Source: Haloarcula sp. DT43 | GTDB lineage: Archaea; Halobacteriota; Halobacteria; Halobacteriales; Haloarculaceae | DNA length: 64,000 nt | Direction: 5' to 3' | Assembly: GCF_037078405.1 (NCBI RefSeq) | Contig: NZ_JAYMGZ010000001.1 | Span: 1,116,001-1,180,000 of the forward strand | Shown here: one piece after another, positions 1-64,000 of the stretch | Position numbering within the stretch: the first letter of the stretch is position 1 | How the letters are laid out: each line of letters opens with the position of its first letter | Notes under the pieces: model-generated | What the model was told of the DNA's origin: nothing | What the model saw: the letters and a program-made list of their open reading frames with translations, nothing else | The model's database searches: none | Position numbers and translations under genes: made by a program

Positions 1-600
1 TTCGGGGTAAAGTCCCCTATCAAGGTAATCGCGAACGGTGTTGATACGGACCGATTCACGCCCACAGGGCCGACAAGCGACCGGATCAACCACGATGGGC
101 CAGTCGTGTTGTTTGTGGGGAGGCTGGTTGAGGGAAAACGGCCCCAAGATGCGGTGAAAGCAGTGAAACAGCTTCCGGATGGACTGAACGCACAACTGTA
201 CCTGGTCGGTGATGGCCCGATGCGGCCGGAGCTTGTTCAAATGGCGTCGGAGTCGGTGGAGTTTCTCGGACAGGTCTCGTACGACGAGATGCCAAGCATA
301 TATCGCTCTGGCGACGCAATTGTGCTGCCGAGTCGGGCCGAAGGATTACCCCGAACCGTCCTGGAGGCGTTCGCATCGGGTGTTCCAGTTGTATCTAGCC
401 ATTTAGAACACACCGCATCGATTGTCGAGCAGGCCGGTGAAACCGTAGATATCGGTGATGTCGAGGGATACCGAGAAGCGCTGAAACGCGTGCTCAATAC
501 CTCAAATTCGGGGGCAGCCGGTCGAGAAATCGCCGCTGATGGGTTCCGTTGGGAAACCACCGTCAAACAAACTACCAGAGCACTTCGGGAACTACTGTAA
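1..600 (+). CDS. GT4 family glycosyltransferase, C-terminal part (cut by window edge)
   Basis: This is the C-terminal half of a retaining GT-B glycosyltransferase that transfers sugar from an activated donor during surface glycan assembly. The frame is open from base 1, so the N-terminal domain lies outside the window. Visible are the inter-domain motif 'VIANGVDTDRFTP', the start of the donor domain 'VVLFVGRLVEGKRPQDAVKA', 'LYLVGDGPM', and the GT4 nucleotide-sugar motif 'LPSRAEGLPRTVLEAFASG' with its E-x7-E pair. The C-terminus overlaps the convergent sulfatase-like gene by 9 bp. It belongs to the AT-richer glycan island running to about 13.9 kb. The acceptor and sugar cannot be read from sequence. 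The family call is secure. Confidence 0.9.
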   Translation, partial: FGVKSPIKVIANGVDTDRFTPTGPTSDRINHDGPVVLFVGRLVEGKRPQDAVKAVKQLPDGLNAQLYLVGDGPMRPELVQMASESVEFLGQVSYDEMPSIYRSGDAIVLPSRAEGLPRTVLEAFASGVPVVSSHLEHTASIVEQAGETVDIGDVEGYREALKRVLNTSNSGAAGREIAADGFRWETTVKQTTRALRELL

Positions 601-2055
601 ATAACCGAGTTCCTCTAGCCGGGACTTCGTACTAGCGCTCATTGAGACATCGGATACGTTTTCGGCATGTTTGAACGAATCGAGCCACGTGTCGAGCTGC
701 TCGTCCAACTCAACGACTTTTTTAGACTCTCTGTCAGCAATATCGTTTGTTTCATCGGAGTCTAACTGGATCTCGTAGAGTTCCCGTGACCCATCAGATC
801 CACGAATGTATTTATATCGATCAGTGCGAATCGTACGGAGGGTTCGATCATATATATGGACCTCTGGGGGGAGTTCGCCGACGCGCTTTTCGAGTGCGGC
901 CATCGATGGTTGGGGAGCAAGGTATTCGGCGACCGCGTGCTCACGCGTCGCCTCGGAATCGGGGTGAAACGAGATTCCCTGAAATTGTTTCCGTGCATCA
1001 AGCGCATCGATATCGAGTACGTCAAGCACGGTAGGAGGGATATCGAGGAGTTGGACGAGGTCGTGGATATCATTGCCCCCGAACGGACCGCCGTGAACAA
1101 TTAGTGGGACATTCAGGAGTGTTTCGTAGAGCGCGTACTGGTGGTCCATCAGATCATGTTCGCCAATATTCTCTCCATGGTCGCTTGTGACAATAAAAAG
1201 TGTATCCTCCCATTTCCCAGCTGTTTTGAACATATCGATAAGGGATTCGATCTTCTCGAAGAGATATGCGATTTCAGCCCTGTATAACGCCCGAAGGATG
1301 ACGAAATCTTCCTCTGACATTTCGACGTCGCCGGCAATATATCTCCACGCATCTTGTGAAACGTCCATCGCTTCGTTGAAGCTTATGCCCTCGGGAAGCT
1401 GTTCCTTTGCGTGTTGCTTGGCAGGGCGATATTCGAGATGGGGTTCGATGTAGTTGATGAAGAGGAAGAACGGCCGTGTGTCGTCTCGTGTCTTGAGCCA
1501 GTCATGAACCCATTTGTTGGTTTGGGCAGCGCCATCGTCCTCATTCTTTCGTAGGAACTGACCGTAGATAGCGTTTGTCAGGTTCGTCACCGGGTTTCCA
1601 TTGAACAATGCTTCGGTAGCTTTTTTAAGTTTGTCGACTCCCTCTTCTTGCCGAGCGATTTTTCCGAGGTCTGTGTTGGACTGGACATACTGCCAAGTCT
1701 TGTAGAACGTTTCGAATCCTCTTTCGAAGCCGAACTCTCCGCTTATCCAGGTGTTGTTGGAGACAGCGACTGTTTCGTAGCCTTGGTTTTGGAGAATTTC
1801 GGAAATTGTGGTAAGATCATCGCTGAGGTGTTTATGACCCGCATGAGCGCCGTGCTTTGATGGTGTCGTCCCAGTGAAAAGCGACGCATGAGATGGTAAC
1901 GTCCACGGTGCTGAGGAGATGGCTCTTCTGTAGGTTGTGGCTGTCGCAAGAGTACTTTCCGACTCTTCTGCAGCCGATTTTGCGTCTAACAGCCCGTAGC
2001 TCTCGTCAACTCGGGCCGTGTCCATTACGATGAGGACCACATTCGTTGCTTTCAT
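592..2055 (-). CDS. sulfatase-like hydrolase (alkaline phosphatase superfamily)
   Basis: This 487-residue protein has the sulfatase fold of the alkaline phosphatase superfamily. The N-terminal strand 'VVLIVMDTARVD' supplies the first metal aspartate (D12). 'SDHGENIGEH' near residue 290 supplies the second metal site, and the C-terminal subdomain carries 'YKYIRG'. The catalytic segment reads 'APWTLPSHASLFTG', so the position of the formylglycine-forming Cys/Ser is Thr52 and the usual Arg is His56. That makes a true formylglycine sulfatase unlikely and suggests phosphoester or phosphoglycerol-type chemistry on a glycan. The protein ends in 'RLEELGYLQ', a tail also found on the small protein at 3908-4123. 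No signal peptide is seen, so it is probably cytoplasmic. ATG start at 2055. Confidence 0.87.
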   Translation of the reverse strand: MKATNVVLIVMDTARVDESYGLLDAKSAAEESESTLATATTYRRAISSAPWTLPSHASLFTGTTPSKHGAHAGHKHLSDDLTTISEILQNQGYETVAVSNNTWISGEFGFERGFETFYKTWQYVQSNTDLGKIARQEEGVDKLKKATEALFNGNPVTNLTNAIYGQFLRKNEDDGAAQTNKWVHDWLKTRDDTRPFFLFINYIEPHLEYRPAKQHAKEQLPEGISFNEAMDVSQDAWRYIAGDVEMSEEDFVILRALYRAEIAYLFEKIESLIDMFKTAGKWEDTLFIVTSDHGENIGEHDLMDHQYALYETLLNVPLIVHGGPFGGNDIHDLVQLLDIPPTVLDVLDIDALDARKQFQGISFHPDSEATREHAVAEYLAPQPSMAALEKRVGELPPEVHIYDRTLRTIRTDRYKYIRGSDGSRELYEIQLDSDETNDIADRESKKVVELDEQLDTWLDSFKHAENVSDVSMSASTKSRLEELGYLQ

Positions 2056-2352
2056 TTATTCACCAGCCAACTATATTTCCTGAAACTCGCTTCTTCTTCA
2101 AGACAACGATAGGTGCCAACGGAGATCCGGCTAATTCGAAATACATCATGTAATCCCATTTTAGATTTCTGTATAATATGCGTTCCGGGCTTCGGCGTTG
2201 AACTCTGTTCGTGAATCATGCTTCTCCTTTAGGATTACTCATAGGACATGGTTTAGATATTTTATCAAGATGGAACAAACTGTGATCCATCAGAATTGGA
2301 CAGTAATTTGTTCACTACACAGTCTGCTACTCTCTGATTTTGACCGTTTTCC

Positions 2353-3903
2353 TCAGATTCTACCAAGCTGTTTTAACGTTAATACCCGGCTTTCGACGTG
2401 TTTCTTTTCGGACTTCTTATGGTCGGTATAGGCCGGCGTTCTGTCAGACGTATCGAGCCCAAGTATTACCGTCCCATCCATGTTCTCTGGGATCGGATAC
2501 CCTAGAAGATGAAGAAGTGTAGGTGCAACATCTGCGATTCCATTCCGTTCGGCTCGCCCATCACTGGTTGCAATGTCTGGTCCGTTAGCAATGAGGATAC
2601 CTTCCCGCTCGTGGACACCCGAGTTTGGCATCGGACCAGTCTTCCGGGTGAAAATCTGGGTTCCCAAATTACCAGAACAGTAGAACCCAGTAGTCGTTTC
2701 TAGCACAAGGTCTGGTGCTTGTTCGATATATGGGCCATGGTAGATATCGTCTCGCTGATAAACATTTTTGAACACGTTTTTCCCAGTCTTGGGATCTGTT
2801 ACGTCAAGAAACATTTCTGTGAGTTCGTCACAGATTTGGTCATAGGCTGCTTGACTGACCTGCCCGTACTTCTCGCGACCAACCAAGTTGAGGTAGATAT
2901 TCGGCATCACACCGAAACTATAGGCTGAAGTCTCTGTCCAGTTGATAGCATCCATAATCCTGTCGTTCCGGGGCATTTGGTCCTTTGCTGCCGACTTGAC
3001 ACTGCTAGGAATAAGAAATTCTAATGTGTCTGCGCTGATGTGGTTTTTGAGAAAGTCGTACGCATCGGTCAACACTGCCGTCGATGTGCCGACATCGTAT
3101 TCTAGATACCCCTTCTGATTGAGTAACGCGTTAATATTCAACTCAGTATGGCACGGCTTGAATCCGTGGTCACTTGCAATTACGACATTGACGCGCTCGT
3201 CGAAGCATGCGAGAATATTTTCTAACGCTTCGTCAAAACGCTTGTATGCGTCCAGAATCGCTGCTCCAAATGACGAATCCTCATGAGCGGGATGCGACTC
3301 ATGCATATACGCCCAGAAGTGGTGCTGGATATGATCAATTGCATTGAACATTAAGAAGTACAGAGGAATATCGAACGTTGAGATGAGGTGTTTGAAGAAC
3401 TCCTCTCGTGCAGCGATACGCTTCATGACACCGTCGACGATATCTGCAGTGTCGTCTTGCCAGTTTATCCTATAGTCGTAGTAGTCCGGAATTATCTCTT
3501 TGAGCGATATTGGAGATACGATCTGGTCCTCGTTGATTCGAGCGAGACTACCCTGCACGAAGAATCCGTCCGTATTGTGATACGGAATCAGTGGTACCGA
3601 GCCAAGTCCGATGGGTTCGTCCATATGCTCCCAAAAAAAATCGAATCCTTTTTTTCGAGCATCGTTAATGTAGAAGTTCAGGGTCTCCGGAAAACGACCC
3701 ATGAAATCGAACATCCCGTATTTTGCTGGGTTCTGTCCAGTCGCAAATGATGGCCAGGCCACCGAGGTGGTTGGTGGCTGTGTACTATCGAGAATTGAGT
3801 GGTACCCATCGGCCATTAATCGATCCAGCGTTGGGAGGTCTTCCCGATAATTATCAATTATCCTATATGTACCTCCATCTAAACCTATGATCGCCGTTTT
3901 CAT
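2353..3903 (-). CDS. alkaline phosphatase superfamily phosphodiesterase (type I NPP-like)
   Basis: This 516-residue protein resembles type I phosphodiesterase / nucleotide pyrophosphatase proteins. Metal ligands appear in 'AIIGLDGGTYRIID' (D9) and 'VVIASDHGFKPCHTELN'. The nucleophile region is 'PPTTSVAWPSFATGQNP' (about residues 43-59), with Thr/Ser as nucleophile. Members of this family in archaeal glycan clusters are thought to cleave phosphodiester or pyrophosphate bonds of nucleotide sugars or lipid carriers, but the substrate here is unknown. The start lies 4 nt downstream of the stop of the ribbon-helix-helix gene (3908-4123), so the two form an operon transcribed away from the decayed transposase. 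The gene is AT-rich compared with the chromosome to the right. No signal peptide is visible. Confidence 0.85.
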   Translation of the reverse strand: MKTAIIGLDGGTYRIIDNYREDLPTLDRLMADGYHSILDSTQPPTTSVAWPSFATGQNPAKYGMFDFMGRFPETLNFYINDARKKGFDFFWEHMDEPIGLGSVPLIPYHNTDGFFVQGSLARINEDQIVSPISLKEIIPDYYDYRINWQDDTADIVDGVMKRIAAREEFFKHLISTFDIPLYFLMFNAIDHIQHHFWAYMHESHPAHEDSSFGAAILDAYKRFDEALENILACFDERVNVVIASDHGFKPCHTELNINALLNQKGYLEYDVGTSTAVLTDAYDFLKNHISADTLEFLIPSSVKSAAKDQMPRNDRIMDAINWTETSAYSFGVMPNIYLNLVGREKYGQVSQAAYDQICDELTEMFLDVTDPKTGKNVFKNVYQRDDIYHGPYIEQAPDLVLETTTGFYCSGNLGTQIFTRKTGPMPNSGVHEREGILIANGPDIATSDGRAERNGIADVAPTLLHLLGYPIPENMDGTVILGLDTSDRTPAYTDHKKSEKKHVESRVLTLKQLGRI

Positions 3904-3907
3904 AGTT

Positions 3908-4123
3908 CTATTCCAAATATCCTAAAGACTCCAAGTTTTCACGGGCCCTGCTTTCATCCACCGAATGTCTCTCGGACACTGAATCCTCAATTTCTGGGTG
4001 TTCTTTGGTAACCTCACTGAGAACGAAGGTGACATACGCTTCAATAGAATCGAATTTGGACCGACTGACACGCTCTTTGAGACGACTGGCAAGTTCGTCC
4101 GAGATTTCGATAACTTGGGCCAT
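3908..4123 (-). CDS. small ribbon-helix-helix-like protein with C-terminal LGYL tail
   Basis: This 71-residue protein begins 'MAQVIEISDELASRLKERV', a typical ribbon-helix-helix strand plus first helix, followed by a second helix around 'FDSIEAYVTFVLSEV'. An acidic linker leads to the C-terminus 'RENLESLGYLE'. The start at 4123 was chosen over the longer frame because a TATA-like box (4147-4155) lies 28 nt upstream, as expected for a leaderless transcript, and because the ribbon strand then begins the protein. It is cotranscribed with the phosphodiesterase 4 nt downstream. It could be an autoregulator or, because the terminal motif matches that of the sulfatase-like enzyme at 592-2055, a partner protein for these enzymes. 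Function is not established. Confidence 0.75.
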   Translation of the reverse strand: MAQVIEISDELASRLKERVSRSKFDSIEAYVTFVLSEVTKEHPEIEDSVSERHSVDESRARENLESLGYLE

Positions 4124-4146
4124 ATGTCTAAATATTCCTCTTTCAT

Positions 4147-4155
4147 GTAATAAAG
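4147..4155 (-). promoter_or_regulatory. TATA box for the RHH-phosphodiesterase operon
   Basis: Minus-strand 'ctttattac' is centred 28 nt upstream of the ATG at 4123, the spacing expected for a leaderless haloarchaeal promoter. It supports the short start of the RHH gene. Confidence 0.5.
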
Positions 4156-4284
4156 TCGTCGGATAAGTCATTTGTAATTTCCAAAGAAATATTAGGGAAA
4201 TGATGGTGGTGCAAGCTAAATGTGAGTTTGTTATGGATGCTTCGTGTGTTAACATTGTCTATATAATACCACATGACTGTATTC

Positions 4285-4850
4285 ATATAAATTCGGTAGC
4301 AACCGGCTCAGTAGTATTTAGAGCGAAGCATTGTGCTAACGAGCAAAACTCTGGAGTCAGCGTTCGTCGATTGAATCCTCGGAAAATCCGTTCGACAGAG
4401 TTCCGATTTCCGTAGCGACACATTTGAAATCGGGGCCCTGCTCATTGAAGCGCAGGTTGGAGATGCTGAGCACTATCAATCAGAAAAGCAGTAGTTTCAA
4501 CATCGTGTTTGTGCTGGAGTTCGTGCAGGAAAATTTTCGTGAGAGCAGTCGTAGTTGTCGGAAACACCGGATGTGAAGCAGCTCAACTGCAGATCAGTGC
4601 GGCGTACAGCTAGAATAGCTCGTCGTCGCTCTGAATCACTATTTCGTCGAGTGCGATTTGATTCGGTCCTTTCCCGGATTTGGCTGTAGATCGGCTTTCT
4701 GAACCTAATCGTGGATGGCTTTTCGACTGTGTCGGATTCGACGGTATTCGACATTGACAGCCTCGCAACGTGTGATTGAATACCTAACGTCATCGATGGC
4801 TCGGGTGTCCGCTCGCGCTCCACAAAATCCAAATCAAAGCCATTAGAGTT
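4285..4850 (-). pseudogene. decayed IS6-type transposase
   Basis: Reading the minus strand in several frames gives a clear broken transposase of the haloarchaeal IS6 type. The pieces, in order from 4850 to 4285, are 'FDLDFVERERTPEPSMTLGI' and then, after a shift, 'IRHSRKAIHD' stop 'VQKADLQPNPGK'. After another shift come 'GPNQIALDEIVIQSDDELF' stop 'LYAAL', then 'TKIFLHELQHKHDVETTAF', 'LIDSAQHLQPALQ' stop, and 'RYGNRNSVERIF'. The three DDE residues are all recognisable: D in 'ALDE', D in 'LIDS', E in 'SVERIF'. At least two frameshifts and three in-frame stops show it is dead. I could not find its inverted repeats. It is much older than the intact element at 7995-8737 and belongs to a different IS6 subgroup, judging by the different motifs. 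Confidence 0.85.
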
Positions 4851-4951
4851 ATAATTATTAAATTTTGGCTCGGAAATATTCTTACTGAGACAGCCGCTAC
4901 CTCTATTACACTGAATTTAAGTACTCCGTCCATAGAGAGATAACCAAAGAA

Positions 4952-6202
4952 ATGTTTGATTCTCGAAGGAAGTCAATCTACCTAATCGCTATCGTGACTA
5001 TTGCTGCAATATTAGATTTCATATATGTCTTCCCAAGAATGAGCTTATCTAAGGTGCTAATGCCGTTTGCATTAGTTGGCATCGGGTCCGGATTTATTCT
5101 TCGGAATATGAACAAAAGAAAGATTATGTACTCATTCCCAAGATGGATCACTAACATTGGGTTCTTATGGATTACATTTTACCTGTATTTGGTTCTACGT
5201 TGGGCAGTTTTACCGACCAGTAGGGGGTTCTCTATCCTTCAGAGCTATATCTTCATCCCTATTTTTGCAGCAACACTCATAATACTTTTGAGAGACCATG
5301 AAGATTTTAATAGGGTAGTACATTATGTACTCATTGCGATAGTCGCCTTGGCAATTTTATCAGTGCTTGATGTTTTATTCGGTGCCCAGCGTGCAGATCC
5401 ACTTGGTCTAAACCCAAACAATCTTGGGTTACGCTTTGTTGTCGGCCTTTTCTTAAGTGGTGTCTTGATTGAACAAACAGAGACCCGTGTACGGACTGGG
5501 TCATATGTCATCTGTATACTTATACTACTCCTTGGTCTGGGAGCAACAGGCTCACGTGAGGCATATATTTCATTTGTTTCAGCTCTAATATTCTACATAG
5601 TGGTCAACTACAATAATATTTCTCTGCGATACATACTTTCAAGGACGCTGGTTCCGGTTTTGGTGGCACTTGCCGGTATCATTATAATCGAACCGAATCT
5701 TGTCACCGGATCCTTTGGCCGGGTCAAAGCTCTAGTAACGTTCATCGCTAATCCGGATGCGCCTGTCGGCGCGGGTTCAAGATCTCTTAGTATTAGATAT
5801 TCATTGCTAAAAACATCTATTGAAATGATACAAGAAAAGCCACTTTTTGGCTTTGGGTTAGGGACATTTCAAGAATATACTTCAACATTAAATCGGTTTA
5901 ACCAGCCACGAGGTGCGCACAGCACATATTTGTATGTAGGCTCTCAGACAGGTTTGATTGGGCTCTTATTACTTATAGCGGTGTTTACTTCTATGCTTAA
6001 TACTATACGCCGAGGTATTTTTTTGGAATCTAGCAACATCTTGGGGGAGAAAAAGAGGATGTCATTACTTGGTAGTATCGTAATTGCCGGTTTTGTTAAT
6101 GCTATTGCGGCAGATGTCGTTCGATGGAAGATATTTTGGATTGGTATCGCATTAGCGCTCGCACATTACAAAATAATCGAAAAGAATAAAAGCAATTCAT
6201 GA
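4952..6202 (+). CDS. O-antigen ligase/polymerase-like membrane protein
   Basis: This 416-residue integral membrane protein has about ten or more hydrophobic segments. The Wzy_C-type signature lies late in the protein: 'SIRYSLLKTSIEMIQEKPLF' followed by 'GFGLGTFQEY', with 'RGAHSTYLYVGSQTGLIGL' in the large extracytoplasmic loop, including the conserved His. Proteins of this family polymerise or ligate lipid-linked oligosaccharides on the outer face of the membrane. Here it would act after the flippase encoded at 8993-10456. Codon use is strikingly AT-rich (many ata, tta, aga), unlike the core genome, which suggests transfer. Whether it is a polymerase or a ligase cannot be decided from sequence. 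Confidence 0.82.
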   Translation: MFDSRRKSIYLIAIVTIAAILDFIYVFPRMSLSKVLMPFALVGIGSGFILRNMNKRKIMYSFPRWITNIGFLWITFYLYLVLRWAVLPTSRGFSILQSYIFIPIFAATLIILLRDHEDFNRVVHYVLIAIVALAILSVLDVLFGAQRADPLGLNPNNLGLRFVVGLFLSGVLIEQTETRVRTGSYVICILILLLGLGATGSREAYISFVSALIFYIVVNYNNISLRYILSRTLVPVLVALAGIIIIEPNLVTGSFGRVKALVTFIANPDAPVGAGSRSLSIRYSLLKTSIEMIQEKPLFGFGLGTFQEYTSTLNRFNQPRGAHSTYLYVGSQTGLIGLLLLIAVFTSMLNTIRRGIFLESSNILGEKKRMSLLGSIVIAGFVNAIAADVVRWKIFWIGIALALAHYKIIEKNKSNS

Positions 6203-6438
6203 CCTCGATGAGAGTACTGTATATTCATCCATTTCACATCCTCAGGTCGATTATTGGCACTGTCTATGAGTCCTGTCAGAGAATTTTAGCTTATGTTCTG
6301 GATGTATCGTGGTTATTGACCCTGAGATCTAATCCAAATCGTATACCTCTTTTATTTGGGCTTGTTTTCCACTTCAATTATGAGAACCTCCTCATTCTCG
6401 TAGATCACTTCATAACTCTTTGTCTGGTCAAAGGTTGA
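6199..6438 (+). pseudogene. possible truncated ORF after the ligase-like gene
   Basis: A 79-codon frame begins in a 4-bp ATGA overlap with the ligase-like gene and reads 'MTSMRVLYIHPFHILRSI', which superficially resembles the start of a GT4 glycosyltransferase. No glycosyltransferase motif follows, and the last 29 codons lie antisense to the end of the gene at 6352-7935. It may be the remnant of a deleted downstream gene or chance. Confidence 0.2.
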
Positions 6439-7935
6439 AGCAATCATTTCAGGGGCCGCTCTTCGTTGCCCTCCACCCGGAATTTGAATTGTATCCTTGC
6501 GGAAATAGATATGAGTTGGATTTAGTTGATATTTTTTAAGTACCGCGGTAAAACACTCCGGCGAGAGGCATTCTGATATAGCTTTTTGCTCGGCTAAGTT
6601 TTCATGGAACTTGCCCTCCCATTCTGCCCCCCATGACCCACTAAGTCGCGTTCGTTTCGCGAACATTGGAAACATCTCTGCTCTATTCCCAGATACGATA
6701 AATCGTGCATCACTCTTAGTCTCAGACTGGACCCAGTCAGTTGCTTCTTGATCGTCCCCATCGTATACAGATTCTAGAGTTGGCTGATGCGTGATTCCGC
6801 CTGTAACCGGCACGGCAAGTAGGCAAACAATGCTGCCCACAGTTATTACAGTCCGAATCTGTCTCGATATATTTGGTTTTAAAAAATGGGCTATCCCGAC
6901 ACTTGGAAGACGAGCAATAAGAGGTGCAACAAGAATGACAGCCGCAAGAAGACTAAACCGTTGCCGTGACACTGTGAACCCGATAAGGCAGGGCCATAGG
7001 ACTGCAAACCAATCGTGCCGGTACGCTGCGTACAATGCTCCGATTAGTACCAGACTGTACGAAAATTTTGGGCTAACAACTGCTGTTTCGATTCTATAAT
7101 ATTGAAGTGGATTGATGAAGCTCTGGATAGCTCCGCCGTGTGTCTCTGCAGCGTATAAAAACACCTCAGACCCGTGGACAACCGTTACGAAAAGCACCCA
7201 AGGACAAATAAGGGCTGTGGAGACAGCAGCTATCGAAGCTGTAGACCGAATTGTAGTCCGATTTATGGGTTGAGCGGAAACAAGCAGCACCAAGCTGGCA
7301 GCAGTAAAAACTGCATAAATCGGGTGAGTGAGTGCAGTGGCCGACGCAAGCACAGATGCCGACCATTTTGACCAAGAAGCGCCTGTACGAAAATGATGTG
7401 CTGTAACACCGAGAGTTCCGACTGAATAAAAATATGCTTGCGCTCGCACAATGCCTCCTGCTCTAAGATGGTACCATGCAGTCGCAGGCAGTACACCGAT
7501 GAGAATACCGACAACGGCTGCCTGAATTTCTGACTGTGACCGTTGAAACTCGAACCATGAAGCCGCGGCAGCTGTGCTAACCACGAATACTGGCGGTATG
7601 ACTCTCGTAATTGTAAGCGCATCTATGCCCAATGAGAGGGGAATCGCAAGTACATACATACCGAGGGGTGGATAGGCGAAGGGCAACCCGTCAGGGGAAA
7701 TGAGAGGGATAGAATAGGGGAGGACAAACATGTTTGAACGGATTGCATCCGCTCCGAGAAGGTACATTCCAGCAACGCTGTGTGGGTCAGAATGAATTGA
7801 TCGCTTCGCCAGAGATGTTGTCAAAGATATTACGAACCCAGGAAAAAGATACCAGTGCTCCTTTATCGCCGCAAATATTGCCAGATGCCGATTGAAATTA
7901 GAAATAATTCTCTTCACAATTCCTATTGCACTCAT
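6352..7935 (-). CDS. GT-C type membrane glycosyltransferase (GT39/ArnT-like)
   Basis: This 527-residue protein has a long N-terminal block of about ten transmembrane segments (to about residue 390) and a soluble C-terminal domain. The first outer loop has 'SPDGLPFAYPPLGMYVLAIP', of the kind seen in polyprenyl-phosphate sugar transferases of the GT-C fold. Such enzymes take sugar from a dolichyl-phosphate carrier and add it on the outer membrane face. The ATG at 7935 was chosen over the GTG at 7941 because a TATA-like element (7956-7965) lies 25 nt upstream. The IS6-type element is inserted about 60 bp upstream of the start, just behind the promoter. The gene converges with the ligase-like gene. 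Sugar and acceptor are unknown. Confidence 0.72.
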   Translation of the reverse strand: MSAIGIVKRIISNFNRHLAIFAAIKEHWYLFPGFVISLTTSLAKRSIHSDPHSVAGMYLLGADAIRSNMFVLPYSIPLISPDGLPFAYPPLGMYVLAIPLSLGIDALTITRVIPPVFVVSTAAAASWFEFQRSQSEIQAAVVGILIGVLPATAWYHLRAGGIVRAQAYFYSVGTLGVTAHHFRTGASWSKWSASVLASATALTHPIYAVFTAASLVLLVSAQPINRTTIRSTASIAAVSTALICPWVLFVTVVHGSEVFLYAAETHGGAIQSFINPLQYYRIETAVVSPKFSYSLVLIGALYAAYRHDWFAVLWPCLIGFTVSRQRFSLLAAVILVAPLIARLPSVGIAHFLKPNISRQIRTVITVGSIVCLLAVPVTGGITHQPTLESVYDGDDQEATDWVQSETKSDARFIVSGNRAEMFPMFAKRTRLSGSWGAEWEGKFHENLAEQKAISECLSPECFTAVLKKYQLNPTHIYFRKDTIQIPGGGQRRAAPEMIASTFDQTKSYEVIYENEEVLIIEVENKPK

Positions 7936-7955
7936 TATCACGATTACTGTACTCT

Positions 7956-7965
7956 AATTTAAAAC
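7956..7965 (-). promoter_or_regulatory. TATA-like element of the GT-C gene
   Basis: The AT-rich stretch 'aatttaaaac' (plus strand) is centred 25 nt upstream of the ATG at 7935. The IS6 element begins about 30 bp further upstream, so the core promoter is intact but any upstream control region has been displaced. Confidence 0.4.
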
Positions 7966-7986
7966 AGTTCGTGGAGTGAGACGTGA

Positions 7987-8745
7987 ACAAATATGGCACT
8001 GTCTAGTTGAGGGATTGAGAAGTGAGCAGGCCGTAGCGAGAGGTGTTCATGTCACTCGCAGACCTGCTCAGAGAAACCTTAGAGGAGGACAGTCAAGACG
8101 TTTGGGAGAACGAGCGGACCCCGACACCCGTCCGGCGATTTGGAGTGCGTCTCCACACGGCGGGGCTGTCGATCAGGGAGACAGTGGCGATCTTAGACCT
8201 GCTGGGTGTCGATCGCTCTCACGGTGCGGTCTGGAACTGGGTGCATACGCTGTCCGAGGCTCAGAGCGACCCGCCGACGGCGTCGCCGTCGCGGGTCGCG
8301 GTCGATGAGAAACAGATCAAGGTTGACGGCGAGAAAAAGTGGTTGTACGCCGCTGTCGACACCGAATCAAAGCTGCTGCTCGAAGTTGACGTGTTCAGCC
8401 GCCGCGGGACTGACCCCGCGGCGGCGTTCCTGCATCAGCTCACCGAGAAACACGATGTTGCCGATTCAGTGTTTCTCGTCGATGCTGGCGGCTACCTGAC
8501 TGCCCTCTCACGTCACGATTTGAGCGGTCGGCTCGACTACCGAATCCGGAACCACATCGAAAAGTGGTTCCAGACTGTGACCATGCGAATCGACCGCTTC
8601 CACTCCTTCTGGAGGGGCAGTCAGTCCAGCGCGAAACAGTGGATACGACGCTTTAGACACCACTACAACCACGAACGACCGAACCAGGCACTCGACGGAC
8701 GAACGCCAGCGGAGGAGATTCAGAACTAGACAGTGCCACAAATAT
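7987..8745. mobile_element. IS6-type insertion sequence with intact ends and 8-bp target duplication
   Basis: The element itself is 7995-8737 (743 bp). Its ends are 14-bp perfect inverted repeats, 'ggcactgtctagtt' at 7995-8008 and its complement at 8724-8737. It is flanked by the perfect 8-bp direct repeat 'acaaatat' at 7987-7994 and 8738-8745. IS6 family elements typically make 8-bp duplications, and the single transposase gene fits. Perfect ends, a perfect duplication and an open reading frame point to recent insertion. It lies between the GT-C gene and the flippase gene, which are divergently transcribed. Confidence 0.95.
8049..8729 (+). CDS. IS6 family transposase
   Basis: This 226-residue DDE transposase is preceded by a GTG two codons upstream (8043); the ATG at 8049 gives the usual start 'MSLADLLRETLEED'. 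An N-terminal helix-turn-helix ('LSIRETVAILDLLGVDRSHG', then 'AVWNWVH') precedes the catalytic core. The catalytic residues are visible: first Asp in 'RVAVDEKQI', second Asp in 'VFLVDAGGYLTAL', and Glu in 'NHIEKWFQ'. The C-terminus 'NHERPNQALDGRTPAEEIQN' is characteristic of haloarchaeal IS6 members. The reading frame is intact and the stop lies inside the right inverted repeat. The protein is expected to be active. Confidence 0.93.
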   Translation: MSLADLLRETLEEDSQDVWENERTPTPVRRFGVRLHTAGLSIRETVAILDLLGVDRSHGAVWNWVHTLSEAQSDPPTASPSRVAVDEKQIKVDGEKKWLYAAVDTESKLLLEVDVFSRRGTDPAAAFLHQLTEKHDVADSVFLVDAGGYLTALSRHDLSGRLDYRIRNHIEKWFQTVTMRIDRFHSFWRGSQSSAKQWIRRFRHHYNHERPNQALDGRTPAEEIQN

Positions 8746-8992
8746 CAAAAATACAACGAAATGATAATTTAGCCTGTCCCATTGGCAGTTCAGAATATAC
8801 GCTTATCAAGCCTTAACATACCGTTTCTGTTTGGCTCGGCCGGCAGTTCCTGTCTCTCCGTGAGTGCGGTACGAAACATCAACCAGGGATTGAGCCAGTA
8901 AGATTGACTTCCGTCAAGCGATCCAACATGGATAATTAAACCAATTAACACAGGAAAGGTTATTTCCCTCCAGAGAATGGCCCGAATATGTA

Positions 8993-10456
8993 ATGGGTTT
9001 AGGAAAGAGTGTTAGCTGGAATGCATTAATCACATTTGTGGTTACCGTCGGCTCGCGATTTTCGAAATTTCTCGGGAGTGTTGTCTTTGCTAACGTTGCC
9101 GGAGGCGCGTCGCTTGGTGTGTTCTATTTGTTCACCTCGTTGTTCCGTGTCCTGCGGAAACTTATCGGACTCGGACTCGGCCAGGCAATCGTCACTCAAA
9201 CGGCCGAGGCAGTTTCCAGCGACGACACCGACCATGTCGGTGAAATTGTCTCTTCGGCACTGCTCGTCCGACTAACCAGCCTCTGTTTCGTCAGCGTAGT
9301 ATTGTACGCTGCACGGCACCGTCTGGGCCGGTACGTTGGGCTCAACCGCATTTGGATATATCTCGTCGTCGCGCTCAGTCTGACAATGCTCCTCTCAACT
9401 GCCAGATCCGTGCTCGTCGGGGTCAAACGTGTTGATGTCGCCAGCACCCTTGATTTCCTCAAAGAGATTTCGATGATTGTTATTCAGATTGCCCTCGTGT
9501 TGCTCGGGTTTGATGCATTCGGACTGGTGGCTGGGTTTCTCGCTGGCATGGCAGTTCCGACCGCGCTGGCTATCGTCCGGACGGCTCGGTTCCTTGAGGA
9601 CTTGCATCCGGCGAGAGACCGTATCGAAGCACAACTTTCCTTCGCCCGGTTCTCTTTTCTCGACTCACTGGTCGGCGGTGAACAGATCTGGATTGACACG
9701 CTGATGCTCGGTGCGGTCGTTACGATAACGCAATCTGATATCGGTGTGTACGGAATAACATACTCGATAGCGATGTTTGGACTGACCTTATCTTCGTCTA
9801 TAAGCCGTGCCATTCTCCCCGAAATCCGAGACCTTGACGTAGCGGACCAATATCAGAACCGTGATAGACTCGTTCAGAAGTCAATAAAATATTCGACGCT
9901 CATTGCACTCCCTCTGTTCTTCGGTGCGTTAGCCATTGGTGACAACGTGCTGGCCTTTATTTATGGGTTTGACCGCGGCTTTGAGCCCCTCCTCTTTCTA
10001 ACCGCAGGCACGATGGTGTTCAGTATTTATCAACCGGTGCATCAGACATTTTACGCCCTCGACAGACCTCGAACCGCCTTCTTGGTCAGTGCCGTGACAA
10101 GCCTCAGCAATTTCTCACTAAATATTCTTCTGATACCACCATTCGGAATTGCAGGTGCCGGTTTATCTACAGCGGCATCAATGTGTCTTTCGGCAGCTAC
10201 TGGACTCCTTTTACTTCGACGGTTGGGTGTCGTTTCACCGCTCCCGTTCCGAGCCTGGCGAATACAGTTCGGTGCGGCAGTCTTGATGGCCCTCATCGTC
10301 CGATTCGGCGACGTTCAGGTCGGAACCGACTCGTTGCTGTCTACCAGTATGCTGGTCACCGCCGGTGTCGCAATTTATGCGAGTGTCGTCCTCGTCGGTG
10401 ATTCGGAAATTCGAAAACAACTTTTCAATCGGCTCGGCTCGCTGACCGCACCGTGA
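8993..10456 (+). CDS. oligosaccharide flippase (polysaccharide biosynthesis/Wzx-like)
   Basis: This 487-residue membrane protein has about 12-14 predicted transmembrane helices and the look of the MOP exporter superfamily. The start is 'GKSVSWNALITFVVTVGSRF', followed by the conserved early segment 'ANVAGGASLGVFYLF' and a late repeat of the bundle around 'PPFGIAGAGLSTAASMCLS'. Such proteins flip lipid-linked oligosaccharides from the cytoplasmic to the outer face, supplying the ligase or transferase that follows. It is the first of three plus-strand glycan genes. It lies 247 bp from the IS element, whose insertion split the intergenic region shared with the divergent GT-C gene. The ATG at 8993 fits the usual N-terminal helix. 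Confidence 0.88.
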   Translation: MGLGKSVSWNALITFVVTVGSRFSKFLGSVVFANVAGGASLGVFYLFTSLFRVLRKLIGLGLGQAIVTQTAEAVSSDDTDHVGEIVSSALLVRLTSLCFVSVVLYAARHRLGRYVGLNRIWIYLVVALSLTMLLSTARSVLVGVKRVDVASTLDFLKEISMIVIQIALVLLGFDAFGLVAGFLAGMAVPTALAIVRTARFLEDLHPARDRIEAQLSFARFSFLDSLVGGEQIWIDTLMLGAVVTITQSDIGVYGITYSIAMFGLTLSSSISRAILPEIRDLDVADQYQNRDRLVQKSIKYSTLIALPLFFGALAIGDNVLAFIYGFDRGFEPLLFLTAGTMVFSIYQPVHQTFYALDRPRTAFLVSAVTSLSNFSLNILLIPPFGIAGAGLSTAASMCLSAATGLLLLRRLGVVSPLPFRAWRIQFGAAVLMALIVRFGDVQVGTDSLLSTSMLVTAGVAIYASVVLVGDSEIRKQLFNRLGSLTAP

Positions 10457-10489
10457 TATTAACAACAGGTGATCCGGTTACTCTCACAA

Positions 10490-10498
10490 TTTCTTTTT
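10490..10498 (+). terminator. T-rich stretch after the flippase gene
   Basis: A run 'ttctttttt' lies about 35 nt after the flippase stop, in the gap before the next glycosyltransferase. Archaeal termination commonly uses such T-runs without a hairpin. The assignment is weak. Confidence 0.3.
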
Positions 10499-10640
10499 TG
10501 ACTGCAGTCCACTCGTCACCAGTCGGTTTCTGGAGGACGTAGTACAATCCGATGCGGCGGCTTGATTCGTCGTAATGACTAATGTAACGATATGTCTCCC
10601 ATCGAAAGCGTTTAGTCCAATCATGGCCACTCGAAAGGTA

Positions 10641-11750
10641 ATGTCGAAGATCGGCGTTTTGACTATTCCGGACCTCACGTCGTACAACCCGGAACGAATT
10701 ACGTTTGGAATCTGCTCAGCTATCGGGACTGACAACGACGTCGATATTGTCGGTGCTGAGTCGGTTAGCGACAGAATTGCGGACTGGTTTTCTATTTTCA
10801 GCTATCTACCACGTCAGCGTTCGTCCAGGCCCCTCCAACTTTTATTACTCCTGCCAGTGACAGCGTTAAATTTACTTCTATATATTCATCGAGAAAAACC
10901 GGACGTTCTTGCTTCATTCGGTAATTTGGGTGTTAACGGATTTCTTGTTACTACCATTGGGCGTCTCGTCTCGACACCGTCAGTCGTCCGCGTTACGAGC
11001 GATATGTTTGAAATCTACCGATATCAGAGTAGCCCGTTTGAGCGCCTGAACACATTCGTACAGAACAACGTCTTCGGATATATCGCTGTTCAACTGGCCA
11101 GTCGTGTCATCGTCCTCGGACCGAGAACAGAGGACAAACTCGTCAACCGAGGTGTCGCTTCATCAAAAATTCATATTATCCCACAACCGCCACAGACCGA
11201 GGAAGTACCACATCCAGATTCGGCGTTTTCAGTGCGTGCTAAACACGACATCCCTGCAGACATTCCTGTAATACTCTATGTGGGTCGCTTCTCCAATGAG
11301 AAGGGGGCAGAGCGGCTGATTCAAACGGTAAACTATGTCCTCAACCGCAGTGACGATATCCACTTTCTTCTGGTCGGGGCAGGTGGTGAAAAAGCGAAAC
11401 TGGTCGAGCGTGCTCTTGAGGGGCCAAGAGTTCACTTTGCTGGCCATGTGAAGCACGAGTATATCCACTACTATTACAAAGCGGCCGACATCTTCCTCCA
11501 GCCCTCTAACACAGAAGGACTACCCAACACTGTGTTGGAGAGTCTTTACTTCAACCTCCCAGTTGTTGCGACGGACTCCGGCGGTGAAGTGATTACACAC
11601 GTGTCAAATATCGGTACAGATAATCGTGAACTCGGTGAACTATTACTTAGAGGTGGAGAGAATCTCATAACAGATACGTTACCGGACCGAGCAACGTCTC
11701 AGCGAAACGCCGAACTGTATCGGCGTCTCTTTTCAACGATCGAAGTATAA
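10641..11750 (+). CDS. GT4 family glycosyltransferase
   Basis: A 369-residue GT-B enzyme. The donor domain starts at 'VILYVGRFSNEKGAERLIQ' and continues with 'FLLVGAGGEKAKL', 'VHFAGHVKHEYIHYYYKAAD' and the nucleotide-sugar motif 'LQPSNTEGLPNTVLESLYFN'. The inter-domain motif is 'SSKIHIIPQPPQ', which lacks the common N-G-V-D and may reflect a different acceptor side. The frame is open upstream to an ATG at 10575, but 10641 gives the expected start 'MSKIGVLTIPDLTSYNP' and a normal family length. It sits between the flippase and the GT2 gene on the same strand and probably adds one sugar to the lipid-linked chain. Confidence 0.87.
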   Translation: MSKIGVLTIPDLTSYNPERITFGICSAIGTDNDVDIVGAESVSDRIADWFSIFSYLPRQRSSRPLQLLLLLPVTALNLLLYIHREKPDVLASFGNLGVNGFLVTTIGRLVSTPSVVRVTSDMFEIYRYQSSPFERLNTFVQNNVFGYIAVQLASRVIVLGPRTEDKLVNRGVASSKIHIIPQPPQTEEVPHPDSAFSVRAKHDIPADIPVILYVGRFSNEKGAERLIQTVNYVLNRSDDIHFLLVGAGGEKAKLVERALEGPRVHFAGHVKHEYIHYYYKAADIFLQPSNTEGLPNTVLESLYFNLPVVATDSGGEVITHVSNIGTDNRELGELLLRGGENLITDTLPDRATSQRNAELYRRLFSTIEV

Positions 11751-11865
11751 CGACCCAGGATGAACTATAATATGAGCCGATGTCATCGCTGGAGCAAAGT
11801 CTCCTTCTGCCATATTTCTATATCGCTATCTGTCTGCTTTCCACAAGAACCTCACAGAATTAATT

Positions 11866-12783
11866 ATGACTGACCAATACAGCATTTCGGTTGTGATTGC
11901 CACCCGAAACCGGCCTTCGAAACTCGAAAACTGTCTTCGTTCGATATCGCAACAGGAAAGCGTTCCAGCGGAAGTGGTTGTGGTTGACGACGGTACGAAC
12001 TCTCTCGCCAGCGACGTCATGAGGAGTCTACTCCCAGCGACAGTCCAACTCGAAGTAACCACCTCGGCGGGACCCACAAGTACGTCGACAGCACGGAATA
12101 CCGGTGCACGAGTTGCTTCCTCCAGCATTGTTCTTTTTCTGGACGACGATGTCGTCCTTGCACCGTCGTACATCAACCGACTGCGTGAGATGTACAAGTC
12201 GCTGGATAGTTCAGATCTGGCTGGCATCGGAGGTTACGACGATGAGCTAAGGACACCGTCCTGGGTTGAGGAGCTGTATAACAGCCTATTCTATCTGGCC
12301 GAAGGTCGGTGGCGTATCAACAGTTGTGGCATGCAATCATGGGGACACGTCTCCGGCACAACAGCCGCCGATTGGCTCTCGGGGAACAACGCGAGTTATA
12401 AACGGTCTGTCCTCGTTGACCACCCCTTTCCACATTGGGAAGGTGGACGTGAAGCGCTTGAGGACATCGCAATGGGTTGGCGACTCAAGCGCGCTGGCTA
12501 CCGGCTATTGATAGATCCCGGGCTGACAGTTGATCACGACGAAACAGGTATTACGGAGGGCGACTTCGCGTTCGGGGTGAAGCGGGGAAAAAACCGAATC
12601 AGGATATTCCGAAACTGGGGCAGACAGATACTCTGGCCACTGTTCGTTTGGGCATATTTCGGAGAAACCTTGAGACAGTTCCTGGCACCCGCTGTCGACG
12701 GCGACGTACGGGCCCACTGGCAAATCGGTTGTGGCATGATCGCTGCCCCATTCGTGTTTTTGTTGGGAGTTCTTAATCAATAG
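11866..12783 (+). CDS. GT2 family glycosyltransferase
   Basis: A 305-residue GT-A fold enzyme. 'ISVVIATRNRPSKLENCLRS' starts the nucleotide-binding half and 'VVVVDDGTNS' carries the uridine-contacting aspartates. 'IVLFLDDDVVLAPSYI' is the metal-binding DxD region, and 'GREALEDIAMGWRLKRAGYR' carries the ED catalytic-base motif. The C-terminal 60 residues contain one or two hydrophobic stretches ('LWPLFVWAYFGET', 'GMIAAPFVFLLGVLN'), which suggests membrane association. It inverts the anomeric centre of a nucleotide sugar in the cytoplasm. It is likely the third gene of the plus-strand glycan run, 115 bp after the GT4 gene. Confidence 0.88.
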   Translation: MTDQYSISVVIATRNRPSKLENCLRSISQQESVPAEVVVVDDGTNSLASDVMRSLLPATVQLEVTTSAGPTSTSTARNTGARVASSSIVLFLDDDVVLAPSYINRLREMYKSLDSSDLAGIGGYDDELRTPSWVEELYNSLFYLAEGRWRINSCGMQSWGHVSGTTAADWLSGNNASYKRSVLVDHPFPHWEGGREALEDIAMGWRLKRAGYRLLIDPGLTVDHDETGITEGDFAFGVKRGKNRIRIFRNWGRQILWPLFVWAYFGETLRQFLAPAVDGDVRAHWQIGCGMIAAPFVFLLGVLNQ

Positions 12784-12798
12784 TACAAGGTGTGATAG

Positions 12799-13905
12799 CT
12801 AGCCAGTGACTGTCCGATACAACTTGATGAGCTCTTCTGCGTTCTCTCGCCACCCAGCCACCTGTGCCGGTCCAGTGTTTGTCGAAATTTCATAAGCCTC
12901 GGTGCTTATGACCGTTTCTAATACAGCAGCCAGCGACTCTGCAGTGTTTGGTTTATATACTTGGCCACGATTCTCGCTGTCCAGCATCTCTCGGATACGG
13001 CCTGTATCCGGTGCGACAGCGTACGTCCCGCAGGCCATAGCCTCTTTCAGGGCGATTGGGTGATTCTCCATCCGTGAGGAGAGCACGAATACGTCACTAG
13101 CGTTGAGATAGTCCGGTATATCTTCATGTGGGACTCGTCCAGTGAATCTGACGACATCCTCGATCGCTAATTCCGAGGCTGTCTGCTTGAGCGACTCGAA
13201 CTGCGAGCCATCTCCGATAACAGTCAAATGGAACGGTATCCCATCGTCACGTAATATCGATGCTGCTTGAAGTATCTGGTCTACACGTTTTACCGGTTCT
13301 AAGCGACCTACGAACAGCAACTGTGGCACTGCTTCATCTCTCGATAGAGCTTGGACACTTGAGTTGGTGTAAGAGTAGAACAGGTCTGTATTAACTCCGG
13401 GATCTATGGTAATATATGGTGTTTCAAACATATCCGGATCCTCGTAGCTTTCCTCACAACCTCCCCAGAATACAAGCCCATCTGCGCGCCTCAGATGCCG
13501 GTGATACCGTGAATTCACCGACCCACGTACAGCGTGGAACACCGGGGCCGATGCTATCGATGATAACCGTGTGAGAATTGGACGTCCAGTAGTGAGAATC
13601 ATATCTGTGTCTCTAAATAACGCCGGACGGTGTTTTTTTAGCCTTCGAACGAACAATTCTTGATTTAGATGCCGGAGCACTTTCCCGAGCGGTTCCGGCA
13701 TATCATAACTGATTCCATACAGGTAGGGGCAGCTAACAGGGGCACAACGTCGGTCGAATTCGATTGGATTTCGCTTTTTATCTCGCTGGAACGTGTAGGT
13801 AACGCTGTGCCCGAGTTCCTCAAACTCCGAACCAAGATGCAGATCGTTGATTTCTGCACCACCACGTGCGTGGCCCAGATGCGTACAGACTATCGTAATA
13901 TCCAT
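12799..13905 (-). CDS. GT4 family glycosyltransferase
   Basis: A 368-residue GT-B enzyme, convergent with the GT2 gene (15 bp apart). The N-terminal acceptor domain starts 'MDITIVCTHLGHARGGAEIN', with the Gly-Gly-Ala motif of the family. The donor domain starts 'LLFVGRLEPVKRVDQILQAA' and continues with 'LTVIGDGSQFESL', 'VRFTGRVPHEDIPDYLNASD' and 'LSSRMENHPIALKEAMACG'. It is full length with an ATG start. Its substrate is not predictable. It closes the glycan island: the next 700 bp hold no intact gene and the GC-rich core begins beyond. Confidence 0.88.
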   Translation of the reverse strand: MDITIVCTHLGHARGGAEINDLHLGSEFEELGHSVTYTFQRDKKRNPIEFDRRCAPVSCPYLYGISYDMPEPLGKVLRHLNQELFVRRLKKHRPALFRDTDMILTTGRPILTRLSSIASAPVFHAVRGSVNSRYHRHLRRADGLVFWGGCEESYEDPDMFETPYITIDPGVNTDLFYSYTNSSVQALSRDEAVPQLLFVGRLEPVKRVDQILQAASILRDDGIPFHLTVIGDGSQFESLKQTASELAIEDVVRFTGRVPHEDIPDYLNASDVFVLSSRMENHPIALKEAMACGTYAVAPDTGRIREMLDSENRGQVYKPNTAESLAAVLETVISTEAYEISTNTGPAQVAGWRENAEELIKLYRTVTG

Positions 13906-14167
13906 TCTATGACTCGTCGTGTAACAGTGTAGGCCCCGCTGGTTTTACTCTGTATATTTCTATTCATCTACTATGCGTCTATTCGTAATAGTCCGATTTC
14001 TCATCAGTGACCGTGTTTGTGTTTAGAAATTTAGCAGGGAAATATATACTTTTTTACCACTCGATATTATCCTTGGTGTGCATACCGGGAGTAGTAATGT
14101 GAGCTATCCACGAGTTTCCCAAACGGTGTCCGTACCGCCGATGTTAATTACTTTGTCTTTTCCCCTC

Positions 14168-14380
14168 TCACAGACACGCGTTCGCTTCCACGACATCCCA
14201 GATCCCAACTACTCCGACCTTTGCGTTCAAGACGTGACCGTTCGCTCGTGCCGGGACAAGCTGGTACAGAAGCATGTTTCCCTTCAGATGGTCAATCTTG
14301 TTGAACATCACGATATGAATCCTACCGATCTGGTCTAACTGCCTGCACATTTTGTCAATCAAATCTTAGGTACCGTCTCT
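14168..14380 (-). pseudogene. relic of an orc1/cdc6 replication initiator gene
   Basis: The minus strand encodes 'LIDKMCRQLDQIGRIHIVMF' and then 'NKIDHLKGNMLLYQL' and 'VPARANGHVLNAKVGVVGI'. This matches the Walker B to sensor 1 part of archaeal Orc1/Cdc6, where the family has D-E-x-D-x-L followed by 'ARANG' and 'VGVIGIS'. The Walker B acid pair is corrupted (FNKID). A stop lies upstream of the fragment, and the frame breaks right after 'VVGI'; no AAA+ Walker A or winged helix is found nearby. I see no origin-type repeats beside it. The fragment suggests a lost replicon or a plasmid-derived integration at the edge of the glycan island. The rest of 13906-14599 holds nothing I can assign; one minus-strand piece at about 14464-14550 reads 'EYIVNYLCEELTTQEKELTI' but matches no family I recognise. 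Confidence 0.75.
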
Positions 14381-14599
14381 CCGATCTTATTACTGACTAG
14401 CGTTTTCAGGAGCAGACCATAACGAAGCCACGAACGCTCATGAATAGCGTCGGGTAGAATTTATCGTATTGATCTGAAGATCGTCAGTTCCTTCTCTTGC
14501 GTTGTCAGTTCCTCACAAAGATAATTCACGATGTATTCAGTGACTTCCGTGGCGGGATATCACTACTCTGAATCACAGCAAGTAGCCTAGATATGTCGG

Positions 14600-15049
14600 T
14601 CAGGACGAGTTGTCTTCGGTAGACTCCGATTCCCCACCAGCAGTACGCGTTTGCTCTGGCGGCTCCGGCGGTGTCAACAGAGCGACTGCGAGTTCGTAGC
14701 CCCGTGTCTCCGAAAGCGGGTCGAACACCGCCTCGCTAAGCCGTTCGAACGCACGTCTTGCGACCGACCCCACCTTCGAGTGGTGCCACGCATTCTCGAT
14801 ATGTGGAATGAGCATATCCAGCAGTGTAATAAAGGGCCCAACGGCGTACGTCTCGCGAAGGTCGATGACGATGACGTCCGGGTCGGGTTCCTTCGTGAGC
14901 CAGCGGTAGCAATACGATTCCTTGACGAACGCACTCGTCCGAGAGCCGAGCGTTCGCACGGCGTCAACGGTCCGTGAGCCGTCACTAATCGTGCCGATTC
15001 TCTCCCCGATGGCTTCAATAGGGTTTAGCGACCCGGATTCCTCGGACAT
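14600..15049 (-). CDS. hypothetical haloarchaeal protein
   Basis: A 149-residue soluble protein that I do not recognise. The centre has a hydrophobic strand 'PDVIVIDLRETYAVGPFITL' followed by a helix-rich region ('LIPHIENAWHHSKVGSVARR'), and the C-terminus is a disordered acidic tail ('GGESESTEDNSS'). Codon use is that of the GC-rich core, so it marks the start of the stable chromosome. It lies 49 bp downstream of the DUF4330-like gene on the same strand and is probably cotranscribed with it. A role together with that membrane protein is possible but not shown. Confidence 0.7.
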   Translation of the reverse strand: MSEESGSLNPIEAIGERIGTISDGSRTVDAVRTLGSRTSAFVKESYCYRWLTKEPDPDVIVIDLRETYAVGPFITLLDMLIPHIENAWHHSKVGSVARRAFERLSEAVFDPLSETRGYELAVALLTPPEPPEQTRTAGGESESTEDNSS

Positions 15050-15098
15050 CCGATTGTGTACAGATTTGAGTGGGTTGATATACGGTTTGTGATGTCGT

Positions 15099-16514
15099 TC
15101 AGAGCCCGACGCTCACGACCGTCGCTTCGATGGTTATCGTCCCGAGATTGATGACGACCGTCGAGCCCTGCTGGACGGACTCGCCTTTGAACTGGACACC
15201 GCTCGTCGTCTCACGGACCCGGAGTTCGGTCGTGATGGTGACGTCTCGCAGGTACGGGTGGTCGACGACGTTGACGGAACCGTTGTCACCCGTCGTGATG
15301 ATGACAGACGGCTCGGTGGAGACGCGACTGACGCGAGCAACTGTTTCGCCACCGCTGGTTTCGGTCATGCCGGGCCTGATCGCGTCGGCCATATCCGCGC
15401 GCATGTCGGTCATCCGCAGGGTGACCGTTCGATTGGTGACCGCCCCGCGGGGTTCGAGTGCGCCGACGCGGTCGATGGTGCCGGAGAGTTCGTAGCTCTC
15501 TGTCGAGACGGTGATGTCGTTCCCGCGCTGGACGGCGGCGCTGCCGAACTGCTGGCGGCCGCTGCTTTCCAGGGTCGCCAGCGAGAGACCGACGAACACG
15601 CGTTTGCGGTCGGGGTTCTGTGTCGCGTACGTGGTGACCGTTCGCACTTCGGCGGCCTCGTACCCGGCAACGGTAGCGACGTCGCCGGTGGCGAGACGGT
15701 CGGCCGTTTCGGTGTCGACGGTGGTCTCGATGAGCACATCGGCGGTCGTCGACTGAAGGCCGTTACCGACCTGTTCGATGCGCCCGTCGAGCGTGTAGTC
15801 CTCGGCTGGGAGGGTGACCGACTGTCCGCGCCGGACCTGTGTGCCGCCGAACCGGCGGTCGGATTGCTGTCGGTGTGTGTCGAGTGTCGCCTCGACGAAG
15901 ACGGTCTGCTCGGTCGGGTCCTCGGTCGCGTATGCAGCGACGTCCTCGATGGTCGCGACAGTGCGCCCGGCGAGTCGAACTTCATCACCGGGCGTGACGT
16001 CTCGCGCTTCGGCGCTGGCCATGGTGTCTCTGAGAACCACGGTCGTGTCTTCTTGGGCGAGGCTGTCGTTACCACCGACGGCACGTATCTGGCCGCGGAC
16101 CTCGTAGCGGCTCGTCGCGACGGTCAGCGGCCGGCCGAGACGCGGGGGTGCATTCGCGTACGTGAGGCTGTCACCGTCGGGCGGTCCCTGAAGCGTGGTA
16201 CGGACGATGACGCGAGTCTGATCGCCCTGGGGAGTCACGTGAACGTCCGTGACCGTGAGCTCGGAATCGCCGCCGGGACTGTACGTATCGCCTTCAGTGA
16301 TCTCTGTGACGATGTACGACGGTTGCGTCCCGAGGTCGAGGGTGACGTTGGTCGTGTTCGGCGGAGGTGACTCAGGCTCGGGCTGGAGGACGAGCGCGGC
16401 GCCTGCCACGACGACTGCGACGACGAGCAGGACGGCCAATGCATCGACGACATTGACGAGACCGAAGATGTTCCCATCCTCGTCGAGGAGGGCCGACGAA
16501 CGACTATCTGCCAT
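15099..16514 (-). CDS. DUF4330-like membrane-anchored repeat protein
   Basis: This 471-residue protein has a short cytoplasmic start and 'EDGNIFGLVNVVDALAVLLV' leading into a single transmembrane helix (about residues 20-42). This is the N-terminal signature of DUF4330 proteins. The remaining approximately 420 residues lie outside and contain at least three tandem repeats of about 110 residues. Each repeat contains a 'YAT-(E/Q)-(D/N)-P' segment, an 'F-G-x-x-x-V-x-R-G' loop and a 'Y-x-L-x-G-x-I' strand. The pattern suggests beta-rich modules stacked on the cell surface. The ATG at 16514 fits the family start. The gene is cotranscribed with the hypothetical gene 49 bp downstream. Function unknown; export or envelope assembly is conceivable given the glycan genes nearby. 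Confidence 0.72.
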   Translation of the reverse strand: MADSRSSALLDEDGNIFGLVNVVDALAVLLVVAVVVAGAALVLQPEPESPPPNTTNVTLDLGTQPSYIVTEITEGDTYSPGGDSELTVTDVHVTPQGDQTRVIVRTTLQGPPDGDSLTYANAPPRLGRPLTVATSRYEVRGQIRAVGGNDSLAQEDTTVVLRDTMASAEARDVTPGDEVRLAGRTVATIEDVAAYATEDPTEQTVFVEATLDTHRQQSDRRFGGTQVRRGQSVTLPAEDYTLDGRIEQVGNGLQSTTADVLIETTVDTETADRLATGDVATVAGYEAAEVRTVTTYATQNPDRKRVFVGLSLATLESSGRQQFGSAAVQRGNDITVSTESYELSGTIDRVGALEPRGAVTNRTVTLRMTDMRADMADAIRPGMTETSGGETVARVSRVSTEPSVIITTGDNGSVNVVDHPYLRDVTITTELRVRETTSGVQFKGESVQQGSTVVINLGTITIEATVVSVGL

Positions 16515-16584
16515 GCTGTAGGCATTTTTTCGGAGTGGTTTGGGTGTTTCGTTGTGCGACTCATTTGAGTCGGCGAGCGGACCG

Positions 16585-17424
16585 CTACCGGTCGTCGAGA
16601 AACGCCCGCACCAGCGCTGCCACTTCGGAGCGGAACGTCCCCATATCGACCGGGTCCGAACCGTGATACAGTCGCCTGTGCTCTTCCCGGACGATGTCTT
16701 CGAGGGTTCGCTCGTAGAGCGTCTCGACCGTCACTGTCTGCTCGCGGTCTTCGAGTTCGGCAGCGAGCTTCCGGAACCGCTGTTCCGTCGCGTATCGGCG
16801 GGCCAGCGCCGACGCGTCGGCATCCTCTGGGATTGGCTTGTCGACCTCCTGCAAGTCGGGATTAAGCAGTTTCGCACGGCCGCCGCGCTTGTTCCGAATC
16901 ACGACGCCTTCGGCCGGGCCGTCGTACCACGCCGACTGCGGCATCTCGTAGCTGGCCGGGTCGAACTCCTTGGCCCGCCGTTCCCGTTCGACCGCATTGA
17001 CGGGCTGGAGGCCGAGCCGCTCGTAGATACCCTCGACGACGTCCGGGGAGAGAAACCGGTCGTCCGCCGCCGACCAGACGTCGAAGCCGAGAAACGACGG
17101 CGTGCGGTCCCAGTCGTAGTCGATTGTGTGGTGGTGCATCGCCTCGCCGAAGAAGACGTACGCCTCGACGTCGTCGACGGCGCTGCGGAGCGCGTCGCGG
17201 TCGAGGTTGTCACGGACGTGCCGGACGGCGTGGCGGTACGGGGCCGGCACCGCGTCGGGGTCGTCGTAGACGCGGCTCCGGTCGCCGAAGCGAAGGAGCC
17301 CCGACTGCTGGAGTTGAAAGCGCATGGTCGCGCCGTCGACCTTCTCCAGAATCCACAGGTGTCCCTCCTCGAAGGGAGCCGCAGGAGCGTCGTCGGCGCG
17401 TGGAATCGACGGGAACTGTTTCAT
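16585..17424 (-). CDS. RNA ligase family protein (T4 Rnl2-like nucleotidyltransferase)
   Basis: A 279-residue ATP-dependent ligase-type nucleotidyltransferase. Motif I is 'WILEKVDGATMRF', with the adenylated lysine in K-x-D-G. Motif III lies in 'AYVFFGEAMHHHTIDYDW', motif IV is 'PAEGVVIRNKRGG', and the motif V lysine follows in 'RAKLLNP'. Enzymes of this type seal RNA nicks through an AMP-lysine intermediate. The C-terminal approximately 80 residues are helical. The start at 17424 ('MKQFPSIPRADD') was preferred over 17475 because it gives the usual family N-terminus. The gene stands alone, followed upstream by a small zinc ribbon gene in the same direction. Its RNA substrate is unknown. Confidence 0.82.
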   Translation of the reverse strand: MKQFPSIPRADDAPAAPFEEGHLWILEKVDGATMRFQLQQSGLLRFGDRSRVYDDPDAVPAPYRHAVRHVRDNLDRDALRSAVDDVEAYVFFGEAMHHHTIDYDWDRTPSFLGFDVWSAADDRFLSPDVVEGIYERLGLQPVNAVERERRAKEFDPASYEMPQSAWYDGPAEGVVIRNKRGGRAKLLNPDLQEVDKPIPEDADASALARRYATEQRFRKLAAELEDREQTVTVETLYERTLEDIVREEHRRLYHGSDPVDMGTFRSEVAALVRAFLDDR

Positions 17425-17481
17425 TGTTTGTGCATCGCGGACTCTAGCTACCGGCCACCGACGGCGTCCGTCCACGGTGTT

Positions 17482-17595
17482 CTATCGTTCGTGGGGTTCT
17501 ACCGTCGCTCCGCAGTTCGGACATTCCCCATCGGTGATGGTTAGCTGGGCATCACAGGACGGGCAGTAGTCGCGGTAGCACGCAGGGTCGCCCAT
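17482..17595 (-). CDS. 37-residue double-CxxC zinc ribbon protein
   Basis: A very small protein: 'MGDPACYRDYCPSCDAQ', then an acidic turn and 'CPNCGATVEPHER'. The CPSC and CPNCG knuckles form one zinc ribbon. Tiny proteins with two CPxCG-like knuckles are widespread in haloarchaea and several are regulatory. The ATG at 17595 begins the ribbon directly; the longer frame upstream overlaps the divergent Bat-type gene and is not coding. It is transcribed in the same direction as the RNA ligase gene, 58 bp upstream of that gene's start. Confidence 0.72.
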   Translation of the reverse strand: MGDPACYRDYCPSCDAQLTITDGECPNCGATVEPHER

Positions 17596-17772
17596 ATTCC
17601 ACGTCTGTTCCGGAGCAGTGAGAGTGTTTCCCTGATTGCAGGGTCCCCTGGTGGCGGACAGCGGTACGAGCGAAAGATGATGCCGGCCTTCGGCTATCAA
17701 TATAGCATCCCGCTTCTCACACGCTATTCGTATAGCAGTAATGGCCTTGTGCGCGATTCGTCTGGACTCCGT

Positions 17773-18531
17773 ATGCACAACACCGGCGACCAGGGGTCGG
17801 CGACCGAGGCGGGCCAGCCAGCCGATGGCGCTGGGTGCGGGCCGGCAAACCGTTCGGAGACGGATGAGGCGACGCGGGAGAAGAGCCTCGGCGTCGAACT
17901 GTGTCTGGGTCACCCGGACCTGGTGCTGACGGACGCGACCGAGCGCAGTCCGGGCGTGACCGTCCGTCCGGAACAGATGGTCGACGATGGGGCCACGACC
18001 TTCCTCGTCGTCACGGCGGCGGGCGAGACGCTCGACCGGTTCGAAACGGAACTGGAACGGGACGGCACGGTGTGTGACGCCGTCGCCCTGGACTGGACGG
18101 AGACGGAGCGCGTCTACAGGATTGCGCTCGCGGACAGCGCCGTCCGTGGCACACCGCCGCTGGTCCGTGCTGGCGGGCGGGTCCTCGACATGGAAGGGGC
18201 CGGCGGGCAGTGGCACGTGCACGCGCAGTTCCGGTCGCGGTCGGCGCTGTCGCAGTTCCGAACCGAGTGTGCCGAACGGGACGTCTCGTTCCGGCTGGAC
18301 CGGCTGTACTGGACCAGCGGCGAGGCGAACGCCGGGGCCTGCGGCCTGACCGCGGACCAGCAGGTCGCGCTCGAGACGGCCCACAGAGAGGGGTACTTCG
18401 ACGTGCCCCGCGGGATTTCGCAGGCCGAACTGGCGGACGAACTCGACATCTCCCCGTCGGCGATGTCCCAGCGGATTCGGCGCGGGATGGACCAGGTCAT
18501 CGGGTCGGAACTCGGGCTCTCCGAGGAGTGA
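17773..18531 (+). CDS. Bat-type HTH_10 transcriptional regulator
   Basis: A 252-residue DNA-binding protein. The C-terminus is the HTH_10 domain of the bacterioopsin activator family: 'LTADQQVALETAHREGYFDV' then 'PRGISQAELADELDISPSAM' and 'SQRIRRGMDQVI'. The region before it (about residues 50-190) is a BAT-type sensor-like alpha/beta domain, with 'HVHAQFRSRSALSQFRTEC' just ahead of the HTH. The ATG at 17773 ('MHNTGDQG') was chosen; the frame extends to 17677, but that part reads as promoter sequence. It opens a run of four regulators on the plus strand (to 21999). Its ligand and targets are unknown. Confidence 0.85.
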   Translation: MHNTGDQGSATEAGQPADGAGCGPANRSETDEATREKSLGVELCLGHPDLVLTDATERSPGVTVRPEQMVDDGATTFLVVTAAGETLDRFETELERDGTVCDAVALDWTETERVYRIALADSAVRGTPPLVRAGGRVLDMEGAGGQWHVHAQFRSRSALSQFRTECAERDVSFRLDRLYWTSGEANAGACGLTADQQVALETAHREGYFDVPRGISQAELADELDISPSAMSQRIRRGMDQVIGSELGLSEE

Positions 18532-18634
18532 ACCGGCGAGAGTGGTTTTATCGTTGATTTGTCAGGTGTGGCGGTCCGTGGCAGGGGGTGGACGTGCCAA
18601 AAAGGATATTGGTCCCCTGTGACACCCGTACTGT

Positions 18635-20329
18635 ATGAGACACCGAATCGTGAGCGGGATATGCGCTTTCCTTCTCCTGTCGACGGTCGCGTCTGCCTCC
18701 GCAGGTGTCGCCGCCGCGGAGACCGGCCAGTACGCCGAATACACGGCGACGGTCGACGACACCGAGCCAGCGATACAGGCGGTCGAGGCCACACAGGCTG
18801 TCGGGACCGGACCGAACGGGACCGCCTACGTCTGGGAGCGGATAGACGGCGAGCGAGCCGGCAGCTACCGGCTGTCGGTGGCGGTCAGTTCACCACAGGA
18901 GGGACTCGCGGTCTGTGCGCGGGCGAACGGTTCGGCGACGTGTACGCCGGTCGGACCGAACGGGACTGCGGCCCTCTCGACTCCCGGGTCAACCGGGCTC
19001 GACACCCTCTCTGTCTCGCTCTACAACACGAGCGCCAACGGGACGCTGGATACGCGGTCGGTGTCTCTCCAGCCGATTCAGCGCGCCGGTGACCTCGACG
19101 CCGACGGTCTCACCAACGGGAACGAAGTCGCGCAGGGGACGGCTCTCACTACCGCCGACACGGATGGTGACGGGCTCTCGGACGGCGCGGAGGTCCATCA
19201 GCGCGGGACCGACCCGGCGGCGGCTGACACCGACGGGGACGGGGTCGAAGACAGGACCGAGCTTCGACAGGGCACCGACCCGCTGGACGTCGACACGGAC
19301 GGTGACGGGCTCTCGGACGAACGCGAACTGGCCCTGGGAACGAACCCGACCGTCGCCGACACGGACGGCGACGGGCTCTCCGACCAGCGCGAGGCGTCCG
19401 GAGAGACCGACCCGACTGATGCCGACACGGACAACGACGGGGTCGTCGACGGGCGGGAACTGGAGACCGGCACCAACCCGGTGGAGGCCGACACCGACGA
19501 CGACGGCGTCGCCGACGGCCGGGAGCTATCCCTGGGCACGGACCCGACCGTCGCGGACACTGACGGCGATGGCCTCGGGGACGGGAGAGAACTCGACGCG
19601 GGCACCGCCCCCACGGAGAGCGATACGGACGGCGACGGGCTCGACGACGGACGCGAACTGTCGGTCGGTACGTCCCCGACAACCGCGGACACCGACGGCG
19701 ACGGCCTCAGCGACGGGCAGGAGGTCTCGGCCCTCGGAACGGACCCCCTCGCGTCCGATACGGACGGCGACTTCCTGACCGACCACCAGGAGGTCGCCTG
19801 GGGGACGAACCCGAACAGCGCGCTGACGCCCGCCTGGGTGACGAGTTCGCTTCTGGGGTTCCTCGTCGGCATCGGGCTCACGACCGCGGCGATACGGCGC
19901 GGCTGGGTCACGGACCTCTCGACGGCCGCTGGGCTGTTCGTCTATCGGGCCCTCGAACTGGACCGCGAAATCATCGCGGTCAACCGTGACATCGAGGCCA
20001 CGGACGCGGCGGCGTCCGACGGCGAGGGCAGCGACGCCGACACCGCGGCCGAGGCGTTCGAGCGGGCGGACGGGTACGTCCCCGACGAACGGCTCGTGAA
20101 GTCGATGCTGCGGGCCGAGAGCGGCCGGATGCGCCAGACGGAAATCGTCGACGCGACCGACTGGTCGAAAGCGAAGGTCAGCCGCCTCCTCTCGAAGATG
20201 GTCGAGGACGACACGGTGGTGAAAATCCGCCTCGGCAGAGAGAACCTCATCTGCCTGGAGCGGGCAAAGCCCGCGGCCGCGAACTCGCCCCACGCGGACG
20301 ACAGCAAGCCACCGGCGCCCGGTGGATAA
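18635..20329 (+). CDS. membrane-spanning protein: eleven outer calcium-binding repeats plus cytoplasmic winged helix
   Basis: This 564-residue protein starts with a signal peptide (cleavage near 'VASASAGVAAAE'). A beta-rich outer domain with N-glycosylation sequons runs to about residue 150. Eleven 22-residue thrombospondin type 3-like repeats follow (about residues 153-390), each with a 'DTDGDGLSD' calcium loop and 'ELxxGT' turn. A transmembrane helix ('SSLLGFLVGIGLTTAAI', about 400-420) leads to a cytoplasmic tail. The tail ends in a winged helix: 'MRQTEIVDATDWSKAKVSRL' then 'LSKMVEDDTVVKIRLGRENL'. The architecture suggests a one-component transmembrane transcription factor that senses calcium or the cell surface. 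A TATA-like 'aaaaaggatatt' lies about 28 nt before the ATG. The separate domains are clear; the sensing role is inferred. Confidence 0.85.
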   Translation: MRHRIVSGICAFLLLSTVASASAGVAAAETGQYAEYTATVDDTEPAIQAVEATQAVGTGPNGTAYVWERIDGERAGSYRLSVAVSSPQEGLAVCARANGSATCTPVGPNGTAALSTPGSTGLDTLSVSLYNTSANGTLDTRSVSLQPIQRAGDLDADGLTNGNEVAQGTALTTADTDGDGLSDGAEVHQRGTDPAAADTDGDGVEDRTELRQGTDPLDVDTDGDGLSDERELALGTNPTVADTDGDGLSDQREASGETDPTDADTDNDGVVDGRELETGTNPVEADTDDDGVADGRELSLGTDPTVADTDGDGLGDGRELDAGTAPTESDTDGDGLDDGRELSVGTSPTTADTDGDGLSDGQEVSALGTDPLASDTDGDFLTDHQEVAWGTNPNSALTPAWVTSSLLGFLVGIGLTTAAIRRGWVTDLSTAAGLFVYRALELDREIIAVNRDIEATDAAASDGEGSDADTAAEAFERADGYVPDERLVKSMLRAESGRMRQTEIVDATDWSKAKVSRLLSKMVEDDTVVKIRLGRENLICLERAKPAAANSPHADDSKPPAPGG

Positions 20330-20492
20330 GCCGACCCACACCCGACCGGGAGAGCCGCGCCGATAGTGCCGACGCCGTGCAGTGACGGCGGTTTCGCGGC
20401 GAGTGAGCGCCGAGTGCCGCTCACGGCGCGGTCCCGGCAACAGTCGTAGCCGCATTCTGTCTGTTCGAAGGGGCGAATTCCCCGTCGTCGCG

Positions 20493-20667
20493 GTGAAACA
20501 GTTCGATACCCCGTGTGAAACAGTCAGAAACCCCTTCCCAGTGACTGAAGCGCCGAATACGCCGGATAGATTGCCCGAAAACGCCTTTTTACCCGACCCC
20601 GATTCGCGGTAAGTCGGTCATTATCGGCCCGTTAAATCGGTGAAACAGTCGCAACCGGCGGAACAGT
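20493..20667. promoter_or_regulatory. repeated GTGAAACAGT boxes upstream of the tandem membrane HTH genes
   Basis: The 380-bp gap 20330-20709 holds three perfect copies of 'gtgaaacagt' (20493-20502, 20515-20524, 20640-20649) and a partial fourth, 'ggaacagt' (20660-20667). All are in the same orientation. The first two are 22 bp apart, and the last two are about 20 bp apart, just upstream of a TATA box ('ggtatat', 20674-20680). Spacing near two helical turns and position next to the core promoter fit binding sites for a dimeric regulator, perhaps one of the HTH proteins that follow. Confidence 0.6.
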
Positions 20668-20673
20668 CGACCC

Positions 20674-20680
20674 GGTATAT
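20674..20680 (+). promoter_or_regulatory. TATA box of the first membrane HTH gene
   Basis: 'ggtatat' is centred about 32 nt upstream of the ATG at 20710, giving a leaderless or nearly leaderless transcript. Confidence 0.5.
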
Positions 20681-20709
20681 GTCGGAGGCTGGGAAAGGGA
20701 GAACCGAAC

Positions 20710-21414
20710 ATGTCGATAGCCGAAACGACTTCCGAACCCACGACGACCGAGGCTGAGGAGTCCGCGACCGACGAGTCGCCGTCTTCGGAGTCTGCGTCGG
20801 GCGACGACCTCACCCGTGACGACCTCTTCCACGTCCTCCAGTGTCGTCGCCGCCGCCTGGTCCTCAAGTACCTCCACGAGTACTCCGGCGACGGGCCGGC
20901 CGAGATGAGCGACATCGCCGAGCACATCGCCGCGCTGGAACACGACACGACGGTCGATTCGCTCCGCTCGAAACAGCGCCAGCGCGTCTACATCGCGCTG
21001 TACCAGTCACACCTCCCGAAGATGGACGACGCGGGCGTCGTCAACTACAACCAGGACCGCGGACTCGTCGAAGCGACCGCGCTGGCGGACTCCTTCGACG
21101 GGTACCTCGACGAGGAGCCCTCGCTCCTGTCGACGACGCCGGCCGTGGAGTCAGTACCGTCGACCGAGCCGAGCGCCCCGACCGGCGGGCACGACCCCGG
21201 CGAGCAGTGGTCGAGACGGTATCTCGGCACGGCGTGTGCCGCGCTGGTCGCGGTCGGTGGCGTCGCGGTCAGTGGGGCCGCGGTCCCGGGCGTGGCTCTC
21301 GCTCTGGTCGTGAGCGCGGCGTTCCTGCTGCTGGCGCTGGGGCACCGGCTCGCACTGTCGGGGCCCCAGTCGCTCGCAGACCGTCTGCGGACCGTCTTCG
21401 GCCAGGGGCCGTAA
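20710..21414 (+). CDS. membrane-anchored winged-helix protein (DUF7344-like), copy 1
   Basis: This 234-residue protein has an acidic disordered start (to about 34), then a helix-turn-helix domain: 'DDLFHVLQCRRRRLVLKYL', 'AEMSDIAEHIAALEHDT', and 'RVYIALYQSHLPKMDDAGVV'. This is the haloarchaeal winged-helix type often labelled DUF7344. A linker leads to two C-terminal hydrophobic helices ('RYLGTACAALVAVGGVAV', 'VPGVALALVVSAAFLLLAL'). It therefore places a DNA-binding domain on the inner face of the membrane. A second, shorter paralogue begins 15 bp after its stop. The repeated GTGAAACAGT boxes upstream may serve autoregulation. Confidence 0.8.
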   Translation: MSIAETTSEPTTTEAEESATDESPSSESASGDDLTRDDLFHVLQCRRRRLVLKYLHEYSGDGPAEMSDIAEHIAALEHDTTVDSLRSKQRQRVYIALYQSHLPKMDDAGVVNYNQDRGLVEATALADSFDGYLDEEPSLLSTTPAVESVPSTEPSAPTGGHDPGEQWSRRYLGTACAALVAVGGVAVSGAAVPGVALALVVSAAFLLLALGHRLALSGPQSLADRLRTVFGQGP

Positions 21415-21429
21415 GCGCACACCGGACAG

Positions 21430-21999
21430 ATGCGTGGACTCAGCGGCACATCCGGAGGGCGCGTGTCCCCGACGGCCGGAGTCGACGATGCCCCCGCTGC
21501 CGAAGGGACGGACGGGGACGGTCTCGACGACGCGACGATGTTCGAACTTCTCGGCAACGAGCGCCGTCGAGCCTGCTTGCAGTGCCTGGCCGCACACGAG
21601 ACGCCGCAGTCGGTCAGTGCCCTGGGCCGGGAGGTGGCGCGTACGGTCGCCGACGCGGAGACAGACAGCGACGACCTCTACGACAGCGTGTACGTCTCCC
21701 TCTGTCAGACCCACCTTCCCAAACTCGACGCCGTCGGCCTAGTCGAATACGAGCGGGAGCGAAAGCAGGTCCGCCGTGGCTCCAGATTCGACGCTATCAG
21801 ACGCCAGTTCGAAGCGGCCAGCACGGACGAGGGAGTAGCGAGCGACACCTTTCGAGTCGGTCTCGCGGCGAGCGCCTCGACGGTCGTGCTGGGCGGGGCC
21901 GCGGTCGTCAGCCCACCGACGGTCAGGACGGTACTGCTTCTCGGACTGGTCGCGGGTCACCTTCTCGTACTCGCGTCCACTGCCACGGGTAGTAACTGA
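21430..21999 (+). CDS. membrane-anchored winged-helix protein (DUF7344-like), copy 2
   Basis: A 189-residue paralogue of the preceding protein. The HTH part reads 'MFELLGNERRRACLQCLAAH', 'SVSALGREVARTVADAE' and 'DSVYVSLCQTHLPKLDAVGL', aligning block by block with copy 1. Two hydrophobic C-terminal helices follow ('GLAASASTVVLGGAAVV', 'VRTVLLLGLVAGHLLVLAS'). The 15-bp spacing implies cotranscription. Two different paralogues in one operon suggest a heterodimer or a regulatory pair. The start at 21430 is the first ATG. The true start could be later, as the first 30 residues are low complexity. Confidence 0.78.
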   Translation: MRGLSGTSGGRVSPTAGVDDAPAAEGTDGDGLDDATMFELLGNERRRACLQCLAAHETPQSVSALGREVARTVADAETDSDDLYDSVYVSLCQTHLPKLDAVGLVEYERERKQVRRGSRFDAIRRQFEAASTDEGVASDTFRVGLAASASTVVLGGAAVVSPPTVRTVLLLGLVAGHLLVLASTATGSN

Positions 22000-22178
22000 G
22001 CCCGCCTGTCGGCTGGACGACTGTCCCGGTGACGACCGACAGTAGTCACCTGCTACTACGGCGGACGCTACAGAGCGACTGCTGTATGCCGTCTGCGTCC
22101 GTCACGAGCGGCAACAGCGAACGCCGGCGCACGGGACAGAAGCACGTCTCTACCGGCCGGACAGCGGACGTAAAGAAG

Positions 22179-22188
22179 CATATAATCA
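22179..22188 (+). promoter_or_regulatory. TATA box of the 42-residue gene
   Basis: 'catataatca' is centred 30 nt upstream of the ATG at 22214, which supports a real leaderless small gene. Confidence 0.5.
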
Positions 22189-22213
22189 AGCGGGGGGAGA
22201 CGTACGAGTGGGT

Positions 22214-22342
22214 ATGACCGACTACGCCAGCATGCGAAAGGCAATCGAGGAGACGAAAGAATCGTTCGACGCGGTCGAACGGTTCCACCGTCGGTCCCCC
22301 CTTCATCCCTGGGTGGACGTGCCGCTTCGAGACGAGCGGTAA
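22214..22342 (+). CDS. 42-residue hypothetical protein, leaderless
   Basis: A short frame reading 'MTDYASMRKAIEETKESF' and then 'DAVERFHRRSPLHPWVDVPL' before 'RDER'. It has an amphipathic helix followed by a Pro/Trp-containing tail. Codon use matches haloarchaeal genes, and a TATA box lies 30 nt upstream. It is placed 135 bp before trkA. I do not recognise the family and cannot assign a function. It could be an independent small protein or a regulator of trkA expression. Confidence 0.55.
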   Translation: MTDYASMRKAIEETKESFDAVERFHRRSPLHPWVDVPLRDER

Positions 22343-22476
22343 GCGTCGGTCCCTCTCGGGGTCGGTTTCTCGCGCGGCGTCCGGGCTGGGGAGCTCCACC
22401 GCTCGCCGGCCGGATGAAAATACACTTCACCCATCGGTGGAAACCTGGTGCACATGTATCAGGCAGAGGCGGAGCC

Positions 22477-23808
22477 GTGTATATCGTAATCGTCGGTGCG
22501 GGCGAGGTCGGGTCGAACATCGCAAAGAGCCTCGCCGAAAGCCACGAAGTCGCCGTCGTCGACATCGACCCCGACCGCGTGGAGGCGCTGATGTACGACG
22601 CCGACGTGCTCGGTGTCGAAGGTGATGGCGCGGAACTCGACACGCTCACCGAGGCCGGCATCGAGAAGGCGGACGTGCTCATCGCCAGCACCGACGACGA
22701 CGAGACGAACATCGTCACCTGCGGGACGGCGGTGACGGCCGCCGACCCGTTCACGATTTCCCGCGTCAAGAGCGCGAAGTTCCTCCGGACCTGGGAGAAG
22801 TCCAGGGGTGCCTTCGGCGTGGACCACATGGTGGCGACGAACCTGCTGACAGCGGAGAACATCGCCCGCGTCATCGGGCTCCCCGGTGCCCGCGACGTGG
22901 AGACGTTCGTCGACGGGCAGGTCCAGATGGGGGAGTTCGAGGTGCGCGAATCCAGCCCCATCACGAACCTGACCGTCGCGGAGGCCGACCGGTACGAGTC
23001 GCTGACCTTCGCCGCCGTGTTGCGCGGCGACGAGGTCATCATCCCGCGCGGGGAGACCGTCATCAAGGAGGGGGACGACATCGTCGTCATCGGGAGCTGT
23101 GAGAGCGTCCGGCTGTTCGCGACCGAAATCGCGCCGGAGTCGGATTCGACCCAGAACGTCCTCGTCGTCGGCGGCAGCGACGTCGGCTACCACACCGCGC
23201 GGCTGCTCCAAGACCGGGGCATCAAACCGCGGCTCGTCGAGCGCGACCACGACCGGGCGCGCGAACTCGCGGAGGCCCTCCAGGGAACCACCGTGCTGGA
23301 GAGCGACGCCACCGACAGCGAGTTCCTCGAACGGGAACACGTCGAGGACGCCGACGCCGTGGTCGCGACGCTCGACAGCGACGAGAAGAACCTCCTGGTG
23401 ACGCTGCTGGCCAAGCGCCTCGGCGCGGAGCGGACCGTCGCCGTCGTCAACTCCGGCGAGTACGTCAGCCTGTTCGAGGCCGTCGGCGTCGACGTGGCCG
23501 TCAACCCCCGCGAGACGACCGCCGAGGAGATAACGCGGTTCACCCGGGAGTACGACGCGACGAAGGTCGCCATCATCGAGTCCGACCGCGCCGAGGTGCT
23601 CGAAATCGAGGTCGCCGCCGACAGCATCCTCGCCGGGCGGCCGATTCGGGAGTCGGTCCAGGAGCTGCCGACCGGCGTGGTCATCGGGGCCATCAGCCGC
23701 GGCGGCGAGTTGGTCATCCCGCGCGGTGACACCGTCATCGAACCCGGCGACCACGTCGTGGTGTTCGTCGAAGCCGCCTGCCTGGAGGCGGTCAACGACA
23801 AACTGTAG
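22477..23808 (+). CDS. trkA: Trk potassium transport regulatory subunit TrkA
   Basis: A 443-residue peripheral membrane protein that gates the Trk/Ktr potassium channel in response to nucleotides. It has two tandem RCK modules, each a Rossmann RCK_N plus RCK_C. The first nucleotide-binding loop is 'VIVGAGEVGSNIAKSLAE', with the ribose acid in 'VAVVDIDPDR'. The second is 'VLVVGGSDVGYHTARLLQ'. RCK_C parts end in the repeated phrase 'IPRGxTVIxxGD' (about 210 and 430). The GTG at 22477 starts directly at the Rossmann strand, as is usual; the frame extends upstream to 22414. No trkH channel gene is adjacent. Potassium is the main osmolyte of haloarchaea, so the gene is likely important. Confidence 0.92.
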   Translation: MYIVIVGAGEVGSNIAKSLAESHEVAVVDIDPDRVEALMYDADVLGVEGDGAELDTLTEAGIEKADVLIASTDDDETNIVTCGTAVTAADPFTISRVKSAKFLRTWEKSRGAFGVDHMVATNLLTAENIARVIGLPGARDVETFVDGQVQMGEFEVRESSPITNLTVAEADRYESLTFAAVLRGDEVIIPRGETVIKEGDDIVVIGSCESVRLFATEIAPESDSTQNVLVVGGSDVGYHTARLLQDRGIKPRLVERDHDRARELAEALQGTTVLESDATDSEFLEREHVEDADAVVATLDSDEKNLLVTLLAKRLGAERTVAVVNSGEYVSLFEAVGVDVAVNPRETTAEEITRFTREYDATKVAIIESDRAEVLEIEVAADSILAGRPIRESVQELPTGVVIGAISRGGELVIPRGDTVIEPGDHVVVFVEAACLEAVNDKL

Positions 23809-23861
23809 CGCCGACGGGAGTCCCCCGAGGGGTTAAGCCTCGCTACCGCCTCGAGGACGGT

Positions 23862-24170
23862 ATGCCATCGACCGCAGACCGTGTCGTGCTCTCGTTTGCC
23901 CCCGCCGACGACGGGGACCCGTGGTCCGGCGTCGATACGGAGTGGATACTCGACGAACTGCGCGGAGACACCTATCAGCAGTACCTCCGACGGGCACACG
24001 GCGGGCCGGTGTCTGTCGGGGAGGAGTGGGCGGAATTCGTCAGCTGTGGCTGTGCCACACCGCAGGACGTCCTGTTGCGCGTCGAGCGCGTCGAAGGCGG
24101 GACGACCCTCGGCGCGGCGACGGCCCTCGACGTCCGTCCCCGCGACGACGCCGGGACCGTGTCACCGTAG
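23862..24170 (+). CDS. hypothetical haloarchaeal protein
   Basis: A 102-residue acidic soluble protein I do not recognise. It has 'RVVLSFAPADDGDPWSGVDT', a helical 'WILDELRGDTYQQYLRRAHG', a 'FVSCGCATPQDVLLRVERV' stretch with a CGC motif, and a disordered end. Codon bias matches the surroundings. It follows trkA by 53 bp and may be cotranscribed with it. The Cys pair could bind metal or form a disulfide, but there is no direct evidence. Confidence 0.55.
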   Translation: MPSTADRVVLSFAPADDGDPWSGVDTEWILDELRGDTYQQYLRRAHGGPVSVGEEWAEFVSCGCATPQDVLLRVERVEGGTTLGAATALDVRPRDDAGTVSP

Positions 24171-24295
24171 TCGCTTTTCGCCATCGGACGTGGCAATATC
24201 CGGGATGTGAACGTTCTCTACCGTCGCAGCGGCCGGTATCGGGAGATATTGGGAGAAGGGAAAGGCTGATGCATGCCACTAGCACATTCCGGATT

Positions 24296-24976
24296 ATGCC
24301 ACGCGATTCCTATCAGGAGGGACTGAACTCGCTCCGCGAGGACGTCCTCTACATGTCCGAAATCGTCCTCGAACGCCTCCGGCTGGGGCTGGACGCGCTC
24401 GAACAGAAAGACGAGGAGATGGCCCGGGAGGTCATCGAGGGCGACCACGAGATAAACCAGTTGTATCTCGACCTCGAACAGGACTGCATCGACCTGCTGG
24501 CGCTGCAACAGCCGGTCGCGTCGGACCTCCGGTTCGTCGCCGCGTCGTTCAAAATCATCACCGACCTCGAACGCATCGGCGACCTCGCCACGAACCTCGG
24601 CGAGTACTCGCTCGAAGCCGAACGCGACGTGTATCCCGAGGTCGACATCCAGGACGTCGCCGACGTGACCATCGAGATGGTCGAAAACGCGATGGACGCC
24701 TACGGTAACGAGGACGCAGACCAGTGCTACGCTATCGCCGACATCGACGACGAAGTGGACGAACGCTGTGAGGCCGCCTCGGAGACGGTCGTGCGCGACC
24801 TCATCGAGCGGGAGATAGACACCGACTCGAGCGAGGAGGATATCGAGCAGCTGATGGCCGACGTGTCCCGGCTCCTGCTGACGATTCGGGACATCGAGCG
24901 GGTCGGGGACCACGCCGTCAACATCGCCGCGCGGACGCTGTACATGGTCGAGAACGACGACGACCTCATCTACTAG
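24296..24976 (+). CDS. phoU: phosphate signalling regulator PhoU
   Basis: A 226-residue two-repeat PhoU protein. Each repeat is a three-helix bundle with a metal-binding E/D-x-x-x-D segment: 'FKIITDLERIGDLATNLGEY' in the first half and 'LLLTIRDIERVGDHAVNIAA' in the second, both of the 'ERxGD' type that binds metal clusters. PhoU represses phosphate uptake when phosphate is plentiful by contacting the PstB complex. Unlike in many genomes it is not next to pstSCAB, which lies 23 kb away beside a different PhoU-domain regulator. The ATG at 24296 ('MPRDSYQEGLNSL') is the family start; an upstream ATG at 24272 is less likely. Confidence 0.92.
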   Translation: MPRDSYQEGLNSLREDVLYMSEIVLERLRLGLDALEQKDEEMAREVIEGDHEINQLYLDLEQDCIDLLALQQPVASDLRFVAASFKIITDLERIGDLATNLGEYSLEAERDVYPEVDIQDVADVTIEMVENAMDAYGNEDADQCYAIADIDDEVDERCEAASETVVRDLIEREIDTDSSEEDIEQLMADVSRLLLTIRDIERVGDHAVNIAARTLYMVENDDDLIY

Positions 24977-24978
24977 TA

Positions 24979-24986
24979 CCTTTTTC
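24979..24986 (+). terminator. T-rich stretch after phoU
   Basis: 'acctttttc' follows the phoU stop by a few bases. A short T-run at this position is a plausible archaeal terminator. The evidence is weak. Confidence 0.3.
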
Positions 24987-25184
24987 GACCTCGGGTATCC
25001 TCGACCGCCATCGACGGCCTGCGGGTACCGCTCGGCGCAAAAATCTACGCTAAAAAGGCCGGAATCTCGGCCACAGCCCTCGATTCCGGTGAAACCCCTC
25101 GCTGCGCTCGCCGTATGCGTCCGTGACCGCACAGCCGCCACTCGGGGGCGTTTTCGACGGGCTGGCGAATCCGCTCCGGCTTCC

Positions 25185-25892
25185 TTACGCCGGTTCGACC
25201 GCGTCGTCGCCCACGAGTCCCGAGTCGGTGATGCGGAACTGGACAGTGTCGCCGGCGGGCTTGGCGCGGTGCTTTTCCAGCGTGGCGCGGCGGTTGCCGC
25301 CCCGGAAGCGGTCCAGGCGGACGATTGCGCCCGACCAGTGGTTGAGGGTGTGGCCGCCCAGCGCCGTCGAGCGGTCGCTGTCGGGGTCGGTGAACACCTG
25401 GTTCGTAAACAGGACCGCGAGGTCGTGTTTGCGGGCCAGCGAGAGCAGGTGGGTAATCTGGCGGGCCACGTCCCGCAGCGTCTCGCCGCCGTCCGCGTCG
25501 TCCCGGCGGAGCCGATAGAACCCGGTCGCGCTGTCGAGGACGATGAGTTCGACCTCGGCGGCGAATTCGGCGGCGTCCTGGACGGCCTCGGCCTGCTCGT
25601 CGTAGTCGAGCGCCTCTGTGACGATGAGCCGGCCGGCGAGGTCGTCGACCGTCTGTGCGGTCCCGCGTGCGCGGCCGCCGGCGACCTGCGCCATCCGGTC
25701 GGCCGAGAGCCCCTCGGTGTCGATGTACAGCGCCGCGTCGCCGGCGGCGGCGACTTCCATCACCGCCGACAGGGCGAAGTTGGTCTTGCCGGCCGCCGGC
25801 GGGCCGTACACCTGCGTCACCGCGCCGCGTTCGAGCCCACCACCTAGCAGGCCGTCGATAGCGTCGCACCCGGTCGGGACGTACTCGCTCAC
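25185..25892 (-). CDS. radB: DNA repair and recombination protein RadB
   Basis: A 235-residue RecA-fold ATPase, the euryarchaeal RadA paralogue that lacks the N-terminal domain. It starts 'MSEYVPTGCDAIDGLLGGGL'. Walker A is 'GPPAAGKT' (30-37), Walker B is in 'VELIVLDSATGFYRLRR', and 'HLLSLARKHDLAVLFTNQVF' follows. RadB assists RadA during homologous recombination. The start codon is GTG (25892), with a TATA box (minus 'gtttttatcc', 25914-25923) 26 nt upstream. It stands alone on the minus strand between phoU and a sugar transporter. Confidence 0.92.
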   Translation of the reverse strand: MSEYVPTGCDAIDGLLGGGLERGAVTQVYGPPAAGKTNFALSAVMEVAAAGDAALYIDTEGLSADRMAQVAGGRARGTAQTVDDLAGRLIVTEALDYDEQAEAVQDAAEFAAEVELIVLDSATGFYRLRRDDADGGETLRDVARQITHLLSLARKHDLAVLFTNQVFTDPDSDRSTALGGHTLNHWSGAIVRLDRFRGGNRRATLEKHRAKPAGDTVQFRITDSGLVGDDAVEPA

Positions 25893-25913
25893 GGACTGGG
25901 ATTGTGCGGGTTC

Positions 25914-25923
25914 GGATAAAAAC
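25914..25923 (-). promoter_or_regulatory. TATA box of radB
   Basis: Minus-strand 'gtttttatcc' is centred 26 nt upstream of the GTG at 25892. It fits a leaderless transcript and supports the GTG start. Confidence 0.5.
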
Positions 25924-26157
25924 GCTCGTACCTGCCGGCACCGCTGTCAGGCCTCGGCGAGCGCTGGGCCTGCGTCCACTCGGCCAGCGACACGTCGTCG
26001 ATTTCGGCCGTCGCGAACCGTCAGCCCGCCCTCACTCGGGGACGATGATATCGCCGGGCTGTTCGAGACGAAGACAGGCATTCAAAAAATGACCGGCTAG
26101 TTCTCTAATTTAACCCGGCGACCAAAGTATTATTATCTTTGTAACAAACAAACATGT

Positions 26158-27522
26158 ATGGTAGTCGACGAGACTGGTGACGGCACGGCGGACCGGCGGA
26201 CGTACTTGAAGGCGCTGGGCACTATCGGTGCCGCTGGGCTTGCCGGGTGCGCGAGTGACGGTGGGGGCAACGGAGGCGGTGGCAGCGGTAGCGGTGGTGG
26301 CGGCTCGACCTCGACAGAGTGGTCGTACGACGGCGAAATCGACCAGGCGTTCGTCTCGCCGGACAACCTGGAGAACGACATCTGGCAGACGTTCCTCGCC
26401 GGCGCCGAGGAGGCGGCGTCTGCGCTGGGGCTGACGGTCGACTATCAGGGGCACGGCGGGCAGGAGTCCCAGCAGATATCGCAGTTGCAGTCGGCTATCG
26501 CGGCCGGTGCGGACATCCTGACCGGGACGGCCTACCAGAACTCCGGCGTCCGGTCGGTCGCCGAGACGGCCGCCGAGGGGGGCGTTCCGTTCACCTCCTA
26601 TTGGACGATGGCCAACTGGTGGACACCCATGGACAGCGGCCCCGAGTTCCTCCAGTACCAGATCCCGGAGGTCGTCCGGACTGGCGCGGCCACCGCGCGT
26701 GTGCTGTTCGAGGCGATGGGTGGGTCGGGTAACTTCGTCCACATCACGGGGGTGCCGGGCCACGTTGGGTCACACCGCAACGCGGGGGTAGAGCAGGCGA
26801 TGGAGGACTACCCGGACATCGAGCGCCTCGGCGGCCCGATTCCCAGCGAGTGGACACGCTCGACGGGCCGACAGGCGATGTCCGACTTCATCTCCCAGTA
26901 CGGTGACGACATCGACGGCGTCTACGGTCAGAACGACGGCGTCGCGCTCGGTGCCATCTCGGTCCTCGAAGAGAACGACATGGCCGTGCCCGTGGTCGGG
27001 TACGACGGCTTCCGCGAGACGACCGAACTCATCAGGGACCGGTCGGCCGACTCGGGCGAGCCGTACATCGCCGGGACGTTCGCCGCCCAGCCGTTCTGGC
27101 AGGGCGGCTACGCCGTGGTCAAAGGGTACGACTGGCTCAACGGCTGGCGGCCCGAAGCCCCCGAGCGGATGATGTTCGGTGGTGGGGTCATGATTCTCAA
27201 CGACGGCCTCTCACAGGACACGTTCAGCGGTCTGGACGTCTCGTTCACCGAACCGTCACAGTACCTCGACATCGCGTTCAGCGACGGGCAGTCACCCTAC
27301 GACTGGGAGGCGATGTCCTACGAGTTGAGCGGCGATGACTGGGACCCACAGAACTTGCTGGTCCCGATTCGCCAGGAGGACTTCAGCCAGTTGCTCTGGA
27401 CCGAGGAGAACAGGCCGTCGAACTACGAGGTTCCCGACGTCTACGACGACACTGAACTGTTCGACCGCGTCGAGGAGGACTACCGGGAGCGATTCGAGAA
27501 CGGGCTGAACCCGTACGCATAG
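26158..27522 (+). CDS. CUT2-type sugar ABC transporter, substrate-binding lipoprotein
   Basis: A 454-residue exported lipoprotein. The start has a twin-arginine signal 'DRRTYLKALGTIGAAGLAGC' whose Cys is the lipidation site, followed by a Gly/Ser-rich flexible linker (to about residue 58). The mature part is a periplasmic-binding-protein fold of the ribose/galactose type ('DQAFVSPDNLENDIWQTFLA', 'IAAGADILTGTAYQNSGV', 'GVYGQNDGVALGAISVLEEN'). It delivers its ligand to the permease encoded at 29131-30138. The transporter operon reads binding protein, ATPase, permease. The ligand could be a pentose, hexose or other small polar molecule; nothing nearby settles it. Confidence 0.88.
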   Translation: MVVDETGDGTADRRTYLKALGTIGAAGLAGCASDGGGNGGGGSGSGGGGSTSTEWSYDGEIDQAFVSPDNLENDIWQTFLAGAEEAASALGLTVDYQGHGGQESQQISQLQSAIAAGADILTGTAYQNSGVRSVAETAAEGGVPFTSYWTMANWWTPMDSGPEFLQYQIPEVVRTGAATARVLFEAMGGSGNFVHITGVPGHVGSHRNAGVEQAMEDYPDIERLGGPIPSEWTRSTGRQAMSDFISQYGDDIDGVYGQNDGVALGAISVLEENDMAVPVVGYDGFRETTELIRDRSADSGEPYIAGTFAAQPFWQGGYAVVKGYDWLNGWRPEAPERMMFGGGVMILNDGLSQDTFSGLDVSFTEPSQYLDIAFSDGQSPYDWEAMSYELSGDDWDPQNLLVPIRQEDFSQLLWTEENRPSNYEVPDVYDDTELFDRVEEDYRERFENGLNPYA

Positions 27523-27528
27523 TCGACG

Positions 27529-29130
27529 ATGGTAGCTAACACGGCGACGGATGACACCGTCACGAAGAGCAGGTCGGCCGGCGAGACGCGGGCCCACCTC
27601 CGGGTCGAGGGGCTTTCGAAATCTTTCCGAAACGTCGACGCACTCAAAGATGTCTCGTTGCACATCCGGACGGGCGAGGTAGTCGGCCTCGTCGGCGAGA
27701 ACGGTGCCGGGAAGAGCACGCTGTTGAAACTGCTGACTGGCATCTACGAGCCGACCGCGGGCCGCATCGTCATCAACGGCGACCCGGTCGAAATCAGTGG
27801 CCCACGCGACGCCGCCAAGCGTGGTATCGCTATCGTCAAGCAGGAACAGGACGTCGTCCCCAACCTCACCGGCTACGAGAACCTCTATCTCGGGCGCATC
27901 CCGGACTACGCCCGCGGGGGAATCATCGACAGCGACAGCATGCGCGAGGACGCCCAGCAGATCGTCGACGACTTGGGCATGAGCTTCGACGTGGCGAAAC
28001 CGGTCAAGTCCTACAGTTTCAACGAGCGCCAGATGCTGGAAGTGGCGAAAGCCTTCAGCGAGTCCATCCACACCGACAACCCCGTAATCCTGCTGGACGA
28101 ACCGACCGCCGGCCTCGAAGAAGACAGCCGTGAACTGCTGTTCGAGCGGATAGAGGAACTCCGCGACCAGGCGTCGTTCGTCTTCGTCTCCCACGAACTC
28201 GACGAGGTGCTGGAGATAAGCGACCGGATATACGTCCTCAAGGACGGCGCGCTCGTCAGCGAGGAGTCGGCCGACGAGGCCACCGAGTCGACGCTCCAGC
28301 AGGCGATGGTCGGCCGCGAGACGGCCGACGAGTACTACCGGACGGACCGTCAGCGCCGGATAAGCGACGACGCCGAGACGGTGTTGCGGGCAGAGGGCAT
28401 CGGACGCGAGGACGCGCTCACTGACCTGTCGTTCACGCTGCACGAGGGAGAGATATTCGGCGTGGTCGGGGTCGAGGGCTGTGGGAAGAGCGCCCTGGGT
28501 CGCGTTCTCTGTGGCGTCGACCCGCCCGATACGGGGACGATACGCATCCACGGCGAGCGCATCGAGCCGGGGTCGATGTCCGATATGGTCGACGCCGGGC
28601 TGGGCTATGTCCCCAAAGACCGGAAGTCCGAGGGACTGTTGCTCTACCAATCGCTCCCGATGAATATCTCGCTGCCAAGCATCGGTACCGACCGCGTCAC
28701 CGACACTCTCTACGGTATCGGCTCGGCGCTCAACCTCGTCGACCACGACAAGGAGGTAGCGCTGGCAGAGGCAGCCGTCGAAGAACTGGACATCCGCACC
28801 CCGAGTATCGACACGCTCGTCCACCAACTGAGCGGGGGGAACCAGCAGAAGGTCGTCCTCGGGAAGTGGCTCATGCGCGAGGCTGACATCCTTATCCTGG
28901 ACAACGTCACTCGGGGTATCGACGTCGCCGCCAAAGAGGAAGTCTACCGGGTGTGTCGTGACCTCGTCGAGAACGGCGTCTCGCTCGTGTTCATCGGCGA
29001 CGAACTCCCCGAAGTCATCGGGATGTCGAACCGTATCGGCGTGATGAAGAAGGGCCGGCTTGTCGACGTCGTCGACGCCCCGCCGGGCGGGAAGCCGACC
29101 GAATCAGACCTCATAACCGAGATGATTTAA
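27529..29130 (+). CDS. CUT2-type sugar ABC transporter, double ATPase subunit
   Basis: A 533-residue protein with two fused ABC domains, as in RbsA/MglA. Domain 1 has Walker A 'GLVGENGAGKSTLLKLLTG', an atypical signature 'VKSYSFNERQMLEVAKAF', and Walker B 'PVILLDEPTAGLEEDS'. Domain 2 has a degenerate Walker A 'GVVGVEGCGKSALGRVLCG', signature 'LSGGNQQKVVLGKWLMREAD' and 'LILDNVTRGIDVAAKEEVYR'. In domain 2 the usual Walker B catalytic E is N. 'GYVPKDRKSEGL' is characteristic of the CUT2 group. It energises the permease that follows with no gap (stop directly before ATG). It begins 6 bp after the binding-protein stop. Confidence 0.9.
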   Translation: MVANTATDDTVTKSRSAGETRAHLRVEGLSKSFRNVDALKDVSLHIRTGEVVGLVGENGAGKSTLLKLLTGIYEPTAGRIVINGDPVEISGPRDAAKRGIAIVKQEQDVVPNLTGYENLYLGRIPDYARGGIIDSDSMREDAQQIVDDLGMSFDVAKPVKSYSFNERQMLEVAKAFSESIHTDNPVILLDEPTAGLEEDSRELLFERIEELRDQASFVFVSHELDEVLEISDRIYVLKDGALVSEESADEATESTLQQAMVGRETADEYYRTDRQRRISDDAETVLRAEGIGREDALTDLSFTLHEGEIFGVVGVEGCGKSALGRVLCGVDPPDTGTIRIHGERIEPGSMSDMVDAGLGYVPKDRKSEGLLLYQSLPMNISLPSIGTDRVTDTLYGIGSALNLVDHDKEVALAEAAVEELDIRTPSIDTLVHQLSGGNQQKVVLGKWLMREADILILDNVTRGIDVAAKEEVYRVCRDLVENGVSLVFIGDELPEVIGMSNRIGVMKKGRLVDVVDAPPGGKPTESDLITEMI

Positions 29131-30138
29131 ATGTCAGAGCGTACATCACAGTCCGCGTTGCGGGATCGGTTCGAGGAGTTCGCCGCCGACCGGACGCTTC
29201 AGGACTGGGTCATCGACCTCGGGCCCTTCGCCCTGTTGGCCCTGCTGATGGTCACGTTCAGCCTCACCAGCCCGGTGTTCCTGACCTTCTCGAACCTCGT
29301 CGATAACGTCCTCCGGAACAGCACCATCCTCCTGCTGGTCTCGCTTGCCGGCACCTTCCCGATACTCCAGCAGAGCATCGACCTCTCTATCGAGTCGATG
29401 GTCGGGATTACCGGCGTCATCGCCGCGATACTCATCTCCGACTTCCAGTTGGGGCTGCTCGGCCTGCTTGCCGCTGTCGTGGCTGGGACGGTGTTCGGGA
29501 CGCTCAACGGCATCGTGTTCGCGAAGTTCAAGATCCCGTCGTTCCTCGTGACGCTGGGCTCGCTGTCGATTCTCTCGGGGACCGCACTGCTGATGACCGG
29601 TGGGACCTCGATACCCTACCGCGACCCCAGCGTCAGGTGGATCGCGACGGGCTATGTCATCCCCGGCGTCCCGAACCTCGTCATCTGGGGGTTCCTGTTC
29701 TACGTCCTGTTCGTCTTCGTCGCGTTCAAGACGCCGTTCGGCCGGTACTGCTATGCGCTCGGCGAGAACGAGACCGTCGCCGACCTCTCGGGCGTGAACG
29801 TCGACCGCTACAAGATCGGCTCCTTCCTCGTCTCGGGGCTGCTCTGTGGTATCGCGGGTGCGCTCTTGACCGCACGGACCGCCTCCGCCGCGCCCGGCAT
29901 GGGGACGGGACTCCTGTTGCAGTCCATCGCGGCCATCGTCATGGGCGGGACTGCCCTGACCGGTGGTGTCGGCGGCCCACACCGCACCCTCCTCGGCGTC
30001 CTCGTGATAGGCGTCCTCGCCAACGGGATGAACCTCATCGGCATCCAGTCGTTCGTCCAGGACATCGTCCTCGGGTTCGTCGTCATCATCGCCGTCGCGA
30101 TGTCGATGGACCGCCGGAAAATAGACATCGTGAAGTGA
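29131..30138 (+). CDS. CUT2-type sugar ABC transporter, permease
   Basis: A 335-residue membrane protein of the RbsC/BPD_transp_2 family with about nine or ten helices. The conserved loop is 'GGTALTGGVGGPHRTLLGVL', and the coupling region is 'RYCYALGENETVADLSGVNV'. 'SIDLSIESMVGITGVIAAIL' matches the early 'DLSVGS' motif of the family. It forms the channel as a homodimer, driven by the fused ATPase encoded immediately upstream. The ATG follows the upstream stop without spacing. The operon appears to end here, followed by a 219-bp gap. Confidence 0.9.
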   Translation: MSERTSQSALRDRFEEFAADRTLQDWVIDLGPFALLALLMVTFSLTSPVFLTFSNLVDNVLRNSTILLLVSLAGTFPILQQSIDLSIESMVGITGVIAAILISDFQLGLLGLLAAVVAGTVFGTLNGIVFAKFKIPSFLVTLGSLSILSGTALLMTGGTSIPYRDPSVRWIATGYVIPGVPNLVIWGFLFYVLFVFVAFKTPFGRYCYALGENETVADLSGVNVDRYKIGSFLVSGLLCGIAGALLTARTASAAPGMGTGLLLQSIAAIVMGGTALTGGVGGPHRTLLGVLVIGVLANGMNLIGIQSFVQDIVLGFVVIIAVAMSMDRRKIDIVK

Positions 30139-30357
30139 CTGACTGGTCCCGGACGGACCGATTTCACGCGGAGGCGGGGAACCGAACCGGTCGTCGGCGG
30201 TGTCTGGACTGACCTGGCCGAACCGGACCGGGAATCAGCCGCCTCGTGGGCCGCCTCACCGAAGACCCGTCCGACACTGTTCTGGTTCCACAGCGTACGT
30301 TTGACCGAGGCCAGTCCCCTCCCATATCTGTAAGTAATCGGCGGCCGAAGTCCGGCC

Positions 30358-31143
30358 GTGATTGTCGTCGCCACCGAGGACTTCGAGGTGTACCACGGTG
30401 TCGTCAACGAGCTCCGCGACCGCGGCGTGGCGTTTACCACCATCGAACCGGGCGAGGAGTGGCCCGATGGCGCGGACGTGGCGGTCATCGCGGCCGGAGA
30501 GTCGGTCGAGGTTCCCGACGGTGTCGACGTCGTGCAGGCGGCCCCGGACGCGCCGCGGCAGGCCGTCGAAGCGGTCATCTCGACGCTGCGCGGCGACGAC
30601 GGGCGCACCGTCATCGGCATCGACCCCGGCGAGCGACCGGGCGTCGCGGTTCTCAACGGTGACATGGTCGTCGCGGCGTTTCAGGTGCCCGCGGCGGAGG
30701 CCGGCGAAATCGTCCGCGAGGAGGTCGAGGACGCCGTCGACCCGGTCGTCCGCATCGGCGACGGCGCGCGGCTCGTCGGCGCGCGCATCATCGACGACAT
30801 CCGGTCCGTGCCGGTGGAACTGGTCGACGAGACGGGCACGACCCCGTATCTCGGGTCCGGCACGCGCGGCATGGGCGACGTGCTGGCCGCGGTCAACATC
30901 GCCCGTCTCGACGGCGAGGAAATCGAGAGCCGGACCATCGAGCCGACCGCGGGGGAGCTCCAGAAGATAAAGGACCGCTCGCGGGAGGAGAGCGACACGA
31001 ACCGGGCCATCAGCGAGGGGCTGGCCCGGAAGGTCGCAACCGGTGCGCTCACCGTCGAGGAGGCGCTGGCCGAACACGATAGCGACACTGCGGCCGGAGA
31101 GGGGGACGAGGGCGGCTCCGACTCGGATGCGGCCGGCGAGTAG
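30358..31143 (+). CDS. conserved archaeal protein with RuvC-like (RNase H fold) core
   Basis: A 261-residue acidic protein with a GTG start. An N-terminal alpha/beta part ('IVVATEDFEVYHGVVNELRD') is followed at about residue 83 by 'RTVIGIDPGERPGVAVLNGD', which is the first strand and acidic residue of the RNase H/RuvC superfamily. Later acids occur in 'DPVVRIGDGARLVGARIID' and 'GMGDVLAAVNIARLDGEEI'. The C-terminus is a helix plus a disordered acidic tail. It may be a nuclease or an inactive nucleic acid-binding relative; no substrate is known. It is convergent with larC, 2 bp apart. Confidence 0.68.
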   Translation: MIVVATEDFEVYHGVVNELRDRGVAFTTIEPGEEWPDGADVAVIAAGESVEVPDGVDVVQAAPDAPRQAVEAVISTLRGDDGRTVIGIDPGERPGVAVLNGDMVVAAFQVPAAEAGEIVREEVEDAVDPVVRIGDGARLVGARIIDDIRSVPVELVDETGTTPYLGSGTRGMGDVLAAVNIARLDGEEIESRTIEPTAGELQKIKDRSREESDTNRAISEGLARKVATGALTVEEALAEHDSDTAAGEGDEGGSDSDAAGE

Positions 31144-31145
31144 CG

Positions 31146-32420
31146 CTACTCTCGGACCATCCGCTCGGCCCGCCGCATCACGTCCCGGACGGGGAGTCCG
31201 GTCGCGTCCGCGACGGCCGCGGCGTCGTCGTACTCCGCGCTCACGTCGAACACCGTGCCGTCGCTGTCGCTCGCAATCTTGACCGTGACCTCGAACTGCG
31301 CCCCGTCGACGGCGAGCGCGACCGTCTCGTACGCCCGGTCGGCGACCCAGCGGTGGCCGGCCCCGGACTCGCGCACGCCGAGCGTCCCGGTCGCTTCGGC
31401 GAGGCGGCGCGCGACCCGCTCGGCGTCGGCCGGCTTGCAGATGACCTTCACGATGTGGCCCGGCCGGGACTTCTTCATCGTCGTCGGCACGACCGACACG
31501 TCGCGCGCGCCGACCTCGGAGAGCGACCGCTGGAGGTCGCCCAGCACCTCGGGCGGGACGTCGTCGACGTTCGTCTCCAGCACCGTGATTTCGTCGCGGC
31601 GGAGCTGTCCCGCGCTGTCGCCGACCATCGCCCGCAGGACGTTGGGGCGGTCGTCGAGGTCCCACCCGCCAGCGCCGTACCCCGAGGCGTCGACGGCGAG
31701 TGACGGCAGCGACTCGGCCCCCTCGGCGACGTGGGCGAGAATCGCCGCCCCGGTCGGCGTCAGGAGTTCCCTGTCGACGGGGCCGCCCTGCAACGACCAG
31801 TCGGCCCGCTCGGCGATTTCGACCACCGCCGGGGTCGGCACCGGGTAGGTCCCGTGGCTCATCGCCACGGTGCCGCCCCCCGTCGACAGCGGCGTCGTCA
31901 CGACCCGCTCGACGTCGAGGTCGTCCAGCAGGAGACAGGCCCCGACGATGTCAGCGATGGCGTCGTCGGCCCCGACCTCGTGGAAGTGCGTGTCGTCGAG
32001 GTCGGTCCCGTGGACCGACGCCTCGGCCTCGCCGAGAAGCTCGAAAATTGCCAGCGCGTCCGCTCTGACCGCCGTCGGCAGGTCCAGCCCCTCGACAAGT
32101 TCGACGACCTCGGCGTACGTCCGGCTGGGGCCATTGCCCTCGGCGTGAACGTGGTCGTGGTCGTCGTGGGCGTGAGAACCCGAGTGGTCGTCGTGCGCGT
32201 GGTCGTGTGACCCGTCGTCGGCCACGTCAGCGTCGGACAGCAGGACGTCGACGCGCGTGGCGGCGACGCCACACCGGTCCACCTCGGAGACGGCGTACTC
32301 GACGGGGAGTTCGTCTTCGACCGGCGACAGGGCCTCGCGGTCGGCCCCGGCGGCGAGGAGCGCCCCCAGCAGCATGTCGCCGGCAGCGCCCATCCGGCCG
32401 TCGAAAGCGAGTGTTCGCAT
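31146..32420 (-). CDS. larC: nickel insertion protein LarC
   Basis: This 424-residue protein (DUF111) synthesises the nickel-pincer nucleotide cofactor of lactate racemase by inserting nickel. It begins 'LAFDGRMGAAGDMLLGALLA'. A histidine-rich loop (about residues 70-92, eleven His with many Asp) likely handles nickel. 'DLDDTHFHEVGADDAIADIV' and 'TTPLSTGGGTVAMSHGTYPV' are family hallmarks. The CTP-binding C-terminal part is in the same frame, so no programmed frameshift between C1 and C2 is needed. No larA, larB or larE gene is nearby. ATG start at 32420. Confidence 0.9.
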   Translation of the reverse strand: MRTLAFDGRMGAAGDMLLGALLAAGADREALSPVEDELPVEYAVSEVDRCGVAATRVDVLLSDADVADDGSHDHAHDDHSGSHAHDDHDHVHAEGNGPSRTYAEVVELVEGLDLPTAVRADALAIFELLGEAEASVHGTDLDDTHFHEVGADDAIADIVGACLLLDDLDVERVVTTPLSTGGGTVAMSHGTYPVPTPAVVEIAERADWSLQGGPVDRELLTPTGAAILAHVAEGAESLPSLAVDASGYGAGGWDLDDRPNVLRAMVGDSAGQLRRDEITVLETNVDDVPPEVLGDLQRSLSEVGARDVSVVPTTMKKSRPGHIVKVICKPADAERVARRLAEATGTLGVRESGAGHRWVADRAYETVALAVDGAQFEVTVKIASDSDGTVFDVSAEYDDAAAVADATGLPVRDVMRRAERMVRE

Positions 32421-32489
32421 ACACGGGGCGTCGCGCCCCGCGAGTAAAAGCCCTCATACTGCGGTTCCACCGACAGCGCGGCGGCCGTG

Positions 32490-32906
32490 TCAGGTCCGAC
32501 GGACGATGTGGACGTCGTAGGACTCGCCGTCCGTGACCTCGCCGATGGGGACGACGATGTCTTCGGTGTCGTCGCTGCCGAGGAACACGACGCTGGCGTC
32601 GACGTCTCGGGCGGTCTGTCTGATGGTCGTCGACAGTTCGCTGGTCGAGTGGGCGCTCACGTCGTCGTAGCGGAGCTCGGAGTCGTCGGTCGCCTCCTCG
32701 ATTTTCCGCCGGAGGTCGTCCGCGGCGGTTTCGGCGGCGAAGTCCTCGGTCGGGTCGACGCGGCGGCGGCGCTCGGCGTAGTCGGCCCCGGTGGGGATGA
32801 ACGCGACGGCGACGACGTCCTCGTCGAGCGCCTCGGCGTAGGTGACGGCGCGGTCGAGCGCGGCGTCTGCGAGCGGTGACCCGTCGAAGGGAACGAGAAA
32901 TACCAT
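32490..32906 (-). CDS. universal stress protein family (UspA)
   Basis: A 138-residue Usp domain. It starts 'MVFLVPFDGSPLADAALDRA', a slightly altered form of the 'VxVDGS' motif, and the C-terminus is 'IVVPIGEVTDGESYDVHIVR'. The nucleotide-binding glycine motif (G-x2-G-x9-G) is not visible: 'VVFLGSDDTEDIVVPIG' lacks it, so ATP binding is doubtful. The ATG at 32906 was chosen over 32969 because it opens directly on the first strand. Function in stress or dormancy is assumed from the family. It is transcribed in the same direction as larC, 69 bp away. Confidence 0.82.
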   Translation of the reverse strand: MVFLVPFDGSPLADAALDRAVTYAEALDEDVVAVAFIPTGADYAERRRRVDPTEDFAAETAADDLRRKIEEATDDSELRYDDVSAHSTSELSTTIRQTARDVDASVVFLGSDDTEDIVVPIGEVTDGESYDVHIVRRT

Positions 32907-33106
32907 ATCGGCGCTATCGCGTCCAGCCTTATGAAACGCGGCGATGACGGCAGCCTGTGTCACCGCCACCCAAACCGGAGGCTATGACGGTGTGCTGTGC
33001 GGTGTGTTATTAGGTATCATATAAACCCGTCGCCCTGCGTCTTGGCCGCCGGTAGCATAAAGCATATCTCCGGGGCTACCCGAGTTCGTTGTAAGCAGGC
33101 TCTACT

Positions 33107-35332
33107 ATGAACGAAGTCCAATTGGAAGTGGCGAAGGCGTACCCGAACGACTCGGGGCGCGGCATCGCCCGACTCGACCCCGACACGCTGCTGCACCTCA
33201 AGCTTTCCCCCGGCGACATCATCGAGATAGAAGGGAGCGACACGACCGCGGCCAAGGTGTGGCGCGCCGACCGGCAGGACTGGAACACCGACACCGTCCG
33301 CATCGACGGCTTCACGCGCCAGAACGCCGACGTGGGCATCGGCGAGCGCGTCACCATCCGCAAGGCCGAGGCCGAGAAGGCCGACAAGCTCGTCCTCGCG
33401 CCGCCGGAGGAGGCGTCGGTCCAGTTCGGCTCCGACGCCGCCGGCATGGTCAAACGGCAGATACTCAAACGGCCGGTCGTCGAGCGCGACATCGTCCCGG
33501 TGATGTCCTCGACGAACCACCCGTTCATGCGCTCGCCCGGCCAGGCCATCCCGCTCATCGCGGTCGAGACCGAGCCCGAGGGCGTCTGTCTCATCACCGA
33601 GGACACCGAGGTCGAACTCCGCGAGGAGCCCATCTCCGGGTTCGAGAAGACCGGCGGCGGCATCACCTACGAGGACATCGGCGGCCTCCAGAACGAGATT
33701 CAGCGGGTCCGCGAGATGGTCGAACTGCCGATGAAACACCCCCAGATATTCAAGAAACTCGGCATCGAGCCGCCACAGGGGGTCCTGCTCCACGGGCCGC
33801 CCGGCACCGGGAAGACCCTGCTCGCGAAGGCCGTCGCCAACGAGACCTCCGCCAGTTTCTTCTCTATCGCCGGCCCCGAGATAATCTCGAAGTACTACGG
33901 CGAGTCCGAACAGCAGTTACGCGAGATATTCGAGGACGCGAGCGAGGAATCGCCCTCGATAATCTTCATCGACGAACTGGACTCCATCGCGCCAAAGCGC
34001 GAGGACGTGACCGGCGAGGTCGAGCGCCGGGTCGTCGCACAGCTGCTGACGATGATGGACGGCCTCGAATCGCGGGGCCAGGTCATCGTCATCGCCGCGA
34101 CGAACCGCGTCGACAGCGTGGACCCGGCGCTGCGCCGTCCGGGCCGGTTCGACCGCGAAATCGAAATCGGCGTGCCAGACGAAGTGGGCCGGGAGGAAAT
34201 CCTCCAGATTCACACCCGCGGCATGCCGCTGTCGGACGACGTGAACCTCGCCAAGCTGGCGACGGACACGCACGGCTTCGTCGGGGCCGACATCGAGAGC
34301 CTCACCAAGGAAGCCGCGATGAAGGCGCTCCGTCGGTACCTCCCCGAAATCGACCTGGACGAGGAGGACATCCCGCCGAGCCTCATCGACCGGATGATAA
34401 TCAAGCGCGACGACTTCAAGGGCGCGCTCAACGAGGTGAGTCCGTCGGCGATGCGGGAGGTGCTGGTGGAGCTCCCGAAGGTGTCCTGGGACAGCGTCGG
34501 CGGTCTCAGCGAGCCCAAAGAGCAGGTCCAGGAGGCCGTCGAGTGGCCGATGAACTCCCCGGAGAAGTTCGAGCGCATGGGCGTGACGCCGCCCTCGGGG
34601 GTGTTGCTGTACGGCCCGCCCGGGACTGGGAAGACGCTCATGGCGAAGGCCGTCGCCAACGAGACGGACGCGAACTTCATCTCGGTCCGTGGCCCGCAAC
34701 TGCTCAGCAAGTGGGTCGGCGAGAGCGAGAAGGCCATCCGCCAGACGTTCCGGAAGGCCCGCCAAGTCGCTCCGACCATCATCTTCTTCGACGAGCTCGA
34801 CTCGCTGGCTCCGGGTCGGGGCGGCGAGATGGGGTCGAACGTCTCCGAGCGCGTCGTCAATCAGCTGTTGACCGAACTCGACGGGCTCGAAGAGATGGAG
34901 GACGTGATGGTCATCGGCGCGACCAACCGGCCGGACATGATAGACCCGGCGCTCATCCGCTCGGGCCGGTTCGACCGGCTGGTGATGATAGGCGAGCCCG
35001 ACATCGAGGGCCGCGAGCAGATACTGAAGATTCACACGGACGACACGCCGCTGTCGCCCGACGTGAGCCTGCGCGAACTGGCCGAGGTCAGCGACGGGTT
35101 CGTCGGCTCGGACCTCGAATCCATCGCCCGTGAGGCCGCAATCGAGGCGCTCCGCGAAGACGACGACGCGGAGGAAGTCGAGATGCGCCACTTCCGGCAG
35201 GCGATGGACAGCGTGCGCCCGACCATCACCGACGACATCCGCGAGTACTACGAGCAGATGGAAGAGGAGTTCCGCGGCGGCTCCAGCCCGCAGCGCCGGA
35301 CCGGCACCGGCGGCCGCATCGGTTTCCAGTAG
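33107..35332 (+). CDS. cdc48: Cdc48/VCP-type AAA+ ATPase
   Basis: A 741-residue archaeal p97/VAT homologue that unfolds proteins, probably feeding the proteasome. An N-terminal double-psi barrel plus four-stranded domain (1-185) precedes two AAA modules. D1 has Walker A '[18 protein letters not shown]' (about 229-246) and Walker B '[14 protein letters not shown]'. D2 has '[18 protein letters not shown]' (about 502-519) and '[16 protein letters not shown]'. Both have arginine fingers ('RRPGRFDRE', 'RSGRFDR'). The C-terminal tail is short and Gly/Arg-rich and lacks a C-terminal HbYX motif; it ends 'RIGFQ'. It is a single gene with its own promoter ('atcatataaacc'). Confidence 0.95.
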
Positions 35333-35396
35333 GGCCCCATCGGCGTTTCACGTGTCTCGTTTTCCGGTCGCCCGGACGCCCAGCAGCGGGTCACGT

Positions 35397-35439
35397 AACA
35401 CCGGTGTACAATTATTAGATAAATTATACAACCGGTGTT
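35397..35439. promoter_or_regulatory. inverted repeat around an AT-rich core, upstream of the oxidoreductase gene
   Basis: The arms 'aacaccggt' (35397-35405) and 'accggtgtt' (35431-35439) are perfect 9-bp inverted repeats. Their inner flanks are nearly symmetrical too ('gtacaatt' against 'aattatac'). The loop is very AT-rich in an otherwise GC-rich region. It lies 65 bp after cdc48 and 50 bp before the start of the NADP-dependent oxidoreductase gene. It looks like an operator around the TATA element ('aaattata'); a terminator is less likely because no T-run follows. Confidence 0.5.
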
Positions 35440-35488
35440 TGTTTCTCCTTTCGAAGCCCCCTTTCTGGTCCCGAGTGTACGGGGCGTG

Positions 35489-36502
35489 ATGTCCGACACG
35501 AACCGCGTCTATCGGCTGGCGAAGCGCCCCGAAGGGACCCCTGACCGCGACACGTTCGAACTCTCCGAGGAGGCGGTCCCGGAGCCGGGGCCCGGCGAGG
35601 CGCTCGTCAAGACGCTGTATCTCTCCGTCGACCCGTACATGCGCGACCGGATGAGTGCCGGGGAATCGTACGCGGACCCCTGGGCGGTCGGCGACGCGCT
35701 CCGGGGTGGGGTCGTCGGCGAGGTCGTCGAATCGAACGGCGCACGCTTCGACGAGGGCGACGTCGTCACCGGCGACCTTGAGTGGGCGGAGTACGCCACG
35801 GCACCGGGGCCGGCCCTCACACAGGTCGACCCCGAACTCGCGCCGATTTCGACGGCGCTCGGCGTGCTGGGCATGCCGGGCCTGACGGCGTACTTCGGCA
35901 CCCGAGAGGTGGCCCGACCCTCGGCCGGCGACACGTTCGTCGTCACCGGGGCTGCGGGGGCGGTCGGGTCCGTCGCGGGCCAGCTCGCCAAGCTCCAGGG
36001 CGCACGCGTCGTCGGCTTCGCCGGTTCCGACGAGAAGGTCGCGTTCCTCGAAGACGACCTCGGCTTCGACGCCGGTATCAACTACAAGGCGACCGACGAC
36101 TACCGGGCCGCCTTGGAGGAGGCCGCACCGGACGGCGTCGACGCCTACTTCGACAACGTCGGCGGCCCGATTACCGACGCGGTGTTCACGCAGCTCAACA
36201 CCGACGCCCGCGTCGCCGTCTGCGGCCAGATATCCATGTACAACGCCGAGGAGCTCCCGACGGGGCCGCGCAAGCTGACCCACGTCCTCCAGTCCCGGGC
36301 GACCGTCGAGGGCTTCCTCGTCTCTGACTTCGAGCCGCGGTTCGAGGACGCGACGGCACAGCTCGGTCAGTGGGTCGCGTCGGGCGAGGTTTCCTACCGG
36401 GAAACCGTCACCGAGGGCATCGAGAGCGCGCCAGACGCGTTCCTGGGGCTGTTCGAAGGTGAGAACATCGGCAAGCAGCTCGTGCAGGTCGCCGAGCGGT
36501 AG
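35489..36502 (+). CDS. NADP-dependent MDR-family oxidoreductase (leukotriene B4 dehydrogenase/curcumin reductase type)
   Basis: A 337-residue zinc-independent medium-chain dehydrogenase. It begins 'MSDTNRVYRLAKRPEGTPDR', then the family catalytic part 'LYLSVDPYMRDRMSAGESYA'. The coenzyme fold is 'VVTGAAGAVGSVAGQLAKLQ', with 'DAYFDNVGGPITDAVFTQLN' after it. Such enzymes reduce the C=C bond of enals and enones with NADPH. The ATG at 35489 opens directly on the family N-terminus; an upstream frame to 35435 runs through the palindromic promoter and was rejected. Probably cytoplasmic and stress-related. Confidence 0.88.
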   Translation: MSDTNRVYRLAKRPEGTPDRDTFELSEEAVPEPGPGEALVKTLYLSVDPYMRDRMSAGESYADPWAVGDALRGGVVGEVVESNGARFDEGDVVTGDLEWAEYATAPGPALTQVDPELAPISTALGVLGMPGLTAYFGTREVARPSAGDTFVVTGAAGAVGSVAGQLAKLQGARVVGFAGSDEKVAFLEDDLGFDAGINYKATDDYRAALEEAAPDGVDAYFDNVGGPITDAVFTQLNTDARVAVCGQISMYNAEELPTGPRKLTHVLQSRATVEGFLVSDFEPRFEDATAQLGQWVASGEVSYRETVTEGIESAPDAFLGLFEGENIGKQLVQVAER

Positions 36503-36519
36503 AAAACGCGATTGGCTGG

Positions 36520-37662
36520 CTACAGTTCGCCGAGTTTCCGGAGGAGCTGGCCGCGGTACTCCTCGTCGGCCTGGACGCCCTTCAGTTCGAGGACGTTCCG
36601 TTCGAGCTTGTCGAGCGCGACGTTGAACGCGGTTTCGGCCCCGTAGCCCTCACCGGAGCCGGCCGCCTGACCCTTGTTGGTCCGCAGCCGAATCTGACAC
36701 TGGATGAGCGGCGTGCCACGGAGCTTCTCCTTGTGCTCGTGGAACCGGACGTGGGCGTGCTGGACCTGCATCGCCCCGTACTTGTCCGCCACCGTCTCGA
36801 TGTCCGCCCGGATGTCCGCACGGGAGATGGTGTCGAGCAGTTTGATGTTCGTAATCTGGACGTCCATGTGCTCCTCTTCGGTGTAGGTCAGCGCACGGAG
36901 CACGTCGGTCTTCGTGAGGATGCCGGCGACGTTGGTGTCGTCGGATTCCGGCGTGACGACGAGCCCGGCGAAGTCGTTCTCGAGCATCCGCGCGACGGCG
37001 TCCTCGACGGAGTCGCCGAGCTTCGCCGTCTCGACCGGGCTGCTCATCACGTCGTAGACTGGCATGTCGAGCACGCGCTCTATCTCGCCGGAGCGGTCGC
37101 CCCGCGTCGTCTTGTTCATGTCCCGGACGACGACGTCGACGATGTCGTGGCGCGTGACCATCCCGGACAGGCCGTCGCCGTCGTCTAACACCGGGAGCCG
37201 GGAGATGCCGTGCTTCCGGAGGAGGTTGACGACCTGCCCGACGTTGGTGTCTTCCGAGACCGTGATGACGTCCTGCGTGTAGATGTCGTCGACGCTGAGC
37301 GCGTCGAGGTTGTCGAGGACAGCCGCGAGGATATCGTCCTCCGTGACGATACCCCAGAGCTCGCCCGCCTCGAACACCGGCGCGAGCTTGACCCCACCCT
37401 CGACGAGGACGCGCGCGACCTCGCGCACGTCGTCGGTGCGCTCGACCTTCGGCGCCGAGCGCGTCATCGCCCCCGCTTTCGCGTTGTCCTCGACGTGGGA
37501 CTGGACCAACTGTTTCTGCGTGATAACGCCAGCGTAGTCACCGTCTTCCGTGACGATGATGCCTTTGGGGTTCTCGCGTTCGAAGATAGACCGGACTTTC
37601 CCCAGGCGCTTGTTGGCGTCGACCTCGACAAACTCTCTGGTGGCGATATCAGCAATATCCAT
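36520..37662 (-). CDS. four-CBS-domain protein with probable HPF/RaiA-like C-terminus
   Basis: A 380-residue protein with two CBS pairs (Bateman modules): CBS1 about 5-55 ('KGIIVTEDGDYAGVITQKQL'), CBS2 about 65-115 ('KLAPVFEAGELWGIVTEDDI'), CBS3 about 125-180 ('SRLPVLDDGDGLSGMVTRHD') and CBS4 about 200-260 ('FAGLVVTPESDDTNVAGILT'). These usually bind adenine nucleotides. The last 110 residues ('QVQHAHVRFHEHKEKLRGT' and 'GYGAETAFNVALDKLERNVL') have the strand-helix pattern and spacing of ribosome hibernation factors. This suggests an energy-sensing factor that binds ribosomes. The CBS part is certain; the C-terminal assignment is moderate. ATG start at 37662. Confidence 0.82.
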   Translation of the reverse strand: MDIADIATREFVEVDANKRLGKVRSIFERENPKGIIVTEDGDYAGVITQKQLVQSHVEDNAKAGAMTRSAPKVERTDDVREVARVLVEGGVKLAPVFEAGELWGIVTEDDILAAVLDNLDALSVDDIYTQDVITVSEDTNVGQVVNLLRKHGISRLPVLDDGDGLSGMVTRHDIVDVVVRDMNKTTRGDRSGEIERVLDMPVYDVMSSPVETAKLGDSVEDAVARMLENDFAGLVVTPESDDTNVAGILTKTDVLRALTYTEEEHMDVQITNIKLLDTISRADIRADIETVADKYGAMQVQHAHVRFHEHKEKLRGTPLIQCQIRLRTNKGQAAGSGEGYGAETAFNVALDKLERNVLELKGVQADEEYRGQLLRKLGEL

Positions 37663-37770
37663 CGTTCTTCACAGTTCGTAGATTCGACGTGTGGGGTTAT
37701 CAAGGTTGGTTAAGTCCCCAGGAACCGGGAGACGGACGAAGCTTTAGGCCCTTGGCTCTAAGGCCGGTGT

Positions 37771-38091
37771 ATGCTGCCGGACATCGGTGTCTTCGGCCCC
37801 TACACCTATCTGGTCACGGAGGTGGTCTGGGGGTCGATTGCCCTCGTGTTGCTCTGGCGCGCGAACGCCCTCCGGACGGCAGCCACGACCATCGCCGTTC
37901 TCTATCCGATTGCGTACGTCTGGGACTGGTACACGCTGACCGTCGGCGTCTTCGCCATCGAACTCCGGACCGGGGTCGACCTGCTCGGGATTCCCATCGA
38001 GGAACACATCTTCATCGTCGTGGTACCCGCGCTCGTGCTGGGCATCCACGAGAATCTGCACGGACGCAGACGCGAACCACACGACGACTGA
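37771..38091 (+). CDS. single-domain lycopene cyclase-like membrane protein
   Basis: This 106-residue protein has three transmembrane helices and the lycopene cyclase domain (CrtYcd) pattern. 'YLVTEVVWGSIALVLLWRA' is the first helix, and 'VWDWYTLTVGVFAIE' is followed by 'GVDLLGIPIEEHIFIVVVP' with the conserved P-x-E-E. Full haloarchaeal lycopene cyclases carry two such domains in one chain; here there is only one. It could act as a homodimer or with another half enzyme. A TATA-like 'ctttaggc' lies about 30 nt before the ATG. No carotenoid genes are adjacent. Confidence 0.78.
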   Translation: MLPDIGVFGPYTYLVTEVVWGSIALVLLWRANALRTAATTIAVLYPIAYVWDWYTLTVGVFAIELRTGVDLLGIPIEEHIFIVVVPALVLGIHENLHGRRREPHDD

Positions 38092-38266
38092 GCCCGACAC
38101 GGGTTCAGCCGGTACCCGACGCTGTATCAGCGGTACAACCGGCCGTTCGCTGTCTGGGAGGGAACCCCCGATTTCGTCCGTCTCCGGCCACGAGGTCCGC
38201 ATCTGTCCTGTGCAGACATCTCTCACAGTAGCTATATGTGTCAGCCGAAAGTGCTGTCAGGTAGCC

Positions 38267-38758
38267 ATGAGTGATTCCGCCCCGACACCTCACATCGAGC
38301 TGTACGTCCGGTCGATGCTTCCCGACGGCGCACACGAACGCCAGGAAGAGGTCATCGGGCGACTCGAAACGCTGGACGAGAACGACCGCATCGACGGGTT
38401 CAGCGTCATCGTCTGGGGCAAACACATCGCGCCGCGGTCGGCCGCCGCCCGCACGGCGGAGGGCAAATACATCCTGAACCGCATCGCCGAGTTCAAGCAG
38501 TGGGCGCTGACCAACAACGTCTCGCTCGACTCCTTTTACCAAGACACCACCGTCGATTCGGAGGCGGCACAGTCGGCGTACGACGCCATGACGTTGCCAG
38601 TCATGGGGCTGGCCGAGTACGACGGCAGCGAACTCGTCCACGTCGCTCCCTGTACGCGAGACGAGACCGTCCACACGATTATGGACCGCATCGAGCGCCT
38701 CGAAGCGGGCCAACCGTCCGCGCTCGAACAGGACCGCGGCGACGTGAGCGTCGTCTGA
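38267..38758 (+). CDS. hypothetical haloarchaeal protein
   Basis: A 163-residue soluble protein seen as a haloarchaeal-type hypothetical. It contains 'HIELYVRSMLPDGAHERQEE', then 'IDGFSVIVWGKHIAPRSAAA' and 'FYQDTTVDSEAAQSAY', and ends in a low-complexity tail. The fold looks alpha/beta with two similar strands, but I do not recognise the family. The ATG at 38267 ('MSDSAPTPH') was chosen over the upstream GTG/ATG region at 38210 because of the compositional break. It is convergent with the winged-helix gene that follows. Confidence 0.68.
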   Translation: MSDSAPTPHIELYVRSMLPDGAHERQEEVIGRLETLDENDRIDGFSVIVWGKHIAPRSAAARTAEGKYILNRIAEFKQWALTNNVSLDSFYQDTTVDSEAAQSAYDAMTLPVMGLAEYDGSELVHVAPCTRDETVHTIMDRIERLEAGQPSALEQDRGDVSVV

Positions 38759-38770
38759 CGCGGGCCTCGG

Positions 38771-39124
38771 CTACGACGACCGGACCGTCTCGACGTAGGG
38801 TCTGAACTGGTCTATCTCCGACAGCACCTGGAGTACTTCCTCGGGGTTCCCCGCCAGTTCGTACCCCGGCCGCCCCTTCCCCGTCGGCGACTCCGTCTGT
38901 TCGTTCACCAACAGCCCCTTCTCGGCGAGTCGGCCCAGCGCCGCGATGACCTCCTGGCGCTCGACGCCGCCGAACGGCTGGCGGTCGATGTCCGCGAGGT
39001 GAGCCTTCGCCGTCTGTGTCACGTGGTAGGAGTGGGCCGGTGTCTCGCCGGCGGTTTCGAGTTCCGCGACCGCGAGCAACACGAACTGTTCGAAGGGGTC
39101 CGCCGACTGAACCGTATCTCTCAT
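38771..39124 (-). CDS. small winged-helix protein
   Basis: This 117-residue protein looks like a single winged-helix domain: 'FEQFVLLAVAELETAGETPA', 'YHVTQTAKAHLADIDRQPF', 'GGVERQEVIAALGRLAEKGL' and the wing 'PTGKGRPGYELAGNPEEVLQ'. The layout recalls the C-terminal DNA-binding domain of Cdc6 proteins and standalone haloarchaeal wHTH regulators. The ATG at 39124 starts the domain; the longer frame upstream is rejected. The target is unknown. It lies 286 bp from the tRNA-Val gene; that gap holds no gene I can support. Confidence 0.68.
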   Translation of the reverse strand: MRDTVQSADPFEQFVLLAVAELETAGETPAHSYHVTQTAKAHLADIDRQPFGGVERQEVIAALGRLAEKGLLVNEQTESPTGKGRPGYELAGNPEEVLQVLSEIDQFRPYVETVRSS

Positions 39125-39410
39125 ACAGATGACTCTAACGCGGTCAGGCCAAGAAAGTACTGGACGCGTCCGTCGGGCCGTCGGCCGTGACGAAACGACC
39201 CCCGCCGTCGGAACCACTGCCTCGACGGGGGACAAGCGGCCTCGAGTCCCCGCTCGGATAGTTCAGTCAGTCGCAACAGAAGCAGCGGGGTCGGGCGGAC
39301 AGTGTACCGACGAGAGGCGACTGCCTCACTTCGTTCGGCGCTGCGACTCTCGGGGTTCGAATCCTTGACTACTGCGACTCGCTTCGCTCGTCGATTAGCG
39401 ACGGTAGAAG

Positions 39411-39485
39411 TGGGTTCGGGCGGATTTGAACCGCCGGCCTCCTCCATGTCAAGGAGGTGTCATAACCGACCTAGACCACGAACCC
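39411..39485 (-). tRNA. tRNA-Val(GAC)
   Basis: The minus strand folds into a full cloverleaf. The acceptor arms 'GGGTTCG' and 'CGAACCC' pair with 7 bp and have an A discriminator. The anticodon stem 'CCTCC/GGAGG' encloses the loop 'TTGACAT' with anticodon GAC, and the T-arm is 'GGCGG TTCAAAT CCGCC'. CCA is not encoded. It reads valine GUC/GUU codons. There is no intron in the anticodon loop. Confidence 0.97.
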
Positions 39486-39613
39486 TCACTGCGAGGTACA
39501 CCTCATTGTTCCCGGTGGGTGTAATTGAAGGTTTCGAATTCCGTATCGCTACGTCGTCTGTTGATTGCCCACACATTTCCGTCGACGGCGGGGGGTCCCG
39601 ATAGGCTTAAGTC

Positions 39614-39633
39614 AATGTACGGATTTGTACATT
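39614..39633. promoter_or_regulatory. TGTAC...GTACA palindrome at the trpD promoter
   Basis: 'aatgtac' and 'gtacatt' are perfect 7-bp inverted arms separated by 6 bp. They lie between a TATA-like 'cttaagtc' (39606-39613) and the trpD start, 31 bp before the ATG, covering the likely transcription start. The arms resemble the TGTACA box bound by the archaeal tryptophan repressor TrpY in Methanothermobacter. A tryptophan-responsive repressor site is therefore plausible. Confidence 0.55.
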
Positions 39634-39663
39634 ACAACACGAAAGAGTCCATTGGTGAATACA

Positions 39664-40659
39664 ATGAAAGAGTACATCGAACGCGTTACTGACGGCGAGG
39701 ACCTGACACAGGACGAGGCTCGGGCCGTTGCGACGACGGTCTTCGAGGACGCGACCGAGGCCCAAATCGGTGCGCTTCTGGCCGCACTGCGGGCCAAGGG
39801 GGAGACCGAGGCCGAGATAGCCGGCTTCGCGGAGGGGATGCGCGACGCCGCACGGACCATCCGACCCGAACGGGAGGGGCTGGTCGACACCTGCGGGACG
39901 GGCGGCGACGACTACAACACCATCAACGTCTCGACGACGAGCGCCATCGTGGCCGCCGGGGCCGGCGTCCCGATTGCCAAACACGGCAACTACTCCGTCT
40001 CCTCCTCGTCGGGGAGCGCCGACGTGCTCGAAGAGGTCGGCGTCGACATCGAGGCCGAACCGCCGGAGGTCGAGGAGACAATCGAGCGTGAGGGTATCGG
40101 CTTCATGCTCGCGCCCGTGTTCCACCCGGCGATGAAGGCCGTCATCGGCCCGCGCCAGGAACTGGGCATGCGGACCGTCTTCAACATCCTCGGGCCGCTG
40201 ACGAACCCCGCCGACGCCGACGCGCAAGTGCTGGGCGTCTACGACCCGGACCTCGTTCCGGTGATGGCCGAGGCGCTTGCTCGCCTGGACGTCGAGCGGG
40301 CACTGGTCGTCCACGGCGACGGCCTCGACGAAATCGCCATCCACGGCGAGACGGCCGTCGCGGAGGTCACCGGCGACCGCATCGCGGAGTACACCATCAC
40401 GCCGGAGGACATGGGCCTGGAGACCCACGACATCGAGGACATCGCGGGCGGTGAGCCCGCGGAGAACGCGGCCGACCTCCGCGGCATCGTCTCGGGCGAG
40501 GTCACCGGCGCGAAGCGGGACATCATCCTCGCCAACGCCGGCGCGGCCATCTACGTCGCCGGCGTCGCCGACACACACGAGGCGGGCGTCGAACAGGCCC
40601 GGCAGGCCATCGAATCGGGCGCGGCGGCCGACAAACTCGACGACCTCATCGGGGCATGA
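39664..40659 (+). CDS. trpD: anthranilate phosphoribosyltransferase TrpD
   Basis: A 331-residue enzyme that joins anthranilate to PRPP in tryptophan synthesis. It has an N-terminal helical domain and 'LVDTCGTGGDDYNTINVST' with the PRPP-binding Gly-rich loop. 'PIAKHGNYSVSSSSGSADVL' carries the KHGN and SSGSAD motifs, and 'RTVFNILGPLTNPADADAQV' includes the catalytic 'NxLGPLxNP'. It is the first gene of the trpDFEG operon; the ATG at 39664 is downstream of the TGTAC palindrome. trpF overlaps its end by 4 bp. Confidence 0.96.
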   Translation: MKEYIERVTDGEDLTQDEARAVATTVFEDATEAQIGALLAALRAKGETEAEIAGFAEGMRDAARTIRPEREGLVDTCGTGGDDYNTINVSTTSAIVAAGAGVPIAKHGNYSVSSSSGSADVLEEVGVDIEAEPPEVEETIEREGIGFMLAPVFHPAMKAVIGPRQELGMRTVFNILGPLTNPADADAQVLGVYDPDLVPVMAEALARLDVERALVVHGDGLDEIAIHGETAVAEVTGDRIAEYTITPEDMGLETHDIEDIAGGEPAENAADLRGIVSGEVTGAKRDIILANAGAAIYVAGVADTHEAGVEQARQAIESGAAADKLDDLIGA

Positions 40660-41300
40660 CGCGCGTGAAAATCTGTGGCGTAACGGACGGCGCGGACCGC
40701 GACGCCGTCGTCGCGGCCGGCGCTGACGCGGTCGGCGTCATCCACGGCGTCCCGGTCGACACGCCTCGCGAGGTCGACGAGGAGCAGGCCGAGACGCTCG
40801 TCGGCGGCGTCCCGCCGTTCGTGACGAGCGTGCTGGTGACGATGCCGACGACGGTCCAGGAGGCCGTCAGGCGCGTCGACGGCGTCGAACCCGACGCCGT
40901 GCAGGTCCACGACGGGCTCTCGCCGTCGGAACTCGGGGCCCTCGACAGCCGAATCTCCCAGCAAATCGTCGCCGTGGTCGCGGCGGACGCGCCGGACATC
41001 GAGGAGTACGCCGCCCACGCCGACGCCCTGCTCGTGGACTCGGTCGACGCCGACGGCGGCGGCGGCACAGGCGAGACTCACGACTGGGAGCGCACGCGCG
41101 AGGTCGTCGCCTCGCTGGACGCCCCCGTCGTGCTGGCCGGCGGGCTGACCCCCGAGAACGTCGCGGCGGCCGTCGAGACGGTCGACCCGTTCGCCGTCGA
41201 CGTGGCCAGCGGCGTCGAGCAGTCGGGCGGTCGGAAGGACCACGACGCCGTCGAGCGGTTCGTCCGCAACGCCACGCGAGCGACGGGGGGTGCAGCATGA
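40656..41300 (+). CDS. trpF: phosphoribosylanthranilate isomerase TrpF
   Basis: A 214-residue TIM-barrel enzyme that isomerises phosphoribosylanthranilate. The start is 'MTRVKICGVTDGADRDAV', with the catalytic Cys in 'KICG'. The phosphate-binding end is 'LAGGLTPENVAAAVETVDPF' then 'AVDVASGVEQSGGRKD', with its catalytic Asp. It starts in an ATGA overlap with trpD and overlaps trpE by 4 bp, so translation is coupled. The insert 'DSVDADGGGGTGETHD' replaces the usual loop. Confidence 0.95.
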   Translation: MTRVKICGVTDGADRDAVVAAGADAVGVIHGVPVDTPREVDEEQAETLVGGVPPFVTSVLVTMPTTVQEAVRRVDGVEPDAVQVHDGLSPSELGALDSRISQQIVAVVAADAPDIEEYAAHADALLVDSVDADGGGGTGETHDWERTREVVASLDAPVVLAGGLTPENVAAAVETVDPFAVDVASGVEQSGGRKDHDAVERFVRNATRATGGAA

Positions 41301-42901
41301 CTCTCGACGTCTCCCGCGAGGCGTTCGTCGACCACGCCGAGGCCGACCGGCCGGTCGTCGTCCGCGCGGCCGCGGAACTGGACGTCGACGTGGAGCCGCT
41401 GACCGCGTACGCGGCCCTGACCGGCCGCACGAGCGACGTGGCCGCCAGCGACTACACGTTCCTGCTTGAGAGCGCCGAGAAGGTCGCCTCCAGCGACCCC
41501 GACGGCGCGTTCGCGCCCGAGACCGACGACCGGCACGCCCGCTTCTCGTTCGTCGGCTACGACCCGCGGGCGGTCGTCACCGTGACCGGCGACGACAGCG
41601 AGGTCGAGGCGTTCGACGACCGCTACGCCGACCTCGTGACGACCGACGGCGGCGACGTGGTCGACGACCTCCGCGCCGCGATGCCGGACGTGGCGCTGCG
41701 GAACTTCCCGGAGATGGACCGTCAGCATCTCGACGGCGGCCTCGTCGGCTTCCTCTCGTACGACGCCGTCTACGACCTCTGGCTCGACGAGGTGGGCCTG
41801 GACCGCCCGGACTCGCGGTTCCCCGACGCCCAGTTCGTCCTGACCACGTCGACGGTCCGGTTCGACCACGTCGAGGAGACCGTCTCGCTGGTGTTCACGC
41901 CCGTCGTGAGACAGGACGAGGACGCGGGCGAGCGCTACGACGAGCTGGTCGCCGAAGCCGAGCGCGTCGAAGCTGTCCTCTCGGACCTCGACCCGCTCTC
42001 GACCGGCGGCTTCCGCCGCCAGCGCGAGTCGGCCGGTCCGCAGGACGAGTACGAGGACGCCGTCGAGCGCGCTAAGGAGTACGTCCTCTCGGGGGACATC
42101 TACCAGGGCGTCATCTCCCGAACGCGGGAACTGTACGGCGAGGTCGACCCGCTGGGCTTCTACGAGGCGCTCAGGGCGGTGAACCCCTCGCCGTACATGT
42201 ACCTGCTTGGCTACGACGACCTGACCATCGTCGGTGCGAGCCCCGAGACGCTGGTCTCCGTCGCCGGCGACCGCGTCGTCTCGAACCCCATCGCGGGCAC
42301 GTGCCCGCGGGGGAACTCCCCCGTCGAGGACCGCCGCCTCGCCGGTGAGATGCTCGCCGACGGCAAGGAGCGGGCCGAGCACACGATGCTGGTGGACCTC
42401 GCGCGCAACGACGTGCGCCGGGTCGCCGAGGCCGGCAGCGTCCGCGTCCAGGAGTTCATGAACGTCCTCAAGTACAGCCACGTCCAGCACATCGAGTCGA
42501 CGGTCACGGGGCGACTCTCGCCCGAGAGGGACGCCTTCGACGCCGCCCGCGCGACGTTCCCCGCGGGCACGCTCTCGGGCGCGCCGAAGATCCGCGCCAT
42601 GGAGATAATCGACGAACTCGAACGCTCGCCACGTGGCCCCTACGGCGGCGGCGTCGGCTACTTCGACTGGGGCGGCGACACCGACTTCGCCATCGTCATC
42701 CGGTCGGCGACGGTCGAGGACGAGGGCGACCGGGACCGCATCACCGTCCAGGCCGGGGCCGGCATCGTCGCGGATTCGGACCCCGAGAGCGAGTACGTCG
42801 AGACCGAGCAGAAGATGGACGGCGTACTGACGGCCCTGGAAGAAATCGAAGGGGCGCCGGGTGACGCGACTGACGACACGCCCGAGGAGGTGACCCGATG
42901 A
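41297..42901 (+). CDS. trpE: anthranilate synthase component I TrpE
   Basis: A 534-residue chorismate-utilising enzyme that makes anthranilate using ammonia from TrpG. An N-terminal feedback domain has 'YTFLLESAEKVASSDPDGAF'; its LLES motif is part of the tryptophan-binding site. The chorismate-binding part contains 'SPETLVSVAGDRVVSNPIAG', then 'TCPRGNSPVEDRRL', 'HTMLVDLARNDVRRVAEAGS', 'FPAGTLSGAPKIRAMEIIDE' and 'YGGGVGYFDWGGD'. It is the third trp operon gene, with 4-bp overlaps at both ends. Confidence 0.96.
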   Translation: MTLDVSREAFVDHAEADRPVVVRAAAELDVDVEPLTAYAALTGRTSDVAASDYTFLLESAEKVASSDPDGAFAPETDDRHARFSFVGYDPRAVVTVTGDDSEVEAFDDRYADLVTTDGGDVVDDLRAAMPDVALRNFPEMDRQHLDGGLVGFLSYDAVYDLWLDEVGLDRPDSRFPDAQFVLTTSTVRFDHVEETVSLVFTPVVRQDEDAGERYDELVAEAERVEAVLSDLDPLSTGGFRRQRESAGPQDEYEDAVERAKEYVLSGDIYQGVISRTRELYGEVDPLGFYEALRAVNPSPYMYLLGYDDLTIVGASPETLVSVAGDRVVSNPIAGTCPRGNSPVEDRRLAGEMLADGKERAEHTMLVDLARNDVRRVAEAGSVRVQEFMNVLKYSHVQHIESTVTGRLSPERDAFDAARATFPAGTLSGAPKIRAMEIIDELERSPRGPYGGGVGYFDWGGDTDFAIVIRSATVEDEGDRDRITVQAGAGIVADSDPESEYVETEQKMDGVLTALEEIEGAPGDATDDTPEEVTR

Positions 42902-43521
42902 GCGCGTCACAGCCGGCCGGCGAGGACGCGGTCAGGGACGATCTGCGGGTCCTGTTCGTCGACAACTTCGACTCCTTTACGTACAATCTCGTGGAGTACG
43001 TCTCCGAGCACGCCGAGACCGAAGTCGTCCGCAACACGGCGTCGCTCGACGACGTGCGGGCGTTCGAGCCCGACGCAATCGTCCTCTCGCCGGGACCGGG
43101 CCACCCGAAGAACGAGCGCGACGTCGGCGTCACGCTCGACGTGCTCCGGGAGGTCAGCCCCGACGTGCCGACGCTGGGCGTCTGTCTGGGCCTCGAATCG
43201 GCGGTGTACGCCTACGGCGGCACCATCGGCCGCGCACCGGAGCCCATCCACGGCAAGGCCTTCCCTATCGACCACGACGGGGAGGGCGTCTTCGCGGGGC
43301 TGGAACAGGGGTTCCAGGGCGGGCGCTACCACTCGCTGGTCGCCGAGGACGTTCCCGAGGAGTTCCTCGTCAGCGCGACGACGGAAACGGAGGACGGCAC
43401 GGAACTGGTCATGGGCGTGCGCCACCGCGAGCACCCCATCGAGGCCGTCCAGTTCCACCCGGAGTCGGTCCTGACCGCGGTTGGCCACGACGTCATCCGG
43501 AACTTCCTCGCGGGGCTCTAG
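42898..43521 (+). CDS. trpG: anthranilate synthase glutamine amidotransferase TrpG
   Basis: A 207-residue class I glutamine amidotransferase that supplies ammonia to TrpE. 'VLFVDNFDSFTYNLVEYVSE' is the family start and 'LSPGPGHPKNERDVG' follows. The nucleophile Cys96 sits in 'PTLGVCLGLESAV', and the His-Glu of the triad is in 'AVQFHPESVLT'. The usual His after the nucleophile ('CLGH') is Leu. It is the last gene of trpDFEG; trpC, trpB and trpA are not nearby, as expected for the split trp loci of haloarchaea. Its stop overlaps the convergent small membrane protein by 3-4 bp. Confidence 0.95.
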   Translation: MSASQPAGEDAVRDDLRVLFVDNFDSFTYNLVEYVSEHAETEVVRNTASLDDVRAFEPDAIVLSPGPGHPKNERDVGVTLDVLREVSPDVPTLGVCLGLESAVYAYGGTIGRAPEPIHGKAFPIDHDGEGVFAGLEQGFQGGRYHSLVAEDVPEEFLVSATTETEDGTELVMGVRHREHPIEAVQFHPESVLTAVGHDVIRNFLAGL

Positions 43522-43706
43522 ATAATCTGGAAGCCCAGCAGGCCGAGTAGCCAGAGGACGGCGACGGCGACGATGGCGAGGATGACGAGCCGCCACGCGA
43601 CTTTCATCACGAACCGGCCGACGAGCAGTACGACGGCGATGGCCAGCAGACCGACCAGTATCGCCGGCGGCGAGGGAAGTGCCCCGACCTGGAGGAGTGA
43701 CAGCAT
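43518..43706 (-). CDS. small two-helix membrane protein
   Basis: A 62-residue protein that is almost entirely two transmembrane helices: 'PPAILVGLLAIAVVLLVGRF' and 'WRLVILAIVAVAVLWLLGLL', joined by 'VMKVA', with a short extramembrane start. I do not recognise a family. The ATG at 43706 is used; 43727 is a possible alternative that adds seven residues. Convergent with trpG. Confidence 0.6.
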   Translation of the reverse strand: MLSLLQVGALPSPPAILVGLLAIAVVLLVGRFVMKVAWRLVILAIVAVAVLWLLGLLGFQII

Positions 43707-43786
43707 AGTAGCGATAGGACTCCCCACGGGGAAATACTTCGTGGCCGCGCCAAAGATTCAAACGGCCAGCTGTGCTACACTCTGGC

Positions 43787-43987
43787 ATGAGCGTCGCCGG
43801 ACTGTGCGAACTCTGTGAGCGCCCCGACGTGGACCACACCTGTGACAGGTGCGGCCGGCTCGTCTGTGACCGCCACTGGGACGAGGACACCGGGATGTGC
43901 GTCGAGTGCGGCGCGGAGGTCGGCCGGCCGAGCGGCCGCGTCCCGTCGGAGGACATGCCCGACGGCGTGGACACGTACCGCTTCTGA
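43787..43987 (+). CDS. HIT-type zinc finger protein
   Basis: A 66-residue protein with a HIT-like zinc finger: 'LCELCERPDVDHTCDRCG', 'RLVCDRHWDEDTGMCVECG'. Seven Cys plus His are arranged to bind two zinc ions in an interleaved way. A short disordered tail follows ('PDGVDTYRF'). Archaeal HIT zinc fingers are common single-domain proteins of unknown role, possibly in RNA or protein binding. The ATG at 43787 begins the finger. Convergent with pyrF (1 bp apart). Confidence 0.8.
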   Translation: MSVAGLCELCERPDVDHTCDRCGRLVCDRHWDEDTGMCVECGAEVGRPSGRVPSEDMPDGVDTYRF

Positions 43988-43988
43988 G

Positions 43989-44816
43989 CTACCGGAACTG
44001 GTTCAGTCGCTGTTTGAGCTGTTTCGCGGACTGGCCGGCGGCCTTGAAGAACGCGTCGCCGTCGCCCCGGGCGTCGGCGTCCTCGCCGGCGAAGATGATG
44101 CCCCGCGAGGAGTTGACGAGGCCGACGCCGTCGGCGAGACCGTGCTCGACGGCGGCCTCGGCGTCGCCGCCCTGCGCGCCGACGCCGGGGACGAGGAAGG
44201 GGATGTCGGGAACCAGTTCGCGGATGGCTTCGAGTTCGTCGGGGTTGGTCGCGCCGACGACCAGGCCGACGTTCCCGTTCTGATTCCAGAGGTCCGCGAG
44301 GTGGACGACGCGCTCGTACAGTTTCTCGCCGGAGGCCAGTTCGAGGTCCTGGAGGTCTTCGCCGCCTGGGTTCGAGGTGCGCCCGAGGACGAACACGCCC
44401 TTCTCGGCGCGCTGGAGGAACGGCTCCAGCGAGTCGCGGCCCAGGAAGGGGTTGACGGTGACGGCGTCGGCGGCGGGGCCTGCCTCGTCGTCGAGTAGCC
44501 GGGCGTACTGGCGCGCGGTGTTGCCGATGTCGCCCCGCTTGGCGTCGAGCAGTACGGGGACGTCCTTCCCGTGGGCGTAGGCGATGGTCTCCCGCAGCGA
44601 GCGCCAGCCGTCGGGGTCCTCGTAGAAGGCGGCGTTGGGCTTGTAGCAGGCGGCGTGTTCGTGGGTCGCGTCGATGATGCGGCGGTTGAACTGCCAGCGC
44701 GGCAGGTCGGCGTCCGCCACGCTGTCGGGGAGGCGGTCGGGGTCCGGGTCGAGGCCGACCGACACCACGCTGTCTGCGGCCGCGATGCGGTCCGCGAGAC
44801 GGTCGAAGAAGTGCAT
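43989..44816 (-). CDS. pyrF: orotidine 5'-phosphate decarboxylase PyrF
   Basis: A 275-residue TIM-barrel enzyme making UMP from OMP in pyrimidine synthesis. It is the longer type-2 form. 'VVSVGLDPDPDRLPDSVAD' carries the substrate Asp, 'PVLLDAKRGDIGNTARQYA' the catalytic Lys-Asp pair, 'FLVPGVGAQGGDAEAAVEHG' the phosphate loop, and 'VGLVNSSRGIIFAGED' the last strand. The ATG at 44816 ('MHFFDRLADRI') was chosen over 44843. No other pyr genes are adjacent. Confidence 0.94.
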   Translation of the reverse strand: MHFFDRLADRIAAADSVVSVGLDPDPDRLPDSVADADLPRWQFNRRIIDATHEHAACYKPNAAFYEDPDGWRSLRETIAYAHGKDVPVLLDAKRGDIGNTARQYARLLDDEAGPAADAVTVNPFLGRDSLEPFLQRAEKGVFVLGRTSNPGGEDLQDLELASGEKLYERVVHLADLWNQNGNVGLVVGATNPDELEAIRELVPDIPFLVPGVGAQGGDAEAAVEHGLADGVGLVNSSRGIIFAGEDADARGDGDAFFKAAGQSAKQLKQRLNQFR

Positions 44817-44929
44817 AGATACCGCGGCGGCTGGCAGCGACACAAGCGTTTCCCTCTCGCGGCGTCCGCGAGAATCAGATTTGATATTCCCGCCCGGGTC
44901 TATTTCACACCGCGGGTAGAAGCCCGCTC

Positions 44930-45412
44930 ATGGACCGTTTCATGGACATCGGCCACGTGGCCGAGACGCTCCCGGACCTGAGCGAGGTCCTGGAGGACCC
45001 GCGGCTCCGGCAGTTCGGGCTCGCCGGCGGCGTCGGACTCGTCGGTGTCGGTGCGCTACTGTCGCTCGCGCCCGCGTCCGGGCAGTGGCTGTTCTGGTCG
45101 TACGCTGTCGCCGCGACGCTGGTGTTCATCGGGGTGCCGCTGCTGTGTCTCGGCCTCGCCGCCCCGGACCCGGAGTCCGGGTCGCTGTTCCACCTCGGCA
45201 TCGAACTGACGACGACACAGCGGCGGGCCGTCGCGCTGGGCTCGCTCTGTATCACCGCGACACCGATTATCATCGCCGCCGGCACGCCGCTCGGTCTCCC
45301 GACGCTGGTGCTCGCCGTCGCGGCCACGATGGCGGTGGTCGGTGCCGTGCTCGTTCTCACCGGCTTCGTCGCGTGGACCTCCGCGGCGATTGCCGAGCCG
45401 AGCCGTCACTGA
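44930..45412 (+). CDS. four-helix membrane protein, function unknown
   Basis: A 160-residue protein with a short soluble start ('VAETLPDLSEVLEDPRLRQF') and four hydrophobic helices: 'GLAGGVGLVGVGALLSLA', 'WSYAVAATLVFIGVPLLCLG', 'ALGSLCITATPIIIAAGTPL' and 'LVLAVAATMAVVGAVLVLTG'. No motif identifies a transporter or enzyme. It stands between pyrF and the DUF2240 pair, convergent with the latter. Confidence 0.7.
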   Translation: MDRFMDIGHVAETLPDLSEVLEDPRLRQFGLAGGVGLVGVGALLSLAPASGQWLFWSYAVAATLVFIGVPLLCLGLAAPDPESGSLFHLGIELTTTQRRAVALGSLCITATPIIIAAGTPLGLPTLVLAVAATMAVVGAVLVLTGFVAWTSAAIAEPSRH

Positions 45413-45436
45413 CCGCGGTCTTCCGGGCGACACGCG

Positions 45437-45781
45437 CTACTCCGACAGCGTCTGCGCCAGCACGTCGACTACGGCTTTCACCGCCGCGCCGCTGTGTGCG
45501 ACCACTGTGGTTCCGTCGACGGTGACGTCGTCCCGTGCCGGCACGGTCGCGGGTTCCCGTTCGAGCACCAGCCGGGCCGTCTCCGGCGTCACCTCGACGA
45601 CGGCCACCTCGGCGTCGGCGGCCGTCACACGGTAGGCGAAGGCCCCGTCCGGCGTCGGCTCCACGTCCCTGTCCGCGTCGACGACGGCCACCTCGGCGAG
45701 CGGCCCGCGCTGGAGGCCGGTCAGCTCCGAGGCCAGTAGCTGTCCGATTCGCCGGCCGTCGGTGATTCTGTCCTCGACCAT
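45437..45781 (-). CDS. hypothetical haloarchaeal protein paired with DUF2240
   Basis: A 114-residue soluble protein. A helical start ('ITDGRRIGQLLASELTGLQR') is followed by alternating strands ('LAEVAVVDADRDVEPTPDG', 'FAYRVTAADAEVAVVEVTPE') and a C-terminal helix. It starts in a TGATG overlap with the DUF2240 gene, so the two are translationally coupled and probably work together. I do not recognise the fold or function. Confidence 0.68.
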   Translation of the reverse strand: MVEDRITDGRRIGQLLASELTGLQRGPLAEVAVVDADRDVEPTPDGAFAYRVTAADAEVAVVEVTPETARLVLEREPATVPARDDVTVDGTTVVAHSGAAVKAVVDVLAQTLSE

Positions 45782-46221
45782 CAGAGTTCCTCCCGTACGT
45801 CGGTAGCGACGTCGCCGACGTCGACTCCCTGACTGCGCGCGTACACGACGGCCGCGGCCTCCAGCGTGACGCCGACTTCGGACTGGAGGGCGTTGATGCC
45901 GGCGACGGCGGTCTGTTTCTCGGTCCCGGCCTCGACGACGGCATCGAGCACCCGCTCGAACGTCGACCGCGACTGGAGGATTTCCTCGCCCGGTGTGAAC
46001 CCGTCCGGAATCTCGGTGTGCGTGGCGTCGAAGGCGACGACGAGGTCGTCGTCGTCCCGTTTGAGGAGCCCCTCGCTCGCGGCCACGTCGACAAGCGACT
46101 TGGCCTGGTCGGGCGAGAACCAGTTCCAGTCGAGCGAGAGCGCGACGACGAACTCGCTTTCCGCCATCCGGTCGGTTCCGCGCTGGCGGAACGGCGCGGC
46201 GACGGCCGTCTTCAGACTCAT
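45781..46221 (-). CDS. DUF2240 family protein
   Basis: A 146-residue archaeal protein of the DUF2240 family. It has 'MSLKTAVAAPFRQRGTDRMA', 'FVVALSLDWNWFSPDQAKSL', 'VDVAASEGLLKRDDDDLVVA' and 'IPDGFTPGEEILQSRSTFER'. The central part has the helix-turn-helix look of a winged helix, so nucleic-acid binding is likely but unproven. It is divergent from the S8e gene, 90 bp apart. The start at 46221 fits the family N-terminus; the longer frame is not coding. Confidence 0.82.
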   Translation of the reverse strand: MSLKTAVAAPFRQRGTDRMAESEFVVALSLDWNWFSPDQAKSLVDVAASEGLLKRDDDDLVVAFDATHTEIPDGFTPGEEILQSRSTFERVLDAVVEAGTEKQTAVAGINALQSEVGVTLEAAAVVYARSQGVDVGDVATDVREEL

Positions 46222-46311
46222 CGTCGGAGCAACCGGTCGGCGCGGGGGTAACGATTTCGATGGCGAGTCGGCATCGAACGGTTCAAGTAGCCGCTGGGTC
46301 TTCCTTCCCGT

Positions 46312-46683
46312 ATGAAAGACCAGGGACGCTCCCCTCGCAAGCGGACAGGCGGACGCCGACGACCGAACCACAAGAAGAAGAAACACGAACTCGGCAAGGA
46401 GACGACCGAGACCCAGGTCGGCGAACAGCGCCTCAAGACCGTCGACTCCCGCGGCAACACCCAGAAGGTCCGTGCGGTCAAGACCGACGTGGCCAGCATC
46501 GCCGACGGCGCGGAGACCGTCGAGGCGACCATCGAGAACGTCGTCGAGAACCCCTCGAACCCGAACTACGCCCGGCGGAACATCATCACGAAGGGCGCAA
46601 TCATCGACACGTCCGAGGGACAGGCCCGCGTGACCTCCCGCCCCGGACAGCACGGCCAGGTCAACGCCGTGCTGGTCGAGTAA
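46312..46683 (+). CDS. rps8e: 30S ribosomal protein S8e
   Basis: A 123-residue ribosomal protein of the archaeal/eukaryotic S8e family. A very basic N-terminus 'SPRKRTGGRRRPNHKKKKHE' contacts rRNA. A beta-barrel follows ('RAVKTDVASIADGAETVEAT', 'NPNYARRNIITKGAIIDTSE'), and the end is 'RPGQHGQVNAVLVE'. Single gene with its own promoter, divergent from DUF2240. The basic start is a contrast to the acidic bulk of haloarchaeal proteins. Confidence 0.95.
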   Translation: MKDQGRSPRKRTGGRRRPNHKKKKHELGKETTETQVGEQRLKTVDSRGNTQKVRAVKTDVASIADGAETVEATIENVVENPSNPNYARRNIITKGAIIDTSEGQARVTSRPGQHGQVNAVLVE

Positions 46684-46732
46684 CCCGGTACCCGCTCAGT
46701 TTCTGCCGACGATTCCGGACACGGAGCGACGG

Positions 46733-47731
46733 CTACGGCCGCGGTGCGGCCTTCTGGAGCGCGCTCTCGGCGATGTTGCCGCCGTAGTCGGCGGTCCGGG
46801 ACAGGGAGTCGACGACGCGACCGAGCAGTTGGGCGCTCTGTGGGTCCAGTTCCCTGACCTTCCCGTCGACTTCGCGGGCGGTCTCATCGACATCGGGGAT
46901 GCGGCTCCGGGCCGCGTTCGCAAGCTCGACGGCCTCGTCGCTGTCGTCGGCGACCAGGGCGTCCATGGCGGTCTCGGGGACGGCGGTGGCTTCGGCTTCC
47001 AGCTGGTCGAGGAGGTCGGCGGTCTCGCCGGTTATCTCGCCGATTTCCTGCGAGAGACCGGCGATTTTGGTCGCGTGGTCGGCGATACGTTCCAGCTGCC
47101 GGGCGCTGGACTGGTAGTCGAAGACGGTTTCGCGGGGGAAGCCGATTTCGTCGGCCGCCGTCGGGTTCCGGAGGACGGTCCGGAACACGCGCGAGACCAT
47201 GTACCAGAGGCGGTCCACGTCGTCGTCGCGCTGCATCACGTCGGCCGCGAGGTCGTCGTCGTCCTGGATGAGCGCCTCGACGGCGTCGGAGAGCATCGTC
47301 AGGGAGACCAGCCGCATGCGCGTAATCGCGTTGAGCACGGACAGCTCCGAGGAGTCGAGCAGGTCCTGCAGGACCACTCGGTCCGCGGTCTCCTCTATCA
47401 TCTCCAGGCCGACCAGCCCCTGCGTCGCGTCGCGGACGATGCGGCGCTGTTCGGCGGTGATGCGTGAGGCTTCCAGCCGGATGATGTCGAAGCCGCTGAC
47501 GTACATCGTCATCACGGCCCGCGTGAGCTCGTGCCTGTTTTCGAGCCCAGTCACGTCCAGCGTTCCCTCGACGTGGTCGTCGTCGCGCTGTGGCGAAACC
47601 AGCAGCAGGTCGTCTTCGGCGTAAAACTCGACGATACTGCCGCTGGCGACGTCGTTCTCCGTCGCCCACTCCTTCGGTAGCGAGACGGTGTACGTGGAAC
47701 CACCCGTCAGCTGTACTTTGCGTGTCTCCAT
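46733..47731 (-). CDS. AbrB-PhoU fusion regulator of phosphate uptake
   Basis: A 332-residue protein. The N-terminus is a SpoVT/AbrB swapped-hairpin DNA-binding domain: 'METRKVQLTGGSTYTVSLPK' then 'EWATENDVASGSIVEFY'. Two PhoU helical bundles follow at about 115-205 and 215-325 ('RQLERIADHATKIAGLSQEI', 'SLSRTADYGGNIAESAL'). The gene is divergent from pstSCAB and probably couples phosphate status to transcription of that operon. A TATA-like 'gttttatac' (plus 47757-47764) lies about 30 nt upstream of the ATG. phoU proper is elsewhere (24296). Confidence 0.85.
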   Translation of the reverse strand: METRKVQLTGGSTYTVSLPKEWATENDVASGSIVEFYAEDDLLLVSPQRDDDHVEGTLDVTGLENRHELTRAVMTMYVSGFDIIRLEASRITAEQRRIVRDATQGLVGLEMIEETADRVVLQDLLDSSELSVLNAITRMRLVSLTMLSDAVEALIQDDDDLAADVMQRDDDVDRLWYMVSRVFRTVLRNPTAADEIGFPRETVFDYQSSARQLERIADHATKIAGLSQEIGEITGETADLLDQLEAEATAVPETAMDALVADDSDEAVELANAARSRIPDVDETAREVDGKVRELDPQSAQLLGRVVDSLSRTADYGGNIAESALQKAAPRP

Positions 47732-47969
47732 AGTACTACTACTGAGAGCCGATAGTGTATAAAACGTGGCGTAACTATATACTACGACGCGAGACTACGG
47801 CCCGAATGGCAATGTCAACGTAGCTCACGGGGAACCGTGACGTGGGTGCGAACGGCTACCGGAGTCACGGGCGGTCGTCCCTGTTCGAACCGGCCGCCTG
47901 TCGCTCCGAAACGTCCGTTGTGGCGGTCTGGCCACGCGACCCGGAGTCTCCGCCGGGGTATATAGCAAT

Positions 47970-48002
47970 ATATAGTGCTAATACCCAGATATAGTGCTAA
48001 TA
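47970..48002. promoter_or_regulatory. 14-bp direct repeat upstream of pstS
   Basis: 'atatagtgctaata' occurs perfectly at 47970-47983 and 47989-48002, period 19 bp (about two helical turns), ending 7 bp before the pstS TATA-like element. It is AT-rich in a GC-rich genome. It is likely the binding site of a phosphate-responsive regulator of the pst operon. The rest of the 308-bp gap between the divergent genes holds only their core promoters as far as I can see. Confidence 0.65.
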
Positions 48003-48008
48003 GTAGGG

Positions 48009-48016
48009 TACTTATT
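48009..48016 (+). promoter_or_regulatory. TATA-like box of pstS
   Basis: 'tacttatt' is centred 28 nt before the ATG at 48040, consistent with a leaderless transcript, and lies just after the direct repeat. Confidence 0.45.
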
Positions 48017-48039
48017 CGCTCTTCATCTTCCCTCGGGTG

Positions 48040-49062
48040 ATGACAGATTCACCGACCGGTGGTTTCTCGCGTCGTCGCTTTCTGACAAGCACGGGTGCGA
48101 TTGGGGCACTGGCGCTGGCCGGCTGTACGGAGCAGTCCGGCGGCAGCGGCGGTGGCGCCGACAACAGCGGTGGGAGTACCGACGGCAGCGGTAGCAGTCA
48201 GCTGTCCGGTGAAATCACTATCACAGGGAGTAGCACGGTGTTCCCCCTCGCGACGGCCGTCGCGAACGAGTTCCAGAAGCAACACAGCCAGGTCGACATC
48301 AGCCTTTCCTCGACCGGGTCCGGTGGCGGCTTCAGCAACCACTTCTGTGTCGGGAACTCCGAGTTCAACAACGCGTCCCGGCCGATATCCAGCGAGGAGG
48401 AACAGCTCTGTGCCGACAACGGTGTCGAGTACCACGAAATCAACGTCGCCACGGACGCGGTAACCGTCATCGTCAACACCGAGAACGACTGGGTCGACTG
48501 CGTGACCCCCGAGCAACTCCGGCAGATGTGGCGCGCAGACGGTGCGTCGACCTGGGCCGACGTGAATTCGGAGTGGCCCGACGAACCCATCAACCGGTTC
48601 GGTGCCGCCGACACCTCCGGGACGTTCGACTACTTCAACGAGGCGATTCTCGGCGAGGAGGCGGACCACACCAGCAACTACGAGGCCACCGAACAGGACA
48701 ATCTCATCCTGCAGGGCGTCCAGCAGGACCAGTACGGTATCGGCTACTTCGGCTTCGCCTACTACCAGAGCAACACGGACGCGGTCAAGGCGCTCAGTAT
48801 CGACAACGGCGACGGCTGCGTCGAGCCCTCGCTGGAGACGGCGAAGGCCGGCGACTACCAGCCTCTCTCGCGCCCGCTCTTTACGTATCCACGGAAGAGC
48901 GCGCTCGCCGAGGAGCACATCGCCGAGTTCGCACGGTTCTTCGTCGAACAGAGCGCCAACACCGAACTCGTCTCCGAGGAAATCGGCTACGTCCCACGGA
49001 CCGAAGAGGGCATGCAGGAAGAACTCGACGCCCTCAACAGCGTCATCGACGAAGTCCAGTAA
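48040..49062 (+). CDS. pstS: phosphate ABC transporter, substrate-binding lipoprotein PstS
   Basis: A 340-residue exported phosphate-binding protein. The twin-arginine signal 'SRRRFLTSTGAIGALALAGC' ends with the lipidated Cys, followed by a Gly/Ser linker. The binding fold starts 'ITITGSSTVFPLATAVANEF', with the phosphate loop Ser-Ser-Thr, and continues with 'STGSGGGFSNHFCVGNSEFN'. 'NRFGAADTSGTFDYFNEAIL' carries more ligand contacts. The ATG at 48040 was chosen over the GTG one codon upstream. First gene of pstSCAB. Confidence 0.94.
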   Translation: MTDSPTGGFSRRRFLTSTGAIGALALAGCTEQSGGSGGGADNSGGSTDGSGSSQLSGEITITGSSTVFPLATAVANEFQKQHSQVDISLSSTGSGGGFSNHFCVGNSEFNNASRPISSEEEQLCADNGVEYHEINVATDAVTVIVNTENDWVDCVTPEQLRQMWRADGASTWADVNSEWPDEPINRFGAADTSGTFDYFNEAILGEEADHTSNYEATEQDNLILQGVQQDQYGIGYFGFAYYQSNTDAVKALSIDNGDGCVEPSLETAKAGDYQPLSRPLFTYPRKSALAEEHIAEFARFFVEQSANTELVSEEIGYVPRTEEGMQEELDALNSVIDEVQ

Positions 49063-49147
49063 CGAGCCGGATATATAGACAATAGAGAACTACGGATACA
49101 ATCCGGGTACTTTTTCCCGAGATACACAGAATGAGCGAACAACACCG

Positions 49148-50158
49148 ATGAGCAACGAAGGACAGGCCCCGGACCTGGCGGGCGACCGGGGATTCAGGTC
49201 AGTCCGTGAGTCGGCATACAAATACGCGCTGGCGGGCTGTGCCGTCCTGTCCGTACTGACGACGGTGAGTATCATCGGGGTGCTCGTCTTAGACGCCGCG
49301 GAGTTTTTCGCCGAGGTGCCAGTCTTGGCGTTCCTGACCGGGACGACGTTCAGCCCGAACCTCGAACCGGTCTCGTTCGGCGTCTTGCCCCTCGTCCTCG
49401 GGACGATTCTCATCACCATCGGCGCGGGCGCGCTCGCGCTCCCGACGGGCGTGTTGACCGCGATATACCTCAGCGAGTACGCGAGCGACCGCACGCGGTC
49501 GATACTGAAACCGATGCTCGAAGTCCTCGCGGGCGTGCCGACCGTCGTCTACGGCTACTTCGCTATCGTCTACGTCACGCCCGCGCTGAACGCCGCGATT
49601 ACGGGGCTCAACGGCGTCTTCGGGACGGGATTCGACGAACTGGGACTGTTCAACGGGCTCTCGGCCTCTATCGTCGTCGGCATCATGATTATCCCGATGG
49701 TCTCCTCTATCAGTGAGGACGCGATGAGTTCGGTCCCGGACTCGCTGCGCCAGGCCGGCTACGGCCTCGGGGCGACGAAGTTCAACGTCTCGCTGACCAT
49801 CGTGGTCCCGGCGGCGGTCTCCGGCATCGCCTCGTCGTTCATCCTCGCCATCTCGCGGGCCATCGGCGAGACGATGGCCGTCGTGCTGGCCGCGGGGTCC
49901 CAGCCGCCGGACATGCCGCCCGTCCAGCAGGCCTTCGGCATCCCGTACGTGGCCCCGACGGACGTACTCGGGCTGTTCACCGAGAGCTCCGCGACGATGA
50001 CCGTCGCGATGGTCAACATCGCCCAGGGGGACATCTCCGGCGGGTCGACCGCCTACCAGTCGCTTTTCGCTATCGGACTCACGCTGTTCGTCATCACGCT
50101 GGCGATGAACGTCGTCAGCGACCTCGTGGCGAGTCGCTACCGGGAGGTTTACGAGTAA
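49148..50158 (+). CDS. pstC: phosphate ABC transporter, permease PstC
   Basis: A 336-residue membrane subunit with about six transmembrane helices. The permease loop is 'DSLRQAGYGLGATKFNVSLT', and 'AISRAIGETMAVVLAAGSQP' carries the cytoplasmic coupling helix facing PstB. 'LASRYREVYE' ends the protein. It forms the channel with PstA; its stop is immediately followed by the pstA start. It is separated from pstS by 85 bp containing AT-rich sequence ('gatatatagacaat'). Confidence 0.93.
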   Translation: MSNEGQAPDLAGDRGFRSVRESAYKYALAGCAVLSVLTTVSIIGVLVLDAAEFFAEVPVLAFLTGTTFSPNLEPVSFGVLPLVLGTILITIGAGALALPTGVLTAIYLSEYASDRTRSILKPMLEVLAGVPTVVYGYFAIVYVTPALNAAITGLNGVFGTGFDELGLFNGLSASIVVGIMIIPMVSSISEDAMSSVPDSLRQAGYGLGATKFNVSLTIVVPAAVSGIASSFILAISRAIGETMAVVLAAGSQPPDMPPVQQAFGIPYVAPTDVLGLFTESSATMTVAMVNIAQGDISGGSTAYQSLFAIGLTLFVITLAMNVVSDLVASRYREVYE

Positions 50159-51802
50159 ATGGCCACGACATCACCGACAGAGACCGAGTTCGGCGAGGTC
50201 AGCCGAATCAAGGGCATCGTCTTCAAGTACGTCTCCTTCGCCGCGTCCATCGTCGGCATCCTCGCACTCGGCGTGTTGCTCGCGTACGTGTTCTGGGACG
50301 CGCTCGGACTGGCGAGTGCCGGCACCGGCTGGTACCTCGCGTACACGGGCACGCTGCTCGTCCCGCTGCTCGCGTTCTTCGCCTACGCCCGGACACGGCC
50401 CGCCGTCGTCGCGGGGACGTTCGAGCTGTTCAGCATGACGCTGGCCGGCGTCCTACTGACCGGCGCGGGCGTCATCATCCTCTCGATTATCGCCAGCCCC
50501 GGGGTGTGGTTCGCGTACTTCCTCACCGTCGTCGGCCCCATCGTCGGCCTGTACGTCTACGGCCAGTACGACCGCGAGGCGACCTGGGTCGGCCTGGCGA
50601 TGCTCGGGGTGGTACTGCTCGGCCCGGTCGTCGGGACGCTCGGGCTGGGCCCGTTGACGACCGTCGGCTCGTTGCTTGGCTCGCCCGGCATCTACTTCCT
50701 GTCGCTCGTGGTCCCCGCGGCCGCCGTCGCCGCGTATCTCTCGGCGGAACGGCTGGATTTCTCCCGGCGCCGGAGCCTGGGTATCGGCGTGGGCCTCCCC
50801 GTTCTCGCTATCGCCGCCGTCCCGCTGGTCGACACCGTGCCGGCCATCTCGCGGTCGGTCTGGCTCATCGGGCTCGTGTTGCTCGGCCTCCCGGCCGGGT
50901 TCGCGGTCGCGAACACGGCCCGAACCCGCGAGCGATGGCCGGCGTTTGCCTTCCCTGCAATCGTCGTCCTCGGGTTCCTCGCGGGCGAGGCCGTCGTCAC
51001 CGCTATCGGAGCGACGCCGCCGACTCCGTGGCTCGACTGGCAGTACGTCACCAGCGGCCCGTCACAGACCGCGGCGGAGGCGGGACTGTACCCCGCCATC
51101 ATCGGCTCGATATTCCTCATCGTGCTGGTGAGCGTGTTCACGTTCGTCTTCGGCGTCGGCGCGGCCATCTACCTCGAAGAGTACGCGCCGGGCAGCGGCC
51201 CGCTGGCCGCCGTCACGCGGATTATCAAGGTGAACATCTCGAACCTCGCCGGCGTCCCGTCAGTCGTGTACGGCCTGCTGGGGCTGGGCATCTTCGTGAA
51301 CATCGAGTCGCAGGTCGGCCCGTTCACCTACGCCGGCTTCGGCGTCGGGACGGTGCTGACCGCCGCGATGACTCTCTCTCTGCTCATCCTGCCCATCGTC
51401 ATCATCTCCGCACAGGAAGCGATTCGGTCCGTGCCGGACTCGCTGCGGCAGGCGTCCTACGGGATGGGTGCGACCCGGTGGCAGACGATTCGGAACGTCG
51501 TCCTGCCGCGCTCGCTGCCGGGCATCCTCACCGGGACGATTCTGGCCCTCGGGCGGGCTATCGGCGAGACCGCGCCGCTCATCATGGTCGGCGCGGCGAC
51601 GACGAAGTTCTCCCCGCCCAGCGGGCTGTTCGGCAAGCTCACCGCGATGCCGATGCAGATTTTCGCCTGGGCGTTCGAACCGAGTGACGAGTTCCGGTAC
51701 GGCGTCGTCGCGGCCGGCGTCGTGACGCTGCTCGTCGTCATGCTGACGATGAACTCCGTCGCCATCCTCGTACGGAACAAATATCAACAGGAGGCAAACT
51801 AA
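50159..51802 (+). CDS. pstA: phosphate ABC transporter, permease PstA with extra membrane domain
   Basis: A 547-residue protein, about twice the normal length of PstA. Residues 1-300 contain one early helix plus about seven further transmembrane segments not found in bacterial PstA. The true permease module follows from about 320 ('[20 protein letters not shown]'), with the loop '[20 protein letters not shown]' and '[20 protein letters not shown]'. The start follows the pstC stop directly. Its own stop overlaps pstB by 1 nt, with a Shine-Dalgarno 'ggagg' just before. The extra part may insulate or regulate the channel; its role is unknown. Confidence 0.92.
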
Positions 51803-52680
51803 TGACTTCACAGGACATGGCCAGCGACACCGACGTTGAGACCGACGACGACTCCCTCGTGACGACCGACCCCGGCAAGGGCGGCCTGGACGAGAACGCC
51901 GACCGCGGCTCGGTCGGGCAAAGCGGGGCGGGGACCGTCATCGAGTCCCGCAATCTTGACGTGTTCTACGGCGAGACCCAGGCGCTCCAGGACATCGACC
52001 TGGCAATCCCGGAGAACCAGGTGACGGCCATGATTGGCCCCTCGGGCTGTGGCAAGTCTACCTTCCTGCGGTGTATCAACCGCATGAACGACCTCATCGA
52101 CATCGCCCGCGTCGAGGGCGAGCTCACCTTCAAGGGGAAGAACGTCTACGACGCCGACGTCGACCCGGTGGCACTGCGGCGGCGAATCGGCATGGTGTTC
52201 CAGCACCCCAACCCCTTCCCGAAGAGCATCTACGACAACGTCGCCTACGGCCTCCGCATCCAGGACAAGACGGACAACATCGACGAGGTCGTCGAGCAGT
52301 CCCTCAAGAAGGCGGCGCTGTGGGACGAGGTCAAGGACCGCCTCGACGGGTCCGCGCTGGACCTCTCCGGCGGGCAACAGCAGCGGCTGTGCATCGCCCG
52401 CGCCATCGCCGTCGACCCCGAGGTCATCCTGATGGACGAGCCGGCCTCGGCGCTGGACCCCATCGCCACCTCACAGATAGAGGACCTCATCGAGGAACTG
52501 GCCGAGGAGTACACTGTCGTCATCGTCACCCACAACATGCAGCAGGCGGCCCGCATCTCCGACAAGACGGCCGTCTTCCTCACCGGCGGCGAGCTCGTCG
52601 AGTTCGACGACACGGACAAGATTTTCGAGAACCCCGACAGCCAGCGCGTCGAGGACTACATCACCGGGAAGTTCGGATAG
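51802..52680 (+). CDS. pstB: phosphate ABC transporter, ATPase PstB
   Basis: A 292-residue ABC ATPase driving phosphate uptake. An acidic N-terminal extension (to about 45) precedes '[20 protein letters not shown]'. Walker A is '[20 protein letters not shown]', the Q-loop is '[20 protein letters not shown]', the signature is '[20 protein letters not shown]', Walker B '[15 protein letters not shown]', and the switch His is in '[17 protein letters not shown]'. The start overlaps the pstA stop (TAATG). Last gene of the operon. No phoU follows. Confidence 0.95.
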
Positions 52681-52704
52681 CCGTCTCGCTTTTCCCGTCG
52701 CCGC

Positions 52705-53550
52705 TTACCGCTCCAGCGTCGCTTCGGTGTCGATGCCGTACACCGCCTTCGGTGTCTCGACGTGGGCCGTCCGCACTGCGGCGTCGTGCCCGTTCTCCAG
52801 CAGCCAGCGGACGCGTCGCGGGACGGTCTTCGGGCCGAGCACCGCACCGGGTCGGTCCGGGTCGTCGATGTAATCGGTCTCCATCAGGAACGGCTCGTCG
52901 GTCTCGACGGCGATTTCCAGTTCGTCCTTGTCGGCCAGCACCGACTTCACCGGTCCCTGGAGCCGGCCCCCCGAGTAGTGTTTGACGACCTGCGCCCGGT
53001 CGAGGCCGCGTTCTTCGGCCCACTGCGCGACCGTCTCGAAGTCCTCGCCGCCCTCGGTGTGGAGCTGTATCGCACAGCCCACGTCGGCGGCGCGTTCGAA
53101 CCCGTGGCACATCACCTCGTTCGAGGCCGCCCAGACGGCGTCGTCGACGTCGTAGTGGGGGCGGCCGGACTTCATCGCGAGCGCCCGCCCCTCGGCGACG
53201 TACTCCGCTGCCACGTCGAGGCCGGTCCGCATGATGTCCCGCGCCTCCGAGGGCGTGTAGCCGTCCTCGACGAGCTTCGAAATCAGCGCCGGGTGAACCC
53301 CGAGGACAGGCCAGGCTCGTCCGTCGAGCACGCCCGACGCCTCTGTGGCGGCCGCGACGGTGAGGTCGAACGCCTCCCGGAACGTCGCCTCCTCGGTCGC
53401 TTTCTCGACGAGATGCCAGGACGGTTTGTTGAGTACGAGCAGGTGCGTCCCGCCGTGGTCAGCGAATTCCTCTGCCGCCGCGACGTTCCGGCCGTTGACC
53501 GGGTCCAGGTGGAGGTGGTTGTCCAGTACCGGCGTGTCGTCGAGGTCCAT
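52705..53550 (-). CDS. TatD-like metal-dependent hydrolase
   Basis: A 281-residue amidohydrolase-superfamily protein, related to TatD deoxyribonucleases. The metal-binding start is 'PVLDNHLHLDPVNGRNVAAA' (H-x-H). 'WPVLGVHPALISKLVEDGYT' holds a conserved His. 'CAIQLHTEGGEDFETVAQWA' and 'AQVVKHYSGGRLQGPVKSVL' supply further His ligands. The last Asp is in 'AVETDEPFLMETDYIDDPDR'. It may act as a nuclease or as a lactonase-type hydrolase. It is convergent with pstB. Confidence 0.82.
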   Translation of the reverse strand: MDLDDTPVLDNHLHLDPVNGRNVAAAEEFADHGGTHLLVLNKPSWHLVEKATEEATFREAFDLTVAAATEASGVLDGRAWPVLGVHPALISKLVEDGYTPSEARDIMRTGLDVAAEYVAEGRALAMKSGRPHYDVDDAVWAASNEVMCHGFERAADVGCAIQLHTEGGEDFETVAQWAEERGLDRAQVVKHYSGGRLQGPVKSVLADKDELEIAVETDEPFLMETDYIDDPDRPGAVLGPKTVPRRVRWLLENGHDAAVRTAHVETPKAVYGIDTEATLER

Positions 53551-53589
53551 ACGCGGGCAATGGCACCGGCCGGAAAAACAGTTGGCGTC

Positions 53590-54036
53590 TTACAGGGTCA
53601 CCGCGTCCTCCGCCGCGTTCCGCAACGCGTCCGAGCGGCCGTACTCCCCCGGCGCGACGGCGACCGTTCTGACCCCCTCTCTGGCGGCCACTTCCAGCGC
53701 CGGCTTGAAGTCTGTGTCCCGCGAGGCGACGACCAGAACGTCTATCTGGCCCGAGACGGCAGCGTCCGTCGCGTCGACGGCCAGCCGCACGTCCACGTCG
53801 CCGCTGGTGGTCCGGACCTCGAACCCGCGGGCCTCGGCGGCCTGGATGAGCCCCGGCGAGGCGTTCTGGTCGACGTAGAGGCGGGTCAGCGCCAGCGGGC
53901 CGTACTCGGCCGCGATGTCGCGGACCTCGTCGAGGTCCACGTCGAACTCCGACCTGAGGACGTTCGGCCCGTCGACGAACAGCCCGACGCGCCGCCGCGA
54001 GTCGATGTCTCCGAATATCCGACGGAACAGCTCCAT
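53590..54036 (-). CDS. NYN domain (PIN-like) putative RNase
   Basis: A 148-residue protein of the archaeal NYN family. Conserved acids lie in 'VGLFVDGPNVLRSEFDVDLD' (D of the DGxN motif), 'VDVRLAVDATDAAVSGQID' and 'VLVVASRDTDFKPALEVAAR'. These cluster a metal site as in PIN-like nucleases. A C-terminal 'GEYGRSDALRNAAEDAVTL' ends the protein. It probably cuts RNA but the target is unknown. It sits 39 bp upstream of the TatD-like gene and on the same strand, so cotranscription is possible. Confidence 0.82.
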   Translation of the reverse strand: MELFRRIFGDIDSRRRVGLFVDGPNVLRSEFDVDLDEVRDIAAEYGPLALTRLYVDQNASPGLIQAAEARGFEVRTTSGDVDVRLAVDATDAAVSGQIDVLVVASRDTDFKPALEVAAREGVRTVAVAPGEYGRSDALRNAAEDAVTL

Positions 54037-54144
54037 GCGCCCCTTTCCCCGCCCGCCCCGCTTATGCGTGCCGTTTCGAGCTGTAAACCCGTAACCGCGA
54101 TATCAAACGCCGGCGCATCGTCTCGACGCACGGTCTCCGTCGTC

Positions 54145-56325
54145 CTACCCACGGAAGCCGAGCAGTCGAAGCCCGTTTAGCGAGACGAGGACCGTCGAGC
54201 CTTCGTGACCGACCACGGCGAGCGGGAGTGGGATGCCCCGGAGGAGGATGGCCCCGACCATGAGCGCTATCGCGCCGAAGGCGATGGCGAGATTGATGGT
54301 GAGCGTCCGGCGGGTCCTGCGTCCGAGGCCGAGGACGTAGGGAATCTTGCTGAGGTCGTCGCCCATCAACACAACGTCGGCCGTGTCGAGCGCGACGTCG
54401 GTCCCCGCGCCGCCCATCGCGATGCCGAGGGTCGCTGTGGCGAGTGCCGGCGCGTCGTTGACGCCGTCACCGACCATCGCCACGTTCTCGTGTCGCTCGA
54501 CCAGTGCCTCGATGGTCGCCACCTTCTCCTCCGGCAGCAACTCCGCCTGGACTTCGTCGATGCCGACCTCGTCGGCGATGCGCTGTGCGACGCGCTCGTT
54601 GTCGCCCGTCAGCATGACGATGTGCTCCACGCCGAGCGAGCGGAGGTCCGCAATCATCTCGGCAGCGTCGGGGCGAACGGTGTCGGTGAATGCGAGCCAC
54701 CCCAGTACAGTGACGCCGTCGCCGCGCTGTCTGGCGACGAGGACGCTCGTTTTCCCCTCTGTCTCGAAGGTTTCGAGCCGATTGAGACCGGGGTCGAGCC
54801 CCTCGACCGACTCGTCCCCGAGGACCGTCTGAAAGTAGCTCCGGTTTCCGATATGGATGGTTCCGCCGTCGACGTCGGCTCGAACCCCCTTCCCGGCGGC
54901 CGACTGGAACCGTGCGGCGTCGGGTGTGTCGAGTGCTCGCTCGTCCGCCGCCGCCACGGTCGCGCGCGCGAGGTGATGCTCCGACCGGGCCTGCACTGCG
55001 GCCGCGAGCGAGAGGAGCGAGTCCTCGGTCAGTGTCCCGTCCGACGCACCATCGCGGACGAACACGTCGGTCAACTGCGTGTCGCCCCGCGTGAGCGTGC
55101 CGGTCTTGTCGAACGCGACCGCGTCAATGTTCGCCGCGGTCTCGACGTGTTCGCCGCCCTTGAACAGGACGCCCTGCCTGCCGCCGGAGGCGATGGCCGA
55201 GAGGACCGCCGCGGGCGTCGAGATGATGACCGCACACGGCGAGGCAGCGACCATGAGCGTCATCGCGCGGTAGAACGTGCTCGTGAACTCGGTGCCGAGT
55301 GCGAGCGGAATCCCGATGGCCGCGATGGTGAGTGCGAACACGCCGAGGACGTACGGCTGTTCGAGACGGTCGATGAGCCGCTGTGTCGGGGCCTTCTCGC
55401 TCTGGGCCTCTTCGACCATGGTGATGAGGCGACTGATGGCCGATTCGTGGGCCTGTCGAGTGACCTCGATTTCGAGGCTCCCGCTCTCGTTTATCGTCCC
55501 ACCGAACACCTCGTCGTCGGGTTCCTTGGGGACGGGGACGGACTCGCCGGTGAGCGAGGCCTGGTCGACCGTGCCCTCGCCGGACATCACCACGCCGTCG
55601 AGTGGGATTCTATCCCCCGGCCGGACGACGAACACGTCACCGACGGCGACCTCGTCGATGGGAACTGTGACCTCGTCACCGTCGCGCAGGACCTGCGCCT
55701 CGTCCGGGCGCATCTCGACGAGGGACTTGATTGCCCGGCGGGAACGGCCGATTGCGTAGTGTTGGAGCGTGTTCGACAGCGAGAACAGGAAGAGGAGCAT
55801 CGCGCCCTCGAACGGCGCGCCGATGGTGAGTGCGCCCAGCGCGGCGACAATCATCAACAGGTCGATGTCCACCGCGCGGTGGCGGAGCGTCTCGACGGCC
55901 CCTTTGAGCCCGTACCAGCCGCCGAAGACGTACGCGACGCCGTAGCCAGCCCACATGAGCAGCGACGGGCCGTTGGCCCACCCCGTCGCCAGGCCGGCCA
56001 CCATGCCGCCCAGCGTCAGTCCGACGAACACTGCCTCACGCCTGAGTTCCGAGCGAGCGGGCACCTCGTCGGGTTCCGTATCGGGCTCGTCCTGTATCGA
56101 GACCTTGCGCTCGCGGACTGCCTGTCTGAGCGTTTCCTCGGAGGTGACGGTCTCGTCGTAGGTGAGCCGAACGCTCCCCGTTCGGAACGAGACCTCGACG
56201 TCGTGGACGCCGGGTCTGTCTCGGAGGTGTCGTTCGAGCGCCCGCGCCCCCGCTTCGCCGCGACCACCCCGTCGTTCAATCCGGACCGTACACGTCGAGA
56301 GCGGGGGTGTTTCAGTAACTGTCAC
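54145..56325 (-). CDS. P1B-4-type heavy-metal transporting ATPase
   Basis: A 726-residue P-type ATPase exporting a divalent metal (cobalt, zinc or iron in characterised P1B-4 members). An N-terminal HMA-like fold (about 10-65) lacks the CxxC pair ('VRIERRGGRGEAGARALERH'). The A-domain has 'GEGTVDQASLTGESVPVPKE'. The TM6 metal motif is SPC in 'MVAASPCAVIISTPAAVLSA', the phosphorylation site is 'VAFDKTGTLTRGD', the hinge is 'MVGDGVNDAPALATATLGIA', and the last helices carry 'VGHEGSTVLVSLNGLRLLGF'. SPC plus HEGxT defines P1B-4. A GTG start at 56325 is chosen; GTG 56421 is possible and would add 32 residues. Confidence 0.9.
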   Translation of the reverse strand: MTVTETPPLSTCTVRIERRGGRGEAGARALERHLRDRPGVHDVEVSFRTGSVRLTYDETVTSEETLRQAVRERKVSIQDEPDTEPDEVPARSELRREAVFVGLTLGGMVAGLATGWANGPSLLMWAGYGVAYVFGGWYGLKGAVETLRHRAVDIDLLMIVAALGALTIGAPFEGAMLLFLFSLSNTLQHYAIGRSRRAIKSLVEMRPDEAQVLRDGDEVTVPIDEVAVGDVFVVRPGDRIPLDGVVMSGEGTVDQASLTGESVPVPKEPDDEVFGGTINESGSLEIEVTRQAHESAISRLITMVEEAQSEKAPTQRLIDRLEQPYVLGVFALTIAAIGIPLALGTEFTSTFYRAMTLMVAASPCAVIISTPAAVLSAIASGGRQGVLFKGGEHVETAANIDAVAFDKTGTLTRGDTQLTDVFVRDGASDGTLTEDSLLSLAAAVQARSEHHLARATVAAADERALDTPDAARFQSAAGKGVRADVDGGTIHIGNRSYFQTVLGDESVEGLDPGLNRLETFETEGKTSVLVARQRGDGVTVLGWLAFTDTVRPDAAEMIADLRSLGVEHIVMLTGDNERVAQRIADEVGIDEVQAELLPEEKVATIEALVERHENVAMVGDGVNDAPALATATLGIAMGGAGTDVALDTADVVLMGDDLSKIPYVLGLGRRTRRTLTINLAIAFGAIALMVGAILLRGIPLPLAVVGHEGSTVLVSLNGLRLLGFRG

Positions 56326-56422
56326 GTGGTCTCTCCACACAGTGGGTGTTGGTTTTGCATTGTCGATATGTCGCTGGCTCTCGTCTGACGGGATGTCGGC
56401 TTCGCACTCTGTCCCGAGCACC

Positions 56423-56851
56423 TCAACTGACGATAGTCACCGGTATCCGTGCCCGGCGGGTGACTGTCTCGGCAACGCTTCCGAGGAGCGCACGGTCGAG
56501 TCCTGCCCGGCCGTGACTGCCCATGACAATCTGGTCGATGGCGTTGTCGTCAGCGAAGTCGAGGATTGCCCGTGCCGGTTTGCCGACTTCCGTGACGGTA
56601 TCGAGTTCGGTATCCCGCTCTGTTGCGAGGTCCGTGGCCCTCGTGTGGATTCTGCGTGCTTCTTCCGTCGCATTCTCGTACCAGTCTTCGGCGACTGGGA
56701 GGCCGCCAGCCTCCACGTCGATAACCGAGTCGATTGGATTGATGACGTAAACCGTAGTAATAGCTGCAGCCGGGAAGGTCTCGATAGCGTACGTGAGCGC
56801 ACGCTCTGCGAGCGGGGACCCGTCGTAGGCGACGAGAACGTTGGCTGGCAC
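56423..56851 (-). CDS. universal stress protein UspA family
   Basis: A 142-residue single Usp domain. It starts 'PANVLVAYDGSPLAERALTY', and the ATP-binding motif is complete: 'IVMGSHGRAGLDRALLGSVA' then 'ETVTRRARIPVTIV' (G-x2-G-x9-G-S/T). It should bind ATP, unlike the Usp at 32490. The GTG at 56851 opens on the first strand; the frame extends to 56935 through a divergent promoter region. It is upstream of the metal ATPase on the same strand, so stress and metal export may be coregulated. Divergent from the sensor kinase. Confidence 0.88.
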   Translation of the reverse strand: MPANVLVAYDGSPLAERALTYAIETFPAAAITTVYVINPIDSVIDVEAGGLPVAEDWYENATEEARRIHTRATDLATERDTELDTVTEVGKPARAILDFADDNAIDQIVMGSHGRAGLDRALLGSVAETVTRRARIPVTIVS

Positions 56852-57052
56852 AGAGCAGTTATTTGTCGTGTACTGAAATGAATGTACTGCTCGGTCGATA
56901 GTGCTCGATTCGCTATGGGGCGTCTCGGTCGACACTCACAGCCTCCTCAAAGTCGGAACTGCCGGGCCGACACAACACTTAGGAGGATTCCTGCCGCATC
57001 TCCAATGATAGTCTTCCGCGGGCGGCCGACGGCGACTGACCGACCTCAGACC

Positions 57053-58849
57053 ATGACCGGAGAACACTACCCGGACCCGGACGTGCTACGCGGGCTTTGT
57101 GAGACAATTTCTAACCCGGCCGTGGTATTCGACGCCGACGGCGTCTTCGTCGATGTCATCCACAACGCTCACAACGGGGCGTTGTTCGTCGAGGACCCGG
57201 AGGCGCTACCGGGAGCGGACCTCTGGGAAGTCTTCGCCACGCCACAGGCCGACCAGTTTTACGCGGTCATCGAGGACGCGATACGGACCGGCGAGCAACA
57301 GCACATCGCGTATCAGCTGGCTGTCGAGGACGGGGACCGCCACTTCGAGGCCCGCGTCACGCCGGTCGGCAGTGAGGAGACGGAACGCGTGCTGTGGCTG
57401 GCCGAGGACGTCACACAGCGCAAGCGCCGCGAGGAGAAGCAGGCCCTCGTCGAACGGGTGTTCGAAATCAGTCCGGTCGGACTCGTCGTCGTCGAACCGT
57501 CCGGCGAGATTTCGATGGCCAACGGCCGTGCGGAAGACCTGTTCGGTCTCGAACGCGAGCAAATCACCCGCAAGCAGTACACCGAAACGGACTGGAGGAT
57601 ATTCTACGAGGACGGGACCCCGATTCCCGAGTCCGAAAACCCCGTCACGCGGGTCTTCGAGTCGGGTGACCCGGTGTTCGGGTTCGAACACTGGATAGAG
57701 TTGCCCGACGGGACCGAGCGGTGGCTTTCGAGCAACGCCGCGCCGATACTCGACGACGACGGGCGCGTAGAGCGCGTCGTCGTCGGTCTGGACGACGCGA
57801 CGGGGCTGAAACAGCGCGAGGAGCAACTGGAGTGGCTCATCGGGACCGAGACGCTGGCCGACATCGGCGGCTGGGAACTCGACCTGGAGACCGGGCTGAT
57901 AGAGGGCACTGGGGGCATGAAGCGCCTGTACGGGACGCCGGAGTACAACCCGACACTGGAGGAAGCCCTCGAACAGTACCATCCCAGCGATAGGGAGGCC
58001 CTGCGCGACGCCATCGAGGCTTGCAGTGAGACCGGCGAACCGATGGAACTGGAAGCGCGCCGCCAGACCGGCGACGAAACCGAGCGGTGGTTCCGGCTCC
58101 GAGCCGAAAAAATCGTCAGGGACGGGACACCGAAACTGCGGGGCATCGTCCGGGACATCACCCGCGACAAGGAGCGCGAGCAGCGGATAATGGTCATGAG
58201 CCGGATATTCCGGCACAACATCCGGAACAAACTGACGGTGATACGCGGGAACGCGAGACTGCTCAAACGGGAACTCTCCGGGTCCGACAGCTCCGTCGAC
58301 GCCGCCGAGCGCCCCATCGACAGAATCGAGACCGCGTCGCGGGAACTCGTCGTGCTGGCCGAGCGGGCACGGACGTTTGACCGGGTCATCGACCGGGACC
58401 TCCGGAGCGGCACGGTCCACCTCCGGCAGGTCCTCGACGACATCCGGGCGGACCTCGCGGAGCGCCACCCCGAGGCCACCATCGAGGTGGCGGCCACCGA
58501 AGGGGCGGTGTCGGGCGACAGGGTGGCGCTCGACCTGATACTCGACATTCTAATCGACAACGCGCTGGAGTACACCGACCTGTCCGACCCGACCGTCGAA
58601 CTCGGGGCCGAGGAGACGCCGGCGGGGCAGGTGGCGCTGCGCATCGATACCGACGGGGCCGAACTCCCAGAGATGGAACGCAAGGTCCTGGAATCGGAGA
58701 CGGAGGGGCCGGTCGCGGACAGTCGCGGCCTCGGACTGTGGGCGGTCACGTGGCTCGTCCGCCGCCTCGGAGGGTCCGTGACGGTTTCCGACGACCTCGA
58801 CGACGGCACGCGGGTCGAACTCACGTTCCCGCCGGCGCGAGACGGGTGA
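57053..58849 (+). CDS. multi-PAS sensor histidine kinase
   Basis: A 598-residue soluble kinase with no transmembrane segment. Three PAS modules can be seen at about 12-125 ('NPAVVFDADGVFVDVIHNAH'), 140-260 ('VFEISPVGLVVVEPSGEISM') and 265-380 ('ETLADIGGWELDLETGLIEG'). The histidine box is 'IFRHNIRNKLTVIRGNARLL' (phospho-acceptor His), and the ATPase N-box is 'LILDILIDNALEYTDLSD'. The G1 box reads 'IDTDGAELPE', without the usual D-x-G-x-G, so ATP turnover may be weak. 'SRGLGLWAVTWLVRRLGGSV' is the G2 region. The ATG at 57053 is preferred to upstream starts. Ligands unknown. Confidence 0.85.
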   Translation: MTGEHYPDPDVLRGLCETISNPAVVFDADGVFVDVIHNAHNGALFVEDPEALPGADLWEVFATPQADQFYAVIEDAIRTGEQQHIAYQLAVEDGDRHFEARVTPVGSEETERVLWLAEDVTQRKRREEKQALVERVFEISPVGLVVVEPSGEISMANGRAEDLFGLEREQITRKQYTETDWRIFYEDGTPIPESENPVTRVFESGDPVFGFEHWIELPDGTERWLSSNAAPILDDDGRVERVVVGLDDATGLKQREEQLEWLIGTETLADIGGWELDLETGLIEGTGGMKRLYGTPEYNPTLEEALEQYHPSDREALRDAIEACSETGEPMELEARRQTGDETERWFRLRAEKIVRDGTPKLRGIVRDITRDKEREQRIMVMSRIFRHNIRNKLTVIRGNARLLKRELSGSDSSVDAAERPIDRIETASRELVVLAERARTFDRVIDRDLRSGTVHLRQVLDDIRADLAERHPEATIEVAATEGAVSGDRVALDLILDILIDNALEYTDLSDPTVELGAEETPAGQVALRIDTDGAELPEMERKVLESETEGPVADSRGLGLWAVTWLVRRLGGSVTVSDDLDDGTRVELTFPPARDG

Positions 58850-58983
58850 CGAACTCGGCGCAGTTTTCGGACAGGCTTCACCCACCCGTTCGGTCGATTC
58901 GACGATTTGATATCGTCGTATGTGATTTATCGTCGGGTCACGGGGGCCAAACGGTAAGACGACGCGGGACGAGATATCCGCGT

Positions 58984-60078
58984 ATGTCACTGCGGTCACC
59001 ACCGCTCTCTGCGGTTCACGAGACTGCCGACGCCTCCTTCACCGATTTCGGCGGGTGGGAGATGCCGGTCGAGTTCGAATCGATTCGCGCGGAACACGAG
59101 GCCGTCCGGGGCGAGGCCGGGAAGTTCGACGTATCCCACATGGGACAGATAACCGTGTCCGGCCCGGACGCGGCGGCGCTGACACAGCGGCTGACAACCA
59201 ACGACGTGACCGCACTGGACCCGGGCGAGGCCCAGTACTCGGCCATCACCGACGACGCGGGCGTCATGCTCGACGACACCGTGGTCTACCGGCTCCCGGC
59301 GGGCGCGGCCGAGGAGTTCCTGTTCGTCCCCAACGCCGGTCACGACGGCGAGATGACCGAGCGGTGGCTCACGGAGCGGGACGAGCGGGGCCTGGACGCG
59401 ACGGTGACGAACCGGACCGAGGAGTACGCGATGGTCGCCGTCCAGGGGCCGGACGCGCCGGCCCTGCTGGCGGCCGAGACGGACGGCGTCACGCTTTCGG
59501 CCCTGTCCCGGTTCGAGGTCGCCGACGGGACCGTCGCCGGCGTCGACGCGCTGCTGGCCCGGACGGGATACACGGGCGAGCGGGGCTTCGAGGTCCTCTG
59601 TCCCTGGGACGACGCCGAGACGGTCTGGAACGCGCTGGCCTGTCAGCCCTGCGGGCTCGGCGCGCGCGACACCCTCCGGCTCGAGATGGGCTTTCTGCTC
59701 TCCGGTCAGGAGTTCCACCCGGTCGACGAGCCGCGGACGCCGTACGAGGCTGGCATCGGCTGGACCGTCAAGCTCGACACCGAGTTCGTCGGACGGGACA
59801 CGCTGGAGGGTATCGCCGCGGAAGGCCCGGCGGAGACGCTCGTCGGGCTCGAACTCGTCGACCGCGGCGTTCCGCGCCACGGCTACGACGTGACGACGCC
59901 GGACGGGGACGCCATCGGCCACGTCACCAGCGGGACGATGAGCCCGACGCTGGGGACGCCGATTGCCCTCGCCTACGTCCCGACAGCCCACGCCGAGCCG
60001 GGCGAGTCCGTCCGCGTCGTCGTCCGCGGGGAACCGAAGAAAGCACGTATCAGGAGCACGCCATTCCTCGATAGATGA
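58984..60078 (+). CDS. gcvT: glycine cleavage system T protein (aminomethyltransferase)
   Basis: A 364-residue folate-binding enzyme that takes the aminomethyl group from the H-protein lipoyl arm to make methylene-tetrahydrofolate and ammonia. It has '[20 protein letters not shown]', '[20 protein letters not shown]', '[20 protein letters not shown]', '[20 protein letters not shown]' and '[20 protein letters not shown]'. The start at 58984 was chosen inside a longer frame because it fits the family N-terminus. First gene of gcvT-gcvH-gcvPA-gcvPB; it overlaps gcvH by 4 bp. Confidence 0.95.
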
Positions 60079-60458
60079 GCTTCGACGTTCCCGACGACCT
60101 GCGATATCTGGAGTCACACGAATGGGTGCGCGTCGCCGGCGACACCGCCGAGGTCGGTATCACGGCGTTCGCACAGGACGAACTCGGCGACGTGGTGTTC
60201 GTCGAACTGCCCGACGAGGGGACGGCGCTGACGGCGGGCGAGGACTTCGGCGTGGTGGAGTCCATCAAGGCAGTCTCGGACGTGTACGCCCCGGTTTCCG
60301 GCACCGTCACGGCGGTCAACGACCGGCTCCGCGACGAGCCGGAACTGCTCAACGAGGACCCGTTCGGCGACGGCTGGATGCTCGAAGTCGAGGTCGCCGA
60401 CGAGGGCGAACTCGAAGGCCTGCTCTCGCCCGACGCCTACCGCGACCAGATAGCGTAA
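60075..60458 (+). CDS. gcvH: glycine cleavage system H protein
   Basis: A 127-residue lipoyl-carrier protein that shuttles the aminomethyl group between P and T. '[20 protein letters not shown]' is the H-protein start, '[20 protein letters not shown]' the centre, and '[20 protein letters not shown]' carries the lipoylated Lys (in E-S-I-K-A). '[19 protein letters not shown]' follows. Its start lies in an ATGA overlap with gcvT. A 107-bp gap separates it from gcvPA and contains a 21-codon mini-ORF. Confidence 0.95.
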
Positions 60459-60503
60459 CCCCGGTGGCAGTGGTCCCCTGCAGGGGGTGAAAGGAGTAAC
60501 CTA

Positions 60504-60569
60504 ATGTGGACACGGTCGTTAGCTGTTGCCATCATGTCACCCCCGCGCTGCTGGGTGGTTCTCAAATGA
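60504..60569 (+). CDS. 21-codon mini-ORF coupled to gcvPA
   Basis: A frame '[20 protein letters not shown]' plus one Lys follows a good Shine-Dalgarno 'aaggag' (60491-60496, 7-nt spacing). Its TGA overlaps the gcvPA ATG in the arrangement ATGA. gcvPA itself has only a weak SD in front, so ribosomes ending the mini-ORF may restart on gcvPA. Whether the peptide matters is unknown. Confidence 0.4.
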
Positions 60570-61909
60570 GCGATAGTGACTCACACGCGACAGGCAGTCC
60601 GTACGCACCGCAGACGGCCGCAGAGACCGCCGCGATGCTCGACGCAGTCGGGGCCGACGACCTCGACGCGCTGTTCGACGTTCCCGAGTCCGTCGCCTTC
60701 GACGGCGAGTTCGGCATCGACGCCCGGAGCGAGCGGGCGACGCGCCGGGAGGTCGCGGCCCTGCTGGGCCGTAACGCCGACCTCACCGAGTTTCTCGGCC
60801 GCGGGCACTACGACCACTACGTCCCGAGCATCGTCGACGACCTCGCCGGCCGCTCCGAGTTCCTGACCTCCTACACGCAGTACCAGCCGGAGGTCGCGCA
60901 GGGTTTCCTCCAGGCACTCTTCGAGTTCCAGTCGATGCTGGTCGAACTCACGGGGCTGGGCGTCGCCAACTGCTCGATGTACGACGACGCGACGGCGCTC
61001 GGCGAGGCGGCGACGCTCGCCCAGCGAGTCCGGTCGGTGTCGGGCGACCGGGTTCTGATCCCCGAGCACCTCCGCGAGGGCAAGCGCGCAGTGCTCGCGA
61101 ACTACGCCGACGGGCCGGGCCTCGCCGTCGAGTCCTATCCGATGGACGACGGCGCGGTCGACGTGGATGCGCTGTCCGACCGGATAGACGACGACACCGC
61201 GATGGTGTACGCCGAGTCGCCGACGGTCCGGGGGGTCATCGAGGAGCGCCTCGGCGCTGTCGGCGACCTCACCGACGACCACGACGCGCTGTTCTGCCTC
61301 GGGTCGGACCCCGTGGCGCTGTCCCTGCTGGAGCGCCCGGTCGACGTGGGCGCGGACGTGGTCGTGGGCGACGCGGCCTCGCTCGGCACCGGCACGGCCT
61401 ACGGCTTCGGCCTCGGGATGTTCGTCACGCGCGAGGAGTACCTGCGGCAGGTCCCCGGGCGGCTGGTCGGGGCCAGCGAGGACGCCGCGGACCGCCGGGC
61501 GTACACGCTGACGCTCCAGACACGCGAACAGCACATCCGCAAGGAGCGGGCCACCTCGAACATCTGCACGAACCAGGCGTGGGTCGCGCTCCGGACCGCG
61601 ATGCACGCCGCGTGGCTCGGCCCCGACGGACTGGTCGACCTCGCGAACGAGTGCGTGACTCGCCCCCGGGACCTCGCCGACCGTCTCAACGACATCGTCG
61701 GGGTGCAGGCACCGGTCCACGGCCGCCACCACTTCCGGGAGTTCGTCGCCCGCACCGACCAGCCGGCCAGCGCCATCGTGGCCGACCTCGCCGACGAGGG
61801 CTACGCCGTCCACGCGGTCGGCGAGCACCTGATTCAGGTGTGCGCCACGGAGACCACGGCCGAGGCCGAGGACGGCCTCGTCGCGGCGCTGTCGGAGGTG
61901 GCGAAATGA
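60566..61909 (+). CDS. gcvPA: glycine dehydrogenase (decarboxylating) subunit 1, GcvPA
   Basis: A 447-residue subunit of the split glycine decarboxylase (P-protein), the half lacking the PLP lysine. '[20 protein letters not shown]' and '[20 protein letters not shown]' are typical, as are '[20 protein letters not shown]', '[20 protein letters not shown]' and '[10 protein letters not shown]'. It pairs with GcvPB to form the active site. The ATG at 60566 ('[15 protein letters not shown]') overlaps the mini-ORF. It overlaps gcvPB by 4 bp (ATGA). Expected in an organism using glycine as a one-carbon source. Confidence 0.94.
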
Positions 61910-63327
61910 ACTACGACCAGGCGCGCTGGACCGACGACGGCGACGACCGCTACGAGCCCCTGCTTTCGGAGAAGGCCAGCGAGACCGTCGAGGTCGAGGA
62001 CTCGACGCTACCCGAGGACCTGACGCGGGACTCGCTGACGCTCCCGGGGCCGGCCGAGCCGGAACTGGCCCGCCACTACACGCGCCTCTCGCAGATGAAC
62101 TACGGCGTCGAGAGCGGGCCGTTCCCGCTTGGCTCCTGTACGATGAAGTACAACCCCTCGTTCACCGAGGACGTCGCCGCACGGCCCGACGCCGCGGTCC
62201 ACCCGGACCGCCCCGACAGGACGGTCCAGGGGACGCTCGCGCTGTGTCACCGCCTGCAGGACTACCTCGGCCGCATCGGCGGGATGGACGCCGTCACCCT
62301 CCAGCCCCCGGCCGGCGCGGCCGGCGAGTTCACCGGCATCCGGATAGCGAAGGCCTACCACGAGGAAAACGGCGACGAGCGCCGTGAGGTCGTCATCCCG
62401 GACTCGGCCCACGGCACGAACTTCGCGACGGCGGCGATGGCCGGCTACGACGTGGTCGAACTCCCGAGCGACGACGACGGCCGCGTCGACGTCGAAGCGC
62501 TGGCGGCCGCAGTCGGCGACGACACCGCCGCGCTGATGCTCACGAACCCCAACACGCTCGGGCTGTTCGAGCGCGACATCGAGACCATCGCGGACATCGT
62601 CCACGACGCCGGCGGCCTGCTGTACTACGACGGCGCGAACCTCAACGCCCTGCTCGGGCGCGCTCGCCCCGGCGACATGGGCTTCGACGTGATGCACTAC
62701 AACGTCCACAAGACGTTCGCGACGCCCCACGGCGGGGGCGGCCCCGGAGCCGGTCCCGTCGGCGTCCGCGAGGGACTGGCTCAGTTCCTGCCGGCCCCCC
62801 ACGTCAGGGAACGCGACGGCAACTACGAGTACTACGAACCGGAGGCGTCGATTGGCAAGGTCCACGGCTTCTACGGCAACTGGCCGGTGCTGGTCAAGGC
62901 CTTCGCCTACATCGCCCGGCTCGGCGACGCGGGGCTCCGGGACGCCAGCGCGAAGGCCGTGCTGAACGCGAACTACCTCGCCGAGCAGATAGCGTACGAC
63001 GTGCCCTTCGGCCCGTTCCACCACGAGTTCGTCGCCAGCGCGGGCGACCAGGACGCGGCCGACGCCGCCAAGCGGATGCTCGACTACGGCGTCCACCCGC
63101 CGACGACGAAGTGGCCCGAAATCGTCGACGAGGCGCTGATGACTGAGCCGACCGAGGCGGAGACCAAGCGGTCGCTCGACCAGCTCGCGGCCGCGTTCGA
63201 CGCCGTGGCCGGCGACTCCGACGCCGAACTGGCCGACGCGCCCTCGCGCCCGGCGGCGAAGCGCATCGACCAGGTCAGCGCCGCCAGGACCCCGCGGCTC
63301 TCCTGGCAGGCCCTCGACGACGCGTAG
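61906..63327 (+). CDS. gcvPB: glycine dehydrogenase (decarboxylating) subunit 2, GcvPB
   Basis: A 473-residue subunit carrying the pyridoxal-phosphate site of glycine decarboxylase. '[20 protein letters not shown]', '[20 protein letters not shown]', '[20 protein letters not shown]' and '[20 protein letters not shown]' match the family. The PLP lysine is in '[20 protein letters not shown]'. The start at 61906 overlaps gcvPA. Last gene of the operon, which lacks lpd here. Confidence 0.95.
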
Positions 63328-63401
63328 CCGCGTTTCGACATTTGATACTTTCGCCCGAGCGTATATGATACCCCGCCGTATAGCAGTTATAACGGAACGC
63401 T

Positions 63402-64000
63402 ATGTCGGATACGCCGAACTTGTTGTACGTCGGTCCTGCCGACGAGGACGCGGACACAGCCACACCGGACGCGTCGGCCACAGTCACGACAGTGACGGGC
63501 GCGCTGTCGGAACTGGCCGACCGGCCCTACGACATCGTCGTCTGTGAACAGACCCTGCCGGGGGACGAGTCCGGCCTGGACGTGCTGGCGGCGATACGCG
63601 CCGACTATCCGGGGCTTCCGGTCGTCCTCACGACGGCCGAACCGGACGGCGCGGTCGCCGCCCAGGCGACGCGTCACGACGTGACCGAGTACGTGCCCCG
63701 CAGCGAAGTGTCGCTGTCGGACCGAGTACGCGACATCGCGGGGCGCGAACCGATGGATACCGACGAGGGTGCCGCCGGCGACGGCCGGGCGAGACTCCCG
63801 CCGACGCTCGCGGCTCCGTTCGACGCCATCGCCGGCAGCATCTCCGACGCCGTCGTCACAATCGACGACGAGAGCGAGATAGTGTACGCGAACGACGGGG
63901 CCGCCGAACTGACGGGCTACGACCGCGGGGCGCTGGTCGGAGCCGACTTCGCGGAACTGATTCCCGAGCACCTGCGAAGCGCCCACCGCGAGGGCATCGA
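63402..64000 (+). CDS. degenerate receiver plus PAS sensor protein, cut by window edge
   Basis: About 199 residues are visible before the edge. Residues 5-115 form a receiver-like domain: 'LLYVGPADEDADTA', 'YDIVVCEQTLPGDESGLDVL' and 'LPVVLTTAEPDGAVAAQ'. The phospho-acceptor Asp position is Glu49, and the conserved Lys region reads 'EYVPRSEV'. From about 140 a PAS domain begins: 'AGSISDAVVTIDDESEIVYA' and 'NDGAAELTGYDRGALVGADF'. It is probably a Bat-type or histidine kinase sensor; the output domain lies outside. The ATG at 63402 follows an AT-rich promoter ('gtatagcagttataa'). Confidence 0.8.
   Translation, partial: MSDTPNLLYVGPADEDADTATPDASATVTTVTGALSELADRPYDIVVCEQTLPGDESGLDVLAAIRADYPGLPVVLTTAEPDGAVAAQATRHDVTEYVPRSEVSLSDRVRDIAGREPMDTDEGAAGDGRARLPPTLAAPFDAIAGSISDAVVTIDDESEIVYANDGAAELTGYDRGALVGADFAELIPEHLRSAHREGI

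Follow-up and report, generated by a model that had tools for sequence, protein, structure and literature searches.

A haloarchaeal family of predicted transmembrane one-component regulators with an Ig-like head, TSP3 repeats and a winged helix, and its putative phased GNAAC operator

Described membrane-bound regulators and the layout of the window protein

ToxR and CadC are single-pass, membrane-tethered winged-helix proteins with an outside sensor and an N-terminal OmpR-type DNA-binding domain. In archaea, the sensing of surface and wall is poorly known for the haloarchaea. Transmembrane transcription regulators (TTRs), which join a DNA-binding domain and a transmembrane (TM) region in one chain and are mostly single-pass, are reported for 367 of 404 archaeal species by a survey (PMC10269533). 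ArnR and ArnR1 of Sulfolobus are membrane-bound one-component regulators that act via two promoter boxes and control surface structures (PMC6396743).

The window analysed here, a stretch of 64,000 nucleotides from Haloarcula sp. DT43, encodes a protein of 564 aa in a frame on the + strand (18635-20329). The original prediction had described it as a signal peptide, eleven 22-residue TSP3 repeats, one TM helix and a cytoplasmic winged helix, able to pass an outside signal to DNA in a kinase-free manner. Its parts are as follows.

18635..20329, + strand: coding sequence with Ig-like domain, eleven TSP3 repeats, TM helix and DUF7343 winged helix (frame, Pfam, hydropathy, AlphaFold2)
18635..18718, + strand: predicted signal peptide, residues 1-28 (hydrophobic stretch 5-23, AxA-type end)
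18764..19078, + strand: N-terminal Ig-like beta domain, residues 44-148, with five N-glycosylation sequons (AlphaFold2, alignment, structure comparison)
19091..19822, + strand: eleven TSP3 calcium repeats, residues 153-396 (Pfam PF18884, E 1.8e-63; ligands intact)
19826..19897, + strand: predicted TM helix, residues 398-421, with RR on the inner side (hydropathy, AlphaFold2)
19898..20083, + strand: juxtamembrane helix and low-confidence linker, residues 422-483 (pLDDT < 50 in 437-468)
20084..20257, + strand: DUF7343 winged helix, residues 484-541, MarR/IclR-like (Pfam, AlphaFold2, structure comparison)

By hydropathy there are two hydrophobic stretches, residues 5-23 in the signal peptide and residues 402-420 in the TM helix, the latter with RR right after it. 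The five N-glycosylation sequons are all on the N-terminal side of the TM helix. AlphaFold2, run with 19 sequences, modelled the full chain with a mean pLDDT of 80.9, including head, rod, TM helix (residues 398-421) and winged helix. The beta domain (46-148) reached a pLDDT of ~88-90, the repeats ~95 and the winged helix (484-540) ~80-87. Signal peptide, single TM helix and cytoplasmic winged helix of the original prediction are supported by hydropathy, Pfam and AlphaFold2 taken together, the topology being a predicted one.

Domain searches of the parts placed both TSP3_bac (PF18884) and DUF7343 (PF24034) over their cut-offs. DUF7343 covers residues 484-541 with 83.9 bits against a curated cut-off of 27.6. 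HTH_IclR (24.1 bits, cut-off 22, E 3e-5) and MarR_2 are also matched, both more weakly than DUF7343. The C-terminal domain, for which a missing winged-helix profile would have spoken against the one-component reading, is thus recognized by such a profile, and a TM segment is predicted. Residues 482-543 superpose on solved structures of MarR proteins (middling Z of ~9, rmsd 1.4-2). No Foldseek match at E < 0.001 was obtained with the full chain. Neither a HisKA/HATPase or receiver domain, the marks of a two-component sensor, nor an OmpR-type winged helix (Trans_reg_C) was matched in Pfam at E up to 1.

The repeat region matches TSP3_bac in 11 stretches (210 bits, E 1.8e-63), and the ligand pattern D1-D3-D5-(D/N)9-E12 is kept in 11/11 repeats. 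Shuffled versions of the window protein (n=2000) never contained more than one ligand motif. The count of eleven repeats stands; the uniform length of 22 residues does not, as most repeats have 22 and two have 23. The domain architecture of the window protein is real and far from chance.

The Ig-like domain of ~105 residues with its conserved Trp and Cys pair was absent from the predicted layout. The columns W67, C94 and C103 are conserved in 39-41 of 43 relatives. Among solved structures, the modelled head aligns with Ig-like domains, one found in GH2 enzymes (Z up to 9.6) and another in an ice-binding adhesin (Z 8.3). Since these Z values are middling, only a common Ig-like fold, as modelled, is claimed and no function. 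With its conserved Trp and Cys pair, the head is a better sensor candidate than the calcium repeats.

Family, paralogues and surface-glycan genes

A survey for the same order of domains, proposed with the original prediction, found 43 distinct proteins in haloarchaea. Gene calls and gene starts in the compared loci were made within the analysis. Orthologues in the Haloarcula core clade are 68-79% identical and have exactly 11 repeats, as counted in 13/13 of those first compared. More remote full-length relatives occur outside this clade; the same domain order with 3-12 repeats is present in Halovivax, Halorussus, Halococcus, Halomicrococcus and others. Judged by these sequences, the architecture is a conserved haloarchaeal one, spread over several families. 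Strong matches to the window protein (E 1e-45) are found in 47/391 genomes of the class, some of them TSP3 proteins without winged helix.

The genome of Haloarcula sp. DT43 encodes three other proteins with signal peptide, ectodomain, TM helix and DUF7343, all without TSP3. A DUF7345 ectodomain was identified by Pfam in the two that were scanned (L002 and L003), and the layout of L004 is similar. These paralogues resemble the window protein in signal peptide, ectodomain, one TM helix and winged-helix family, whereas L002 and L003 lack the Ig-like head and the TSP3 repeats. The window protein is thus one form of a modular haloarchaeal family of membrane winged-helix proteins.

Many pairs of a TSP3 regulator and a DUF7344 gene are located near glmS or genes for UDP-sugar dehydrogenase, AglJ-like glycosyltransferase, DUF354, GlmM, sulfatases and arylsulfotransferase. 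Within 5 kb, 14/25 TSP3 loci have at least one glycan marker (glmS, UDP-sugar dehydrogenase, GT2, DUF354, sulfatase, ASST, GlmM or phosphodiesterase), versus 1/58 other DUF7343 loci. In the Haloarcula window, the glycan genes are 5-18 kb from the regulator and do not adjoin it. They form an island at ~0.1-14 kb with genes for glycosyltransferases, a flippase and sulfatases or phosphodiesterases. The island (window 1-14000) has a low GC3 and a transposase fragment at 8043-8729, and was probably exchanged horizontally.

An RNA ligase-like gene (PF09414, 16585-17475) is situated between the island and the regulator locus, and a BAT plus HTH_10 regulator (17677-18531) directly upstream of the TSP3 regulator. 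The latter neighbour is present in the checked core Haloarcula genomes and absent in the other genera examined. A further family, c4 (~540-620 aa), recurs beside regulator and glmS (L039, L041, L046, L051, L142, L146, L150, L153); the one member scanned had no Pfam or NCBIfam match.

DUF7344 neighbours and the phased GNAAC sites

Two DUF7344 genes directly downstream of the regulator, and the putative operator, had not been part of the original prediction. The features of this region are listed here.

20493..20524, + strand: two upstream GTGAAACAGT copies (20493, 20515; sequence inspection, genome count of GTGAAACAGTC)
20642..20664, + strand: putative proximal operator GAAAC-GCAAC-GGAAC, 9-bp phasing, ~12 bp upstream of a TATA box (TATATG at 20676)
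20710..21414, + strand: partner gene, N-terminal DUF7344 winged helix and two C-terminal TM helices (Pfam PF24035, E 5.5e-29; AlphaFold2; linkage)
21430..21999, + strand: second DUF7344 gene with hydrophobic C-terminal segments (Pfam), kept in many, not all, relatives

With a mean pLDDT of 60.6, the AlphaFold2 model of the DUF7344 protein, a winged helix and two C-terminal TM helices, is no better than fair. Other genera that have lost the TrkA side of the Haloarcula synteny still keep the pair of TSP3 regulator and DUF7344. Depending on the lineage, the DUF7344 gene is downstream, upstream or divergent.

Linkage to DUF7344 as a specific trait of TSP3 regulators was considered and rejected: other DUF7343 loci, mostly of Natrialbaceae, also show DUF7344, although it is usually farther away there and encoded on the other strand. 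This linkage occurs without the ectodomain and without a phased GNAAC operator, so linkage alone is no proof that the TSP3 regulator acts on DUF7344, and the argument rests on operator and gene order. The Natrialbaceae loci L176, L180, L187 and similar ones encode short proteins (~150-280 aa) of TM helix and DUF7343 with little or no ectodomain; DUF7344 is near on the opposite strand, and phased GNAAC sites were not found there. No DUF7344 was detected near longer DUF7343 loci that lack TSP3, for example L188, L216, L237 and L239.

The first DUF7344 gene is preceded by three copies of GTGAAACAGT (20493, 20515, 20640). Of the three GTGAAACAGTC 11-mers in the 3.75 Mb genome, two are in the intergenic region upstream of DUF7344 and one is in an apparently coding position. 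The core GGAACNNTCGNCCCNNTATAT matches 16/391 genomes of the class, once in each, at places corresponding to the regulator-DUF7344 intergenic site; the pattern was built from some of its own matched sites, and the count speaks for specificity, not for an independent discovery. All 16 genomes carry the regulator gene. Among six sampled Haloarcula genomes without a strong match to the regulator gene, none (0/6) contained GGAACNNTCGNCCCNNTATAT.

When more lineages are compared, they have in common GNAAC units that recur every 9-11 bp, about a turn of the helix, close to the TATA box. By a rule that was drawn by eye from the DUF7344-paired loci, two or more phased GNAAC precede the partner DUF7344 in 13/17 paired loci. 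Among DUF7344 genes that are unpaired, the count was 1/10 in the same genome and 0/12 elsewhere, and a control set mostly from Natrialbaceae gave 0/62. The paired loci L151, L153, L157 and L171 and the Halococcus-like clade fail the strict rule.

The test free of that choice concerned TSP3 regulators without a paired DUF7344. Phased GNAAC upstream of the own gene was found in 5/17 of them versus 18/797 (2.3%) other genes (P ~3e-5), after start codons had been placed next to the signal peptide by a rule of the analysis (3/17 in the first pass); the five positive loci stem from one region of the tree, and the count, which includes related organisms, is not one of fully independent cases. L045 has GAAACTGTATGAAACGGTCCGAAAC, for instance, and L152 has GAAACAGTCGAAAC.

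Since the regulator is common to the paired and the unpaired site-bearing sets, the TSP3 regulator rather than DUF7344 is the likely binder. From the pattern of conservation, it probably binds the phased GNAAC sites and controls the neighbouring gene. An operator as a general feature of DUF7344 was discarded on account of the other DUF7344 genes of the genome.

A regulon scan with GAAAC-GNAAC-GNAAC in Haloarcula gave many matches, and those inspected were mostly coding or repetitive. One of the strings, GAAACGAAGCGAAACGGGCGGAAAC (G000:C1:1080577-1080601; L242:1501-1525), consists of three units phased at 10 bp and lies shortly before a TATA-like box. The gene that follows encodes a hydrophobic protein of 81 aa without Pfam match. 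The same or a nearly identical string is present in ~10 other Haloarcula genomes. By its sequence, the site is a possible second target of the regulator.

Proposed mechanism, alternatives and comparison with known systems

The reading preferred with moderate confidence is a kinase-free transmembrane one-component regulator with an Ig-like head, a calcium-stiffened spacer rod and a winged helix on GNAAC sites. The head would be outside, kept away from the membrane by the TSP3 rod in the cell wall space. A change in head or wall (ligand binding, the state of glycan or S-layer, or tension) would be the input signal and pass through the single TM helix, probably by rearrangement of a dimer, to the cytoplasmic winged helix. 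Two or more winged helices along one face of the DNA would bind the GNAAC repeats one helical turn apart. The bound sites would immediately precede the TATA box of the DUF7344 neighbour or, in lineages lacking this partner, lie upstream of the regulator's own gene, and the effect on transcription may be of either sign. DUF7344 would be a second membrane-tethered winged helix, acting with or below the TSP3 regulator. Cell-surface glycan or envelope genes are the likely output. An extended scheme is put forward only tentatively: two membrane-tethered winged-helix proteins and no kinase, with the rod-mounted Ig-like sensor switching DUF7344 via the helically phased operator and thereby N-glycan or polysaccharide synthesis, as envelope-stress or surface-glycan signalling.

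The one-component reading of the original prediction is strengthened by domain order, predicted topology and a phased-repeat operator that tracks the gene family; its calcium signal is not. As a calcium sensor, the protein would gain or lose outside calcium at the TSP3 repeats, and the resulting change of length or stiffness would be the signal. Eleven intact calcium sites directly before the TM helix fit this idea, but members of the family differ in their number of repeats (3-12) while the Trp and Cys of the head are kept. Hypersaline brines and media of haloarchaea normally carry millimolar calcium, at which the repeats would be expected to remain occupied. Related genomes also encode many TSP3 proteins that have no winged helix, and the repeats of these are presumably structural. 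Because the ligands are intact in every repeat, the repeat number drifts across lineages and the brines are calcium-rich, the repeats look like a structural rod; calcium as signal for the regulator is unlikely.

Two further explanations concern the DNA-binding part, and both are judged improbable. A membrane protease might free the cytoplasmic part upon a surface signal, the soluble winged helix then acting alone. The linker that joins membrane and winged helix has a long stretch of low confidence (437-468) and would permit cleavage, but it varies freely among relatives and suits a tethered factor equally well. No recognized protease gene recurs in the examined neighbourhoods, in which part of the neighbours was identified. 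The operator might instead belong to DUF7344 and serve autoregulation, with the TSP3 protein acting elsewhere or only as membrane partner. In most paired loci the sites do occupy the promoter of DUF7344, which agrees with this; however, they are lacking at unpaired DUF7344 genes, in this genome as in others, and TSP3 regulators without nearby DUF7344 carry them upstream of their own gene. Binding by the TSP3 regulator remains the preferred reading.

If this reading is true, surface state would reach the genes without a kinase, a membrane-bound factor would occupy one DNA face through sites one turn apart, and calcium-repeat rods would serve to hold a sensor at a fixed distance from the membrane. 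The family is a defined candidate with sensor, rod, promoter and partner gene in cultured Haloarcula species.

A literature search outside most subscription papers found no paper that deals with DUF7343 or with archaeal proteins combining TSP3 and HTH, and nothing relevant on calcium with one-component or transmembrane transcription regulators. CsmR of Haloferax was rejected as a relative; the available part of its description presents a small 13 kDa protein and gives no membrane segment or DUF. Transmembrane transcription regulators such as ArnR and ToxR are already known, while architecture, operator and gene linkage of the present family appear undescribed in the searched literature. The window protein shares the tethered winged helix with ToxR and CadC, but carries it C-terminally and of the IclR/MarR type. 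A single chain with a predicted DNA-binding domain, a predicted TM region and no kinase makes it a candidate TTR by the sequence features of the survey. The main text of that survey contains no DUF domains, calcium or IclR, and its consulted passages describe neither TSP3 rods nor a GNAAC operator (PMC10269533). ArnR and ArnR1 have an N-terminal HTH, two C-terminal TM helices, a HAMP and a sensor domain and no large ectodomain (PMC6396743). The window protein differs from this layout by its C-terminal winged helix and single TM helix, and the DUF7344 partner is closer to the ArnR topology than the TSP3 regulator is.
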